From Meghimatium bilineatum (Eukaryota; Mollusca; Gastropoda; Stylommatophora; Philomycidae), in the NCBI GenBank assembly GCA_034231615.1, contig CM067298.1:33176127-33240126 (forward strand): 64,000 nt of DNA, read 5' to 3'. The translations under genes were made by a program, and so were the position numbers. The notes beneath the pieces were generated by a model. That model was not told the DNA's origin. It searched no databases and saw only the letters and a program-made list of their open reading frames with translations. Below, piece by piece: positions 1-64,000 of this stretch; positions within the stretch are counted from its first letter, which is position 1, and the number at the start of each line of letters is the position of its first letter.

Positions 1-912
1 AGGCTGTAGCGAAGTTAGAAGATGATCTCTCAGAGTGGTGTCAGGTACAGAGTGGAGCAAGACAGGGATGTACACTCTCCCCATACCTGTTCAATATATA
101 CGCAAAAATTATAATGAGGAGCGTGAGAGACGACATACATTGGTGGTTTTGAAATCCCTGAAATACGCCCCGAAGACAATACTATGCTTCTTTCAAATGA
201 TATAAATGAATTAGAATAACTAATAAAGAGCCCCAAAAATACAGCGGATCAGAAAACGTATATTTAAACTAACAAAACAAACAAACAAATATTGTAAACA
301 GATATAACAACACAACAACCAAACATCACAATAGACAATACCGAGATAGTATGTGGATAAATTTGAACACTAAAGAGTAAACATCAACGGTGCAGGAAAC
401 TGCATGGCAGAGACGAGGAAGAGATTGGCAATGGCATATTGTAAAATAGTACGTCTGAAAAACATATGGAAAAAACAAAAGAATAGAAACGAAACTGCTA
501 ATGCTAAGAACTTTTATTTTTCCGGTTGCAGCATGCGGGCGTGAAACATGAACCCTACGTAAGACAGCGACAAAGAAGATCAACGCCTCTGTGATGAAAT
601 GCAACAGAAAGATACTTAGAATATCATGGAAGGAAAACAGAGAAACTCAGATATTATTAACACATTGAAGATGCTATAGCGTTGTTTAATAAACACTAGC
701 AAAAATAAAACTACACCTGGTTTGTCATATAAAGAAACACAGCTGTTTATAAAGACAAATAATGGAGGGAAGAGCACCTGGGTGGAGGAGAACGGGCAGA
801 CCAAGAAGACGATGGACTGAAGAAACATGGATAAGTAGTTGGAAAATGCAAACCGGATGTACCAAGACAGAGAATTTCATGGAGACAACGTTCTGGAGAG
901 AATACGTCAGAT
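1..912 (+). pseudogene. RTE-type LINE reverse transcriptase fragment, decayed
   Basis: Conceptual translation near 43-120 gives a reverse-transcriptase block with GARQGCTLSPYLFNIYAK, the motif-B region of RTE/BovB-like non-LTR retrotransposons. Downstream the frame is broken by stops and frameshifts. A typical RTE C-terminal block with GRPRRRWTEE reappears near 780-910 and ends at a TGA near 914. The element is cut by the window edge and has no open frame long enough to work. Seen: RT-like and C-terminal motifs in the same orientation. Known: this combination belongs to RTE-type LINEs. Inferred: one decayed copy rather than two adjacent fragments. Confidence 0.75.
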
Positions 913-930
913 GAGATACACCCATATTAG

Positions 931-1681
931 TCAATAGACATTTATTTGACACCCATTCCCCAGAGAATACCCACGTGTAGACAACTGCTCGTATCCCAAC
1001 GAAAGAGCCAAGCTCCCCTTCCTCCTGACTGACTTTCCCACTGCACGAAACATGACGTAGACGGTCATGGCTCTCCACAGATCTCTGTCCACAGTATTAT
1101 GTATCAAGGTCGTTGTTGTTTCCTTGCCTTGCCAGGCTGCCAAACTGTCTAATATTTTCTCAAGTTGGCATCCTCTGTCTCTGTTGCCTTCAATTTTGCC
1201 TGTTGTGACTATGTTCTCTAAACCTGCCTGTCTCATGAAGTGGCCAAAAAAAGAAGATTGCCTTTTTCTTATATTGTTGATTAAGGTCCGTTTCGCATTT
1301 GACTCTTTCAACACATCTACATTAGATTTTCTGGCAGTCCATGATATTCTCAGCATTCTTCTGTAGAATGACATCTCTGCTGCCTCTAATTTCCCACTTT
1401 CCAGTTTATTTATTGTCCACGACTCGCACCCATATGTTAGTATAGGGGTTATATAGCACTGCAGAACTCTCTTTCTCACTTCTAATGACAAGGTCATATT
1501 ACACAGTATATTTCTCATTTTTCTGAATGTTGTTTTTGCCTGTCCTATTCTGCATCTTATTTCTGTTAAACTTCTTCCATCTGCTGTAATCATTGTACCA
1601 AAATATTTTTTGGTGGACCTCTTTTAATACTATATCATTCACTTTGATCTTGCATGGTGTGTTATTGTGTTTCTTTCCCAC
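931..1681 (-). pseudogene. RTE-type LINE C-terminal fragment
   Basis: A 220-codon frame (931-1593) reads TYGCESWTINKLESG, then YRRMLRISWTARKSN, then FFGHFMRQAGLE and KIEGNRDRG. This is the order of the C-terminal, post-RT region of RTE/BovB-like LINE proteins. The preceding segment (to about 1681) continues in another frame with KIKVNDIVLKEV, so a frameshift lies near 1590. No endonuclease or RT core is joined to it, so it is a 5'-truncated dead copy. It faces the plus-strand LINE fragment at 1-912. The related fragment at 27,300-28,335 carries the RT core of a similar element. Confidence 0.85.
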
Positions 1682-1689
1682 TCAACTGC

Positions 1690-2920
1690 CAAGAAAATGT
1701 TTACATACACTCTTAACAGTAATGAACTCACTGCATGTATTGTTAAGTGAACTTCAGAAAACCTTCACTTCTTTTAAAAATGGCAAAAGCTGCCAAGAGT
1801 AGAACTACTCAGCAGCAATTGAATAGTGACAACAATAACAACAAAAGTGAGAGTAGTCAGTGAACATGAATGGTCGAAACTTAATATTAAAGCTACTAAA
1901 ATGGTGCCGAGTAATGAAAAATCAAGAATGCGATGATAAGTCAATATTCTGCTGAGAAAACAGTCAGTAATCGTCTCAGAATACTTGCTCCATAAACATA
2001 TAGAAAGCTGCACAGGAAAATAAAATTACAGAAATTACTGAAAAAGACCACTAGCAGATTGACAAGTAAATTTGCCTCACCAAAACAATTCTCTGGTGAG
2101 TCTGGAAATTTCTGTCGGTGAAAGACCGAAGATTTACATCCTTCTTGTTCACATTAATCTGCCTCTTTTGACGTCTGCCAGAGATTTGGACTCCATATTT
2201 AGTCCACGGAAGATATCTCTGTCTTGTATGTTAACTGTTGAGTGACCTGAATAAACATAGAAACCAACTAGAAATTTGTTAAATAATAACTGCCAACGTT
2301 TTATTGTATACTGTTGCTCCGCGGTGTGTGGTGGGTTTACAAGGTTTTTTTAAATCCATCATATTTTACGAGCTGTCCATAAATTACGCCGGACACACTG
2401 AAACTGGAGGGGGGGGGGGGGTTTGGGTGGGGGATCTGATAAATTCGATACTTATAGACAAGGGAAAAGGAATCGGTTGAAAAAAATTGAATTAAACAAT
2501 ACTGTTTTTTCTACAGCAATTAAAACCAATTAAATTTTTTGAATTGAAAACATTTTTCTAAAATGAGATGCAAAACATTCTTTCCTTACTTTTTCTGCGA
2601 AAATGGTTCTTTTAAAAAAAAGGGGTGGGGGTGGGGAGGTCGACGGGATGTGGTGGGGTGCAAATTATGAACATATAACTATAGGTGTACACAACATTTC
2701 TTATTCTCCCTTTCTGTGTGATCTGAACAGCAACCTACATTATTTTGTTTTGTTTTGATAGATCAAAATGGACTTTTGTTTTTGCGTTGGGGGGGGGGGG
2801 GGGGGGGTTATCTCACAAATAGACATACTTCTTTTTTAAGAACATCGTATTAAAATAAAATCCAAACACATTATGTTATCAAATTCACAACATAATTAGT
2901 ACAATCAAATTAATCTATGT
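1690..2920. other. No gene recognised; contains two poly-G tracts
   Basis: AT-rich sequence with no recognisable coding or transposon motif. It holds G runs at about 2409-2421 (13 G) and 2789-2807 (19 G). Both are likely to be length-polymorphic and hard to sequence. Confidence 0.6.
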
Positions 2921-2924
2921 GTCG

Positions 2925-3190
2925 TGTCTTTTGCAGGACGTTGCCCCCACTGCCACACTGTAAACTTCTCGGTTCTGTGTAAGCTGCCCAGCCTATTCTA
3001 ATGTAATGTTTGGAAGGTCTTGGATGTTATGTGTCCATCATAGTCTTGGTCTTCTTCTTATTATCTTTCCTGGAACTTTTCTCTCCTTGATTAATTTTTC
3101 TAAATCATTGTGTCTTCTTATATGTCCAAAAGATGTTAGCTTCTGTTTGTATCGATAGTTTTGAGGAACCTGTCTGTGTTTTATGTTCTT
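2925..3190 (-). pseudogene. RTE-type LINE 3'-end fragment
   Basis: The minus strand encodes a decayed version of the RTE C-terminal tail: a FGHIRRHNDLEKLI-like block, then a basic PR-rich stretch, then an AGQLTQNRE-like block. It parallels the better-preserved tail at 14,025-14,185, to which it is also similar at the DNA level. Stops are present. Confidence 0.65.
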
Positions 3191-3244
3191 GTCTTAGCGG
3201 ACGTCTGCTTTGGTTGTTCTTTATATCCATGATATTCTTAAGAA

Positions 3245-3325
3245 AACACTTCTAACCGGAGTCGAACACTGGACCTTTCAGTTAGGAGACCGACTATTTC
3301 ACCACGTGGCGATGCACTTACCCAC
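3245..3325 (-). repeat. tRNA-like SINE head (decayed)
   Basis: Read on the minus strand, the segment contains GTTCGACTCC, a good match to a pol III B box, with a weak A-box-like segment upstream (GTGGTGAAATAGTCGG). There is no complete tRNA fold, so I treat it as the head of an old tRNA-derived SINE rather than a tRNA gene. Confidence 0.45.
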
Positions 3326-3329
3326 CTCT

Positions 3330-4190
3330 ATCGTCAAATATTGTGATTTAATTGATTCTCTATGGCATCTTATTTGTGGAAGTCTATCATATTCAAATTT
3401 TCCTAGTGTCCTAAGAAATATGACAAGTGATTACACAAATACTATATTTCAGTGTGTCAACTCTCCTGTATGAAGAAACATAAAAGCATTAATTGTATTA
3501 CTGGCAAGTTATAAGCGAACGCTGAAAGGGGCCGAAGAAATTGCTTAATACGATAACGTGTCATAGAAAGAGGCGCCCATTTCTGCCCCCCCCCCCCCCA
3601 ACCGTTCTAGTTATTGCTCAAATATTAATATTGATTAAACTTATACTCTTTTAAAACGACTGCAGACTGATATAATTTGTTACCACATTTTATGAATGTG
3701 TAGGATATATAATCACATTTAAATTTCCAGCAATGCTTACATGGCTTATATTGATTCCTCGCTACTGCCTCAGACAAATACAAGCTCACTAAATGCGATG
3801 TCCGTTTCTTCAGAAATCAATCAAAGAGCTGCTGTAAACGTCGCAGCATTTGTCTAATACTGAGGGTGGTCATAGTGTAAATTTGACAATCTATTTGAAT
3901 ATAAAAAAGTGGCAGAGGTCTATACTAGAATATTTAAAAAGTGAAATACTTCTTACATAACTTAGTATTATTAATGGATATTCTGAACCCCTCACAATTT
4001 TTTGAAAGCTTACATGTCGCAGTCAATGGCATGTTTAAATACTCTGATGGCTTATACATCGTCGTCTTGGTTAGTTCTTACAACGCCCTTAAATATAAAT
4101 GTTTCCATACTGTTATGTCGCTTTACAGGGTCCAGACGCAGCAGTTTTCTTACTATGATGTTCTTTCTAGAAAGTAGTCTTCCGTACGAA
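3330..4190. other. No gene recognised
   Basis: No coding or mobile-element motif is supported here. A poly-C run lies at about 3587-3599. Confidence 0.55.
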
Positions 4191-4395
4191 TCTTTTGAAA
4201 TCCACGCTATCTTGCACGTTGTCCGGCCTCCTTTAGCGACATGTACATGCATTCCGGAATATCTCTTGTCTAGCGTCGTCTTGGTCGATCGTTGTTTCTT
4301 CTGCCTTCAATCGCCACACCCAAGCAACACTCATTCAATGCTATCGTGTCTCTTCACATAGCCGAAAACACCAAACTTCCTTCTTAATATGACCA
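4190..4395 (-). pseudogene. RTE-type LINE 3'-end fragment
   Basis: Minus-strand translation shows RHDSIE, then a stop, then RQKKQRSTKTTLDKRYSGM. It aligns by eye with the RHDGMERVLLEG and KGRPRHRWTKDIQECL region of the LINE at 14,518-15,302. Several stops interrupt it, so it is an old fragment of the same family. Confidence 0.6.
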
Positions 4396-4484
4396 TCTTG
4401 GACGTTGATTGTGTGTTGTCAACAAATGGAGGGAAACATTGAATATGTAAATATAAGTGATGCTGTAGGAGATCAGCGCCACAT

Positions 4485-4652
4485 CAGGGCCGGTCTTAGG
4501 CCATTTCAACCTATGCGGCCGCAGTGGGCCCCGCACTTCATAGGCCCATAAATTCATTTTAGAATTTATTTTTATTATCCTCTTCCCTACCCAGACTGGG
4601 CCCCGCGCAATCCGTTTCGCATTGGGCCCCTCAATTGTTAGGGCAGGCCCTG
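4485..4652. mobile_element. hAT-like MITE (168 bp)
   Basis: The element begins CAGGGCCGG and ends GGCCCTG as an imperfect terminal inverted repeat. Flanking 8-mers CGCCACAT (4477-4484) and CGCCACAG (4653-4660) match at 7 of 8 positions. An 8-bp duplication and CAG-type ends are typical of hAT elements. The GC-rich interior contains no coding sequence. Confidence 0.75.
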
Positions 4653-4660
4653 CGCCACAG

Positions 4661-5975
4661 ACATACAAATATACAGACTTTTGACTTCACACAAAGGGTC
4701 AGTTGTTGCACAAAAATTGCCGAGATTTCGTGTACAATGTTTACCAAGTCGTTCTCCAGAATAGTCCTGCGTGCTATATCACACGTCGTTGCTCATTTTC
4801 GCTGATGCCGAGGATCATTTGTCGGTTTGCGTACACTTTGGTTGCCAGCTAATGAAGACATGGAAAAAAAGTAGGATAAACCAAGATAAGAAACGCTGTA
4901 GGAGATCGGCACAGACATCTAGATACACAAGCACTTAGCACGAGTTACAGAAAGAGGTGGCTGTTCTCAACAAGGATATGACATAGACGAGGATGATACA
5001 ATTTCGTGCTATACTAGTGAGAACATTTTAAGAGGCAGGAAATCACTACAATGCTTTTTAACAACCGACTGTTTTTACGACGTCATAGCATCATTTTGTA
5101 ATCAAGAGAATTGTGCATCAGCACGCAGATACTATATCCTGCAGAAGGACTCCGCCCTGCTAATTTATAGTTGACCAGCAGTAACAATTATAGTTACAAA
5201 TAACATGTAACATTTGAACATGAAATTTGGCATAAACATTCACCGACGATAAAATCTCAGTTTATAAATGACACGCAGTTATAGTCCCATTACTGGATCA
5301 TTATTAATTGTGGCTCACTATTCCCTTATCTTTCCTTACACCCGTCCCAGCCCTTCTCCCGTTCTTGATGAGATCACTGACGAGTTGCTGACGCTGAGAG
5401 TCGGGTGAGTATGGAAGCTTGTTTTTCTGATTGGCCAATCGAGTCAACGTTTATCCAATGACAGCCTTGAATTTCACTAACTGGTATACAGAACCGATCT
5501 CTCTTGCTTGGTTGTGTTGTGATACTGCGGTGTTTCCCCCTTACCTCCCGGAACTTGTCCGTTAGCCTAGGATCTGAATGTAGTTCGTGCATAGTGGGAA
5601 AATTCGAAAATCTATATTTTCAAGGATTACTTCGAATCTTTCGATAACTTATCGAGAGCATAACATTAGTATGATGTTTTTGTCTTTATGAAATCTAGTG
5701 AAAATGTAAGTATAAACAATCTTTTTAATCATTTAGGTTACCATTAATTTGTTCACTGTCCACAAATAGTCTCCATAGAGGCAAGAAAATATCTTTGAAT
5801 ATACACCTCGAGCTATATTTTATTTAATATTTTTTTTCCGGATATATTTTACTATTTGCACAATTACTTATTATTTTAGTTTCACCACTTTTAATAAACA
5901 TTTTGAACACTAAGAAAATGCATTCCAATCCTACACCTAATTGAGACGTTATCTCTAAATAGAATCAGTGAAAAA
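4661..5975. other. No gene recognised
   Basis: Unique-looking AT-rich sequence. Only a few short open frames occur, none with recognisable domains. Confidence 0.55.
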
Positions 5976-5979
5976 CGTA

Positions 5980-6045
5980 ATATATATATATATATATATA
6001 TATATAAACACGCACACACACTTACACGCACACACACAAGAAAAC
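5980..6045. repeat. (TA)n followed by (CA)n microsatellite
   Basis: A run of about 13 TA dinucleotides is followed by a CA-rich tract with interruptions. Confidence 0.9.
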
Positions 6046-6169
6046 GACAACTTGCCGTTGCTAAGCAGATAGTACTCGATAGTCCTAAACAATACACTTG
6101 CAATACACTTGTCTATATATGACACAACTTGTCTTTGTGGAATTTGTTATGTGAACAGAACTTAACTTT

Positions 6170-6840
6170 CCTTTGTGTAGAATGTCTAAATACGCCATAC
6201 AACTTTTCTTTGTGGAGTTTGTCTATATACAACGTGTTTTTGTGGAGTTTGTCTATATACAACTTGTTTTTGTGGAGTATGTCTATATACTAAACGCAAT
6301 TTGTGTGGTTTTTGTGTGTGTATGACATGTAATTTGTCTTTGTGATACATATACACTTATCTACTTGAAACATTTCTACATGTTAATACAGTTGCCAAAA
6401 TGGAGCATGTCTACACAGAGCACAAGTATATAAATGGGACATGTTTACACAGAGCACACTTGTATATATGGAACATGTTTACACTGGATACATTTGTATA
6501 AATGGAACATGTTTACACTGGAAACACTTGTATAAATGAAACATGTGTACACTGGATACACTTGTATAAATGGGACATGTTTACACTGGATACACTTGTA
6601 TAAATGGGACATGTTTACACTGGATACACTTGTATAAATGAACATGTTTACATGTAACACACTCGCCTATATGGCACAGGTAAACATTTAGCACAGTTGT
6701 CTAAATGGAAAACATCTACATAGAAAACACTTGCTTACCTGGAATATGTCTACATAGAAAACACTTGCCTACCTGGAATATGTCTACATAGAAAACACTT
6801 GCCTACCTGGAATATGTCTACATAGAAAACACACCTATCT
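6170..6840. repeat. Compound minisatellite, about 30-34-bp units
   Basis: Three adjoining blocks share a theme. A block of about 30-bp units with TTTGTGGAGTTTGTCTATAT spans 6190-6300. A 34-bp unit with ACATGTTTACACTGGATACA spans about 6430-6660, and a 34-bp unit with CTACATAGAAAACACTTGCC spans about 6715-6835. The short open frames here are by-products of the repeats. Confidence 0.85.
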
Positions 6841-6881
6841 AATTTGAGTGTAATTAACTAATTCGTGACCCAAGGCAATAG

Positions 6882-7088
6882 AAGACCACATAAATAATTA
6901 GGCCTTCATTCATTACTATTTTGATTATTGCCGTGTTTGCCTTTGGTCGCAATTTTTTTTATTTGGAGTCGCATTTGCTATTTTTGGCATTCTACTCCAA
7001 GTATATAAATAGTGGCCAACGGAAATGACGACAATAATCAAGAAAAAGGAACAAATGAAAGTCTAAATTAATTCTATACAGAGGTCTT
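6882..7088. mobile_element. Foldback MITE, copy 1 (about 207 bp)
   Basis: The two halves are imperfect reverse complements. The left half runs from AAGACC through TAATTAGG to GGTCGCAATT. The right half mirrors it, ending AGAGGTCTT. The centre contains TTTGCTATTTTTGGCA flanked by a TTGGAGTC/TACTCCAA pair. A second full copy lies at 26,332-26,539 and a half copy at about 18,285-18,375. It is non-coding, and the superfamily is uncertain because no clear target duplication is visible. Confidence 0.75.
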
Positions 7089-7239
7089 CTTATGGATGGC
7101 TAGTTTATCATATAATACTTATTGCACTCATACACGCTTAGGTGCTTCTATTCAGTATGTCTTTTAAGTATACGGTAATTAATTTGGGATACACAAGTTT
7201 TCTATTGCTTATGTAATTCCCAGGGTTAGTAGATGTCTA

Positions 7240-7880
7240 AACCCAGAACAACGTTGATGAAGCTCCTCAATATGGTGGTGGTGTACTGATGTGGGGAGGG
7301 GAGGGGTAGGGGATGATCAATTTCATGGTAAGAAGTGATCTGTTGCAAATTAAGGACGCCTAAATGCCGAATAATACGGTGCTGAAATTGTTCGTTGGGG
7401 TGTCCTTCCAATTCTTGCTGCTCGAGGGTAGATTTTTCAGCAGTGTAACTAACGCTCGACCTCATGTGGCACAACTCACCACCCAGTTCCTTGGTGACAA
7501 CAACGTCTAGATAATTCCGTGTCCAGCCATGTCATCAGACATGAACCCCATGGAACACTTATGGGATGATCTCGACAGACGACTCCGCCAGTGAGACGTG
7601 GCATCAGCAAATCTCCAACAGTTGTCACTTACACTGCCGGAAGAGTGGGCAGCCATCTCACAACAACAGATCCAACAGCTAATCGAATCCATGTCAAGGA
7701 GATGTCGTTCTCTGATAGAAGCCATCGGTGGCCATACATCTTACTGAAACGGAGGTCTCTGTTGCAAATAATAAAAGTCCAAATCAAAATTTAAAGAACA
7801 ACATTCCATTGTTAAAGTCTGAACGTTCCTTCATGCCACAGTTTAAACATGAATTCCTTAATATAACATTTTAGTACACG
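7240..7880 (+). pseudogene. Tc1/mariner-type transposase remnant (C-terminal)
   Basis: The plus strand reads PAMSSDMNPMEHLWDDLDRR, the signature around the second catalytic aspartate and the DxNPxEHLW block of Tc1-like transposases. An in-frame stop follows, then NLQQLSLTLPEEWAAI and SLIEAIGGHTSY, ending at the normal C-terminus near 7746. A degraded VLMWGG motif lies near 7290. The DNA-binding domain is absent. The sequence from 7750 to 7880 resembles a Tc1 3' untranslated end. Confidence 0.85.
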
Positions 7881-7884
7881 TTTG

Positions 7885-8480
7885 AAATTTGCTGTCCATT
7901 ACAACTGCAATAATGTTGTGTTTCTTTTTTTTTAAACATTATATAGTAGGCCTATACATTGAAAATAGACTACGGAGTAGGCAATACAGCGTTAGAACAA
8001 GGCGAATAGTGCAAATGTACATCAGAACAACGAAACACAGTATCAAGGACGTAGTTCTATGTTCGTGGTTGAGAATATACTTTCTGGATTATTTTATAAA
8101 GCCAAATCGCTCAATTTCCCAGACAAATAATTGAAGAAACTCGAACTTCGGCGAGATGTTTGCTTTGCTGGTGGACAAAACCTCGTCTAAAAAAAGGACG
8201 AAACAGCTATAATTCAATTCTACTGTCGAGAGTTTACAAAATCAGAACCAGGCTCTCATATGATGAAGTGTTTTATATTCGTTGACACATGAGCAAAGAA
8301 CCGTCTAATTGTACGACGTCAGTTCAAATGAAACTGAAAATCTTGTCCAATTTATATATAAGCGACCTGGGTCCAACCTCCTGTATCCCGTTTCCATCCC
8401 AGAAAAACACACATAGAGACGTAGGGGTAACAGCATTGAAAAATAAATAAGTAAGGTATGACTGCTTAAATGTCTTAGAA
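7885..8480. other. No gene recognised
   Basis: There is no supportable coding or repeat structure. An 81-codon open frame (7889-8134) has no recognisable motif. Confidence 0.5.
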
Positions 8481-8892
8481 AACTCTTGAATATTGGCTGG
8501 GAAGAATTCAAGTCAAACAAGCAAATAAGAGAAGACACCAAACAACAATATGTTTCTACAATAATAAGAAGAAAACTGGACTTACCGAACACGTGCTTAG
8601 AATGAATGGAAGAAAACTGGACTTACCGAATACGTGCTTAGAATGAATGGAAGAAAACTGGACTTACCGAACACGTGCTTAGAATGAATGGAAGAAAACT
8701 GCCACTACACGAATTCAAATGGGTCATGGCAATAGAAAAAGAGGAAGACCAAGAGAAACTCCTCGCAGAATAAACATCAAAGAGTGTTTGACCATGGGTT
8801 TCAACAAAACACAAGAACTGCACATAATAACATTACATCGCTCAAACTGGAGAGCACTGTTTTCCGTATTTATGCACCGTAGTTGGCGCTAA
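8480..8892 (+). pseudogene. RTE-type LINE 3'-end fragment with internal triplication
   Basis: Downstream of 8700 the plus strand reads MGHGNRKRGRPRETPRRI, then KECLTMGFNKTQEL, then HRSNWRALFSVFMHRSW before a stop. This is the C-terminal tail of an RTE-like LINE protein. The segment upstream has been expanded into a 41-bp tandem repeat. Confidence 0.7.
8571..8703. repeat. 41-bp tandem repeat, 3 units plus part
   Basis: The unit begins AAGAAAACTGGACTTACCG and ends GAATGAATGG. Three copies differ by one base (AACACG versus AATACG). The array lies inside a LINE C-terminal coding remnant, so it arose after insertion. Confidence 0.9.
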
Positions 8893-8981
8893 TTGAACAT
8901 AGATATGGTTGCTAGTAACAGGACTAAAGGCCTCTCAAGACGACGATGTATAAGTTATACCAGATTATAAAACTTCGCTAT

Positions 8982-9235
8982 ATTAGTTAGTTAGTCGTTG
9001 GATCATCATCATTGCACTCTGGACAAGTCCATAGGTGCTCAGATCTTTCCTTGAGTGTATCCGCCATTACACGTTGACCGACGGTCCCAGTACGTCGTTG
9101 ATTGACCATCATTCTTTCTCGCCAACGAAAACTCTCCTTTCTAGCGACACCACATTTCAAACCATGCTCCTTTATTCTAACTTCGCTGCGACAGTTTAAC
9201 TCAACCAGATCGTGATACGTTCAGAAAATTCATCA
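8982..9235 (-). pseudogene. Jockey/I-type LINE 3' end with zinc-knuckle tail
   Basis: The minus strand has an uninterrupted frame of about 75 codons. It reads SEVRIKEHGLKCGVARKE, then RERMMVNQRRTGTVGQRV, then RSEHLWTCPEC, followed by a stop and a CTAA-repeat tail (AACTAACTAA in the minus sense). The H-x3-C-x2-C pattern is the C-terminal zinc knuckle of Jockey/I-group LINEs. A shorter copy with the same tail lies at 41,195-41,275 (+). Confidence 0.75.
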
Positions 9236-9317
9236 AGAAGAGTAAAGAATTTTAGAGAGAGCTCAGAGGAGTAAGAATCAAACTGATTTCACGAGTTCTG
9301 TGCTGGTTGATAACTCT

Positions 9318-9330
9318 TCTTTTGATTCAT
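9318..9330. other. Target-site duplication, left copy (TCTTTTGATTCAT)
   Basis: This exact 13-bp match to 12,375-12,387 brackets the LINE at 9331-12,374. Confidence 0.85.
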
Positions 9331-10645
9331 CAAGCGTATGATCTAGGGATGGATATCGTGTTCCCTTGGCATGTCGAAAAGATAGGTGTAACTAACTCCA
9401 TTGTATGCATCTTCTAGGTCTATCGCTGCTACTACAGATTCTTCTTTTTTCTGAAAACCTTCACAAACTTCATATGCAAGAACTGCTGCATTTGTGACTG
9501 TGTCTCTTCTGGGTCTGTATGCACCCAGGTTATTTGGGAGAACGCATTTGATCTTTAGTTCCCTAGCCTTTCCAGAATCTTACCGTACACATTCTGCAGT
9601 GTGATGATGCAATAACCTTTTATGTCCGTAGAATCTTTGCCTGGTTTTGACACGGGTATAAGATAGCTATGTATCCACTTCTCTGGTACTGCTCCAGTTT
9701 TCAGACTCGCATTATTATCGTCTGTAATCTTAGCTAGCATATTATCTCCGGTGTCCTTGAATAAGCGTTATTGACCTATGTAGCTTCCAAAACTTGTGTA
9801 ATGCTTTGTCCGCCGTGACCTCCTCAGTAATTTTTTTCACCACATCTTCTTTGCTTCTTCGGCAACTGGTTTAAAAACCCCACTTGTCTTCTTCATTGCA
9901 CTCTGGACTTTCGGTGTATCACTGAGTGTTATGTGTGCATGTTTTCTATGCGTTGCCAATACTTGATCGCTTGCTTTTTTGAGTAGCCGTATTGCCTCTG
10001 TCTTATTAGTCCACCATGGAGGCTGCTGATTCTTAGCTCTCACCCACTTGCGTTCCCATGCCTTTTTCCTGAAGTTGCTAAGCAACGATTATTTTGTGCG
10101 CGCATATCTAAAAGGGTGGTGAATCTTAATCAATCTAACTTGCCGCCCTTTCAAAAAACTTATGACAAATGGTCGCTTCCATAGTATTTAAGAGCTGTCT
10201 ATTTCATATCTGTCACTCCATGACCTGATAGCAGTGCGAGGTTAATGTTAGAATCGAAGTCTGTAACTTTGGTTGCTAAACTAGTCATGCTCACGCAGTT
10301 CAGAAGAGTTAGATCCGTCTCGAGTAGCGTTTGATTTAATGCCAGTCCCTGAGAGTTGTTGTTTGGGTTTCCCCAAGAGTCATTGCGTGCATTGAAAACT
10401 TCGTAAACTAGTAGCATTTATGCAGGTAGATGCTCTAGCTCGTTAATGAACTCCCAGTCGTCGAGCTTAATGTGAGAGCAATTTCCCATGTAGATGTTAA
10501 CAATATTCCACCTTCTACCCTGGAATATTGTCTGCACTCCCTGCAACTCTCTATTTCTCTATCCCACGCTGTTAAGTTCAATAGTTTATATGGTAATCCT
10601 TGCTAGACTATAATGGCTTCACCGTGGTGTGCTGGGCTTACAGGA
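9331..10645 (-). pseudogene. Inverted 5' part of the LINE: endonuclease and N-terminal RT
   Basis: Reading leftward on the minus strand: endonuclease/exonuclease-phosphatase-like sequence (GLPYKLLNLTAWDREIE near 10,590, then NIVNIYMGNCSHIKLDDW and FNARNDSWGNPNNNSQG near 10,390). Next comes a linker with QQPPWWTNKTEAIRLLKKA near 10,000, then RT sequence AVPEKWIHSYLIPVSKPGKD near 9650. The last RT part is RRDTVTNAAVLAYEVCEGF followed by IDLEDAYN. It ends at HP-stop-IIRL next to the target duplication, where TAG replaces the expected Trp codon. Several other stops and frameshifts make it non-functional. Confidence 0.85.
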
Positions 10646-12374
10646 TTGACGTAACATACTAATAGATGTGCTAATATGTAGAAAAGTTGATCTGAGGTGC
10701 GGATCCTGGACGTCTGAGTTCAGAACAATAGCACCTGACCTGCCACAAGGATCTCCTCTGTCCCCGGTGCTGTTTAATGTGTATACGTTGAGAATTGCTC
10801 AATTGCAAACCTCAAGAAATTGTAGAGTTATAACATAAGATGATGATATCCTACTATACAACATGGGCAGGAACAGAACAGATATCGCTGTCAGCGTACA
10901 TAGTGGACTAGATCAATTGTCGATATGATGGAGAACATACAACGCTGTGATAAATCCCTCGAAATCAAAGGTAGTCTGGTACTCCTTAAATAATAATCTG
11001 GTCAGTGACACACTGCCAGCTGTCAGTTGCATGGGCTCATCCATTGAAATAGAACATGACCTTTAATATCGCGGGATAACTTTTGATAGAAGTCTCTCAT
11101 TCAACAAACACATCACAAATATGATTCAGAAGGCTAGAAGAGGGATCAATTTTATCAAGGTTATGGCGACCTTTGACACGCAGCAACTGGTACTGTTTAT
11201 GCTTCTACAAGTGCTGGTGCTATGTGTCCTAGATTATGGCATTGGCCTACTAACACTGTCACAGACAGAAGTCGATATATTGGAAAGAGTCCAAAATAAG
11301 GCAATGAGAGTGGTACTGGGGTGTACTAGGGATACATCCATCTTTGCTATGAGAATTCTGCTTGATCTCCCCAGCATTAGCGTGCTACATCAGGTAGCAC
11401 ATATTAGGTCATACCTTAAAGTGACAGAATACAATCACCACCCATTACACCATCGTCTAGATGAGTCAAAGGGAAAACGAGTCAAGCGTGGCAGATCATG
11501 GATGGTAGAGGCTGAAGACAAACTGTGAAGAGTATGTGAATTTGAAGAAATAGGAAAGGACAGTGAATGGGTGGAGGTAGACACTGAGGATAAATCACTG
11601 ACTAAAGTAATAATACAACTAGATAAAGTGTGTCGGACATTAATTGGTGTCAGGGACCACAGTGCATGAACTCGCTCAGCTACACTCGAAACCACAAGAC
11701 ATAATTATATACACAGATGGCTCAGTTAACAGAAACTCAAATAAAAGCAGTTGGGATTGTGTTGCCTACAGAAACGGCGTGAAGTTGGTTGTGAAATCAT
11801 CAGCATATTCCACTGTCACATCGAGCATGAAGATGGAGATAGAGTTACAGCAGCATTTAATTGGTTGATAACTGATACATCAACACACTCAGTAACACTC
11901 ACATACTCTCAAAGTATGCTGCGCAAGATAGAAAAATACATGCTGAGAAAAGAATGGTTGGACTTATTGAACAACCTAGCTGTCCAGAGCATTACATGGA
12001 AATACTGCCTTGGTCATGCTGGAGTCAGAGGAAACGAGAGAGCCGACTTATTGGCAGATAATGCGGTTATAGACGGCACAATGCTGAGATGAGATAAAGC
12101 AGGCTTGATCAAGGAAATAATAAATTCATTTCAAGAGGAAAATTATGTCAATTAGGCTGAAAATATACACATACTGAGAATGTTAGAAATGGGAGTATCT
12201 AGAGGGGAGGAAAGGAAAAGTAATTTGCGTGGAAGGCCCCGAAGATCACGCAATCAACACTTGACCGAGACTCTTGAGTCTACATACACTGGGATGGCTG
12301 CTAGAACGGAGGGCTGAACACTTATGGGAATGCCCCACGTACTGTGATGTCAATTTCTAATGAATAATCAAGAA
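10646..12374 (+). pseudogene. 3' part of the LINE: RT C-terminal half, RNase H, zinc knuckle
   Basis: The plus strand opens with RKVDLRCGSWTSEFRTIAP and LPQGSPLSPVLFNVYT. The catalytic YADD region has become T-stop-DDD, with TAA at 10,836-10,838. The frame 11,121-11,528 carries the thumb and connection region (QTEVDILERVQNKAMRVVLG). RNase H motifs follow in broken frames: IIIYTDGSVN (11,701-11,730), MKMEIE near 11,830 and HAGVRGNERAD near 12,015-12,047. The C-terminal knuckle RAEHLWECPTY lies near 12,310. An AATCAAGAATC tail precedes the right target duplication. Confidence 0.88.
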
Positions 12375-12387
12375 TCTTTTGATTCAT
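12375..12387. other. Target-site duplication, right copy (TCTTTTGATTCAT)
   Basis: Identical to 9318-9330 and directly after the LINE 3' tail. Confidence 0.85.
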
Positions 12388-13970
12388 ATATGTTGTTGTT
12401 TCTAGTAACGCCACTAGTGACTTCCAGGTTCTGTGTTGCTGACATAGTGGAATAAATGCACTTTGTATTCTGCACTCTGTCCTAACTCCTTGACTTTATT
12501 CAAAATATTAGTACATTCCATAGAACTATCACTCGTCCCTTGTGGTCACGTTAACAATCTCTGCCTGTACTTTAATTTTTCTTAACACCTTCATTGTTTA
12601 GACAGTAAACCACCTAGTGTCGTAACCGTCGGCACAAATAAAGACATATTCACTAATAAGAAATTCAGCCTTTTTAAAATGATTCCTTTGACAAGTCCCT
12701 TGAGTTTCTTTGACTGTCACACAAAGTATTATCATTTTACTTTGACCAATGACAATCATGATACTGGTGAAATGAGTCACTAAAAAGGCTGGGTTTCTAA
12801 TTAGTCAGTAGTTCTATATTGCAGACGGTCACGCTTCAGCTCATACATTGTCATCGTGCCCAGTCCAGTCACTGTTTGCGTAGTGTCCGTTTGGATATTT
12901 CAACTACTATTCACGATTACTATTCACGATTACTATTCACGATTACTTGATTATGAAGTAATCAATTTAGCTGTGAATAGAAACTCTTGAGTACATAACC
13001 TTTCTGACAAAAATGTTCGTTGTCTGAGAAACGTGGTTGTGTTAGGGTATTTATGGTTGCATGTTTGGTCTCCAAAGGGAGGAATTCCAGTGCAAAAGTT
13101 TTACTTGATTGTTTTGTGCTACCAGAGCAGAAACATGCACTACTAGGTCAACTATTTCATCATTCTTTTGTCTGATCGTTTGATCGATCTGAAGCAATGG
13201 TACTTCTGGCATTCCGTTTCTTGGGGTTGTCGGAATACTAAAGTGAATACATATGAGAATTGTCCACTGGTTCGCATCTCTTCGTCATCCATTGGAATTA
13301 ATTGATAAAGATAAAAGTAGTAAATTGAGACATGACTTGCATTTGTCTCATGAGTCTGGGAAAACAAAACATACAACGTGACACATAACTGTATGGATGA
13401 ATGTTGAGGGAATGTTCACTGGAGGAAATGTCACGGTATACAGTCATATCATCATTTACTAGAAGTATAATGTATCATCATAGTTCGTCTGGCAGGCCAC
13501 ATGTAGGACATACAGACCTTCCACAGGTGAACATCTTCTACAATCATTCAGAAAACAGGTGATAAGTGAAAAAGGTCAATGCAGTTTTGCTAATCACTAA
13601 TAAATAATACACAGATATGGAAGTTTCGATAACAGTTGTGCATCACAGGCACAACTTTTACATACGACGAATAACAAACTGCGCTTTGAAAAGGTACTCC
13701 GAGAAAAAATATACATTTTTAACACTTTGTGCCTCTAACCATTTAATTTGGGCGTACAGTGGTATATTTTGAAAATGAAAGAAATGATACTAGAAATGTG
13801 TGTTGTTCTAAACACTTATGGTGAAGATGAGGTTACCATGAAAGTTAAGATCTAAGCTTGCACGTAAAGACAAACGACTGCAGAGCCGTATAGCATAACA
13901 TATGAGAACTATGGGATGCTGTATGGAAATAAGATTGAGGAAATAGTATCTTTATTTAATAACATTCGAT
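12388..13970. other. No gene recognised
   Basis: AT-rich sequence without transposon or coding motifs. A short triplicate of TATTCACGATTAC occurs near 12,905-12,945. Confidence 0.5.
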
Positions 13971-13972
13971 AC

Positions 13973-13974
<2 letters not shown>

Positions 13975-14017
<43 letters not shown>
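13975..14017. repeat. (CT)n microsatellite
   Basis: About 20 uninterrupted CT dinucleotides directly precede a LINE fragment. Confidence 0.95.
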
Positions 14018-14019
<2 letters not shown>

Positions 14020-14185
14020 ACCTGTCCTTTGCAGAACGCTGTCCTCGCTGCCACTGTATAAGCCTCACGGTTCTGTGCGAGCTTCCCAGCTTCTTCCAGT
14101 GTCATGTTCAGAAGGTCTTCGATGTCATGTGCCCATCGTAGTCGTGGTCTGCCTCTTGTTCTTTTTGCAGGAACTTTAGCCTCAA
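14020..14185 (-). pseudogene. RTE-type LINE 3'-end fragment, well preserved
   Basis: The minus strand is open and reads VPAKRTRGRPRLRWAHDIED, then LLNMTLEEAGKLAQNREAYT, then AARTAFCKGQ. This is the extreme C-terminus of an RTE-like LINE protein. No upstream part is attached. Confidence 0.8.
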
Positions 14186-14515
14186 TACGTATTGATTTAT
14201 CATTGAATATACCATATATTGACCATTTTATTGACCATTAAATACGTATCCTTGCTATTATCACTATTTAGTAACGGTATTAAGAAAGGTATCGTTATCG
14301 AAGACTTACAGCATAGTCAATCAATTGATACAGTTACCCATACATAATAGTTTATCCATCTTTACCTATGATCACTACCCAGAAAGATCCAGGTAAGTTG
14401 CAAGGATATGAAGTAATGAAACTGTAAACACTGTTGGTTAATTGCTCGAAAAGATGACTGCAAAAATATAATGTTTTCTTGAGATTTGACATACTATTTC
14501 TACTCTCTGAGAATC
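14186..14515. other. No gene recognised
   Basis: Short AT-rich spacer between two LINE fragments. Nothing supportable is seen. Confidence 0.5.
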
Positions 14516-14517
14516 AT

Positions 14518-15302
14518 CATCATCAAGTGACGTATTCTTTCCAGAACGTAGTCTTTCCTATGGATCTCTTGAATTATCCGCGGTCTTGAGCAAGTTGCCC
14601 TGCATCTTCCAGTGACATGCGCAGGCATTCTTGAATGTCTTTTGTCCAACGGTGTCTTGGTCGGCCTTTGTCCCTGTTTCCTTCTATCATCCCCTCCAGT
14701 AACACTCTCTCCATGCCGTCGTGTCTCTTAATATGACCAAAAAAAACTAGCGTTTTCTTTAATATAGTGTTCAGAAGCCAGCCTTCCTGGACGTTAATTG
14801 TTTCTAACACCTCCTGGTTTGTTTTCTTCGCTGTCCATGGTATTCTCAAAACTCTTCTATAACACTTTAATTCAAATGATGTTATTCTCTTGGTCACTGT
14901 TTTATTTAGTGTCCATACTTCACATCCATATGTCGCCACAGGAAATACACATGTTCGTAGTAAACACAATTTGGTTCTTATGTTAGTACCTTGCCATAAT
15001 TTCTTTATCTGTTTTAATTTTGCCAGCGCCATTGCCGTTCTTCTCTTAATCTCAACTACGCAGTCCCCCGAATTGTTTATATTAGTTCCTAAATAATCAA
15101 AATGTGTCACATCTTCCAAATTGCAGTTCTCATGATTAATTTTGGGTCTTGATTTAGTTTTGTCAGTTGCCATTATTTTTGTCTTTTTCGTATTTAAGAA
15201 CTCTGAGAATACCACAGAAAAATAGAGTGAAAATGTAGTATAGGTCTCCGTTGGGCTATAAATAGCTTTAACGTTACAGACTGCCCTTGAACAACCAATC
15301 AT
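14518..15302 (-). pseudogene. RTE-type LINE C-terminal fragment (242 open codons)
   Basis: An open frame (14,574-15,302) contains THFDYLGTNINNSGDC, TYGCEVWTLNKTVTKR, YRRVLRIPWTAKKTNQEVL, FFGHIKRHDGMERVL and GRPRHRWTKDIQECL, in the order of the RTE/BovB post-RT region. A stop at 14,574 interrupts the conserved tail, which continues as FKRSIGKTTFWKEYVT to about 14,518. The RT core and endonuclease are missing. It is among the longest intact LINE pieces in the window, but clearly 5'-truncated. Confidence 0.88.
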
Positions 15303-15304
15303 AT

Positions 15305-15900
15305 CGATTCACGCCTCAGACAAGAATTCTTAGAGAATTAATTATTAATTCTAAACACTAATTCTAATCCTTTTCCTCTCCCCCAAAAAATCTATAAATT
15401 AATTATAAAACCTCCCCTCCCCCCTTTTCCAAAGTTAGTCTATAATCGTACGCAACTTATCTAACGCTGCAAAGGTTAGGTAATACCTCGAAAGTAGAAC
15501 ATAGGTCACAACAGAGACCTATACTAGAGATTGGCCAAATATAGATATGAGGTGATGTTTCAATCTCTAAATACACTAACATGCACACATGAGCGTCTTC
15601 TGTCCCCCTCCCCCGTATTTACGACTTTGTGTTATTCAACATATATATGTCTATAATTTTAAGACACTTGCGTCTCAAGTATAATATCTCTGCGTCACTT
15701 CACAGATTCTTGTTTGTTAATTGGATAGCATTGTGCAAACCTGCATATCATTTTGAATCATTTTCTTCATGTCTATATATGTTTATTGATTATTTCATAC
15801 TTTTGTTATTTTGTTATCGATCATTGTGCACGTTTACCTACGCCATCTGGTCATTTCACATGTTTCAGTATTACTCAAAGTGTTGTCATTATCCTTTTCT
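15305..15900. other. No gene recognised
   Basis: AT- and C-rich sequence with no supportable coding content. Confidence 0.5.
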
Positions 15901-15904
15901 GTGA

Positions 15905-16085
15905 CCATTCTCAAAGTCCTGCAGATAAGCCGGTTGTAGTCTGGAGAACGAAATGCGTTGCGTAAATTTTACGAACTGACAGCGATATCTGCGCGTTTCT
16001 ATCCAGCACATCGGGGATCACTTTGACCTTCTTTGCGATACGATAACCAACCACACCCTGCCCAAAAACTGCCGTAGTCGCACTT
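15905..16085 (-). repeat. SINE family A, decayed partial copy
   Basis: It matches by eye the 3' half of the SINE at 19,307-19,588 in reverse orientation (TCAAAGTCCTGCAGATAAGC, GGAGAACGAAATGCGTTG, GCGATATCTGCGCG). The outer part is diverged. Confidence 0.65.
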
Positions 16086-16221
16086 TATGACATACATAGT
16101 AAACCACAATATTGCTATTATTTCCTCACTTTTAGCGTTCCGTCAACTCACCATGGACTCGCTATCCGTTTCTATTTGGATTCTATTTGTTAATGGTCTA
16201 TTTGTGTATTTATTAAAATAT

Positions 16222-16730
16222 ATACTGTTTAAAAAAGGAAACGCAACGTTATTTGAATCCAGTGTATTTAAAATAATGTTGCGTTTCCTTTTTTTAAACA
16301 TGTACCACAATTTTATTTTACGCAATTAATGTTTCAATTTTGGCATGAAAAACTTTCATACTTTAACTAAACCAAACTCTCATCAAGTCATTCCCAACGG
16401 TCTATTGACGATGTTGGTTTGTCCACCGCAGTCGGATCTGGCGATGCCCGTCCGTAAGAACAAGACGTCTGTAGAGTCTTCTAGCCCAAAGACCAGCGTC
16501 GTGCAGCCGGTTCATGACTGTTTTATCTGAAATTCGACGAGCTGCGCAATTGACAGGACTGTTGAGGACGCAGATGCAAACAGAAATAAATTCCTGAGGT
16601 GACACAGCCGTATGAAGCGGTCTCGGTAAGAGTTGTGACTCTGGGTCTTTCACTACGCGGCCAGTCTGCGATTGAGCCATTAAAATAATATCGCTTCCAA
16701 AGGCGACTAATGGTGCTTATAACCACATTA
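16222..16730 (-). pseudogene. Tc1-type transposon remnant with N-terminal transposase
   Basis: The minus strand reads ISRLWKRYYFNGSIADWPRS (about 16,715-16,660), then, in another frame, ARRISDKTVMNRLHDAGLWA and VLTDGHRQIRLRWTNQHRQ (16,402-16,545). This is the paired helix-turn-helix region and the start of the catalytic domain of Tc1-like transposases. The 3' terminal sequence lies at 16,273-16,300. It is mirrored at about 16,225-16,253, so two TIR-like segments face each other. Confidence 0.75.
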
Positions 16731-17099
16731 AATTATCCTGCAACCACACTTTATGATTGTCCAGTCTGTAAGCGTCAAATGATGATGTATCGTTCTGTAG
16801 TGAGATAAGCCATACTTGCGCAGTTAATTTCCAAATGAATTTATTCGAGGACCGCCAGTCTTTATGGACAGTCAATAATAAGGTTAGAGTGTTTTGTATT
16901 CATTAAGTTCATGGGCATGTCACGAAGAACATGTCACGAATTATTGACAAAAATATTGTTTTGACCGTGACCTCTTTCATGGCCTCAGGATTTACGAAGT
17001 GAGTACAATTCAGGTAATCATGAGAAGTTAATGACCAGGTGGACACATTCGATAGGTTGAATGATGTCCAATCAGCGAATATCTTTGATAAAAGGAACT

Positions 17100-17530
17100 C
17101 CAAAAATGTTGCTTTTCTTTTTTTGAACAGTATATATACTGCTCATTGGCAGACCGGTCGCGCATTGGAAGACCCAGAGTCACAACGCCTGCCGAAGACT
17201 GCTTCATACGACAGCTTCTACTCAAGAATCGAGTTGCATCTGCGACCTCCATAATCCAGTCAATGTTAGCAGCACGTCGAATTTCAGATCAAGGGGTCTG
17301 CATGATGATGGTGAATTAAAGTGCAGCCTACTGTGGTCCTTTTCTTACGGACTGGCATTGCCAGAATCAACTTTAGTAATCGTCAATGGACCATTGGGAA
17401 TGACTGGAGATGGGTTTGGTTTAGTTAAAGCCTGAAAGTTTCTTCATGCCAAGATTGAAACAATAATTCCGTAAAATAAAATTGTGGCAAACGTTTGAAA
17501 TACTGTTGCGTTTTTTTGTGTGAACAGTAT
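17100..17530 (+). pseudogene. Tc1-type transposon remnant, opposite orientation
   Basis: The plus strand reads GRPRVTTPAEDCFIRQLLLK and IIQSMLAARRISDQGV (about 17,170-17,310), the helix-turn-helix part of a Tc1-like transposase. An abrupt deletion then joins it to the element's 3' end (about 17,335-17,530). That end is the reverse complement of the end at 16,273-16,450. It is the same family as the remnant at 16,222-16,730, facing away from it. Confidence 0.75.
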
Positions 17531-17534
17531 ATTA

Positions 17535-19295
17535 CCGCTGATGTGATTGCTTTTATCATTTGGTTAGAAGGGTCATTATCAATCTGGTTCATATCGCTCC
17601 ATTGGTGGGATGGGGGGTCACGGAGACTTGCAGGAGAGCCTCAGACAGCCATTTTGAAATTGTAGGAAGGGTGGCAGACTTGTTGGGGGTGTACACGCAG
17701 TCATGATTTGAACAATAAAAAATACAATTTATAGGGCCGAAGCCTAACAAACCGTGATACACTGCAGAAAAGACAATGACCGTTGTTTAGGCACTGGGAC
17801 GGGGGATGGGCACATTAAAAGTTTATAAAAGTGGGGTGGAGCACATGAAAATTTGAGAACCACTTGCCTAGTGTATCTGCTTCCTTTCTGTGATCTTTTA
17901 ATCTCACAATCTATGGAGGCAAATATGAACTATATCAATATGAATAAGCAGTCTCTGCCTATTGATGTTTACATGATTACAACTTGTGAGAACAGGAAGC
18001 AATTTCGTTGAAAGTGCGTGTTTAGAACGACGGTTCCAATACGTGTTTTGAAAAATAAAAAGAAACTGCTCTTATGCGGGTTCATAAATAATGCCAGTGA
18101 ATAGAAGTGCATGTTGCCATGAAAGCACTGCGTTTCACAGTAGCTGTTACAACTGAGCTAGTATTTAACTGTATGCTGGTGTAAAAGTAATGCAACTCAA
18201 ATCCAACAACATGGCCAGAACCGTGAACGTCGACAGTAATATAAGACATGTGCATAGAAAATGTAAACATGACCTGAAAGGTCCATTGCGATTATTTCCG
18301 TGAATTTCAAATGTTGGCCGTTGCTATTTTTGGCACGTGCCTGTAAGTGTATAAATAATGACCAGTCCAAATTATGCCGATGGTGTTTGTTAAAGCAGAC
18401 GGAATATCTATTTAATAAACGAAAACGATTCTCATTTATGCAGTATAGGCCTACGAAATAAATTCAAAATATAATTGGAGATTTTGAAAAGTGTTGCTAA
18501 ATAGGAAAAAAGTGTTCTATGATGACGCGTAATAACACGTCATTCTACATATAGAGATCATCCATGTTCAAGAGAAATATCACTTCCGGGTTACGGCAGG
18601 AGCCTAACAAGTATACGGTTTTGTATGATGCGCCAGATGTGATGTTTTTAAAATATGTAAAACATATTGTTTTGTGTGTATATATATTCAACAAGGATTT
18701 CATACAAGATATATGAATGAATGTGCACCAGTAACTATGGAGATATTTAAAGTTTTGTTTTGACTGATCTGTGACTTTAAAATGCATTAAAAATGTGTTG
18801 TATCCTGGATGAAAATCGAACTACAATAAAACGTAGGAATATGTGATTACGTATTTAAATTTTCATGTGATTATAATATAAAAAGTGTAATGTTAACCCA
18901 AAGCATTCATCTGCCGTAGGGGTGTGAGATGTTAGCGATCCCACATTTCAGTGGCTCTGCTATATGAGGGCGGTAAGGAACGATGGAAGAGTCGTACTCG
19001 ACGAGACAATTAATCATCTACAAAATCAAATGTGGTTTGCCAAACACATTTCCGTACTTGTTAAATAACTGTGACTCCTACTATTACTGATAAATTAGAA
19101 GTTAAACAAAACCGTCATTCAAAGAATTATGTTCTCAAAACAACATCCATCGTTTTTGCCATCCTATATCTATCACTTCCTTTACCACATAAAAAAAAAA
19201 CAACAAACAAACAAACTCGTGCTTCAGAAATAATCTGTAATATAACAGTAAAACATCCGAATAGTTGTTATTGGTATAATTGTATATTGATAAAT
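17535..19295. other. No gene recognised apart from a half MITE
   Basis: No coding content is supported. A half copy of the foldback MITE (TTGCTATTTTTGGCACGTG) lies at about 18,285-18,375. The rest is unassigned AT-rich sequence. Confidence 0.5.
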
Positions 19296-19306
19296 AGTAT
19301 AGTGGA

Positions 19307-19588
19307 CGCTCGTGTGTTGCCGGGGCCCGAAAGGGGAGCAAAGAATAGCAACACTGTTTATCATCCACGTATGCCGTAAAAGGCGACTAAGGAGGTTATG
19401 GGATGGAGTTGGGTGTCCCATCCCATATAGGGTCAGTGACCCAAAGCCATGCTGAAGTTGGATATGTCAGGCAGAAAGGCGCAGATATCGCAGCAATGCT
19501 GTAAACAATGACACAACGCATTACGTTCTCCGGACTACATCCTGCTAATCTGCAGGAGTTTGAGAACGAATGCAGAAGAAGAAGAAGA
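19307..19588 (+). mobile_element. SINE family A, complete insertion with 11-bp target duplication
   Basis: A 282-bp element starts CGCTCGTGTGTTGCCGGGGC and ends in a (GAA)n tail after GAGAACGAATGC. The exact duplication AGTATAGTGGA lies at 19,296-19,306 and 19,589-19,599. The interior carries a GTCGTAAAAGGCGACTAAGG-like core (here GCCGTAAAAGGCGACTAAGG). No classic pol III A/B boxes are evident at the head. Other copies lie at 23,296-23,574 and 58,386-58,664, with older ones at 24,570, 31,285 and 41,290. Confidence 0.9.
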
Positions 19589-19599
19589 AGTATAGTGGA

Positions 19600-20765
19600 G
19601 GTTTACAATATCTTTAAATGCTAATTATAATTTGTAACCCGTGTGACACATGCTGCTTATGCAGGGGCTCCCATCAACAGAACGTAAGCTGAATTCACAG
19701 CATATAAAGACATGCACATATTGATCAACATTATTACATGCAGTTTTGTTAAACATCTTGCTAATGAAGTTAATAGTATGCCCGTGTGTGAGTGCGCGTG
19801 AATGGATGTTAATAAGTATACATTATTTTTAAAACATTATCTCCTCTGTCTAATAAATTTAAAAAAAAACAATTTACAGGAAAAAAATATAGTGCAATTA
19901 GTTAAATCCATCAAAATAAAATAAGCTAAGTCTGCACATTAAATCATGTAAATTATTTTCATTCTCAGTCTGTCTTTAGTGTTCATAACTGTAAATATGA
20001 TATTAAATATATAATTATTATAATATAACTCATTATATTTCATATGTAAATATAATATATGTAATTCACCATCATCATTTGGCCAACACCACCAGCGGTG
20101 AAATTAATCTAAAATCCTGATTACATCCATTGTTTTTTTTAAAAAAGCGAGTAGGACGTTGCGTTCAGTGAAGTAAAAGTACCTCTCTGGCTTGTCTATA
20201 TAAAGATGGCTGTCGTTGTAGAGGAATTCCACTGTATACCAAATTCTCAGATCTCATTGTTTACAAATATATCCTGACGTTTGATCAGCAGTGAAAGAAA
20301 CTTGCGCACACCATCTGCTACACATCTATTCTGTGACGGACATATTATGATAGACCTAGAAATATTGATCAGTCTATCCCGCACAAATATCACTGCATAT
20401 TTGATCATCTTGACAATCTTTTCAAATAAAACCTGTGTAATTTTATATATATATAATGACCCAAGAGGCGGCGATTGATTCTGACTTCTTATGTGCAGCA
20501 GCGTTGCTTCTGTGGATCTCTCTTTAATGTCAAGAATGCTTCTACCCTCGGCGATATTCACTGCTTTAATAAAAAATCCACTTACTCAGAGGTGGTTTAT
20601 GTCACCAGACCATGTGATACTTTGGTTGAGTCGTCCACTTCTTTCTGTGCATAAGTGCTTCCATGTTGTGAATCTTTATGTGTACAACAACGACTTTTTA
20701 AAAATGTGCCGTGTCCTTGGGATACGTAACCCAATTTTCTTTCGAAGATCCCGTTGGATAGTCGT
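19600..20765. other. No gene recognised
   Basis: AT-rich. A 104-codon minus frame (20,247-20,561) and an overlapping plus frame (20,491-20,811) have no recognisable domain. Confidence 0.45.
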
Positions 20766-20766
20766 T

Positions 20767-21001
20767 GACACTAGAATTAAACTTGGGTGGCTTTGCTCTC
20801 TGCGACAGTGACAATGCCCTTTTCACAGGCAGCGAGTGTCGCCAAACACGTCCAGATATATATAAAGTGAAATTCTTTCCTAAATTTCAGTTCATCGTGG
20901 ATACTCTGAACACCTCTGTCCAAGGCAAGCAGGCGTCGACTGATGTCGCCGGTTAATTGTCTTCTTGGTCTTCGTCTTCTTCTTCTCTCATCTGGGACTC
21001 T

Positions 21002-21002
<1 letters not shown>
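20767..21002 (-). other. Possible unassigned exon or repeat-encoded peptide
   Basis: The minus strand has an open stretch. Reading from about 21,000, a basic segment is followed by QLTGDISRRLLALDRGVQSI and HDELKFRKEFHF, then runs into a low-quality tail and a stop near 20,772. The composition looks protein-like, but I do not recognise a family. No convincing splice sites are visible, and a CT/TA microsatellite abuts its upstream edge. It could be part of an unknown repeat. Confidence 0.25.

Positions 21003-21066
<64 letters not shown>
21003..21066. repeat. (CT)n(TA)n compound microsatellite
   Basis: About 15 CT units are joined to about 15 TA units. Confidence 0.95.
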
Positions 21067-21070
<4 letters not shown>

Positions 21071-23284
21071 AAGATGAAATAAACACTTTAACTTTCAGCA
21101 AGTAACTCTTAAAAGCTCATACCTTTCTGCCAGAAGAATATATATATATAAATAACAGGATGTGATTTAAGATATATTTGATGTACATCAAGTGAGTCTT
21201 ATTCAGTATATAAATGTCAGCAGTATTGACTCACAGGACAGATTGGAAAATTATTTATTGTTGCACGGTTCGTTGACCAAATGTTTCACACACTACAATC
21301 AAATAAGCTTGAGTACGTATTAGAAGCAGTATTGTGTTCTTGAAATAATTTAGTAGAATGCAACATAAATACGGCAATTATATATATATATATATAATGT
21401 ATATCGATAGATGGCTGTCATTGAAATTGCTGGTCTATCTTACTCTCCAGTAATTTTAGTAAAATCTATTGTTAGGGTTCCAAAGGGATCTGCATTGTTC
21501 TCGTGTATAATCTCAGGATTAGCAGATAACCAAGATCCTAAAAGTACCTTTCCGTGGTGCCCTTAGAAGATGATGATATGAAGTTCTTGCGAAGTAGTCA
21601 TTCTAACTATTTTTAACGCTCTTTAACCAAGACGGAATGATGCTTTGTTACACAAGATATGCAATGTCTCTGAATAGCATAATTCAGTACCTCAGCCAAA
21701 AATACTGTTGCTGCACAGTGATGGACAACTTGTGGCCTGGACTGCCGGAAAGCTCGCAAATCAATAATAGTAAGAAAAATCCGAATAGTATTTTGAGAGC
21801 ACCAGAAGGTAACACAAAAGGCATCGAAATGTGCAAATCACACTGGAAGAGGAAATCCATATTGAAGGATTTCACCATCGATAGTAAGCTTATAGTTCGG
21901 TAGTTCATATTCGATAGTAAGCTTGCAGTTGTATTTCGACAGTAGGTTTGTGTCGAAGAAGAGGGCATGATGCCAGTTAACACCAGTTTGCAGAGAAATA
22001 TGTGGTGAAGCTCACACATGAAAGAGCCTTTCACGATATCAGTTAAGAAAACCACTGTCGAGAGGGCAACCAACTCTAGCGCTACCTGCTCTGCTGTCGT
22101 GTGTTTGCTATACATGAACCAGGTTCACAGATCATAGGAGGCTCAGAAGCCGGGGACACAGAGGACAATAGACGATCTAATTACACGAAACAAGTTCTCA
22201 TGCGGCGAAACATGATACACGTAGTCTAAATGGTGTCAGAATCTCATCAAATCATCCCCATCCCTGAGATTTATGGACATGTTCTGACTCGTAAAGTCCA
22301 AGGGAATAATGTGTGAGAAACGGTCACTGCCTAGAACTGAACGCATTCGTCTTCTGGCTACAGATAGATATGTATATAATAACCGGATCGCTGTTTATTA
22401 GCCTTGTTGATAACAATTTGTGTCAAAGAATGTTGAACAAAGCAAATGATTAAAATAAGATGTATTGTGGAGTCTGTATACGAGGTTACTAATAAATATA
22501 TAATGTGGACGAAAGTAGATAGGTGATACAAGGGAATTATCTTATAAAGAAACAACTAACAAGAAATACCAAGAATAGAAAAAAAAAGAAAATGTGCGTG
22601 GAAGAGAGATAACAAAAACACAACAAAACAAAGGCACAGAGAGATCAAGAAAAAAGTAGACTCGCTTATTGACCTTTGCCTAACTATAGACCAGATGATT
22701 CATGATTAGAATTGCGTGAGCTCTCAAAAACGCGTCGTGTGACCTATGAACTTTGTCCTTTCAGCGTTACAATTTTCTCCTCTCTACCTCACTATTTTCC
22801 CTTACTCTTGATCCCATTTCTCCTTCTACTCTCATGGTACTCCGAAATGCAAGAATTAAAAATAGCACTCAATTTATGTTGTTCTACATGTCCCAGTTGC
22901 ATGTATTTCTGTCACTAGAATATGAATCGTGAGTTATTGTTGAAGCGAATTACTCTCCGGTTCCATGCCTGAAATGAGTTTTCTATGCAAACACAATATC
23001 CCTGACCTATTTTCAGACATTGGATTATCTTGCCATGTCACGTGCTTTGAGTAACTGCGAATGTCCCACTATCTCATCATCTCTAGCTGCAATTTACAGA
23101 AATTATGTTTTTTTATACATTCCACAATCAGGTTCAACGGGTCTGCACTTAAGCACGCCATCTATTTGTCCTTTACTATAAACATATAATTCACAAGTAC
23201 TATAATATTAACACATCATTTCCAAGGTCTTTGAAATCTATCTGTCTATCAATACATCCATACATCTATCTAGCAAGTTAGTTA
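21067..23284. other. No gene recognised
   Basis: The only sizeable frame is a 143-codon minus frame (21,684-22,115) without recognisable motifs. The sequence is AT-rich with a small (TA)n at about 21,380. Confidence 0.45.
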
Positions 23285-23295
23285 GCTATCTTTCT

Positions 23296-23574
23296 TCTTC
23301 TTCTTCTTCTGGATTCGTTCTCAAACTCCTGCAGATTAGCAGGATGTAGTCCGGAGAACGGAATGCATTGTGTCATGGTTTACAGAATTGCTGCGATATC
23401 TGCACCTTTCGACATGACACATTAGACTTCAGCATGGCTTTGGGTCACTGACCCTATGTGAGATGGGACAGCCAACTCCATCCATAACCTCCTTAGTCGC
23501 CTTTTACGACATGCGTGGAAAGTAAACAGTTGCTATTTTTTGCTCCCCTCTCGGGCCCCGGCAACACATGGGTG
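23296..23574 (-). mobile_element. SINE family A, complete insertion with 11-bp target duplication
   Basis: It is the reverse complement of the 19,307-19,588 element, running from its (TTC)n tail (23,296) to the GGCCCCGGCAACACATG head (23,574). The exact duplication GCTATCTTTCT occurs at 23,285-23,295 and 23,575-23,585. Confidence 0.9.
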
Positions 23575-23712
23575 GCTATCTTTCTATCTAATATATCTAT
23601 CTCATCTCTCTGTCTGACTGTCTGTCTACAAGCGATTTATTTAAGTACCTACATAACTAACCTACATATCTTTCTGTCGTTTAGTAGTTAATGCGTCCAT
23701 CAGTTCATACAT

Positions 23713-24060
23713 ATGTTAGAGGTAACTGAGATGTGGCTTTTAAGAAGAATGATGAAAATTCCACGATCAGCCAAGAAAACTAATGTAGAAGTTCTCAGAG
23801 ATGCCGGACGGAAACGACAAATTATAGTAGAAATTAGAAGCAGGCAATCAAGATGTTTAGGGCATGTGATGAGGAAAGAAAAACTTGAACATTTAGTAAC
23901 CAACCAGAGATTAATGGGAAAAGAGACAGAGGAAGACAAAGAGAGAAACTTTTGGATAATTGACACTAAAAATGTCACAAACTGACCTTATTAACAACAC
24001 ACGAGACAGAAAAATGTGGAGCCGCATGATCGCCTACGCCACTTGGCGTGTCAAATGATT
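23713..24060 (+). pseudogene. RTE-type LINE 3'-end fragment
   Basis: The plus frame reads EMWLLRRMMKIPRSAKKTNV, SRCLGHVMRKEKLEHLV and GKETEEDKERN. A shifted frame then gives RDRKMWSRMIAYATWRVK before a stop. It is the C-terminal region of an RTE-like LINE, 5'-truncated and with at least one frameshift. Confidence 0.8.
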
Positions 24061-24249
24061 TATTGACATATATGTCTGTCTAGGTGTCGTCTGACTTGCA
24101 GTCATCCATTCGATGAAGTAATATTATTTATCCGTCTATTTGTCAACTTATTTGTGAGTCCCCCCCCCCCTTTCACATGTCAGTTTGATGTTTGATTATC
24201 AGAACATCCGTTTGATCATCTGTTTCTAAATGTTATAGCTCAAAATGGG

Positions 24250-24418
24250 GTATACCGCCGAAAATGGATGTGTCGGGCCATTGGCGCAAAAAAACGGCGA
24301 CACAACGTATTTCCATTCTCTGGACTACATCCTGCTAGAAATCTAGTAAGACAATGGTCTTGCTACAAGGGAGATCCAGCAGGAGTTTGAAAATGAACGA
24401 TGAAGAAGAAGAAGAAAA
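24250..24418 (+). repeat. SINE family B copy with (GAA)n tail
   Basis: It contains GATGTGTCGGGCCATTGGCG, GACTACATCCTGCTAGAAAT and CAAGGGAGATCCAGCAGG, and ends GAACGATGAAGAAGAAGAAG. A close copy lies at 30,918-31,075, and reverse copies at 39,715-39,870 and around 37,300-37,700. The 3' end resembles that of SINE family A. Confidence 0.75.
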
Positions 24419-24569
24419 TGGGGTATAGGAATTGACTTCATTGTAATCCGGTTTTGAAGGTCCGATGCCACCAGTATTCGATCTGAGACGACACTTTCCA
24501 TATGCACTCCACTCTTCTAAAAAGAGTGGTACTCCATCCGCGGAGAGTACCACTCACATTATATAGTTC

Positions 24570-24835
24570 GTCTTCCTCTTCTAAGTTTGTTCTCAAACTC
24601 CTGCAGATTTGCAGGATGTAATCCAAGGAACAAAATGCATTATGGTATACAGATGTGCAGCTAAATATGCAAATTTCGCCATGACCCATCCGACTTCAGC
24701 ATGGTTACCAGGTCATTTTTATCCAGTATGATATGGGATAGCCAACTTTACCCATACCCTCCTTGTCGCCACTTACATATGCATAGAAGGTAAACAGTAT
24801 TACTATTCTTTGCTCGCCTTTCGGTCTGGTAACTC
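24570..24835 (-). repeat. SINE family A, diverged copy
   Basis: It is alignable by eye with 23,296-23,574 over its full length, with many substitutions (TTCTCAAACTCCTGCAGATT, CATCCGACTTCAGCATGG). Confidence 0.8.
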
Positions 24836-24867
24836 AACCGTCGGTGCGTAGTTCGATATCTTCAATC

Positions 24868-24970
24868 AATAATCCTCAGGGGTCAGAAAGAAGTCACCAC
24901 ATGGGATCGAAGTCGTAACCTATTGAGAACATGGTAAATGACCTAACCATTATGCTAGCGACATCCGCAT
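24868..24970 (-). repeat. tRNA-like SINE head
   Basis: The minus strand carries TAGCATAATGGTTAGG, a good A box, and CGACTTCGATCCC, a B-box-like segment. No full cloverleaf could be drawn, so it is a tRNA-derived repeat head rather than a tRNA gene. Confidence 0.6.
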
Positions 24971-25019
24971 TAGATTCAATATCTGAAGCATTCATCATTT
25001 CATCATTGTTATGCATATC

Positions 25020-25445
25020 TCGTTCTTTCGTATGTTCATCCAATCCATCTCTGGTCTTTTATGTTAGTATTTACTATTTCCGTCCTTCATAAATGTATGT
25101 GACGTGTGTCTTGTCCATCAATTCGACCATCCATTTTACATTGTCTGTTCGTTCTTCTATTATTGTTGAAACTACATATCCATCAATATTTTGTCTTGTG
25201 CGTTCATCCATTCATCCTTCTCGTATATTTGTCCACCCATTTAGAAATCCATACATGTTTGTCTTGTCTGTCCTCGCAATCGACCACACATATTCATTAA
25301 TCCATTCATTCCATCAGTGTCCTTTATTTCGTCTATTTTCATTTGTTATATCTTTTCCCGTCTTATCCATTCGTTTATCCATATTTTATGTCCGTCTGTT
25401 CACCAATCCCTGACTTTTCTGCTTGCTTATCTGTCGTTTGCCCAG
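25020..25445. repeat. Degenerate CCAT/TTCAT-rich simple repeat
   Basis: A pyrimidine-rich tract of irregular TCCATC, TTCATT and TCTGTC motifs. The open frames across it are compositional. Confidence 0.6.
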
Positions 25446-25449
25446 TCCG

Positions 25450-26330
25450 TCTGTAGTGATTGGTGCATCGTTTTATTCAGAGATATGCTGCAACGAGACC
25501 AGCATGATTCTAGCGTTATTAGATGCGTAGCCGAGTTATAACATTATGTGTGTGACTGCTTCATTAGATGAATGACATGAGTCGGGTTTATTTAGCTACA
25601 TAATTTAATCTAATTACATACATAATTTCATTCACTTAATTGCATAATTTATTCAATTAGTTCCATAATTACATTTATTTAGTTACATAGTGCCGTAATG
25701 AAGATATTAATCTGTCCCTGCTATTGAGATTAAAGGTCCTATTTCAAGTACGTGTCAGTAATATGAAAACGATAGGGGAAGCATGCATCTGTCATGTTTT
25801 GAAGCAGCTTGTGTATTTTCAAGCATTCTGCGTGTTTTCAAACAGCTAGTATGTTGTGAAAGATTGGCGTAGATTAAAGAATAGAAGAGATCCAGATAAG
25901 TCATTAAACGCAGATAAAAACACTGTTCTAGAAGTAAATGTCACAGAGGGAATTCATTAAGAAGACACCACACTTTAAGATGGACAGGAATAGGTTAAAC
26001 ATGCGACATCCATTGGACGAATGATAAAGCTATAAGTTATAGCTTCAAATAAGTAAATATGACATTAGGAAGGTGAATAACAATCAAAGACCATGACATT
26101 GAAACGTTTTTTGAAATCAAATACAGTAGTATACCTAAAAAATCTACAAATGTGAGGTTGCTGCGGAGGATGTGTCAACATATAAAGATCTTCATTCCCT
26201 CCCGTTGGCTTTCTTGCGAACGAGTGTGTATATATTTATACTTCTGCCCATTCTTGATGTTACCAATATATGACTTTCTTTGTTCCCCACTGTTCCTTCC
26301 ACCATTCACCCTGACTTTCGAGAGTACGTA
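25450..26330. other. No gene recognised
   Basis: AT-rich. Short repeated TAATTACATA motifs occur near 25,600-25,700. No coding support. Confidence 0.5.
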
Positions 26331-26331
26331 T

Positions 26332-26539
26332 AAGAGTTATGCAAATAATTAATTAGGACTTCGTTCGTTACGTTTTTTATTATTTTCGTTATTTTCGTTG
26401 GTCACTATTTATATACTTGGAGTCAGCCTTGGCTATTTTTGGCATGTGACTCCATGTTTATAAATAGTGACAAACGAAAATTACGACAATAATCAAGAAC
26501 GTAACGAATGAAGTCCTATGTAATTCTGTGCAAAGGTCT
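26332..26539. mobile_element. Foldback MITE, copy 2 (about 208 bp)
   Basis: The halves are near-perfect reverse complements: TAGGACTTCGTTCGTTACG is mirrored by CGTAACGAATGAAGTCCTA. A central GGCTATTTTTGGCATG loop is flanked by GGAGTCA/TGACTCC. Same family as 6882-7088 and less diverged between its arms. Confidence 0.85.
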
Positions 26540-26544
26540 TGTAC

Positions 26545-27055
26545 TGTATACGTTCTCGCATCCACAGTTCCCACGAAGACACCACGCTTTAAGATGACAG
26601 TAAGATTGTTTTAGATTGGCACTGGTGATGGTGACATGCACAAACAATATCAACTGGTTTTTTAAACTGCTGATGAAAGTTATTTTTTGAATCCTGCATA
26701 CCCGACCGTTGACTTATTTCAGACATATTCGTTTGTTATATAATCTAATCTCTATAACAGTCGTAAAATCTCTCTATAGCATTTATATTCAAAGATAAGA
26801 GCCATTCTCTCAAAATTTGCTGTCAGTGTCCAACTCTCGTAAACATACAGTCATAGATCAAATTAGTTTTTTTCATTGTATGACCTTAACAGCAATACTG
26901 GTTAGTAGATGGCATGCCTTTATATTGAGGTTGTCTTCTTATAGAAGCTTCATGGCACGTCATCTATACAATCCCGTAGTCGTAACCTTCGATAACAGTT
27001 ACCATGTTGTTCTGACAGGCCGACGTTGTGCTTGAACTAGTTATGGGCACGGCGT
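26545..27055. other. No gene recognised
   Basis: Nothing supportable is seen. Confidence 0.5.
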
Positions 27056-27059
27056 GGGT

Positions 27060-27268
27060 GCGCAGAACAACAAATAAACCTGTCGCAGGGGCCAGAGTTG
27101 TGCCCTGATGTCGACGTCTGTTTAGGAAGCATTGGACTCGAAACACCATTGAGTCGAATGGCTGCTGGAACAGAGGGCGGAACACTTATGGGAATGCCCC
27201 ACGTGCTTTGAGGCCAGTTTCTAATCAAGAATCAAGAAGAATCAAGAATCAAGCAATACTGAATCTGT
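27060..27268 (+). pseudogene. Jockey/I-type LINE 3' end, 5'-truncated
   Basis: The sequence from about 27,160 reads WLLEQRAEHLWECPTCFE and is followed by a tail of AATCAAGAATCAAG repeats. It matches the 3' end of the twin-primed LINE at 12,290-12,374, with an intact CxxC in the knuckle. Confidence 0.8.
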
Positions 27269-27299
27269 TTTTTTACCATATATTTAAAAGTCCAGACAT

Positions 27300-28335
27300 A
27301 AATACAATTTTAATACTATATCATCCACTTTGATCTTGCAGGTTGTGGTGTTTTGTTTCTTTTAAATACTCATTGCTTTTGTTTTCTTGATGTTTAGGAA
27401 GAGACCTTACTCTTTACTGTTTGCTACTACTACATTAATTAATTCTTGAAGGTCTTCATCACTTTTAGCAATCAGAACAGTGTCTTCCGCATACCTTAAA
27501 TTATTTATGTTATGTCCTCTCACCGATATCCCTGGGATATCATTTATTGCAAGCATTATGTTTTCACTGTATAAAGAGAACAGGTATTGTGGAAGTACAT
27601 ATCCCTGTCTAACTTCTTGTTTTATTTATTGAAAGGGGTAAAAATCATTTTCTTCTCATATTGCTGATGTATGTTGCCAGTATATCTTGATAATTCTTAA
27701 ATCCTTACTGTCGATGTTCAAATTCTCTAGCATGTGTATAACTTCACTATATTTAACGTTATCAAATTCCTTTGTGTAGTCTGTAAAACAGAGATACATG
27801 TCTGTTTTTACATATATAGGCCTCTCTATTGTTGTTCTAAAAAAATATATAACATTGTTGATACCTTTGCATTTTACGAAGCCATATTGTTCTGGACTTA
27901 TTTCTGCTTTTATTTTGTTTCTCACTCTCTTCATGATGATTCTGAGAAGCATTTTTGTTATTTGGCTCATGAGGCTGATTGTATGGTGTTCTTCACATTC
28001 GGTGGTCCCTGGTTTATTTTGGTAAGGCTATAAATATGGATCTCATTAAGTCATCGGGTATGTGTCCACTATAATATACGTCATTCAGCAATTTTGTGAT
28101 TATTTCTACTCCAAAGTCACCAAAAGCTACTAATTCCCATAATGTGATATTGTCTGATCATGTGGCTTTGCCATATTTTATGAACCTTAGGGTCTCCCTT
28201 ACTTCTGCTGCGAGTATTGATGGACCCTCATCATTATCTTGTATGTTTATCATCTCGGGTCTGTTGTCATCATATAGTTCTTTGATATTTTCTGACCATC
28301 TCTGTACTATATAATCTTTGCCCATTAATACCTGC
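27300..28335 (-). pseudogene. RTE-type LINE reverse transcriptase core, decayed
   Basis: Minus-strand translation gives ISPEQYGFVKCKGINNVI, CFTDYTKEFDNVKYSE (motif A), VRQGYVLPQYLFSLYSE (motif B, S/P altered), RYAEDTVLIAKSDEDLQ (motif C, normally YADD, here YAED) and KIKVDDIVLK. Stops separate the blocks. It ends where the element at 931-1681 begins in the protein order, so the two pieces together span one family. Confidence 0.85.
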
Positions 28336-28379
28336 CATGTCTTAGATTTGACACACCCTGTAACAGTTTTAAATAATTT

Positions 28380-28745
28380 TCAACCCAACAATTCCTGTAA
28401 TTGTCAACCCAACAATAACAACAGAATATAGACCAACCAACGCTCAAAAATATATAGAAGCTACAGAAACAAATATACTAAATCTAGAAATAGAAGAAAC
28501 CTTAAAACATAGCCCAAGTAATAAATCACCAGGAGAGGACGGTATACCAAGCGAAGCAATAAAAACGTGTAGAAACACAGGTGTCCAGTGGTTAGCCAGA
28601 CTATTCACAATAGCCTGGTCAGAAAGAAATGTACCAGACGACTGATAAGTTCACTGGCAAAAATCAGTAATTGTACCGCTATGGAAAAACAAACTACTCT
28701 GTACAAAAATGGACCCCAAAAAAAGATAGACATTGCCATCATAGA
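28380..28745 (+). pseudogene. LINE reverse transcriptase N-terminal fragment
   Basis: The plus frame reads YIEATETNILNLEIEETLKH, then SPSNKSPGEDGIPSEAIK, then LFTIAWSERNVPDD before a stop. The SPGEDGIPSE block is the start of the RT domain in LINEs. The fragment lies head-to-head with the minus-strand RT at 27,300-28,335. Confidence 0.75.
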
Positions 28746-29478
28746 AACCAGATGTTAGAAAAATCCCAGCTTGTGAGAAATGTAATGTAATACAGTACGT
28801 GACCAGAAGTATTGCTTGAAATGCTAAAAAATGAAGCTAGAATTGCGAAATAATTCTTATTGAAATAGAAAACATTACATTCTTTGAACCCGTATAAATC
28901 TATCTGGTTATGTCAAAGCACAATAAACATAAATGTTATTCAGTCCGAAACTAAATCAACATTTAGAAAATAAATACGCTTAGCGAGAGATAAGTTCACA
29001 ATGTACAATTGCAGTTCTGTTATTCAAAATGTAAAGCGACAACTGATGTTTTGTACTTGAGATCTTGTTGAAATGACAGCTGCTGACTAATCACGTTCAT
29101 ATAAGCTAATTCTGTGTTTTTGAAATGTGTTCCGTGAAATGCAGGAAGCTATTTGCCTGGGGTTAAAGTTCAGAGAAACTCGAAGTTGCAATGGAAATAG
29201 AAAGCAATGGAACGTAAACTATTCACTTTAGTAAATATGTTTTCACGAGTCATTTTTACAGAAAACGTCTTACGATAAAGACCTCTTAATCAAAACGTTG
29301 ATTCAGTTTATATTTGCACTATGTAGAACTACGAGGGTGCTTCAAACGAAAACTAAAAGTGTGATATAAATGAGAATACAGATATAATATATATGACTTT
29401 GTCTTGTGATCTGTTAATATTGTTGTTAGGAAAGTCACGAGTGTCTTGCACGTTTTCATCACAATTACGTCACAGTAA

Positions 29479-29483
<5 letters not shown>
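28746..29483. other. No gene recognised
   Basis: AT-rich and featureless by inspection. Confidence 0.5.

Positions 29484-29568
<85 letters not shown>
29484..29568. repeat. (TA)n microsatellite, about 42 units
   Basis: A long pure TA dinucleotide run that could extrude a hairpin or cruciform. Confidence 0.97.
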
Positions 29569-29569
<1 letters not shown>

Positions 29570-29571
<2 letters not shown>

Positions 29572-30185
29572 AGTATTCATATAACAATACTAATGTAAAA
29601 CAAGTTGACAACTTTTTTTTTTACCTAGGATCCACAATTACATCCACCCATTCCCTAAATAAGGAAATAAACGTACGTATAGGGAAAGCCCCTTGTCAAG
29701 AACTGTCAACCTTTTTTTTCAGATCCACATCCCCTAATTACTCTAATGGCTGTCGTACTTTTGCAGGACACAGGAATTTATCATAATGTCACTGCAACTT
29801 TTCAGGATGCGATATTGCAGTCAAGCTGTAAGGTTACCTGATACTAAATATTCAAGTGTGTTTGAGATATGCTTCCTTTTAGAAGCGTACGTCTACAGAC
29901 AGTTTAAGTTTCCTTGAAACGTGTGCCTGCATGAAACGTGATACGGTTATCGATACAAAGAATGCCGTGGTCTTTACTTCTGAAATAGGAACTTAAAAGG
30001 GGTCAATCTTGGGTTATCATGCTCATGGCTACATTTTACCATGTCCTATTCATTGTATCGTGTGATCTGTCTGACACTATCTATTGTATGTTCTGGCAGA
30101 TATTTAGGTAAAGTGAAATTTTTCGTGTTGGTTAAGCAATGCTTTATTTTATTTTTGTATAATTAGTAGTGTATCCCATTCAGGA
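29570..30185. other. No gene recognised
   Basis: Nothing supportable is seen. Confidence 0.5.
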
Positions 30186-30187
30186 AC

Positions 30188-30270
30188 GCAGTAGCGTAGT
30201 TGATATTGAGCTTGTTTGCTCTCCCCTGGTTACAACGTGCCAGATTCAAAACCACGTCGGGACAAAAATA
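30188..30270 (+). repeat. tRNA-like SINE head
   Basis: AGCGTAGTTGATATTGAGC is A-box-like. CAGATTCAAAACC, spaced as in a tRNA, is a weakened B box. It is a decayed head only. Confidence 0.45.
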
Positions 30271-30477
30271 AAATAAATCCTGGTTGTTGCGTTGTGATTT
30301 CTCGCTTGACACGACCACTCCTCGAGCTGTAAATGAGTACCTGAGACATGAGTTAGAAAAGGTAAAGACAAGTAATGGAACTGGCCACCCCACCTAATAG
30401 TTACTGCGGTTTACTACACAGTGCTATCTTCATCCCCGACGGCAGTTTACTGCCATGGGACATACCTTTACCCATCC

Positions 30478-30625
30478 AGTACATAGCCATCAAACCATAA
30501 TTTTGTGGCTATAGTGATTAAAAAATTTTGTTAATATAAATACGTACAGTAGTTTGCCATTGGTTTCTAAACGGTCCAGAGGCAGAATTGTCTGTGGCGG
30601 ATCGAACCATATGTTTGTATAGTCT
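30478..30625 (-). repeat. SINE family C copy (tRNA-type head on minus strand)
   Basis: It shares CTATAGTGATT, AATACGTAC and AATTGTCTGTGG blocks with 61,890-62,045, where the B box is better preserved. The order of blocks is the same in both. Confidence 0.55.
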
Positions 30626-30692
30626 TTAAATATCAATGCGATTTTTATGAATAGAAACATTTCCTCGAATTCCTAGAAATATTTGTTGAAAC

Positions 30693-30843
30693 ATTCCTCA
30701 TATACACGTCGTGGCGAGTGCTATGTTTAAACATTCCTCATATACACGTCGTGGCGAGTGCTATGTTTAAACATTCCTCATATACACGTCGTGGCGAGTG
30801 CTATGTTTAAACATTCCTCATATACACGTCATGACGACTGCTA
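30693..30843. repeat. 40-bp tandem repeat, about 4 units
   Basis: The unit is ATTCCTCATATACACGTCGT followed by GGCGAGTGCTATGTTTAAAC. The first three copies are identical and the last has substitutions. Confidence 0.95.
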
Positions 30844-30917
30844 TGAGAAAGCAGATTTTATTTCCACTGCCTATTAAAAGTATCATCGTACTCCTGAACA
30901 AGAAAACCCCGCTGAAG

Positions 30918-31078
30918 ACAGATGTGTCGGGCTATTGGCGCAAATAAAACAGCGACACAAAGCATTTCCATTCTCAGGACTACATCCTGCTGGAAATCTA
31001 GTAGGACCATGGTCCTGCTACAAGGGAGATCTAGCGGGAGTTTGAGAATGAACGCTGAAGAAGGAGAAGAAGAACAAG
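30918..31078 (+). repeat. SINE family B copy with GAA-rich tail
   Basis: It matches 24,250-24,418 nearly throughout (GATGTGTCGGGCTATTGGCG, GACTACATCCTGCTGGAAAT) and ends GAAGAAGGAGAAGAAGAAC. Confidence 0.8.
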
Positions 31079-31284
31079 AAAACATGCACCAACGAAACTG
31101 ATGTGTACATAAATGTTGATATCGTGTGTATGTGTGTTCACTACTGTGGTTGCGTATATAAATGTGTGCGTGTCTGTAAGCCAGTATGTGTGATATTACT
31201 GAATTTGAGCGAGAGTATGCGTTTATGTGTGAGTGTTCGTGAGTAAAGTCCTATATATGGTTGTGTATGTAAACAGGGAGTAAG

Positions 31285-31545
31285 TTCCTATTAGATTAGC
31301 AGATTAGCTGGAAATAGTCCAGATAACACAATGCGCTGTGTCATGGCTTACAGCTTAGCTGCGATATCTACGCCTTTTGACCTGACACATCCCACGGCAG
31401 CACTGATTCTTATTAAATCGATCATCCATGGGGTGAGAAGGCCTAATCCACCGCACAACCTCCTTAGTCGCCTCTTATGGCGTGCATGACAGTCAACAGT
31501 GTCGCTAATTTTCGCTTCTCTTCCAGGCGCTGGAAACTTACGAGT
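31285..31545 (-). repeat. SINE family A, diverged copy
   Basis: It retains GATTAGCAGATTAGCTGG, GCGATATCTACGCCTTTTGA, ACCTCCTTAGTCGCCTCTTA and a degraded head at the right end. Confidence 0.75.
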
Positions 31546-31548
31546 GGA

Positions 31549-31748
31549 ATATGTATGATTGTGTGAAAATATGCCACTATGTATGATTGTGTGAATATAT
31601 GCACTATGTATGATTGTGTGAATATATGCCACTATGTATGATTGTGTGAATATATGCCATTATGTATGATTGTGTGAATACACGCCACTATGTATGATTG
31701 TGTGAATACATGCGACTATGTATGATTGTGTGAATATATGCCGCTATG
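31549..31748. repeat. 28-bp tandem repeat, about 7 units
   Basis: The unit is TATGTATGATTGTGTGAA followed by TATATGCCAC, with 1-2-bp variation. It starts at the head end of the adjacent SINE copy. Confidence 0.93.
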
Positions 31749-31816
31749 TATTTATATAACTACATGTATCGTTTTAAAAAGTGTGTATACTTATAAATGT
31801 TTAAGTCTTTCTATAC

Positions 31817-32031
31817 CAGTGTTTCCCAACATGGAGCTCACGACCCATAGGGGAGGGGAGTGAAATTTGATTGTTCAGGGGGACAATTTGAACAAGTTGT
31901 AATTACCCGTAGGTTTCATTTAGGAATAATTCAATTTTTGAATATAAAAAAGTATATGGTAGGGGGGGGGTCGGCATTAAAATTTTAGAAAGACTTAGGC
32001 GGGGCATGTTAAAAAAACTTTGGGAACACTG
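31817..32031. mobile_element. hAT-like MITE (215 bp)
   Basis: Terminal inverted repeat CAGTGTTTCCCAAC / GGGAACACTG, with flanking 8-mers TTCTATAC (31,809-31,816) and GTCTATAC (32,032-32,039) matching at 7 of 8. The interior has a poly-G run. A reverse-oriented copy lies at 63,256-63,483. Confidence 0.85.
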
Positions 32032-32039
32032 GTCTATAC

Positions 32040-33305
32040 AAATTACTTCAGTGTATATATATATCGGTGTGTGTGTGTTTGTGTGTGCGATAAGTTTATG
32101 CTATGCTGTGTGGATGAGTCAATCAGTTCGTTTGTTAGTTTTTCTCTTTCACTTTTTTTACGTGTTATCTGTATTTCCCTCCTTTCTCTTTGTTCATTGT
32201 TATTTCAGACTGCTAGTCTGGCAGTCCGAGCTCTTGATTCGTCCCACACTTCACGGAGACCTTTCAGTTCATGTTTTGATAACCTAATTTCTCATTCCAA
32301 CAAGATCAAGCTTATATCAGGCCTTTCTTCAACCAATCTTTTGTAGCGGTTCATTTTATACCAGAGGTGTTATTTTTACAAAAAGTACCATTTAGTTTAT
32401 TTGACTTTCCGTTATATTTAGACTCTTATTCCAGAACATGTTACAGTGGAATCTCTCTAATACGTATCCTTTTATAACAAATTTCCCTATATAGCCTTAA
32501 CAATACCATTCAAAATCCCCAATTATATTTATTCTTTATTATTTGTACTGTATATATCGAATTTCTGTTATTACATACATATTTTGTCTGTCTGGATCAA
32601 GTTGTTATAATGGGATCTGATTATATTATTGTTGGTAGCACATCCTATTCAGAATGTCACAATCAGCCCATGATTGATTTTCCTAGGATGGATTTCTAGT
32701 CAATATTTTGCGTTCAGTAAGAATGCTATTTGATGCATAATTTTCTGCGCATGGAACTGAACCTCGTACCTTTATCTTTCGAGATGCGTGCTGTATCTCT
32801 CCAACACAGGACAGAACACGTTAGTTCATAATAATTAAATATTGTTTAAATATGGTGGAATCGCATTGAGAAAGAAAGCATATACTTTGATACTGAAAGG
32901 ATATTTATATCTTCTTTATCGGCTCTTAATGTCATAAGTCCATCTTTTTTTTTCATAATATACATTATTCTGTAATATTTTCGTAATGGACACTTGATAT
33001 AGAAATAGCGAGAGATCTAATATATATACATCCGTCTGATAACATATAAGCTGATCATAAGTCTACTGTCACATAGAATTATGCGTATCACCACTTTACC
33101 TCAATTTTCTCTATAGAAACTGGGTATTTATGTAGTAAGATCCTTGGATAGCAGCTAGACATCTTACCAATATAATTAATCGCTTATTAAATTATTTTTA
33201 TCTATAATTACCATTGGTTTATTTTTTGCTTTATTTCTTGAATAATTAATGCAATCCTTCGATGACAGCTGGTTTGAATTTGCATAATTTTGTTTTCTTC
33301 TGGAA
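32040..33305. other. No gene recognised; one tRNA-like SINE head
   Basis: No coding content is supported. At about 32,735-32,815 the minus strand carries GAGGTTCAGTTCC, a B-box-like motif with a tRNA-like context. Confidence 0.45.
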
Positions 33306-33309
33306 ACCA

Positions 33310-36003
33310 GAACAATCGTCTGTTAGCTAGACATACCATCAATTTACACAACCATCTTCTATTAGCTAGTCATACCATCAGTTTACACAACCATCTTCTA
33401 TTAGCTATACATACCATCAGTTTACACAACCATCTTCTATTAGCTAGTTATACCATCAGTTTACACAACCATCTTCTATTAGCTATACATACCATCAGTT
33501 TACACAACCATCTTCTATTAGCTAGTCATACCATCAGTTTACACAACCATCTTCTATTAGCTAGTCATACCATCAGTTTACACAACCATCTTCTATTAGC
33601 TATACATACCATCAGTTTACACAACCATCTTCTATTAGCTAGACATACCATCAGTTTACACAACCATCTTCTATTAGCTATACATACCATCAGTTTACAC
33701 AACCATCTTCTATTAGCTATACATACCATCAGTTTACACAACCATCTTCTATTAGCTAGTCATACCATCAGTTTACACAACCATCTTCTATTAGCTAGTC
33801 ATACCATCAGTTTACACAACCATCTTCTATTAGCTAGTCATACCATCAGTTTACACAACCATCTTCTATTAGCTAGACATACCATCAGTTTACACAACCA
33901 TCTTCTATTAGCTAGTCATACCATCAGTTTACACAACCATCTTCTATTAGCTAGACATACCATCAGTTTACACAATCATCTTCTATTAGCTAGACATACC
34001 ATCAGTTTATACAACCATCTTCTATTAGCTAGACATACCATCAGTTTACACAACCATCTTCTATTAGCTAGTCATACCATCAGTTTACACAACCATCTTC
34101 TATTAGCTATACATACCATCAGTTTACACAACCATATTCTATTAGCTAGACATACCATCAGTTTACACAACCATCTTCTATTAGCTAGACATACCATCAG
34201 TTTACACAACCATCTTCTATTAGCTAGACATACCATCAGTTTACACAACCATCTTCTATTAGCTAGACATACCATCAGTTTACACAACCATCTTCTATTA
34301 GCTAGACATACCATCAGTTTACACAACCATCTTCTATTAGCTAGACATACCATCAGTTTACACAACCATCTTCTATTAGCTAGTCATACCATCAGTTTAC
34401 ACAACCATCTTCTATTAGCTATACATACCATCAGTTTACACAACCATCTTCTATTAGCTAGACATACCATCAGTTTACACAACCATCTTCTATTAGCTAG
34501 TCATACCATCAGTTTACACAACCATCTTCTATTAGCTAGACATACCATCAGTTTACACAACCATCTTCTATTAGCTAGTCATACCATCAGTTTACACAAC
34601 CATCTTCTATTAGCTATACATACCATCAGTTTACACAACCATCTTCTATTAGCTAGTCATACCATCAGTTTACACAACCATCTTCTATTAGCTAGTCATA
34701 CCATCAGTTTACACAACCATCTTCTATTAGCTAGACATACCATCAGTTTACACAACCATCTTCTATTAGCTAGTCATACCATCAGTTTACACAACCATCT
34801 TCTATTAGCTAGACATACCATCAGTTTACACAATCATCTTCTATTAGCTAGACATACCATCAGTTTATACAACCATCTTCTATTAGCTAGACATACCATC
34901 AGTTTACACAACCATCTTCTATTAGCTAGTCATACCATCAGTTTACACAACCATCTTCTATTAGCTAGACATACCATCAGTTTACACAACCATCTTCTAT
35001 TAGCTATACATACCATCAGTTTACACAACCATCTTCTATTTTTAGCTAGACATACCATCAGTTTACACAACCATCTTCTATTAGCTAGTCATACCATCAG
35101 TTTACACAACCATCTTCTATTAGCTAGACATACCATCAGTTTACACAACCATCTTCTATTAGCTATACATACCATCAGTTTACACAACCATCTTCTATTA
35201 GCTATACATACCATCAGTTTACACAACCATCTTCTATTAGCTAGTCATACCATCAGTTTACACAACCATCTTCTATTAGCTAGTCATACCATCAGTTTAC
35301 ACAACCATCTTCTATTAGCTAGACATACCATCAGTTTACACAACCATCTTCTATTAGCTAGTCATACCATCAGTTTACACAACCATCTTCTATTAGCTAG
35401 ACATACCATCAGTTTACACAATCATCTTCTATTAGCTAGACATACCATCAGTTTATACAACCATCTTCTATTAGCTAGACATACCATCAGTTTACACAAC
35501 CATCTTCTATTAGCTAGTCATACCATCAGTTTACACAACCATCTTCTATTAGCTAGACATACCATCAGTTTACACAACCATCTTCTATTAGCTAGTCATA
35601 CCATCAGTTTACACAACCATCTTCTATTAGCTAGACATACCATCAGTTTACACAATCATCTTCTATTAGCTAGACATACCATCAGTTTATACAACCATCT
35701 TCTATTAGCTAGACATACCATCAGTTTATACAACCATCTTCTATTAGCTAGACATACCATCAGTTTACACAACCATCTTCTATTAGCTAGTCATACCATC
35801 AGTTTACACAACCATCTTCTATTAGCTAGACATACCATCAGTTTACACAACCATCTTCTATTAGCTAGACATACCATCAGTTTACACAACCATCTTCTAT
35901 TAGCTAGTCATACCATCAGTTTACACAACCATCTTCTATTAGCTAGACATACCATCAGTTTACACAACCATCTTCTATTAGCTAGACATACCATCAGTTA
36001 ACG
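33310..36003. repeat. 39-bp minisatellite, about 69 units
   Basis: The unit is TAGCTAGACATACCATCAGT followed by TTACACAACCATCTTCTAT. Variants alternate at one position (AGA, AGT or ATA before CATACC), and rarer marks recur (ACAATCATC, TTTATACAAC). One unit near 35,040 has a 3-bp TTT insertion. Because 39 is a multiple of three, the plus strand stays open as a 903-codon frame repeating HTISLHNHLLLAR. The array ends at a diverged unit with TTAACGCAAACATTTT. I see no promoter, splice site or non-repeat coding sequence on either side, so I call it a repeat and not a gene. Confidence 0.95.
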
Positions 36004-36009
36004 CAAACA

Positions 36010-37290
36010 TTTTCTATTAATTAACTATCAAGTTATTTTTGTCCAGTTGGATAGGACAGCAAACGTCGCTCCCAAACTTCTTAATCGCATCCTATGGTAT
36101 GCATGTAGGTATGTTATTACGATTTGTTACTATCTACACCATGCAAGTAGATACCTACATATCTTAATGACTCATAGAATGTAAGTATATAGCTGCGTGA
36201 TGTAATGACATACAATAAACATAAATATAGATAGCTGCATAGCTTAATGATTCATATAATGTAAGTAAATAGATGCATTACTTAACAAGTACCATGTAAT
36301 GTCAAGCCAAGAAGAAATCATAATCTTTAGACTGAACAGAACACAACAGTTAGAGAAATGTTACATGTATACATAGCTTAATTTCGTATAATACATTTGT
36401 ACACCCCTGAAATTGCAGAAGTATTCTTTATGCATATCATCTCTACAAGAAATATGTCTACATCACGACGCCACTTTACAATATCCACATAGATTATGTG
36501 AATGTTGGAAACTAATCAAACTGAAGTTTTTGATTATGTAATTCAATGACTGACAGAGAAATTATACAGATTTTTAAAGAACTCTGAATTACTGAAGCCT
36601 GATTTTTGAACAAACTCTAAATTACTGAAGCCAATGAAGCGCTATTCGTATTTTTTCCTACTACCAATTACTTGCAGGTCGTAACAGTGTTATTGTATGC
36701 TCGAATTTCTTGAATAAAGTGTATAGATACATCTTATACAACAAGGAAAAATTAATCCGCCACGAAATGGACTCAAAAATATATAAGATAGAATATATGT
36801 CGTCTCCACATACAAGTTTTCTGCAATGAATGTCTGTCTCTTACTTTTGTGACGCACTCTGATAAGGTTTACATTTCGTCCCTATCGTAATGTTTACCTC
36901 TTGTGTCTTTTGTTATCTCTTACTCGATTTCTTTTATTTTCAGTGTCTTTCAGTGGGTTCTCAACAAGGTATAAACTCTTTTAATGTGACAGAAATGTTT
37001 TGTAGTTTTAATTTAAATGAGAAGTTATAATTCCATTATTACTTTTTCCATGACACCCTTATGTGTTTGTTGTCCTTTTCATGAAAATCTACATATGTCA
37101 GCAGCACACACGACCGCCATTACTTTACCAGATCTGGTATCCATTTCCATAGATCAACACATAAGTCTTAGTGATTTTATAAATATTTCCATTTAAACTG
37201 GATAATGATGCGATGCCAGTTCACTAATCACAAAGCTACGGACACTACTAAATAATGTAGAACTTATAAATGTCGTAGTTTTTGTTTGTG
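36010..37290. other. No gene recognised
   Basis: AT-rich, with a vague repeat of TACATAGCTTAATGA-like motifs at 36,110-36,290. No coding support. Confidence 0.5.
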
Positions 37291-37294
37291 AATC

Positions 37295-37710
37295 TGTTCG
37301 TTCTCAAACTCACACTGGATCTGTCTTGAAGCGGGACAATCGATCCACTTGATTTTCAGCAGGATGTAGCCCACTTGATTTCCAGCAGGATGTAGCCCAC
37401 TTGATTTCCAGCAGGATGTAGCCCACTTGATTTCCAGCAGGATGTAGCCCACTTGATTCCAGCAGGATGTAGCCTACTTGATTTCCAGCAGGATGTAGGT
37501 CACTTGATTTCCAGCAGGATGTAGCCCACTTGATTTCAGCAGGATGTAGCCCACTTGATTTCCAGCAGGATGTAGCCCAATATATTTCCAGCAGGATGAA
37601 TGTAGCCCACTTGATTTCAAGCAGGATGTAGTCCAAGGAAAGGAAGCGTTATGTAGCTATTTCATTTTCACCATTGACACAATCAATCCAACTTTGGCGT
37701 GGTGACTAAT
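37295..37710 (-). repeat. SINE family B copy with internal minisatellite expansion
   Basis: The left flank (GTTCGTTCTCAAACTCACAC) and right flank (GCAGGATGTAGTCCAAGG, then AAGCGTTATGTAGC) are SINE B in reverse orientation. Between about 37,335 and 37,640, its internal segment is repeated about 11 times as a 26-28-bp unit, CCACTTGATTTCCAGCAGG plus ATGTAGC. Ordinary copies such as 39,715-39,870 have a single CTAGATTTCCATCAGAATGT at this place. Confidence 0.8.
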
Positions 37711-37784
37711 ACGTTCAGCGTTTTACCACGTTAACTGAAAAGTGGATGTCTGTAGCCATATCGATAGTAGGACAGCCGTACCAG

Positions 37785-38125
37785 AGAGCTGGTTCCTGTA
37801 CTGTACTGTACCGTACTAGAGAGCGGGTTCTTGTACTGTACTGTACCGAAGAGCTGGTTTCTGTACTGTACTGTACCGTACCAGAGAGCGGGTTCTTGTA
37901 CTGTACTGTATCAGAGAGCTGGTTCATATACTGTACTGTATCAGAGAGCTGGTTCCTATACTGTACTGTAACAGAGAGCATGTTCCTATACTGTACCATA
38001 CCAGAGAGCTGGTTCCTATACTGTACTGTATCAGAGAGCTGTTTCTATACTGTACTGTAACAGAGTGCTAGTTCCTGTACTGTACTGTACCAGCGAGCTG
38101 GTTCCTTTACTGTACTGGACACCAA
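37785..38125. repeat. 30-bp tandem repeat, about 11 units
   Basis: The unit is AGAGAGCTGGTTCCTGTACT followed by GTACTGTACC. Some units are 25-27 bp. The GTAC-rich core is self-complementary. Confidence 0.93.
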
Positions 38126-38129
38126 CCTG

Positions 38130-38500
38130 AAAGTTATCCACAGTCAAGCATGCTTGACATTTTAACAGCTCGAGGTATCGCCATCGATATAGCTACATAC
38201 TCCTACAAATCTTGCTTTTAATATTCGTACATGTATGATTTATTTGGATGCTAGTTGCTTTTTCATTTTATTGAATGTACTTTACAAAAATACATATCGT
38301 CTATACAATTTGACATGCATACCTGAATCGAATAATACAGAAACAGCATTGAAATTGGATATTTAAAAAATAATGCAACACTACAATTGAACAAATGAAG
38401 GACATCGTGGTCTTTACTGGAATATGTTATGTCTTTCATTGTCCCGTATATGAAATATGAATGAGTGTAGGAAAAAAAACTGCAATTACTACGTTTTCCC
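38130..38500. other. No gene recognised
   Basis: Nothing supportable is seen. Confidence 0.5.
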
Positions 38501-38579
38501 GTTTGTAGCTCAGGTAGATAAGATACCTGTCATTGACAGGATGTTTGGTAAATCGCTTGCGCCTGCTATTGTTACGACA

Positions 38580-38680
38580 TATACAGGGTGGATTTGAAAA
38601 AAGGCAACTTTTACTGGAGTTGAACTCTGGAACTCCTGCAGTGAGACCAACGCTAACATCTCGGCGTGCTACACAAAATT
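38580..38680 (-). repeat. tRNA-like SINE head
   Basis: The minus strand has GAGTTCAACTCC (B-box-like) downstream of an AGCACGCCGAGATGTTAGCG segment that could be a degraded A box. Confidence 0.45.
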
Positions 38681-38777
38681 AATGTCGAAATTTAGTTTAA
38701 AATGTCATCAATGCAATATACCCCTTATTTCTGCAGAGTCAGATCCACATTTTGTTAACCGTTATAAATTTATGTCA

Positions 38778-39417
38778 AGACCAAAGAAGATAGCCATATT
38801 CACAGATTGCAGATCCCTACTGGAATCAATCCAGAGCAATAGAAACGAAAGCCTTCTGCACAACATCAGACATGAGCTAAGACAGATCCAAAAAATCATC
38901 AGCTATTGCCCTTCAATGGATACAGTCACACTGTGGAATCATGGGAAATGACAAAGCCGATGCTCTGTCAAAAGCAGGAAGCGAAATGGAGCAACACAGA
39001 CACCCACTGTCTTACGGAGAGACAAAAACAATAATCCACAACACATACACAGCAAAGTGGAAGAAACAAATGGAAGTGGAATACAAACATGATGCAATAC
39101 ATCTCCTCCAAAGATATCAACATGCTACAATATTTCGCTTTAGAAATAGCCACTGCAGACTGTTGGATCACCTTTAACGATTGAGGATCTCATACACAGA
39201 TGAATGTCCATGTGGATCCGGAACCGAGATTCCAGAACACATACTTCAGGACTGCTCAACATACAAAGAGCAGAGACAGCAGACCTGCCCAGAAGATACA
39301 GAATTGAGGCAAAAGCTATGGGGCAGCCGCTCTGACCTGGAGAAGATGGTGGACTTCGTCTTGACGACGGGCCTGACAATATAGCATGGCCACAGTTGCT
39401 GAACGCAGAAGAAGAAG
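38778..39417 (+). mobile_element. 5'-truncated LINE (RNase H and zinc knuckle) with 12-bp target duplication
   Basis: A 640-bp insertion is flanked by exact AAATTTATGTCA copies at 38,766-38,777 and 39,418-39,429. The plus strand reads KIAIFTDCRSLLESIQSN, then after a frameshift near 38,908 LQWIQSHCGIMGNDKADALS, the conserved end of RNase H. Next come FRFRNSHCRLLDHL, a stop at 39,175-39,177, DECPCGSGTEIPEHILQDC (zinc knuckle) and a C-terminus ending LTTGLTI. The 3' end is GCTGAACGCAGAAGAAGAAG, a (GAA)n tail like that of SINE families A and B. Only the last fifth of a Jockey/I-type element is present. Confidence 0.9.
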
Positions 39418-39429
39418 AAATTTATGTCA

Positions 39430-39712
39430 CTGTTACGTAGCAAATGTTATCTAACAGGAATAAACTGTCAAGTTAAGGGATAATTTTTCCTGCCTCCGGA
39501 CAGCATATTGACATTTATTGATCGCCCGTTCATTTAGACGTGACTGCCTTGTTTATACAAAAATCGTCTGATAGAACCATAAAGTGCAGAGTATTTTGTT
39601 GACTGTGTAAAATACCGTTATAATCAGTTAGGGTTAGTTAGGTGTATTTGCGTCTTGTTTGTTGTTGCTTCATTCTAGATAAATATTGTGCCCTCTTTCT
39701 GTCTTTATTTGT
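39430..39712. other. No gene recognised
   Basis: AT-rich spacer between a LINE and a SINE copy. Confidence 0.5.
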
Positions 39713-39714
39713 TT

Positions 39715-39870
39715 AAAGTTCATCCTCAAACTCCCTCTATATCTGTCTTGTAGCCGGAGAATAATCCTACTAGATTTCCATCAGAATGTAGTCCAATGAG
39801 TGAAAATGCATTGTGCCGCCGTATTGTTTGTGTTAATGACCCGACATATCCAACTGGGTAATAAGTATAG
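39715..39870 (-). repeat. SINE family B copy, diverged
   Basis: The reverse-orientation sequence retains TCCTCAAACTCCCTCTATAT, CTAGATTTCCATCAGAATGT and GAAAATGCATTGTGCCGCCG, matching 30,918-31,078. Confidence 0.7.
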
Positions 39871-40189
39871 TGTGATACACGTACATTTATATATATTCAT
39901 GTCTCTTCTAGCCGAGAACGTTTACATTTCAGACTCGTATAGTTACAATTCATCACTATCATCATTACACAATACGACTTCTCATATGGAAGCAACAGAA
40001 ACATGCAGTTTCTATACCCCTTTAGTCATCTTCTAGAAGGTTTATATGATACATTTATTTTATTCAGTTTCTCTTCTTTGACATGAAACACTGAGTGAGT
40101 GATGAGTATACCTAAAATAAATTCAGTCAGGCTATCTGCGCCGTAAGGGGCTGGAGTAAATTGTAAAGGCTGTGCTGAAGAGACTCATC

Positions 40190-40325
40190 TTAATATGTGT
40201 ATGTAGACACGCGGGTGTTAGCGGAAACGAAAGAGCAGACACTTGCCAGCTTGGTCACAGTGACTAGTCGTAGTCCAATGGGCCATTTTGATATTTTTTA
40301 TGAAAAATCAAGAAGTTAGAATATA
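40190..40325 (+). pseudogene. Jockey/I-type LINE 3' end, internally deleted
   Basis: The plus frame reads RHAGVSGNERADT, the RNase H end. It is followed directly by GGGCCATTTTGATA and an AATCAAGAAG tail, so the knuckle region is missing. Confidence 0.65.
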
Positions 40326-40334
40326 GGATAATCT

Positions 40335-40995
40335 TTCTATCTATTTATTCCCTAAACCCTTTGTTGCCTCTCAGATCCGGCGTAGAAAATTTTGTGGAGA
40401 CGTCCCTCTTGTGTGCTGAGTATATAATGGAATTTGTCGACTCTTTTATTTCAGTGGTCCATTGTTTTCGTGGTCGGCCTCTAGGTCTACCTTCACTGTA
40501 TCTGTGTAGCATAGTTTGCTGTGGTCTCTTAATATATTCCAAGATTGAGATGGTGGCTGTTTTTTATGTCCTCATTCCTCTCTGTGTCTCGTAGCGATAT
40601 TCCAAGGATTATGCATAAACATGCAATTTCAGCTGTCACAAATTTACGTTTGTCTTGTGCTGTCATTGTCCATGTTTGGATTTGGTAGCACAACGTTGGC
40701 ACAATAATCGTTTTTACTAGTGTTATTTTGGTCTTTAAATCTACATTTTGGTTTCTGAAGATTGGAGCTATTTGCACTACGGCTTCTAGCGATCCTGACA
40801 CACAGATATGTCATGTATGCTTTACTATTTCTATTGTATATGTCTGTGCTATTTACTGCTCTTGCCGTCTGTTGTTATATTACTTCCTAGGTATGTGAAT
40901 TCTGTCACCTGGTTAAGTCTGTTTCCAATATATATATATATATGTTTCTTTCTGGTCTTCCTATCTTCATTACTGCGTTTTTTTCCTCTATATTT
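40335..40995 (-). pseudogene. RTE-type LINE C-terminal fragment
   Basis: Minus-strand blocks in order: NQVTEFTYLGSNITTDGKSS (near 40,870-40,930), VQIAPIFRNQNVDLKTKI, LVKTIIVPTLCYQIQTWTM, ACLCIILGISLRDTERNEDI, MEYIKRPQQTMLHRYSEG, GRPRGRPRKQWTTEIKES. This is the post-RT region of an RTE-like LINE, with one frameshift between the two longest open frames. Confidence 0.82.
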
Positions 40996-41194
40996 AACTA
41001 TGTTAAAAGATATGGCATGGTTGATGTTATCTATCTATTTGTCTTTTTTGTCTTTTTAGGATATTATGTGGTGTATTGCTTCTTTTGTGTCTATGGATTC
41101 ATTGCAGTGCCTGTGAGTAAAGGGCCGTGATTCAATAAGGAAGCGATATATAGAATCAAAGGAAGAGATATTTCATCATATTGGAGAAGGTACT

Positions 41195-41275
41195 GAAAAC
41201 CAGATCTGAGCACCTATGGAATCTTCCAAAGTGCCGTGATGATTCATCTAACGACTAACTAACCAACCGAGTGTC
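41195..41275 (+). repeat. LINE 3' end with CTAA-type tail
   Basis: CAGATCTGAGCACCTATGG and the tail AACGACTAACTAACC match the 3' end of the minus-strand LINE at 8982-9235. Confidence 0.7.
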
Positions 41276-41289
41276 TTGTTTTACACAGA

Positions 41290-41480
41290 GAGTATGTATA
41301 TGGGGGTCATCCCATATATGGTAAAAGTGACCCAAAGCAATGCTGAAGTCGGAATTGTCAGGCTGAAAGGTGCAGATATCGTAGCAATACTGTAAATCAT
41401 GATACAACGCAATTCGTTCTCTGGACTACACCCTGCTAATCTGCAGGAGTTTGAGAACGAACACAATATAAGAAGAAGAT
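41290..41480 (+). repeat. SINE family A, 5'-truncated copy
   Basis: It starts near GGGGGTCATCCCATATATGG and runs to GAACGAACACAATATAAGAA, matching the 3' two thirds of 19,307-19,588. Confidence 0.8.
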
Positions 41481-41484
41481 GCGC

Positions 41485-42189
41485 AGAGAAATAATTGAAA
41501 TCAGCATGGTTGGATAGCGTGGAGGGTCAGATCGTTGACCAGGTAATAGAGCCACGTCATATTGGTTGTATAACAGCAATCTCTGTATGTTGAACATAGT
41601 TTGATGATCTAATTTGTTCGGCTAGGTATGATTCTCACTTATGCGTATGATTTCTTGTTACACATCTGCGCAACGCCATCTATGAAAATAATGAGAACGT
41701 GCGGTGTCAGTTTATCTCTCGTTTTATCTTTTAATTACAAACAATACCATTACCAATCATCCATGTAAAAATTCGAATTGCTCTCTTTGATCAACACGCT
41801 ATTCGCAGAGACACTGTCATCTCCCACATGCATGGATCCCAAGATTAGCAGGAAGCATGTCATGAAATAACCAAGAATCACGTCATACAGAATACTTTCG
41901 TTTCGGAAGCGTGTTAGAAAAGTTTCAAAATGTTTATAATGGTATTAGTGCAATTAAAATCGTGACTGTCGCAGATATAAAATACATCATGTTTCTATTT
42001 ATGCAGGCTGTCGTACTATCTGTAATAGACGATGGTATAGATCTAGAAACACTGTCACATACACATTTGATAGACTGAAGAGTTTTCAGAATGTAGTCAT
42101 GGTCTAATCTTGTATGTTGAAATAAATCAAAATAGTCTTATCGTAAAAACTACGTGAATAGTTAGCTAAATGTATGATATACGGAAGCG
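41485..42189. other. No gene recognised; left flank of the palindromic element
   Basis: Unique AT-rich sequence. It has no similarity that I can see to the region right of the palindrome, apart from the 6-bp duplication. Confidence 0.6.
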
Positions 42190-42195
42190 CATGTA
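42190..42195. other. 6-bp target-site duplication CATGTA, left copy
   Basis: It directly abuts the first base of the palindromic element. The same six bases directly follow its last base at 56,675-56,680. Joining the flanks across one CATGTA gives a seamless entry into the 20-bp minisatellite. Confidence 0.9.
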
Positions 42196-42228
42196 AGTAG
42201 TTATATAGGGATGACTTGATGCGTAGTG

Positions 42229-42320
42229 CTCACCAATGCTCACCATTAGATGGCTCAAAGAGGAAAGTATTGGTGAGCTGCTCACCATTGCTCACCATTG
42301 CTCACCATTGCTCACCATTT
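42229..42320 (+). repeat. Subterminal 10-bp GCTCACCATT repeats (left arm)
   Basis: Four perfect tandem copies (about 42,281-42,319) plus diverged outer copies surround AGATGGCTCAAAGAGGAAAG and its near-duplicate AGATGGTTCAAAGAAGAAAG. The mirror lies at 56,550-56,641. Repeated motifs at both tips are candidate binding sites for a transposition or replication protein. Confidence 0.85.
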
Positions 42321-42377
42321 AGATGGTTCAAAGAAGAAAGTATTGACACACCAACACACCAGATTGTCAGCCAGTAG

Positions 42378-42492
42378 GATGGGGCGGCGCGAGATACCCC
42401 ACCCCGGCCCGAGCGGTACCCCCCACCGTTGGTGGGGGGCGCGCGCGGATCACGGGGGGGGGGGGGTGGTGGGGTGGGACCCCACCCGCTGG
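42378..42492 (+). repeat. GC-rich subterminal hairpins and poly-G tract (left arm)
   Basis: An island of G/C in an AT-rich element. CCCCCCACCGTTGGTGGGGGG forms a perfect hairpin, GCGCGCGC follows, then a run of 13 G and a GGGGTGGGACCCCACCC palindrome. The mirrored run on the right arm has 21 C, the largest difference between the arms. Confidence 0.85.
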
Positions 42493-42779
42493 GTTATTTT
42501 TCCGCTGAAAATTTTCCAGTATGTGTTAGAGAATTAAAATGTGTGTGTGGTGTGTGTGTGTGTATGGTGGGTGTCTGAAACGCCCCATTTTTCTCTGTGT
42601 TGGTGTGTTGAATAAAAAAAATAATTTTCCGCGTGCTTATCTCCCACCCTTTCCTCTCGTGTGTCGGTTCTTAACATGAAATGAATTTATCTGTTTAGTG
42701 GTCATAAGGTTTTTCCAATGAAACTTTTCCAGTGTTTTTTAGGTACAAGGTGATACATCAAGGTCAATATCAGTGAACT

Positions 42780-43955
42780 TTGTAACAATTTTTTAACCTG
42801 TGATTCACCTTTAGACTGATAAGCCAAGATAAAGAAAATGACACATACAACAACTGAGCTTGTGTCGACCTCACCAGTCTAATTATGAAACTTTTCCACA
42901 CCAGAATTTTGTCTCGTTCAGATTAGTGGCCTATCGCACCCACATTTAAACCATGCGTTGTATTGGTTTATTTATAAAACAGGCCAATTTTTGTAACCTG
43001 TGCTTCACCTTTAGACTGATAATCCAAGATAAAGAAAATGACACATACATCAGCTGAACTTGTGTCGACCTCAACATTCTAATTAAGAAACTTTTCCACA
43101 CCAGAAATTTTGTCTCGTTCAGATTAGCGGACTATCGCACCCACATTTAAACCATGCGTTGTATTGGTTTATTTATAAAACAGGCCAATTTTTGTAACCT
43201 GTGCTTCACCTTTAGACTGATAATCCAAGATAAAGAAAATGACACATACATCAGCTGAACTTGTGTCGACCTCAACATTCTAATTAAGAAACTTTTCCAC
43301 ACCAGAAATTTTGTCTCGTTCAGATTAGTGGACTATCGCACCCACATTTAAACCATGCGTTGTATTGGTTTATTTATAAAACAAGCGTGTGTGGTGTCTA
43401 ACGAATGGGCGTGAAATGGTATTTCCATAGAAACTTTTACACACCAGAAATTTTGTCTCGTTCAGATTAGTGGACTATCGCACCCACATTTAAACCATGC
43501 GTTGTATTGGTTTATTTATAAAACAGGCGTGTGTGGTGTCTAATGAATGACCGTGAAATGGTATTTCCATATAAGGGGGGTGTCTGAAACTCCCCATTTT
43601 TATCTGTGTTGGTGTGTTGAATAAAAAAAAATAAACGGAAACTTTTCCAGTGTTTTTAGGTACAAGGTGATACAACAAGGGCAATATCAGTGAAGTTTGT
43701 AACAATTTTTGTAACCTGTGCTTCACCTTTAGACTGATAATGCAAGATAAAGAAAATGACACATACATCAGCTGACCTTGTGTCGACCTCAACATTCTAA
43801 TTATGAAACTTTTCCACACCAGAAATTTTGTCTCGTTCAGATTAGTGGACTATCGCACCCACATTTAAACCATGCGTTGTATTGGTTTATTTATAAAACA
43901 GGCGTGTGTGGTGTCTAATGAATGGCCGTGAAATGGTATTTCCATATAAATTAAA
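42780..43955 (+). repeat. 220-bp tandem repeat block (left arm)
   Basis: About five complete or partial units contain AACCTGTGCTTCACCTTTAG, CTTTTCCACACCAGAAATTT and GTTGTATTGGTTTATTTAT. Clear periods of about 219 bp occur at 42,973 and 43,192, with rearranged units after 43,400. The mirror is at 54,907-56,082. Confidence 0.85.
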
Positions 43956-44689
43956 CCAAGAAACAAACAATTCAACACGTTCAACGAAATATATGAAGAA
44001 CCTGTTTAAATATATGCGTATATAGCAAGCTTTATATAAATACACAGTGAAAATAAAACTAACATCTATTTAACTTTAGCTGGTAGCATAACGCTGGACG
44101 AGGCCAGGTAAGCCAAACATCTGCAAACCATTAAAACCCTCTGTATCGCAATTTAGTCCGTGGTCAGTACACGGAAGCCCAGCGGGTGCCAATTAACCAG
44201 ATAAGCACGCTCACACTGAAAGTGGGCGCGCGTTTCTTTAAAACGAACGTTAAGACTATTTTCTCTCTCTCGCTCTCCCTCTCTCTCTCTCTTTCTCTCT
44301 CTCTCTTTACATATGTGGCACTTTATAAGCAGAGAACGTTTTCTGTTACTTATACAGCTTTTTTGTATTTAGAAACATATTTTTGTTAAAAAACATATTA
44401 TTAGTAATATTATAGATTATTATTATATACAAATAATTATTCGTATAATCACGTGTATTTTGAGATATTTGAACCTAGGAAACAAAATATTCTTCTTCTG
44501 CTGGTGTAATCAAAGGTTCTACCCTTGTGTGGTTATATTCAAGTGGTTCTTACAATGTAAAAATAGAGGCGTGTTCCTGTGCTGTGATGACATAACCTAA
44601 CAGCCTGCTGTCCTATGACCAACGATTCGTGTATAATTCATTAGGAGGCGCTAACCTCTCTATCAAGGGGTCTTACATACACTTCTTTT

Positions 44690-45195
44690 TTGTGTGCTTA
44701 TATTCAAGTGGTTCTCAAATTGTAAAATACTGACCATAACAATGCAAACCCCCGAGACATATAGACACCACAAAAACTAATATTCTGCAAACATACTTCT
44801 GTGCCTTTGACCAACGGTTCTCATTATTTCATACTTATATTCAAGTGGTTCTCAAATTGTAAAATCTTGCCCATGCAATGTAAAACCCCTGACATATAGA
44901 CACAACAAAAGCTATATTCTCCAAACATTCTTCTGTGCCTTTGGCCAATGATTATCATTATTTTATGCTTATATTCAAGTGGTTATCACATTGTAAAAAC
45001 CTGACCATGAGAATGTAAAACTCGTAACATTGACAACCAAAAAGAAAATATTCTGCAAACATTATTCTGTGTCTGTGGCCAATAGTTCGCATTATTTTAT
45101 GGTTATGTTAAAGTGGTTCTCACACAGGTCAATCCTGACCATACAAATGTAAAACCCATGTCATATATACACCACAAAAGCTAATATTCTCCAAA
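44690..45195 (+). repeat. 125-140-bp repeat block (left arm)
   Basis: Units contain TATATTCAAGTGGTTCTCA, AATGTAAAACCCCTGACAT and CTCCAAACATTCTTCTGTG, at about 44,698, 44,830, 44,967 and 45,108. The mirror is at 53,667-54,172. Confidence 0.75.
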
Positions 45196-45419
45196 CAGTC
45201 TTCTCTCAGGCCACGCTTCAGCCATGGTCGCTTGATGGTCTCTGTATGCTCTTTAACTATGTTCTACCATATTATCATTATGGTCTCACTAACTTCTAAC
45301 AGGGTCTACTTTGGGCCAATATATTCTTAGTATATTTTCGCTAGAGTCTTAAACTAGGTTCTCATGTGCAGCTTCAATTATGTTCTCTCTGTGTTTTGAG
45401 TTATTTTTCTCTACTAAAA

Positions 45420-47700
45420 GGTTTCTTATTAACATATTTCATTAGCGCAAACGGCGTGTTTATCAGATGTCGAAATTAACAAGTCACACGAAAACACATT
45501 TCAGCACTTTCTCACTAACAACATAGTACATTTGAGAAGTTTTATTTGTGTAAACTTACCATTTATTGGTGTTTTTTCACAACTAGATAAGCCACTTATA
45601 CGGATTTTCGCTGTTTTATTAGTTGTCTAAATTGTCATACGAAAATACATTTCAGTATTTTTGCAGTAACATCATGACAAATTTTATCGTGTTTGTATTT
45701 GAGTGACTTTACAAGGTACCATTTTCCACAATTAACCAATCTGCTTTTAGTGATTTTCATTATGTTTTATCATTTGTCTAAATTATCATACCACACGAAA
45801 TATATTTCAGTACTTTTACACAAACATTATAACACATTTTTTTATTTGTGTAAGTACATCATTTACAATTTTTTCACAAGTAACCAACCCACTTTTACTA
45901 TGTTATCATACTAAAAGAACCCATTTTTCAGTACGTTGCCACTAAGAACATAACGCATTTTGCCATGTTTTTATTTGTGGGCCTGCGGCATTTATCAATT
46001 TTAGTGATGTTCGTTATGTTTTATCAGTAGTTATCTAAATTAGATACCATACAAACCCATATTTCAGTACTTTTGCACAAACATCATAACACATTTACCA
46101 TGTTTTATTTATTCGCTTTCAACAGTTATTACTATTTTTGCAATTACACAAGCCGAATTGGGTGATTTTCGTTATGTTTTATCATTTGTCTAAATTATCA
46201 TACCACACGAAACATATTTCAGTACTTTTACACAAACATTATAACACATTTTTTTTTATTTGTGTAAGTACATCATTTACAATTTTTTCACAAGTAACCA
46301 ACCCACTTTTACTATGTTATCACACTAAAAGAACCCATTTTTCAGTACGTTGCCACTAACAACATAACACATTTTGCCATGTTTTTATTTGTGACCTTCG
46401 GTATTTATCAATTTTAGTGATGTTCGTTATGTTTTATCAGTAGTTATCTAAATTAGATACCATACAAACCCATATTTCAGTACTTTTGCACAAATATCAT
46501 AACACATTTACCATGTTTTATTTATTCGCTTTCAACCGTTATTACTATTTTTTGCAATTACACAAGCCGAATTGGGTGATTTTCGTTATGTTTTATCACA
46601 TGTCTAAGTTATGATACCATACGAAGCTATTTTTCAGTACGTTGCCATTAACAACATAACAACTTTTGACATGTTTTTATCTGTTGGATAATCACTTATC
46701 ACTTTTTCACAACAAGGCAAGTTGGTGGTAGCTTTCAGTGTGATCAGACAGTATTTATCTCTTTTCAATACTTACAGTTGCGCATTTCACGCCATTTAGA
46801 TACAAAACACGGTTCCATTTTTGAATTTGTGTAAGTACATCATTTAATTATTTTTTTTTTCACAAGTAACCAACCCAATTTTACTATGTTATCATACCAA
46901 AAGAAACCATTTTCAGTACGCTGCCACTAACAATATAACACATTTTAGCATGTTTTTATTTGTGGGCCTGCGGTATTTATCAATTTTAGTGATGTTCGTT
47001 ATGTTTTATCAGTATTTATCTAAATTAGATACCATACAAACCCATATTTCAGTATTTTTTGCACAAACATGATAACACATTTACCCTGTTTTATTTGTGT
47101 GCTTTCAACAGTCATTACTATTTTTGCAATTACACAATCCGAATTGAGTGATTTTCGTTATGTTTTATCACATGTCTAAGTTATGATACCATACAAAGCT
47201 ATTTTTCAGTACGTTGCCATTAACAACATAACAAACACAACGCATTTATCACTTTTGACAGCTAGACATGCTGTTTTTCGTAGTTTTCACAATGAGTAAA
47301 GTCACTATTTCACCTGTCTCTAGACTTACAAGGACAAATTACAGTGGTTTTATGTACCAACATGTTTAATATTACATATATTCAAATGACAGAAGTCATG
47401 TTTTATCACTGTTCACAACTAGGCAAACAGCATTTAACAATTGTTGGTATTACCAAAAGCATTGCGTGGTGGTTCACTAGACTTACACTGCAAATTTTCC
47501 TATTTTTATGCACCAACCGGCTTCATATTGCATATTTCCAAACGACGAAGGTCATGTTTTATCACTTTTCACAGCTAGCTAACCCGATTTAAACACTTTT
47601 CAATTGACAAACGACATGTTTTATTAGTTTTCTATATTATCAGGTTATATGAAACCACATTACAATACGTTTACACTAAAAAACATAAGGCATTTAACCA
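45420..47700 (+). repeat. About 412-bp repeat block (left arm)
   Basis: Repeated modules include TATGTTTTATCATTTGTCTA, CATATTTCAGTACTTTTGCA and TATTTTTGCAATTACACAAG. Units are spaced about 412-414 bp apart (for example 45,790 to 46,202 and 46,002 to 46,416), with a diverged longer unit after. Open frames in this block are repeat by-products. The mirror is at 51,162-53,442. Confidence 0.8.
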
Positions 47701-48158
47701 CTTTTCACAATTAGGCAAACCGCGTTTCGCAAATACCTTGCAATAACCCGGGTGATATCACATGACATTAGCCAGGGCCGATAGCTCCTGTTGTTACCCA
47801 TGACAATGACCTAGGACACTACACCCTGTTAATAGCTCATCCGGATATCACCATACTAACAAGCCATACTAATATAATATTCGTTATTAACACCAACACG
47901 ACTAAAAAAAAAACCCTGATACAGGACTATCTGGCTAGGAACAACTGACACATTTCTTACAACTAAATACCGATACAATATAAGAGGCGTTGTTGTTGGT
48001 TATGGTTTGCGTATATTTCCCAGTTATAGACAAATATATACACCAAGCTAAACTCGACAATATTTTTTTTTAAAAGACAAGCACATATTAAAAAATACTG
48101 ACAAATACAGAAAAGACATTCACAGAAAAATTTAACAACGCAGGTTGCCTCATAATGG

Positions 48159-48164
48159 TTTATT
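48159..48164 (-). promoter_or_regulatory. Polyadenylation signal AATAAA (left copy)
   Basis: It lies about 110 bp past the stop codon of the left zinc-finger gene. It is the exact mirror of 50,698-50,703. Confidence 0.65.
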
Positions 48165-48273
48165 GAATCATTTGAACGACATACATAGCATAGTTAGAAA
48201 GGGGCATATGTTGGTGTCAGCATTTACTATCTATAAGAACAGCTTCAATTGGTTGTGTCGGTTGTCTAAACAC

Positions 48274-49149
48274 TCAACCCAACGGATGGTCGTTTATAAA
48301 ATATAAGTCGAAAGAAGTTCCCACAATGTTCTCCAGCTGATATTTGGTATTTGGCCGCGTATTCTGGGCAACATTCATAGGGTCAGCTTCGTTAACTTTC
48401 TGAACAAAGAGGTCAAAGTCGTGTCTATTATTTATCAGCGGTGGGTACTCTAAAACAGCTGAATTGTTAACTGAGCCGTGAAAAAATCTTGCTTCTAATG
48501 TCTCTCGATGCCGTAATATCAAATGTTTGGAAAAGTTCACTTTGAACCGCTTAGTTTGGTCAGTGAACATGGGTCTTAGAACCTCATTCCAGTCTTGTAT
48601 ATGAGGTATCGTTGGGGGATGAAAAAACGTGTAAGTCGCGCTGGACTTACGAACTGTGATATGTGTATGTATAGTTGACCAATTATCGATATATATTTGC
48701 TGTATGTCTAATGGTAAACCAGCTAAAAAATCGAAGTGGGGTGAGTTAGGTGCCCGTGGTGTTAGTGCTCTTATGGTGCCGTTATTGTCTGGTAGTAGTG
48801 ATTGTTGTGATAATGGAGGTACACTGTTTTCAGAGGTAGCAGACAGCGACAAGGGCGATGTAATTTCCAAAACTGCTGCTAATGAAGAGCCAGTCATATG
48901 TGGGGGTGAAACTGATAACGTTAGTGGTGTAACTGGCGCGGATGCATGACCAACACGCCCGTTCATTTGTTCTTGGTGTTTCTTTACGTGCCGCTGTAAA
49001 GACGCAATATCAGAATAGTCACGCTTACAAACAGAACAGTTATATCGACGCTTAATGTGCAAATTCTGACAATGTCTACGCAGTGTATATACGCGTTTAA
49101 ACTCTTTCCCACAAGTTTTATAGGCGTCGGCTTTGCTACCCAGGGCGAC
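48274..49149 (-). CDS. Zinc-finger protein with conserved C-terminal domain (left copy)
   Basis: This exon is identical in translation to the right copy (49,713-50,588) and reads outward from the axis. A C2H2 finger (YNCSVCKRDYSDIASLQRH, then KKH) follows a first finger that has lost its first cysteine (YKTCGKEFKRVYTLRRH). A Ser/Pro-rich linker leads to a domain with IYIDNWSTIHTHITVRKS, DWNEVLRPMFTDQTKRFKVN, RHRETLEARFFHGSVNN and ENIVGTSFDLYFINDHPLG. The open frame extends past 49,149 without an ATG. I end it at a CAG acceptor, so a 5' exon is missing or lies unseen near the axis. The C-terminal domain resembles, from general memory, a domain found beside polymerase genes in invertebrate Polinton-like elements. 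That is unverified. Confidence 0.7.
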   Translation of the reverse strand, partial: VALGSKADAYKTCGKEFKRVYTLRRHCQNLHIKRRYNCSVCKRDYSDIASLQRHVKKHQEQMNGRVGHASAPVTPLTLSVSPPHMTGSSLAAVLEITSPLSLSATSENSVPPLSQQSLLPDNNGTIRALTPRAPNSPHFDFLAGLPLDIQQIYIDNWSTIHTHITVRKSSATYTFFHPPTIPHIQDWNEVLRPMFTDQTKRFKVNFSKHLILRHRETLEARFFHGSVNNSAVLEYPPLINNRHDFDLFVQKVNEADPMNVAQNTRPNTKYQLENIVGTSFDLYFINDHPLG

Positions 49150-49404
49150 CTGGTGATGATAAAACACAAAGATGTCAATAGGACAAACACATATATTTTA
49201 GTCGATGTAACAACCAAACCATAATAAAAGCATCGTTTAATAACAGAATATACGCAATAATACACACTAATTATAACCACACAGAGCTAATACAGTGACA
49301 ACCGGGCATGGTGGCTAGTTCACCACCAGTGAATCCAGTGAATTAGTTTTTTAACTAGTCATAAGCGAACTTTTATCACACCAAGCAAATTCAATCACAG
49401 CCCC

Positions 49405-49457
49405 TCCTCTTATTACTAGGCACCTTGTATGTGTTAGTGGCTATAGTGATAAGAGGC
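49405..49457. repeat. Axis of the palindrome: imperfect 14-bp stem and 25-nt loop
   Basis: The last 14 bp of the arms (49,405-49,418 and 49,444-49,457) pair at 12 positions, with mismatches at 49,405/49,457 and 49,414/49,448. The loop 49,419-49,443 is not self-complementary. Outward from 49,404/49,458 pairing becomes essentially perfect for kilobases. A short imperfect stem at the axis is what a snap-back primer would leave. Confidence 0.85.
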
Positions 49458-49712
49458 GGGGCTGTGATTGAATTTGCTTGGTGTGATAAAAGTTCGCTTA
49501 TGACTAGTTAAAAAACTAATTCACTGGATTCACTGGTGGTGAACTAGCCACCATGCCCGGTTGTCACTGTATTAGCTCTGTGTGGTTATAATTAGTGTGT
49601 ATTATTGCGTATATTCTGTTATTAAACGATGCTTTTATTATGGTTTGGTTGTTACATCGACTAAAATATATGTGTTTGTCCTATTGACATCTTTGTGTTT
49701 TATCATCACCAG

Positions 49713-50588
49713 GTCGCCCTGGGTAGCAAAGCCGACGCCTATAAAACTTGTGGGAAAGAGTTTAAACGCGTATATACACTGCGTAGACATTGTCAGAATT
49801 TGCACATTAAGCGTCGATATAACTGTTCTGTTTGTAAGCGTGACTATTCTGATATTGCGTCTTTACAGCGGCACGTAAAGAAACACCAAGAACAAATGAA
49901 CGGGCGTGTTGGTCATGCATCCGCGCCAGTTACACCACTAACGTTATCAGTTTCACCCCCACATATGACTGGCTCTTCATTAGCAGCAGTTTTGGAAATT
50001 ACATCGCCCTTGTCGCTGTCTGCTACCTCTGAAAACAGTGTACCTCCATTATCACAACAATCACTACTACCAGACAATAACGGCACCATAAGAGCACTAA
50101 CACCACGGGCACCTAACTCACCCCACTTCGATTTTTTAGCTGGTTTACCATTAGACATACAGCAAATATATATCGATAATTGGTCAACTATACATACACA
50201 TATCACAGTTCGTAAGTCCAGCGCGACTTACACGTTTTTTCATCCCCCAACGATACCTCATATACAAGACTGGAATGAGGTTCTAAGACCCATGTTCACT
50301 GACCAAACTAAGCGGTTCAAAGTGAACTTTTCCAAACATTTGATATTACGGCATCGAGAGACATTAGAAGCAAGATTTTTTCACGGCTCAGTTAACAATT
50401 CAGCTGTTTTAGAGTACCCACCGCTGATAAATAATAGACACGACTTTGACCTCTTTGTTCAGAAAGTTAACGAAGCTGACCCTATGAATGTTGCCCAGAA
50501 TACGCGGCCAAATACCAAATATCAGCTGGAGAACATTGTGGGAACTTCTTTCGACTTATATTTTATAAACGACCATCCGTTGGGTTGA
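49713..50588 (+). CDS. Zinc-finger protein with conserved C-terminal domain (right copy)
   Basis: The function is unknown; nuclear DNA or RNA binding is plausible from the finger. The exon starts after a good splice acceptor (TTTTATCATCACCAG, AG at 49,711-49,712) and runs 291 codons to TGA at 50,586-50,588. Residues of about 10-30 form a finger whose first Cys is Tyr, one base from TGT. About 34-58 form a complete C2H2 finger. About 60-135 are Ser/Thr/Pro-rich. About 145-291 form the conserved-looking domain ending INDHPLG. No in-frame ATG precedes the fingers and the upstream frame reaches a stop near 49,662, so the 5' exon is absent or cryptic. The axis lies only 280 bp upstream, so the gene may have been 5'-truncated when the palindrome formed. 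AATAAA lies about 110 bp downstream. The frame is intact in both arms. Confidence 0.72.
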   Translation, partial: VALGSKADAYKTCGKEFKRVYTLRRHCQNLHIKRRYNCSVCKRDYSDIASLQRHVKKHQEQMNGRVGHASAPVTPLTLSVSPPHMTGSSLAAVLEITSPLSLSATSENSVPPLSQQSLLPDNNGTIRALTPRAPNSPHFDFLAGLPLDIQQIYIDNWSTIHTHITVRKSSATYTFFHPPTIPHIQDWNEVLRPMFTDQTKRFKVNFSKHLILRHRETLEARFFHGSVNNSAVLEYPPLINNRHDFDLFVQKVNEADPMNVAQNTRPNTKYQLENIVGTSFDLYFINDHPLG

Positions 50589-50697
50589 GTGTTTAGACAA
50601 CCGACACAACCAATTGAAGCTGTTCTTATAGATAGTAAATGCTGACACCAACATATGCCCCTTTCTAACTATGCTATGTATGTCGTTCAAATGATTC

Positions 50698-50703
50698 AAT
50701 AAA
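50698..50703 (+). promoter_or_regulatory. Polyadenylation signal AATAAA (right copy)
   Basis: It is positioned about 110 bp after the right zinc-finger stop codon, which supports a real 3' end for this transcript. Confidence 0.65.
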
Positions 50704-51161
50704 CCATTATGAGGCAACCTGCGTTGTTAAATTTTTCTGTGAATGTCTTTTCTGTATTTGTCAGTATTTTTTAATATGTGCTTGTCTTTTAAAAAAATAT
50801 ATTGTCGAGTTTAGCTTGGTGTATATATTTGTCTATAACTGGGAAATATACGCAAACCATAACCAACAACAACGCCTCTTATATTGTATCGGTATTTAGT
50901 TGTAAGAAATGTGTCAGTTGTTCCTAGCCAGATAGTCCTGTATCAGGGTTTTTTTTTTAGTCGTGTTGGTGTTAATAACGAATATTATATTAGTATGGCT
51001 TGTTAGTATGGTGATATCCGGATGAGCTATTAACAGGGTGTAGTGTCCTAGGTCATTGTCATGGGTAACAACAGGAGCTATCGGCCCTGGCTAATGTCAT
51101 GTGATATCACCCGGGTTATTGCAAGGTATTTGCGAAACGCGGTTTGCCTAATTGTGAAAAG

Positions 51162-53442
51162 TGGTTAAATGCCTTATGTTTTTTAGTGTAAACGTATTGT
51201 AATGTGGTTTCATATAACCTGATAATATAGAAAACTAATAAAACATGTCGTTTGTCAATTGAAAAGTGTTTAAATCGGGTTAGCTAGCTGTGAAAAGTGA
51301 TAAAACATGACCTTCGTCGTTTGGAAATATGCAATATGAAGCCGGTTGGTGCATAAAAATAGGAAAATTTGCAGTGTAAGTCTAGTGAACCACCACGCAA
51401 TGCTTTTGGTAATACCAACAATTGTTAAATGCTGTTTGCCTAGTTGTGAACAGTGATAAAACATGACTTCTGTCATTTGAATATATGTAATATTAAACAT
51501 GTTGGTACATAAAACCACTGTAATTTGTCCTTGTAAGTCTAGAGACAGGTGAAATAGTGACTTTACTCATTGTGAAAACTACGAAAAACAGCATGTCTAG
51601 CTGTCAAAAGTGATAAATGCGTTGTGTTTGTTATGTTGTTAATGGCAACGTACTGAAAAATAGCTTTGTATGGTATCATAACTTAGACATGTGATAAAAC
51701 ATAACGAAAATCACTCAATTCGGATTGTGTAATTGCAAAAATAGTAATGACTGTTGAAAGCACACAAATAAAACAGGGTAAATGTGTTATCATGTTTGTG
51801 CAAAAAATACTGAAATATGGGTTTGTATGGTATCTAATTTAGATAAATACTGATAAAACATAACGAACATCACTAAAATTGATAAATACCGCAGGCCCAC
51901 AAATAAAAACATGCTAAAATGTGTTATATTGTTAGTGGCAGCGTACTGAAAATGGTTTCTTTTGGTATGATAACATAGTAAAATTGGGTTGGTTACTTGT
52001 GAAAAAAAAAATAATTAAATGATGTACTTACACAAATTCAAAAATGGAACCGTGTTTTGTATCTAAATGGCGTGAAATGCGCAACTGTAAGTATTGAAAA
52101 GAGATAAATACTGTCTGATCACACTGAAAGCTACCACCAACTTGCCTTGTTGTGAAAAAGTGATAAGTGATTATCCAACAGATAAAAACATGTCAAAAGT
52201 TGTTATGTTGTTAATGGCAACGTACTGAAAAATAGCTTCGTATGGTATCATAACTTAGACATGTGATAAAACATAACGAAAATCACCCAATTCGGCTTGT
52301 GTAATTGCAAAAAATAGTAATAACGGTTGAAAGCGAATAAATAAAACATGGTAAATGTGTTATGATATTTGTGCAAAAGTACTGAAATATGGGTTTGTAT
52401 GGTATCTAATTTAGATAACTACTGATAAAACATAACGAACATCACTAAAATTGATAAATACCGAAGGTCACAAATAAAAACATGGCAAAATGTGTTATGT
52501 TGTTAGTGGCAACGTACTGAAAAATGGGTTCTTTTAGTGTGATAACATAGTAAAAGTGGGTTGGTTACTTGTGAAAAAATTGTAAATGATGTACTTACAC
52601 AAATAAAAAAAAATGTGTTATAATGTTTGTGTAAAAGTACTGAAATATGTTTCGTGTGGTATGATAATTTAGACAAATGATAAAACATAACGAAAATCAC
52701 CCAATTCGGCTTGTGTAATTGCAAAAATAGTAATAACTGTTGAAAGCGAATAAATAAAACATGGTAAATGTGTTATGATGTTTGTGCAAAAGTACTGAAA
52801 TATGGGTTTGTATGGTATCTAATTTAGATAACTACTGATAAAACATAACGAACATCACTAAAATTGATAAATGCCGCAGGCCCACAAATAAAAACATGGC
52901 AAAATGCGTTATGTTCTTAGTGGCAACGTACTGAAAAATGGGTTCTTTTAGTATGATAACATAGTAAAAGTGGGTTGGTTACTTGTGAAAAAATTGTAAA
53001 TGATGTACTTACACAAATAAAAAAATGTGTTATAATGTTTGTGTAAAAGTACTGAAATATATTTCGTGTGGTATGATAATTTAGACAAATGATAAAACAT
53101 AATGAAAATCACTAAAAGCAGATTGGTTAATTGTGGAAAATGGTACCTTGTAAAGTCACTCAAATACAAACACGATAAAATTTGTCATGATGTTACTGCA
53201 AAAATACTGAAATGTATTTTCGTATGACAATTTAGACAACTAATAAAACAGCGAAAATCCGTATAAGTGGCTTATCTAGTTGTGAAAAAACACCAATAAA
53301 TGGTAAGTTTACACAAATAAAACTTCTCAAATGTACTATGTTGTTAGTGAGAAAGTGCTGAAATGTGTTTTCGTGTGACTTGTTAATTTCGACATCTGAT
53401 AAACACGCCGTTTGCGCTAATGAAATATGTTAATAAGAAACC
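51162..53442 (-). repeat. About 412-bp repeat block (right arm)
   Basis: Mirror of 45,420-47,700, with matching lengths at the A/T runs that I compared. Confidence 0.8.
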
Positions 53443-53666
53443 TTTTAGTAGAGAAAAATAACTCAAAACACAGAGAGAACATAATTGAAGCTGCACATGA
53501 GAACCTAGTTTAAGACTCTAGCGAAAATATACTAAGAATATATTGGCCCAAAGTAGACCCTGTTAGAAGTTAGTGAGACCATAATGATAATATGGTAGAA
53601 CATAGTTAAAGAGCATACAGAGACCATCAAGCGACCATGGCTGAAGCGTGGCCTGAGAGAAGACTG

Positions 53667-54172
53667 TTTGGAGAATATTAGCTTTTGTGGTGTATATATG
53701 ACATGGGTTTTACATTTGTATGGTCAGGATTGACCTGTGTGAGAACCACTTTAACATAACCATAAAATAATGCGAACTATTGGCCACAGACACAGAATAA
53801 TGTTTGCAGAATATTTTCTTTTTGGTTGTCAATGTTACGAGTTTTACATTCTCATGGTCAGGTTTTTACAATGTGATAACCACTTGAATATAAGCATAAA
53901 ATAATGATAATCATTGGCCAAAGGCACAGAAGAATGTTTGGAGAATATAGCTTTTGTTGTGTCTATATGTCAGGGGTTTTACATTGCATGGGCAAGATTT
54001 TACAATTTGAGAACCACTTGAATATAAGTATGAAATAATGAGAACCGTTGGTCAAAGGCACAGAAGTATGTTTGCAGAATATTAGTTTTTGTGGTGTCTA
54101 TATGTCTCGGGGGTTTGCATTGTTATGGTCAGTATTTTACAATTTGAGAACCACTTGAATATAAGCACACAA
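53667..54172 (-). repeat. 125-140-bp repeat block (right arm)
   Basis: Mirror of 44,690-45,195. Confidence 0.75.
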
Positions 54173-54906
54173 AAAAGAAGTGTATGTAAGACCCCTTGAT
54201 AGAGAGGTTAGCGCCTCCTAATGAATTATACACGAATCGTTGGTCATAGGACAGCAGGCTGTTAGGTTATGTCATCACAGCACAGGAACACGCCTCTATT
54301 TTTACATTGTAAGAACCACTTGAATATAACCACACAAGGGTAGAACCTTTGATTACACCAGCAGAAGAAGAATATTTTGTTTCCTAGGTTCAAATATCTC
54401 AAAATACACGTGATTATACGAATAATTATTTGTATATAATAATAATCTATAATATTACTAATAATATGTTTTTTAACAAAAATATGTTTCTAAATACAAA
54501 AAAGCTGTATAAGTAACAGAAAACGTTCTCTGCTTATAAAGTGCCACATATGTAAAGAGAGAGAGAGAAAGAGAGAGAGAGAGGGAGAGCGAGAGAGAGA
54601 AAATAGTCTTAACGTTCGTTTTAAAGAAACGCGCGCCCACTTTCAGTGTGAGCGTGCTTATCTGGTTAATTGGCACCCGCTGGGCTTCCGTGTACTGACC
54701 ACGGACTAAATTGCGATACAGAGGGTTTTAATGGTTTGCAGATGTTTGGCTTACCTGGCCTCGTCCAGCGTTATGCTACCAGCTAAAGTTAAATAGATGT
54801 TAGTTTTATTTTCACTGTGTATTTATATAAAGCTTGCTATATACGCATATATTTAAACAGGTTCTTCATATATTTCGTTGAACGTGTTGAATTGTTTGTT
54901 TCTTGG

Positions 54907-56082
54907 TTTAATTTATATGGAAATACCATTTCACGGCCATTCATTAGACACCACACACGCCTGTTTTATAAATAAACCAATACAACGCATGGTTTAAATG
55001 TGGGTGCGATAGTCCACTAATCTGAACGAGACAAAATTTCTGGTGTGGAAAAGTTTCATAATTAGAATGTTGAGGTCGACACAAGGTCAGCTGATGTATG
55101 TGTCATTTTCTTTATCTTGCATTATCAGTCTAAAGGTGAAGCACAGGTTACAAAAATTGTTACAAACTTCACTGATATTGCCCTTGTTGTATCACCTTGT
55201 ACCTAAAAACACTGGAAAAGTTTCCGTTTATTTTTTTTTATTCAACACACCAACACAGATAAAAATGGGGAGTTTCAGACACCCCCCTTATATGGAAATA
55301 CCATTTCACGGTCATTCATTAGACACCACACACGCCTGTTTTATAAATAAACCAATACAACGCATGGTTTAAATGTGGGTGCGATAGTCCACTAATCTGA
55401 ACGAGACAAAATTTCTGGTGTGTAAAAGTTTCTATGGAAATACCATTTCACGCCCATTCGTTAGACACCACACACGCTTGTTTTATAAATAAACCAATAC
55501 AACGCATGGTTTAAATGTGGGTGCGATAGTCCACTAATCTGAACGAGACAAAATTTCTGGTGTGGAAAAGTTTCTTAATTAGAATGTTGAGGTCGACACA
55601 AGTTCAGCTGATGTATGTGTCATTTTCTTTATCTTGGATTATCAGTCTAAAGGTGAAGCACAGGTTACAAAAATTGGCCTGTTTTATAAATAAACCAATA
55701 CAACGCATGGTTTAAATGTGGGTGCGATAGTCCGCTAATCTGAACGAGACAAAATTTCTGGTGTGGAAAAGTTTCTTAATTAGAATGTTGAGGTCGACAC
55801 AAGTTCAGCTGATGTATGTGTCATTTTCTTTATCTTGGATTATCAGTCTAAAGGTGAAGCACAGGTTACAAAAATTGGCCTGTTTTATAAATAAACCAAT
55901 ACAACGCATGGTTTAAATGTGGGTGCGATAGGCCACTAATCTGAACGAGACAAAATTCTGGTGTGGAAAAGTTTCATAATTAGACTGGTGAGGTCGACAC
56001 AAGCTCAGTTGTTGTATGTGTCATTTTCTTTATCTTGGCTTATCAGTCTAAAGGTGAATCACAGGTTAAAAAATTGTTACAA
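54907..56082 (-). repeat. 220-bp tandem repeat block (right arm)
   Basis: Mirror of 42,780-43,955. Confidence 0.85.
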
Positions 56083-56377
56083 AGTTCACTGATATTGACC
56101 TTGATGTATCACCTTGTACCTAAAAAACACTGGAAAAGTTTCATTGGAAAAACCTTATGACCACTAAACAGATAAATTCATTTCATGTTAAGAACCGACA
56201 CACGAGAGGAAAGGGTGGGAGATAAGCACGCGGAAAATTATTTTTTTTATTCAACACACCAACACAGAGAAAAATGGGGCGTTTCAGACACCCACCATAC
56301 ACACACACACACCACACACACATTTTAATTCTCTAACACATACTGGAAAATTTTCAGCGGAAAAATAACCCAGCGGG

Positions 56378-56492
56378 TGGGGTCCCACCCCACCACCCCC
56401 CCCCCCCCCCCCCCCCGTGATCCGCGCGCGCCCCCCACCAACGGTGGGGGGTACCGCTCGGGCCGGGGTGGGGTATCTCGCGCCGCCCCATC
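56378..56492 (-). repeat. GC-rich subterminal hairpins and poly-C tract (right arm)
   Basis: Mirror of the left GC-rich island, with a run of 21 C (56,396-56,416) where the left has 13 G. The difference is probably polymerase slippage or a sequencing limit. Confidence 0.85.
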
Positions 56493-56674
56493 CTACTGGC
56501 TGACAATCTGGTGTGTTGGTGTGTCAATACTTTCTTCTTTGAACCATCTAAATGGTGAGCAATGGTGAGCAATGGTGAGCAATGGTGAGCAGCTCACCAA
56601 TACTTTCCTCTTTGAGCCATCTAATGGTGAGCATTGGTGAGCACTACGCATCAAGTCATCCCTATATAACTACT

Positions 56675-56680
56675 CATGTA
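56675..56680. other. 6-bp target-site duplication CATGTA, right copy
   Basis: It directly follows the last base of the palindrome and is itself the first six bases of the 20-bp minisatellite unit. Confidence 0.9.
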
Positions 56681-57532
56681 CAGTCAGTATGTCACATGTA
56701 CAGTCAGTATGTCACATGTACAGTCAGTATGTCACATGTACAGTCAGTATGTCACATGTACAGTCAGTATGTCACATGTACAGTCTCTATGTCACATGTA
56801 CAGTCAGTATGCCACATGTACAGTCAGTATGTCACATGTACAGTCAGTATGTCACATGTACAGTCAGTATGTCACATGTACAGTCAGTATGTCACATGTA
56901 CAGTCAGTATGCCACATGTACAGTCAGTATGTCACATGTACAGTCAGTATGTCACATGTACAGTCAGTATATCACATGTACAATCTCTATGTCACATGTA
57001 CACTCAGTATGTCACATGTACAGGCTCTATGTCACATGTACACTCAGTATGTCACATGTACAGTCTCTATGTCACATGTACACTCAGTATGTCACATGTA
57101 CAGTCTCTATGTCACATTTACAGTCTCTATGTCACATGTACAGTCAGTATGTCACATGTACACTCAGTATGTCACATATACAGTCTCTATGTCACATGTA
57201 CAGTCTCTATGTCACATGTACAGTCTCTATGTCACATGTACAGTCAGTATATCACATTTACAGTCTATATGTCACATGTACAGTCTCTATGTCACATGTA
57301 CACTCAGTATGTCACATGTACAGTCTCTATGTCACATGTGCACTCAGTATGTCACATGTACAGTCTCTATGTCACATGTACACTCAGTATGTCACATGTA
57401 CAGTCTCTATGTCACATTTACAGTCTCTATGTCACATGTACAGTCAGTATGTCACATGTACACTCAGTATGTCACATGTACACTCAGTATGTCACATGTA
57501 CAGTCAGTATGTCACATGTACAGTCTCTATGT
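56675..57532. repeat. 20-bp minisatellite, about 43 units
   Basis: The unit is CATGTACAGTCAGTATGTCA. Variants are CAGTCTCTATG and CACTCAGTATG. The first third is almost uniform. The rest alternates variants in 40-bp dimers and contains a long duplication of about 115 bp (57,061-57,176 and 57,361-57,476), 300 bp apart. All three plus frames are open because three 20-bp units make 60 bp. None is a credible gene. Confidence 0.95.
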
Positions 57533-57539
57533 AAGCGGC

Positions 57540-57850
57540 AACAAAGTTAGCAAAAGAAAGAAGACTTCGCTCTCTACGCCGACTAGCGGCGCACATAGAT
57601 AAGACAAGACATGTACAGTCCACACATTTCTGGAAACATCTTCTACATTTATGAAATTGGTTTCTTTAGAAGCAAGAATAATTCCACGACAAGCTGTACT
57701 CACCAGAATTATTAATGAAAGTACATTGTTGACAAAACATCGTTTTCGTGGGATTTATTAAATGTTGAAGTGTTTTATGAACAGGGGATCCTAGCACATG
57801 GATATGTCATGTGTGCTAGGACGATAATCTGGCAGCTAATTATGCACAGT
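57540..57850. other. No gene recognised
   Basis: Spacer between the minisatellite and a LINE fragment. Nothing supportable is seen. Confidence 0.5.
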
Positions 57851-57854
57851 TGGT

Positions 57855-58125
57855 CATGTGACGTATTCCTTCCAGAACGTTGTCTTCCCAATGAACTCTC
57901 TGAACCTCTCTCTGTCTTGGGCGATGTGGCTTGCATTTTCTAGCGATGTATTCATGTTATCTTTAATGTCGTCAGTCCATCGTCTTCTTGGTCTGCCCTT
58001 TCTCCTCCACCCAGGTACTCTTCCCTCCATTATTTGTATTTCTAAAACAGTTGTGTCTCTTTATATGACCAAACAGGCGTAGTTTTCTTTTTGTTATTGT
58101 GTTTGGTAAATTGTGTTTAATAAAA
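57855..58125 (-). pseudogene. RTE-type LINE 3'-end fragment
   Basis: The minus strand carries RKLRLFGHIKRHNCFRN, a GGKSTWVEEKGQTKKTMD segment, and a frame-shifted tail near 57,900. It matches the tail of the plus-strand LINE at 720-912 closely at DNA level (the GGAGGGAAGAG segment). Confidence 0.75.
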
Positions 58126-58385
58126 TATGCACAGTTGCGCGACTTAACTTGTTCTTTTATTGAAAAGCACACTTTTATACATGCATTAAGTGCTGAGCAT
58201 GAGAGGAACAATTGAAAGAAAACTATCTGTTGGAACAACATAATATATCCATTACATAATCCAAATTGTGGACATTACAAACATCATTAGGAAACAGTTC
58301 AATAACTTGCTGTTCCACTGTCCACGTGCTACGACAAAACCTGCCTCCACCACTCTCAACCATTTACAACACACTCTAACTATAT

Positions 58386-58664
58386 TCTTCTTCTTCTTGG
58401 TTCGTTCTCAAACTCCTGCAGAGTAGCAGGATGTAGTCTGAAAAACGGAATGCGTTGTGTCATGGTTTACAGAATTGCTGCGATATCTGCGCCTTTCGGC
58501 ATGACACATCCGACTTCAGCATGGCTTTGGGTCACTGACCCTATATGGGATGGGACAGCCAACTCCATCCCATAACCTCCTTAGTCGCCTTTTACGACAT
58601 GCGTGGAAGGTAGACAGTGTTGCTATTCTTTACTCCCCTTTCGGGCCCCGGCAACACACGGGCG
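58386..58664 (-). mobile_element. SINE family A, complete insertion with 13-bp target duplication
   Basis: Full-length reverse-oriented copy with a (TTC)n tail at the left and the GGCCCCGGCAACACACGG head at the right. The exact duplication ACTCTAACTATAT lies at 58,373-58,385 and 58,665-58,677. By eye it is the least diverged of the copies. Confidence 0.92.
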
Positions 58665-58754
58665 ACTCTAACTATATCACAACTGAGGAAGATTTGTACT
58701 TCTGTTAGAAAGGCTGTAGACTGTCAAGAGCTACCTACTTACAGCCCGAAGGAC

Positions 58755-58885
58755 AACTTAATTATCATAATCATTATCACCACCACCACCGTCATTATTA
58801 ATTTCACCATCACCACTATCACCAACACAATCACCACCTGATAACCACCATCATATCATGGTAACCACCATTATTACCATCATGT
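58755..58885. repeat. Degenerate (ATC/ACC)n trinucleotide repeat
   Basis: A run of ATCATTATC, CACCACCACC and related triplets. Confidence 0.85.
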
Positions 58886-60025
58886 ACTGAAACCACTTGA
58901 ACAGTTCATATTAATAATATCTATTGTTTAGTGCAGTGTTAATGTACAATAACAAACACATCAATACTTTCTCTGTATCTGTACAACTGCATACAATACA
59001 AATATAACTTGCTGACATGAATCAGTTAGAAATATCGACTGCTATTAAAACTGATGGGGAAAAAAATCACAAGATAATTTTACATAGCCAAATCAAACAC
59101 CGTATAACAAATTCACCCTCTGCTGCCATTAAATAAATGTGGATCTAAAGCTGGACAGTTAAATACAAATTATTATGGCAGTCTCTGAGTGCATAATATC
59201 ATTCTCAACTTTCGTGAGTAGATCCATTTTCCAACCACGCAAAACTGAAATCTGGTCGCTATTGTCGTAGAAAACTGGCTAATGTAAAATCAATAGAGTG
59301 GAATAACGAAGTATGAGCTTGATGGAAATCGAAAAGTGATACTGACATTGTAGAAGAAATGTTTTGGATTTATGTTTACGCAGTGTTTAAACAAGTTGAT
59401 AACTGAATACATGAGCCGTTATGGTTGTGATGTGAGGGGGTTTCAGAAGAGGGAAAAAATAAAACGTGAGAGGTAATAGAGACAATAGAAAAACTATCAT
59501 ATACTGCACACGTTTGTGTGTTTTGGTTGGAATATAAATTAGCAGAGGATAGATCTGTTGTTTTGGGATTGATAAGTGTGTAAGAGAGAGGCAGAGAAAG
59601 AGATAAAGGGTGCGAGAAAGATATATATATACCGGTATATGAGTTTGAAAGAGGTAGCGGATTAGGATAATGTGCCGTCTCCTGTAAAGTAGGTGGTCAT
59701 TAGTATCCGCAAAAATTATATCAGCAGTAATGTGTATCAGCTATGTTACAACCATGAGAAGTCACTATGTCAAACTACATTTTATTTCCACTCTTTCCAC
59801 CCCTAGGACACGTTTTCTCTCTGTCCCCCTCAATTTTTCCCTGTTGTATTGCAAACGTCCTCATCTCATGAAGGTAATAAATATGAACTGTTTCTTGCTG
59901 ATATTCATTAAACAAATCACTTTAAAAAAAATATCAAACCTTGTCAATTCCTCTTCATGATTTTTTTCTTATTGATATCAAAACTTGTCAATACCTCATC
60001 ATGATTTTTTTCTAGAGTTAAGAAT
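58886..60025. other. No gene recognised
   Basis: AT-rich. No coding or transposon motif is supported. Confidence 0.5.
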
Positions 60026-60026
60026 G

Positions 60027-60029
<3 letters not shown>

Positions 60030-60062
<33 letters not shown>
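60030..60062. repeat. (TA)n microsatellite
   Basis: About 16 TA dinucleotides. Confidence 0.95.
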
Positions 60063-60066
<4 letters not shown>

Positions 60067-60419
60067 CATACCATTATGTATATATTATATGTAGAAGATC
60101 GAACAGCAGATTCACATTGCTGGTGATCGAAACCTCATCTCCTGAGAAGTGGAAGAGGCACAGACCTTGCCATGCACGTCCACAGTGGAGCGGTCTCCAG
60201 ATATGGAAGGTAGCTGCGATATAAACCAGAACTCTGGACGAGTAATCAGTCGCGGACCAAACCGGTCTTGTTGACTCTAGGAAGTGGCGGGATATCAGGC
60301 GGCGCTGTTATCTCCACTGAAATACCCCATATGTCTAGTAACGGACAACAACAATCGAGTGTGAGTGTCGCTATAAGTTAATAATCCTGTGCCAGGAGCG
60401 TGCCTGGGGGGGGGGGTTC

Positions 60420-61075
60420 TTTCCCCTCCTACAGTTGCCTTGCAGTCACCATCTGGGTATGGAAAGGCGACAAAAGAAAACGCTGACAAAAATAGGAGAA
60501 GGTCACTTCACAAACCTACGATGTCCTGTGTGCAATGCTAGGATACTCAAGAACATGGATAGGAATACCCCACAACTTCTCCACCAAAGACGGAACATGT
60601 CAACTGGAACAGGCGCGGGTAGCCAAATTTCGAAACTGGACATGGACGCACCATAAAGTTAATGATTATACTGAGATTCGCTAAATGAAATGGGATTTAT
60701 TATGTGGTTCATCGCCAGACAGAAGGAGCTCAGGACTCCAGCCTCGAATAGGTCCAACAAACGCTACTGATGATGACGGTGTGTACGGAGGCTGGGAATT
60801 TAGTAGAGTAGAGCAACCGGCAAAGTCAATCATGTTAAAAAAATTCTGCAGTGGAACAATGAGGGTGGAGTTAATAAAATATTAGAATAACAGGATTTCC
60901 TCCAAAGAGAAAAAAAATGATGTCCTGTGTATCCAAGAAACACATCTTAATGACAATAGCAGAATCTCCTTTAGATGCTTTGAATGCTTCAAACAGGACG
61001 GATTAGGCCACAAACAATGAATAATCACTATCGTTCGAAACAACATACTTGCTACAGAAATAGCACGGATGTTTA
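60420..61075 (+). pseudogene. LINE 5' region: leader and endonuclease start
   Basis: From about 60,835 the plus strand reads ILQWNNEGGVNKILE, a stop, then DVLCIQETHLNDNSRISFRC and ITIVRNNILATEI. This is the N-terminal part of an apurinic-type endonuclease domain of a Jockey-like LINE (the QETHL block is diagnostic). The segment 60,435-60,655 contains LRCPVCNARI and may belong to the element's leader or ORF1. It is the only piece from a LINE 5' end in the last 20 kb. It is interrupted by stops and ends at a tandem repeat. Confidence 0.7.
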
Positions 61076-61265
61076 TACATTAATGTTACAATATTTCATT
61101 CTTATAGAGACATCATGTTTATACATTATTGTTATTGTTATTTCATTCACATAGATACATCACAATTATACATTAATGTTACAATATTTCATTCACATAG
61201 ATACATAATAATTATACATTAATGTTACAATATTTCATTCACATAGAGACATCATGTTTATAAAT
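61075..61265. repeat. About 61-bp tandem repeat, 3-4 units
   Basis: Units contain ATTAATGTTACAATATTTCA, TTCACATAGA and GACATCATGTTTATACATTA with small indels. Confidence 0.9.
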
Positions 61266-61269
61266 TACT

Positions 61270-61885
61270 TATCTAATTTTCTATATAACTGTTGACGACA
61301 TGGTTATGTTTCTGTTTCAGAGATCAACGTCTCCCACAGACACAACAAGGAACATGTTGATGACAACCTGGTACGCAGACGTCCACTGTATGACTGAATA
61401 TGTGAGACAATGTCTGAACAAGAACTCACCCAGGGCTTGTTTATAGCTGGATCGAATATTAGCTTAGGACAAGCGCAAAATACGAAACGATTTCCTGGTA
61501 CCAGACCCCGGAGTGGCATTTTAATAAAGCTATCATTATTTGTACTACGTGTTTGGCCAGGTCGGTATGCGTACTTCACGTCTCACTAGGAGTTTCTGGT
61601 GAGAGAAAATTCATTTGCAATGGTTAAAGTTCTCAAGGAGCATATGTGTTTTGTCGATCAAGATCACAGTTATTGTAACACAGAAAGCCAAATCAATAAA
61701 TACTTGATACTAGGACCTACGCATGTGTTGACAGTATTATTGTTAAAACGGATGTGTTTATTCATTCAGTCTTCCATCGGTAGCATATCTATAGTACATT
61801 GATGAAGTTGGTAGCATATCTGTAGTATTGGTTAAGTTGATATCATATTTATAGTATTGGTGAAGTCAGTAGTATATCGTATTCA
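61270..61885. other. No gene recognised
   Basis: A GTTTCTGTTTCAG motif at about 61,308-61,320 resembles a splice acceptor. The following frame stops after about 25 codons and has no recognisable similarity. Confidence 0.4.
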
Positions 61886-61889
61886 GGAA

Positions 61890-62045
61890 ATAGCGATCAG
61901 CTCAGAATTTTTTAACTCTAGTGATTTTATAAACATATTTACGTCTAGTACGTAGCCATTGCTTTTCTGAAAGGTGCTGATGCACAATTGCCTGTGGTTG
62001 GAATTGAACCTGGCACATTGGCCGTCGGCGATTTATACTCTCCGC
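61890..62045 (-). repeat. SINE family C copy with tRNA-type head
   Basis: The minus strand contains CAGGTTCAATTCCAACC, an excellent pol III B box, and TCGTGGCGGAGAGTATAA upstream as an A-box-like segment. The body (TTTACGTCTAGTACGTAG) matches 30,478-30,625. Confidence 0.65.
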
Positions 62046-62368
62046 CACGAATAAGGGCAAAGTATTTTAACTTATACCTTGGTGGCTGTGAATCGTCGAA
62101 TCACAGTCTCTGTTATTTGTTATGGTAAATAGCTGTAATATAACCATATTTGACTAACGTCTGTGGTTGAACGAGAGTTCCTCGCCATAAGAGGTACAGT
62201 TTATTGTTTAAAAAAAAAAGTATTCATACTAATAATTTGATAGCACAAACGTGCCTTTTATCAGGTTCATGATGGGCCACAGACCATGAGACCAGATCAA
62301 CAAAAACAGGTTCAAGAGAAAGTTGAACCGGTTGATACTGCATGAGTACGATACTATGCTAAATAAAA

Positions 62369-63066
62369 ATGGATGCCATCAAATCCTACTTTAGCAAATT
62401 AATTCCTCACAGTAATATCTCAAATAAAGAAAGTGGAAAATGGAGGAGGGGAAGAAGCAGGGAAAGAGTAGGGAAGATTGGAATACCTCATCGTTCAGCA
62501 TCTACATCGCATGTTGATTTAGATTCTCGGGATTCAGACCTGGGAGCAATCAACGCGAGTTCATTAAGAATATTTTCTCCAACGATGGAGACGTACCGGA
62601 TACACCATAGGGCATCTGAACCCCAGTGTTCTACACATGAAAGCCAAGCGCTGTTGCAAAACAGACGAGATATCACACGGACACCACCTCCATCTAAACC
62701 ACCAAGAAAAGATTTGGTTTTCTCTGTTCAACTTGATACTGAGGGTTTGAATGATATTGGAGTGGAGATAGATTGTGTGCCAGCTTCTGCTAACAGTTCG
62801 CCCGATTCTAAACCTAGGGATGACGTCTTGAACTTTTCTGGTAATAAAGACACATTCGAAGAAATGAATGACATTTGTGTGACAGCAGGAAGTACAACAG
62901 TAGACAGATCCACTGCAAATCTTCATAAAGATCGAGGCCTAACCTTCAAGGTGGTTGCTTTGACTCAAGGCACGCGATGTAATATGGATGGAAGAGTGAA
63001 AATTAACGATGAAATTTTGGATATAAATGGAGATTCACTTCACAAGGAAACTCGTGAATCAGCCAG
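62369..63066 (+). CDS. PDZ-domain protein, first coding exon (partial gene)
   Basis: It probably encodes a scaffold protein that binds short C-terminal peptides at membranes or junctions. The ATG at 62,369 has a good context (A at -3, G at +4) and an in-frame TAA at 62,360-62,362. The frame runs 232 full codons and ends at a strong donor, CAG|GTAAGA (GT at 63,067), in phase 2. Residues 20-34 are basic and 105-114 are proline-rich (PPPSKPPRK). A PDZ fold starts about 114 (DLVFSVQLDTEGLNDIGVEI) and resumes at 191 (LTFKVVALTQGTRCNMDGRV, then INDEILDINGDSL). Between them is an unusual acidic and Ser-rich insert of about 55 residues. The rest of the PDZ domain must lie in downstream exons beyond the window. 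An upstream acceptor (CCTTTTATCAG, AG at 62,263-62,264) may start this exon. The specific family member is not recognised; polarity or junction scaffolds are candidates. Confidence 0.82.
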
Positions 63067-63255
63067 GTAAGAAATCATTGTATGTTTGTTGTGATCTCCA
63101 GAAATTGGGAGGAATACAGCTCTTGAATCCTTTTGTGCAATAGGAGATTTCACCAGAGCACTATTTCATACCAAGGAGGTCCAAACTTTCAGCAGTGTTC
63201 AATGCTTTAAGAAGTAGCCATCTACTTAGATGAGTAAATACATGATTGTCTAGAT

Positions 63256-63483
63256 CGGTGTTTGCCAACCTTTTATTTACCATGCCCCACCAAAGTCTTT
63301 CTAAAATTCTGATGCCCCCCTATGTAACATATACATATTTTGTATATTAAAAATTGAATTATTTCCTAAATGAGGCTCAATTTAAAATGAGGCTCAATTA
63401 CAACATGTTCGAATTGCCCCCCCCCCTGAACAATAAAATTGCCCCCCCCCTGTAGGGCGTGGGCCCCACGTTGGGAAACACTG
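63256..63483. mobile_element. hAT-like MITE, reverse copy of 31,817-32,031
   Basis: Ends CGGTGTTTGCCAAC and GTTGGGAAACACTG. Flanking 8-mers GTCTAGAT (63,248-63,255) and ATCTAGAT (63,484-63,491) match at 7 of 8. Two poly-C runs lie inside. Confidence 0.82.
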
Positions 63484-63589
63484 ATCTAGATGAAGTACTG
63501 TGAAAAGATGCGCGTATCTAGATGAGAAAATCCTATTATATATCATTATCATTAACTATAGATTTACAGCTGTATTGTCATTATCATCA

Positions 63590-63675
63590 ACATGGGACAT
63601 TCTTTCCATGAAACGTGGTCTCCTCATGAAATCTCTGAACACTCCGCGATTCTGGGCGAGCTGACCTATCGCAGC
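63590..63675 (-). pseudogene. RTE-type LINE extreme 3'-end fragment
   Basis: The minus strand reads IGQLAQNRGVFRDFMRRP and RFMERM, which matches the C-terminal tail also seen at 14,518-14,600. Only about 28 codons remain. Confidence 0.6.
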
Positions 63676-63686
63676 TACTAGCTATA

Positions 63687-63965
63687 CTCTGTTCTCTAAG
63701 AATGAAGTGGGTCAAAACACCCCCCCCCCCCCCATATTACTCCGTGACAACAAGTGATTTTTAAACAGCTGATGACATGTAAAAACAATATTATTTAAAA
63801 CATTTAAAAACAATTAACAACAATATTTAAACAACATTTAAAGGAGCATTTAAAAATGAAATTTAAAAACAATATTATTGGGCACTTAATAATCGATTCA
63901 TGCGTTCTGCGTCCAACAACCAATCAGAAGCACTGACCCACTTAATTCTTAGAGTGAACAGAGTA
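63687..63965. mobile_element. MITE with about 30-bp terminal inverted repeats
   Basis: CTCTGTTCTCTAAGAATGAA at the left is mirrored by TTAATTCTTAGAGTGAACAG at the right, each followed inward by GTGGGTCA/TGACCCAC. Both ends are flanked by TATA, a possible TA or TATA duplication. A poly-C run (about 63,719-63,733) lies just inside the left end. The superfamily is not certain. Confidence 0.65.
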
Positions 63966-64000
63966 TAGAGACATTTTTAAGCAATCTAATATATCACTGC

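What the first reader, a model, noticed from the sequence alone, without database searches (positions are those of the whole stretch)
42190..56680. A 14.5-kb near-perfect palindrome that is a complete mobile element with a 6-bp target duplication
Arms of 7223 and 7231 bp are reverse complements. The only differences I found are one substitution (48,064/50,798), a G/C run of 13 versus 21, and two mismatches at the axis. The outer edges coincide exactly with CATGTA on both sides, so the whole palindrome moved as a unit. AG...CT ends, a 6-bp duplication and the size fit the Polinton/Maverick class. Instead of the usual gene set, the element is all terminal inverted repeat with one gene per arm. 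A fully symmetric Polinton-like derivative is, to my knowledge, unusual and possibly undescribed.
Basis: partly seen in the sequence, partly recalled or inferred. Interest (0 to 1): 0.92.

Follow-up and report, generated by a model that had tools for sequence, protein, structure and literature searches.

The report
Palindromic Polinton transposons carrying a replication primer
The 14.5-kb mirror-image sequence is one of dozens of mobile elements in this animal genome that look like stripped-down, doubled-back versions of virus-like Polinton transposons, and the DNA still shows the few-base fold-backs by which new ones probably arose.

Summary
The palindrome is real. Arms of about 7.22 kb differ by one substitution, a G-run of 13 versus 21, and a 31-bp axis spacer with two mismatches beside it. 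It is not a one-off. Nine of 10 other fetched elements with the same ends are also near-perfect palindromes; the tenth is a complete Polinton with adenain-like protease, integrase-chromodomain, packaging ATPase and a PolB gene.

New here: (1) four axes were resolved against un-folded relatives, with seeds of 4-5 bp, one in a right-end palindrome, so new palindromes probably form by strand snap-back on linear DNA. (2) Arms evolve in concert: three sister loci differ by 12-14 sites between loci but 1-2 within. (3) The one gene per arm is the N-terminal domain of Polinton polymerase, ending at an invariant Gly before the vOTU-like domain; the order of its predicted structure elements fits the published terminal protein. 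It may be a satellite with two origins and its own protein primer. Primer function, helper mobilisation and the hairpin intermediate are inferred.

The parts
42190..42195 (.). left copy of the 6-bp target duplication CATGTA
   Evidence: same-length duplications at other copies
42196..49415 (+). left arm of the palindrome (about 7.22 kb); begins AGTAGTTATATA
42196..44569 (+). outer part of the left arm; matches, in pieces, about the first 2.1 kb of the PolB-side (left) end of the Polinton C8:62365756; only arm 1-323 also matches that Polinton's right end
47996..48046 (+). un-folded form of the site (TTGG, 43-nt loop, CCAA) at which palindrome C21:26702810 turns back
   Evidence: the 40 scored hits to this stretch (of 125 candidates, two of them the window's own arms) span it end to end
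48274..49167 (-). terminal-protein-like ORF (297 aa, C2H2 finger plus PolB N-terminal domain), left arm, reads outward from the axis
49340..49520 (.). axis cassette: short hairpin arms around the loop; 35 nearly full-length copies among 40 scored of 62 candidate places
49416..49446 (.). asymmetric loop at the axis (about 31 bp)
49447..56674 (-). right arm (about 7.23 kb), reverse complement of the left; ends TATATAACTACT
49695..50588 (+). second copy of the terminal-protein-like ORF, right arm
54293..56674 (-). mirror of the Polinton left-end segment in the right arm
56675..56680 (.). right copy of CATGTA, also the first six bases of a 20-bp minisatellite

Best explanation
It is a non-autonomous, fully palindromic derivative of a Polinton/Maverick. 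Palindromes of this kind are made when a DNA strand that began at one Polinton terminus on a linear, extrachromosomal replication intermediate stops part-way. Its 3' end pairs with about 4-5 complementary bases upstream and is extended back along itself to its own start. Filling in the hairpin gives a duplex with the same functional end on both sides, which Polinton integrase, supplied by complete copies, inserts with a 6-bp duplication. Afterwards the palindrome spreads as a palindrome. Each displaced strand is a self-complementary hairpin, so the arms are re-copied from or corrected against each other in every cycle and stay alike. The retained gene supplies a pre-cut terminal protein, the protein primer of the replication system. 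Shown: the palindromes, termini, target duplications, Polinton relatives, four axes with seeds in un-folded relatives, and concerted arms. Inferred: that un-folded is the older state, the protein-primed linear intermediate, action of integrase in trans, the hairpin stage, and terminal-protein function.
For: Nine of 10 fetched relatives are palindromes with their own 6-bp duplications. A full-length Polinton shares the ends. At four axes the palindrome follows an un-folded relative through a short inverted seed and loop and then turns back: C21:26702810 TTGG/CCAA, 43 nt; C3:48632843 CGGC/GCCG, 32 nt; right-end C17:16794397 AAAT/ATTT, about 1 kb; C22-type CACT/AGTG plus one further pair across a mismatch, about 23 nt. 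In all four the second arm runs to the terminus and a matched 6-bp duplication (C22 with three extra bases at one end), which points to a free linear end. Arms are concordant: 18 variable columns concordant against 4 discordant in 6,159 columns of three sister loci; mean 1.43 differences within against 12.26 between loci in the ORF of 21 loci. ORF: 41% identical to the polymerase N-terminus (L029), stops at a Gly invariant in 9 of 9 and 46 of 46 rows; 67 of 70 full-length genomic matches at 93% identity or more have no stop; model with mean pLDDT about 92 over residues 141-297 and a fitting order of strands and helices; dN/dS 0.41 on a deep comparison, Fisher p 0.0003. Precedent: phi29 strand-displacement chimeras are over 85% inverted and over 70% primed at 2-21 nt (PMC1855051).
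Against: Selection on the ORF is not detectable within the recent family (both-arm changes 14 synonymous: 31 non-synonymous, p = 0.21). The ORF has no in-frame ATG upstream of its fingers, so an unmapped 5' exon is needed. The candidate linking residue is Thr274, whereas PMC11071308 reports Ser or Tyr in the D1 domains it examined. Five of 21 loci have another locus's arm nearer than their own and 5 tie; expected for very recent copies, but it weakens that test. Most copies share an axis, so most are inherited palindromes and not new fold-backs. The PF03175 search found 19 matches, none at a pair with these ends, and Pfam did not recognise the L029 polymerase; its identity rests on motifs and relatives. 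No reads, no free linear DNA and no transcripts were examined; a fold search could not be run.
Confidence: 0.76

Rival explanations
1. The arms are alike only because of continuing arm-to-arm gene conversion in the chromosome after insertion, as in sex-chromosome palindromes; the palindrome itself was made once and is simply copied.
For: Many loci share one axis cassette (35 nearly full-length), so palindromes are inherited; conversion would also give within-locus identity.
Against: At least four different axes with un-folded relatives exist, so palindromes formed repeatedly. One-arm changes are present and look neutral (6 synonymous: 17 non-synonymous), as expected if homogenisation acts at transposition and not after it. 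This does not exclude some conversion.
Confidence: 0.15
2. The palindromes are chromosomal inverted duplications (break-induced replication, cruciform or sister-strand fusion) of integrated Polintons.
For: Short-seed inverted junctions are also produced by such events (general knowledge).
Against: A chromosomal event would duplicate flanking host DNA. Instead symmetry stops at the transposon terminus, followed by a matched 6-bp duplication and unlike flanks, in the window and 11 other palindromes with both flanks read. A 13th, C20:14349899, has an abnormal right end.
Confidence: 0.04
3. Assembly or sequencing fold-back artefact.
For: Long palindromes are a known artefact class (general knowledge), and reads were not available.
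Against: Unlike flanks with matching 6-bp duplications at 12 palindromes, different lengths, arm-private substitutions, axis loop in either insertion orientation, and non-palindromic Polintons in the same assembly.
Confidence: 0.02
4. The retained ORF is not a working terminal protein but a decayed passenger, or a truncated domain that interferes with helper polymerase.
For: No detectable purifying selection within the recent family; no in-frame upstream ATG; the first finger has lost a Cys in the window copy compared with sister copies L032, L033 and L044.
Against: dN/dS 0.41 over a deeper split; stop placed at the domain boundary; no stop in 67 of 70 full-length matches at 93% identity or more. 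Interference is compatible with all of this.
Confidence: 0.4

Closest known systems
Polinton/Maverick transposons (Polintoviricetes)
   Same: AG...CT ends, 6-bp target duplications, and left-end DNA matching in pieces, mostly at 95-98%, a full-length copy in the same genome
   Different: no polymerase, integrase, ATPase, protease or capsid gene among window ORFs of 120 aa or more; nearly the whole element is inverted repeat
Stand-alone terminal proteins of adenovirids and of one coral polinton (PMC11071308, sections 6 and 7 and passages read)
   Same: terminal-protein domain separated from the polymerase at the TP/vOTU boundary
   Different: here it sits alone on a separate, non-autonomous palindromic element
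Hairpin and palindromic deletion derivatives of protein-primed linear plasmids (pGKL1 type; recalled, no paper on them seen)
   Same: one end doubled into a palindrome of a protein-primed replicon
   Different: here integrated in chromosomes, in many copies, each of the 12 read having a target duplication
Foldback-type transposons (Galileo; PMC3573991 seen in a search listing only)
   Same: very long inverted repeats with internal repeats
   Different: classed with P elements by transposase per that listing; here Polinton ends and relatives
Inverted chimeras of phi29 strand-displacement synthesis (PMC1855051, abstract and Discussion read)
   Same: inversion by a displaced 3' end priming on a few complementary bases nearby
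   Different: in vitro by-product, not an inherited mobile element

Membership tests
Polinton/Maverick | 6-bp target site duplication (recalled as a family feature) | tested here: met
   window element, 10 relatives, C24:1590699 and C17:16794397; C20:14349899 lacks a clean one
Polinton/Maverick | inverted terminal repeats beginning AG and ending CT (recalled as a family feature) | tested here: met
   AGTAGTTATATA...TATATAACTACT
Polinton/Maverick | protein-primed DNA polymerase B gene in the element | tested here: not met
   window element has only the N-terminal domain; longer gene in relatives
Polinton/Maverick | retroviral-type integrase, packaging ATPase and protease genes in the element | tested here: not met
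   absent from ORFs of 120 aa or more in the window element; present in C8:62365756
non-autonomous derivative of a Polinton in the same genome | ends shared with a full-length copy | tested here: met
   arm 1-323 matches both ends, arm up to 2374 matches the left end of C8:62365756 in pieces
non-autonomous derivative of a Polinton in the same genome | mobilised in trans by that copy's proteins | not testable with these tools
   needs experiment; inferred from shared ends
terminal protein (D1 of polinton pPolB) | sequence homology to the pPolB region upstream of the vOTU domain | tested here: met
   41% to L029, conserved columns, stop at the invariant Gly before DNLCFFRCLA
terminal protein (D1 of polinton pPolB) | four-strand, two-helix fold with a linking Ser or Tyr between helix 2 and the last strand | tested here: inconclusive
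   order of strands and helices in the model fits (against PMC11071308 section 7), but nothing was superposed and the residue there is Thr274 in the window copy (majority Ser in the alignment)
terminal protein (D1 of polinton pPolB) | covalent linkage to 5' DNA ends | not testable with these tools
   needs biochemistry

The most novel reading that the evidence does not exclude
A distinct life style of selfish DNA: a palindromic satellite of a virus-like transposon that brings its own protein primer, replicates through a self-complementary hairpin that keeps its two halves identical, and parasitises a complete Polinton's polymerase and integrase, with new lineages continually born by snap-back synthesis from either end of the helper.
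Probability: 0.42. Interest if true: 0.93.

Novelty: new variant of a known kind. Interest (0 to 1): 0.85.

Why it matters
As far as I know, Polinton replication has been inferred from gene content. Here the genome appears to preserve products of single replication errors whose un-folded form is present in other copies, which makes the linear, strand-displacing, free-ended intermediate testable at base level. It also gives an animal source of long inserted palindromes, a way for arms to evolve in concert outside sex chromosomes, and a candidate satellite that carries only the primer protein of its helper.

Tried and rejected
Tried and rejected. (a) The idea that the axis loop flips like a hairpin telomere: the loop occurs in both orientations, but a symmetric element can insert either way round, so this is no evidence. 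(b) Palindromes only from the PolB side: all 10 palindromes compared carry left-end DNA, but C17:16794397 is a right-end palindrome, so the rule fails. (c) L029-L031 as helper of the AGTAGTATACCAGGG end family: the only similarity found was in a repeat matching on both strands; helper not identified. (d) The window ORF against the protein collection gave no hit, where proteins longer than 1.75 times the query are not candidates, so full polymerases could not appear; viral contigs gave none for the ORF or for PolB. (e) Recognising the polymerase by libraries: PF03175 found 19 matches, none at a pair with these ends; Pfam and solved structures saw only its zinc fingers; PHROGs gave only weak families of unknown function. 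(f) Single-sequence structure model, pLDDT 33.6, discarded. (g) Guessed midpoints of three further inverted pairs (L068, L070, L072) were not symmetric. L068 is the midpoint of C2:7691161, whose outer probes are symmetric, so that copy is palindromic in its outer part only, as far as seen. For L070 a C22-type axis lies elsewhere, at C19:35977686. (h) Pfam on four other window ORFs and Rfam on the window gave nothing. (i) Literature: searches of the open-access PMC library; in the listings, and in passages of PMC12368964, PMC11202377, PMC6431247 and PMC1864894, I saw no palindromic Polinton described. Most subscription papers, and preprints outside PMC, are not in that library.
Full report
OBSERVATION. 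The window lies in a 1.61-Gb genome held as 32 contigs. The segment 42196-56674 is its own reverse complement at 99.74%. The two arms differ by one substitution, an 8-base difference in a G-run, two mismatches close to the axis and a loop of about 31 bp. CATGTA flanks both ends, but the right copy also starts a 20-bp minisatellite, so the case for a target duplication rests mainly on the other copies.

A POPULATION, NOT A SINGLE ELEMENT. The outer 405 bases of the left arm gave 57 matches from 40 scored of 311 candidates, mostly in facing pairs 11-16 kb apart. I fetched both halves of 10 such pairs, chosen from that list. Nine of 10 are palindromes whose longest arm alignment is 99.25-99.97% identical. 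One of them, C3:48632843, has a 1.67-kb stretch at the centre outside that alignment and another, C25:1733237, a 0.77-kb one. The tenth, C8:62365756, is not a palindrome. All 10 show matched 6-bp flanks; in C22:31429828 three extra bases (AGT) sit between the duplication and the left end. Small probes inside six more pairs found two symmetric (C2:7691161, C4:16933572) and four not; the midpoint of C2:7691161 was not symmetric, that of C4:16933572 was. With the window element, 12 of 17 pairs examined are palindromic by these tests and 5 are not. The four non-palindromic probed pairs carry the Polinton ATPase region near one end. Two further palindromes with other ends were read across: C24:1590699-1606033 (AGTAGTATACCAGGG, duplication AACATC) and C20:14349899-14363140 (right end abnormal).

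RELATION TO POLINTONS. C8:62365756 carries rve integrase with chromodomain (E 3.4e-15 and 3.1e-7), adenovirus-type protease (2.6e-5), IVa2-like ATPase (2.8e-5; poxvirus A32 5.4e-4), a PC4-like protein and ORFs without a Pfam match, so no capsid protein was recognised. Its PolB frame is interrupted by one stop; related copies L029-L031 have open frames of 1,430-1,458 aa with an exonuclease-like DFE and a DTDS motif (L029). Pfam did not recognise this polymerase and the PF03175 hits in the genome lie elsewhere. Of 1,425 related database proteins, 120 were listed; many of these carry the DNA_pol_B_2 domain, and those with an organism name are mostly gastropods (Bradybaena, Pomacea, Elysia, Nucella, Littorina) and two sea stars. 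The host is probably a mollusc, which is inference. In all 10 palindromes compared, the arm matches in pieces about the first 2.1 kb of this Polinton's PolB-side end, and only about the first 0.3-0.4 kb of its other end apart from small internal matches in two copies.

HOW PALINDROMES ARISE. Four axes can be compared with un-folded relatives; that the un-folded form is the older one is inferred from the seeds being so short. (1) C21:26702810 follows the window arm without a mismatch for 430 bases through TTGG, a 43-nt loop and CCAA, then turns into the reverse complement of its own preceding sequence, while the window arm goes on. The 40 scored genomic hits to that window stretch, of 125 candidates, run straight through; two of them are the window's own arms. 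(2) C3:48632843 follows the C9-type arm through CGGC, a 32-nt loop and GCCG and turns back; its arms also differ in tandem-repeat copies. (3) C17:16794397-16801526 is a right-end palindrome (3.07-kb arms, 99.9%, duplication CTTGAG) whose turn uses AAAT/ATTT around a loop of about 1 kb, read against L022 at about 97.6% identity. (4) The C22-type axis follows the sequence of L072 through CACT/AGTG, with one more pair beyond a mismatch, a loop of about 23 nt, and turns back; this axis is found at 9 places in both orientations, 7 of them at 99-100%, among 40 scored of 324 candidates. In all four the second arm reaches the terminus and is followed by the matched 6-bp duplication. The copying therefore seems to have run off the free end of a linear molecule and not along a chromosome. 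This is what strand-displacing, protein-primed synthesis would do when a 3' end folds back. A related polymerase does it in vitro: PMC1855051 (abstract and Discussion read) reports over 85% inverted chimeras among 475 and priming on 2-21 complementary nucleotides in over 70%.

HOW THEY SPREAD. One axis cassette (49340-49520) has 35 nearly full-length copies (query 8-176 or more) among 40 scored of 62 candidates. By comparison, 33 of the 35 are flanked by divergent copies of the ORF; of the other two, C9:14658541 is a verified palindrome without the ORF and C8:56252640 has an ORF on one side only. So palindromes are inherited as palindromes. If simply copied, arms of one locus should differ as much as arms of sister loci. 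They do not. In full arms of three loci with the same axis, 6,159 gap-free columns give 1, 2 and 1 differences within loci and 12-14 between; 18 variable columns are concordant in all three loci and 4 are not. In the ORF of 21 loci (of the 35, all those fetched, plus C14:52930289, whose cassette is lost), the mean is 1.43 within and 12.26 between (210 pairs); 30 of 1,365 locus-sites are discordant. The own arm is strictly nearest at 11 of 21 loci, tied at 5, and another locus's arm is nearer at 5. Arms are therefore homogenised, most simply because each displaced strand is a hairpin whose halves pair. Post-insertion gene conversion is not excluded.

THE GENE. Each arm holds an open frame of 297 codons, read outward from the axis. 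It aligns with the N-terminus of Polinton polymerase (41% to L029) and stops right after a Gly that is invariant in 9 of 9 and 46 of 46 rows, just before DNLCFFRCLA, which I take from recall to be an OTU active-site motif. PMC11071308 (a preprint; sections 6 and 7 and passages read) argues from structure models that this N-terminal domain is the terminal protein, that the next domain is a vOTU protease, that cleavage probably falls between them, and that some polintons have split off the terminal protein as a separate gene. An AlphaFold2 model from a 46-row alignment has mean pLDDT 77, about 92 over residues 141-297, pTM 0.56, with strands and helices in an order that fits that description and T274 in the loop before the last strand; the majority residue there is Ser, and the preprint reports Ser or Tyr. 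Nothing was superposed. Selection: 31 of 202 synonymous against 46 of 689 non-synonymous sites changed between the window ORF and C2:83940692 (dN/dS 0.41, p 0.0003), but nothing detectable within the recent family (14:31 both-arm, 6:17 one-arm). Of 70 full-length genomic matches at 93% identity or more, 67 have no stop (132 of 1,568 candidates scored). There is no in-frame ATG before the fingers; a GCCACCATG lies about 140 bases upstream and an acceptor-like CAG just after the frame opens (splicing is a guess).

VERDICT. The element is best described as a palindromic, non-autonomous Polinton derivative formed by snap-back synthesis. Whether it is a satellite with its own primer protein is the bold but open part.

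Noticed in passing
33323-36019: 39-bp minisatellite of about 69 copies, open in one frame for 903 codons.
   Followed up: no
56675-57525: 20-bp minisatellite that begins exactly at the right end of the insertion and is open for 281-322 codons in three listed frames.
   Followed up: partly
C20:14356427 and C20:14369487: Two copies of the same axis lie 13,060 bases apart, nearly the length of one element; the end between them is abnormal. Possibly a tandem pair.
   Followed up: partly
L047 (C14:52930289-52932772) and L025/L026 (C25:1733237): Palindromes whose centre is deleted or lopsided, as expected if long palindromes are trimmed at the centre after insertion.
   Followed up: partly
L019 2321 and L020 4978; L027 2472 and L028 4910: A second terminus-like motif TATGTAACTACT about 2 kb inside both arms of two palindromes; a possible older end inside the arm.
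   Followed up: no
C9:14651581 versus C22:31429828: Arms alike up to GTACTATAG and then two different axes; the common axis cassette seems to have been joined to another arm.
   Followed up: partly
C20:49541918/49542867, C1:61416900/61417830, C2:53717662/53718595 and similar: Facing pairs about 950 bases apart that hold half of the C22-type axis; probably another palindromic group with its own axis. Not read.
   Followed up: no
931-1593 (-) and 14574-15302 (-): ORFs that look to me like non-LTR reverse-transcriptase remnants (recalled resemblance; no Pfam match).
   Followed up: partly
62369-63070 (+): ORF of 233 codons that might be a host exon of a PDZ-type protein (recalled resemblance; no Pfam match).
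   Followed up: partly
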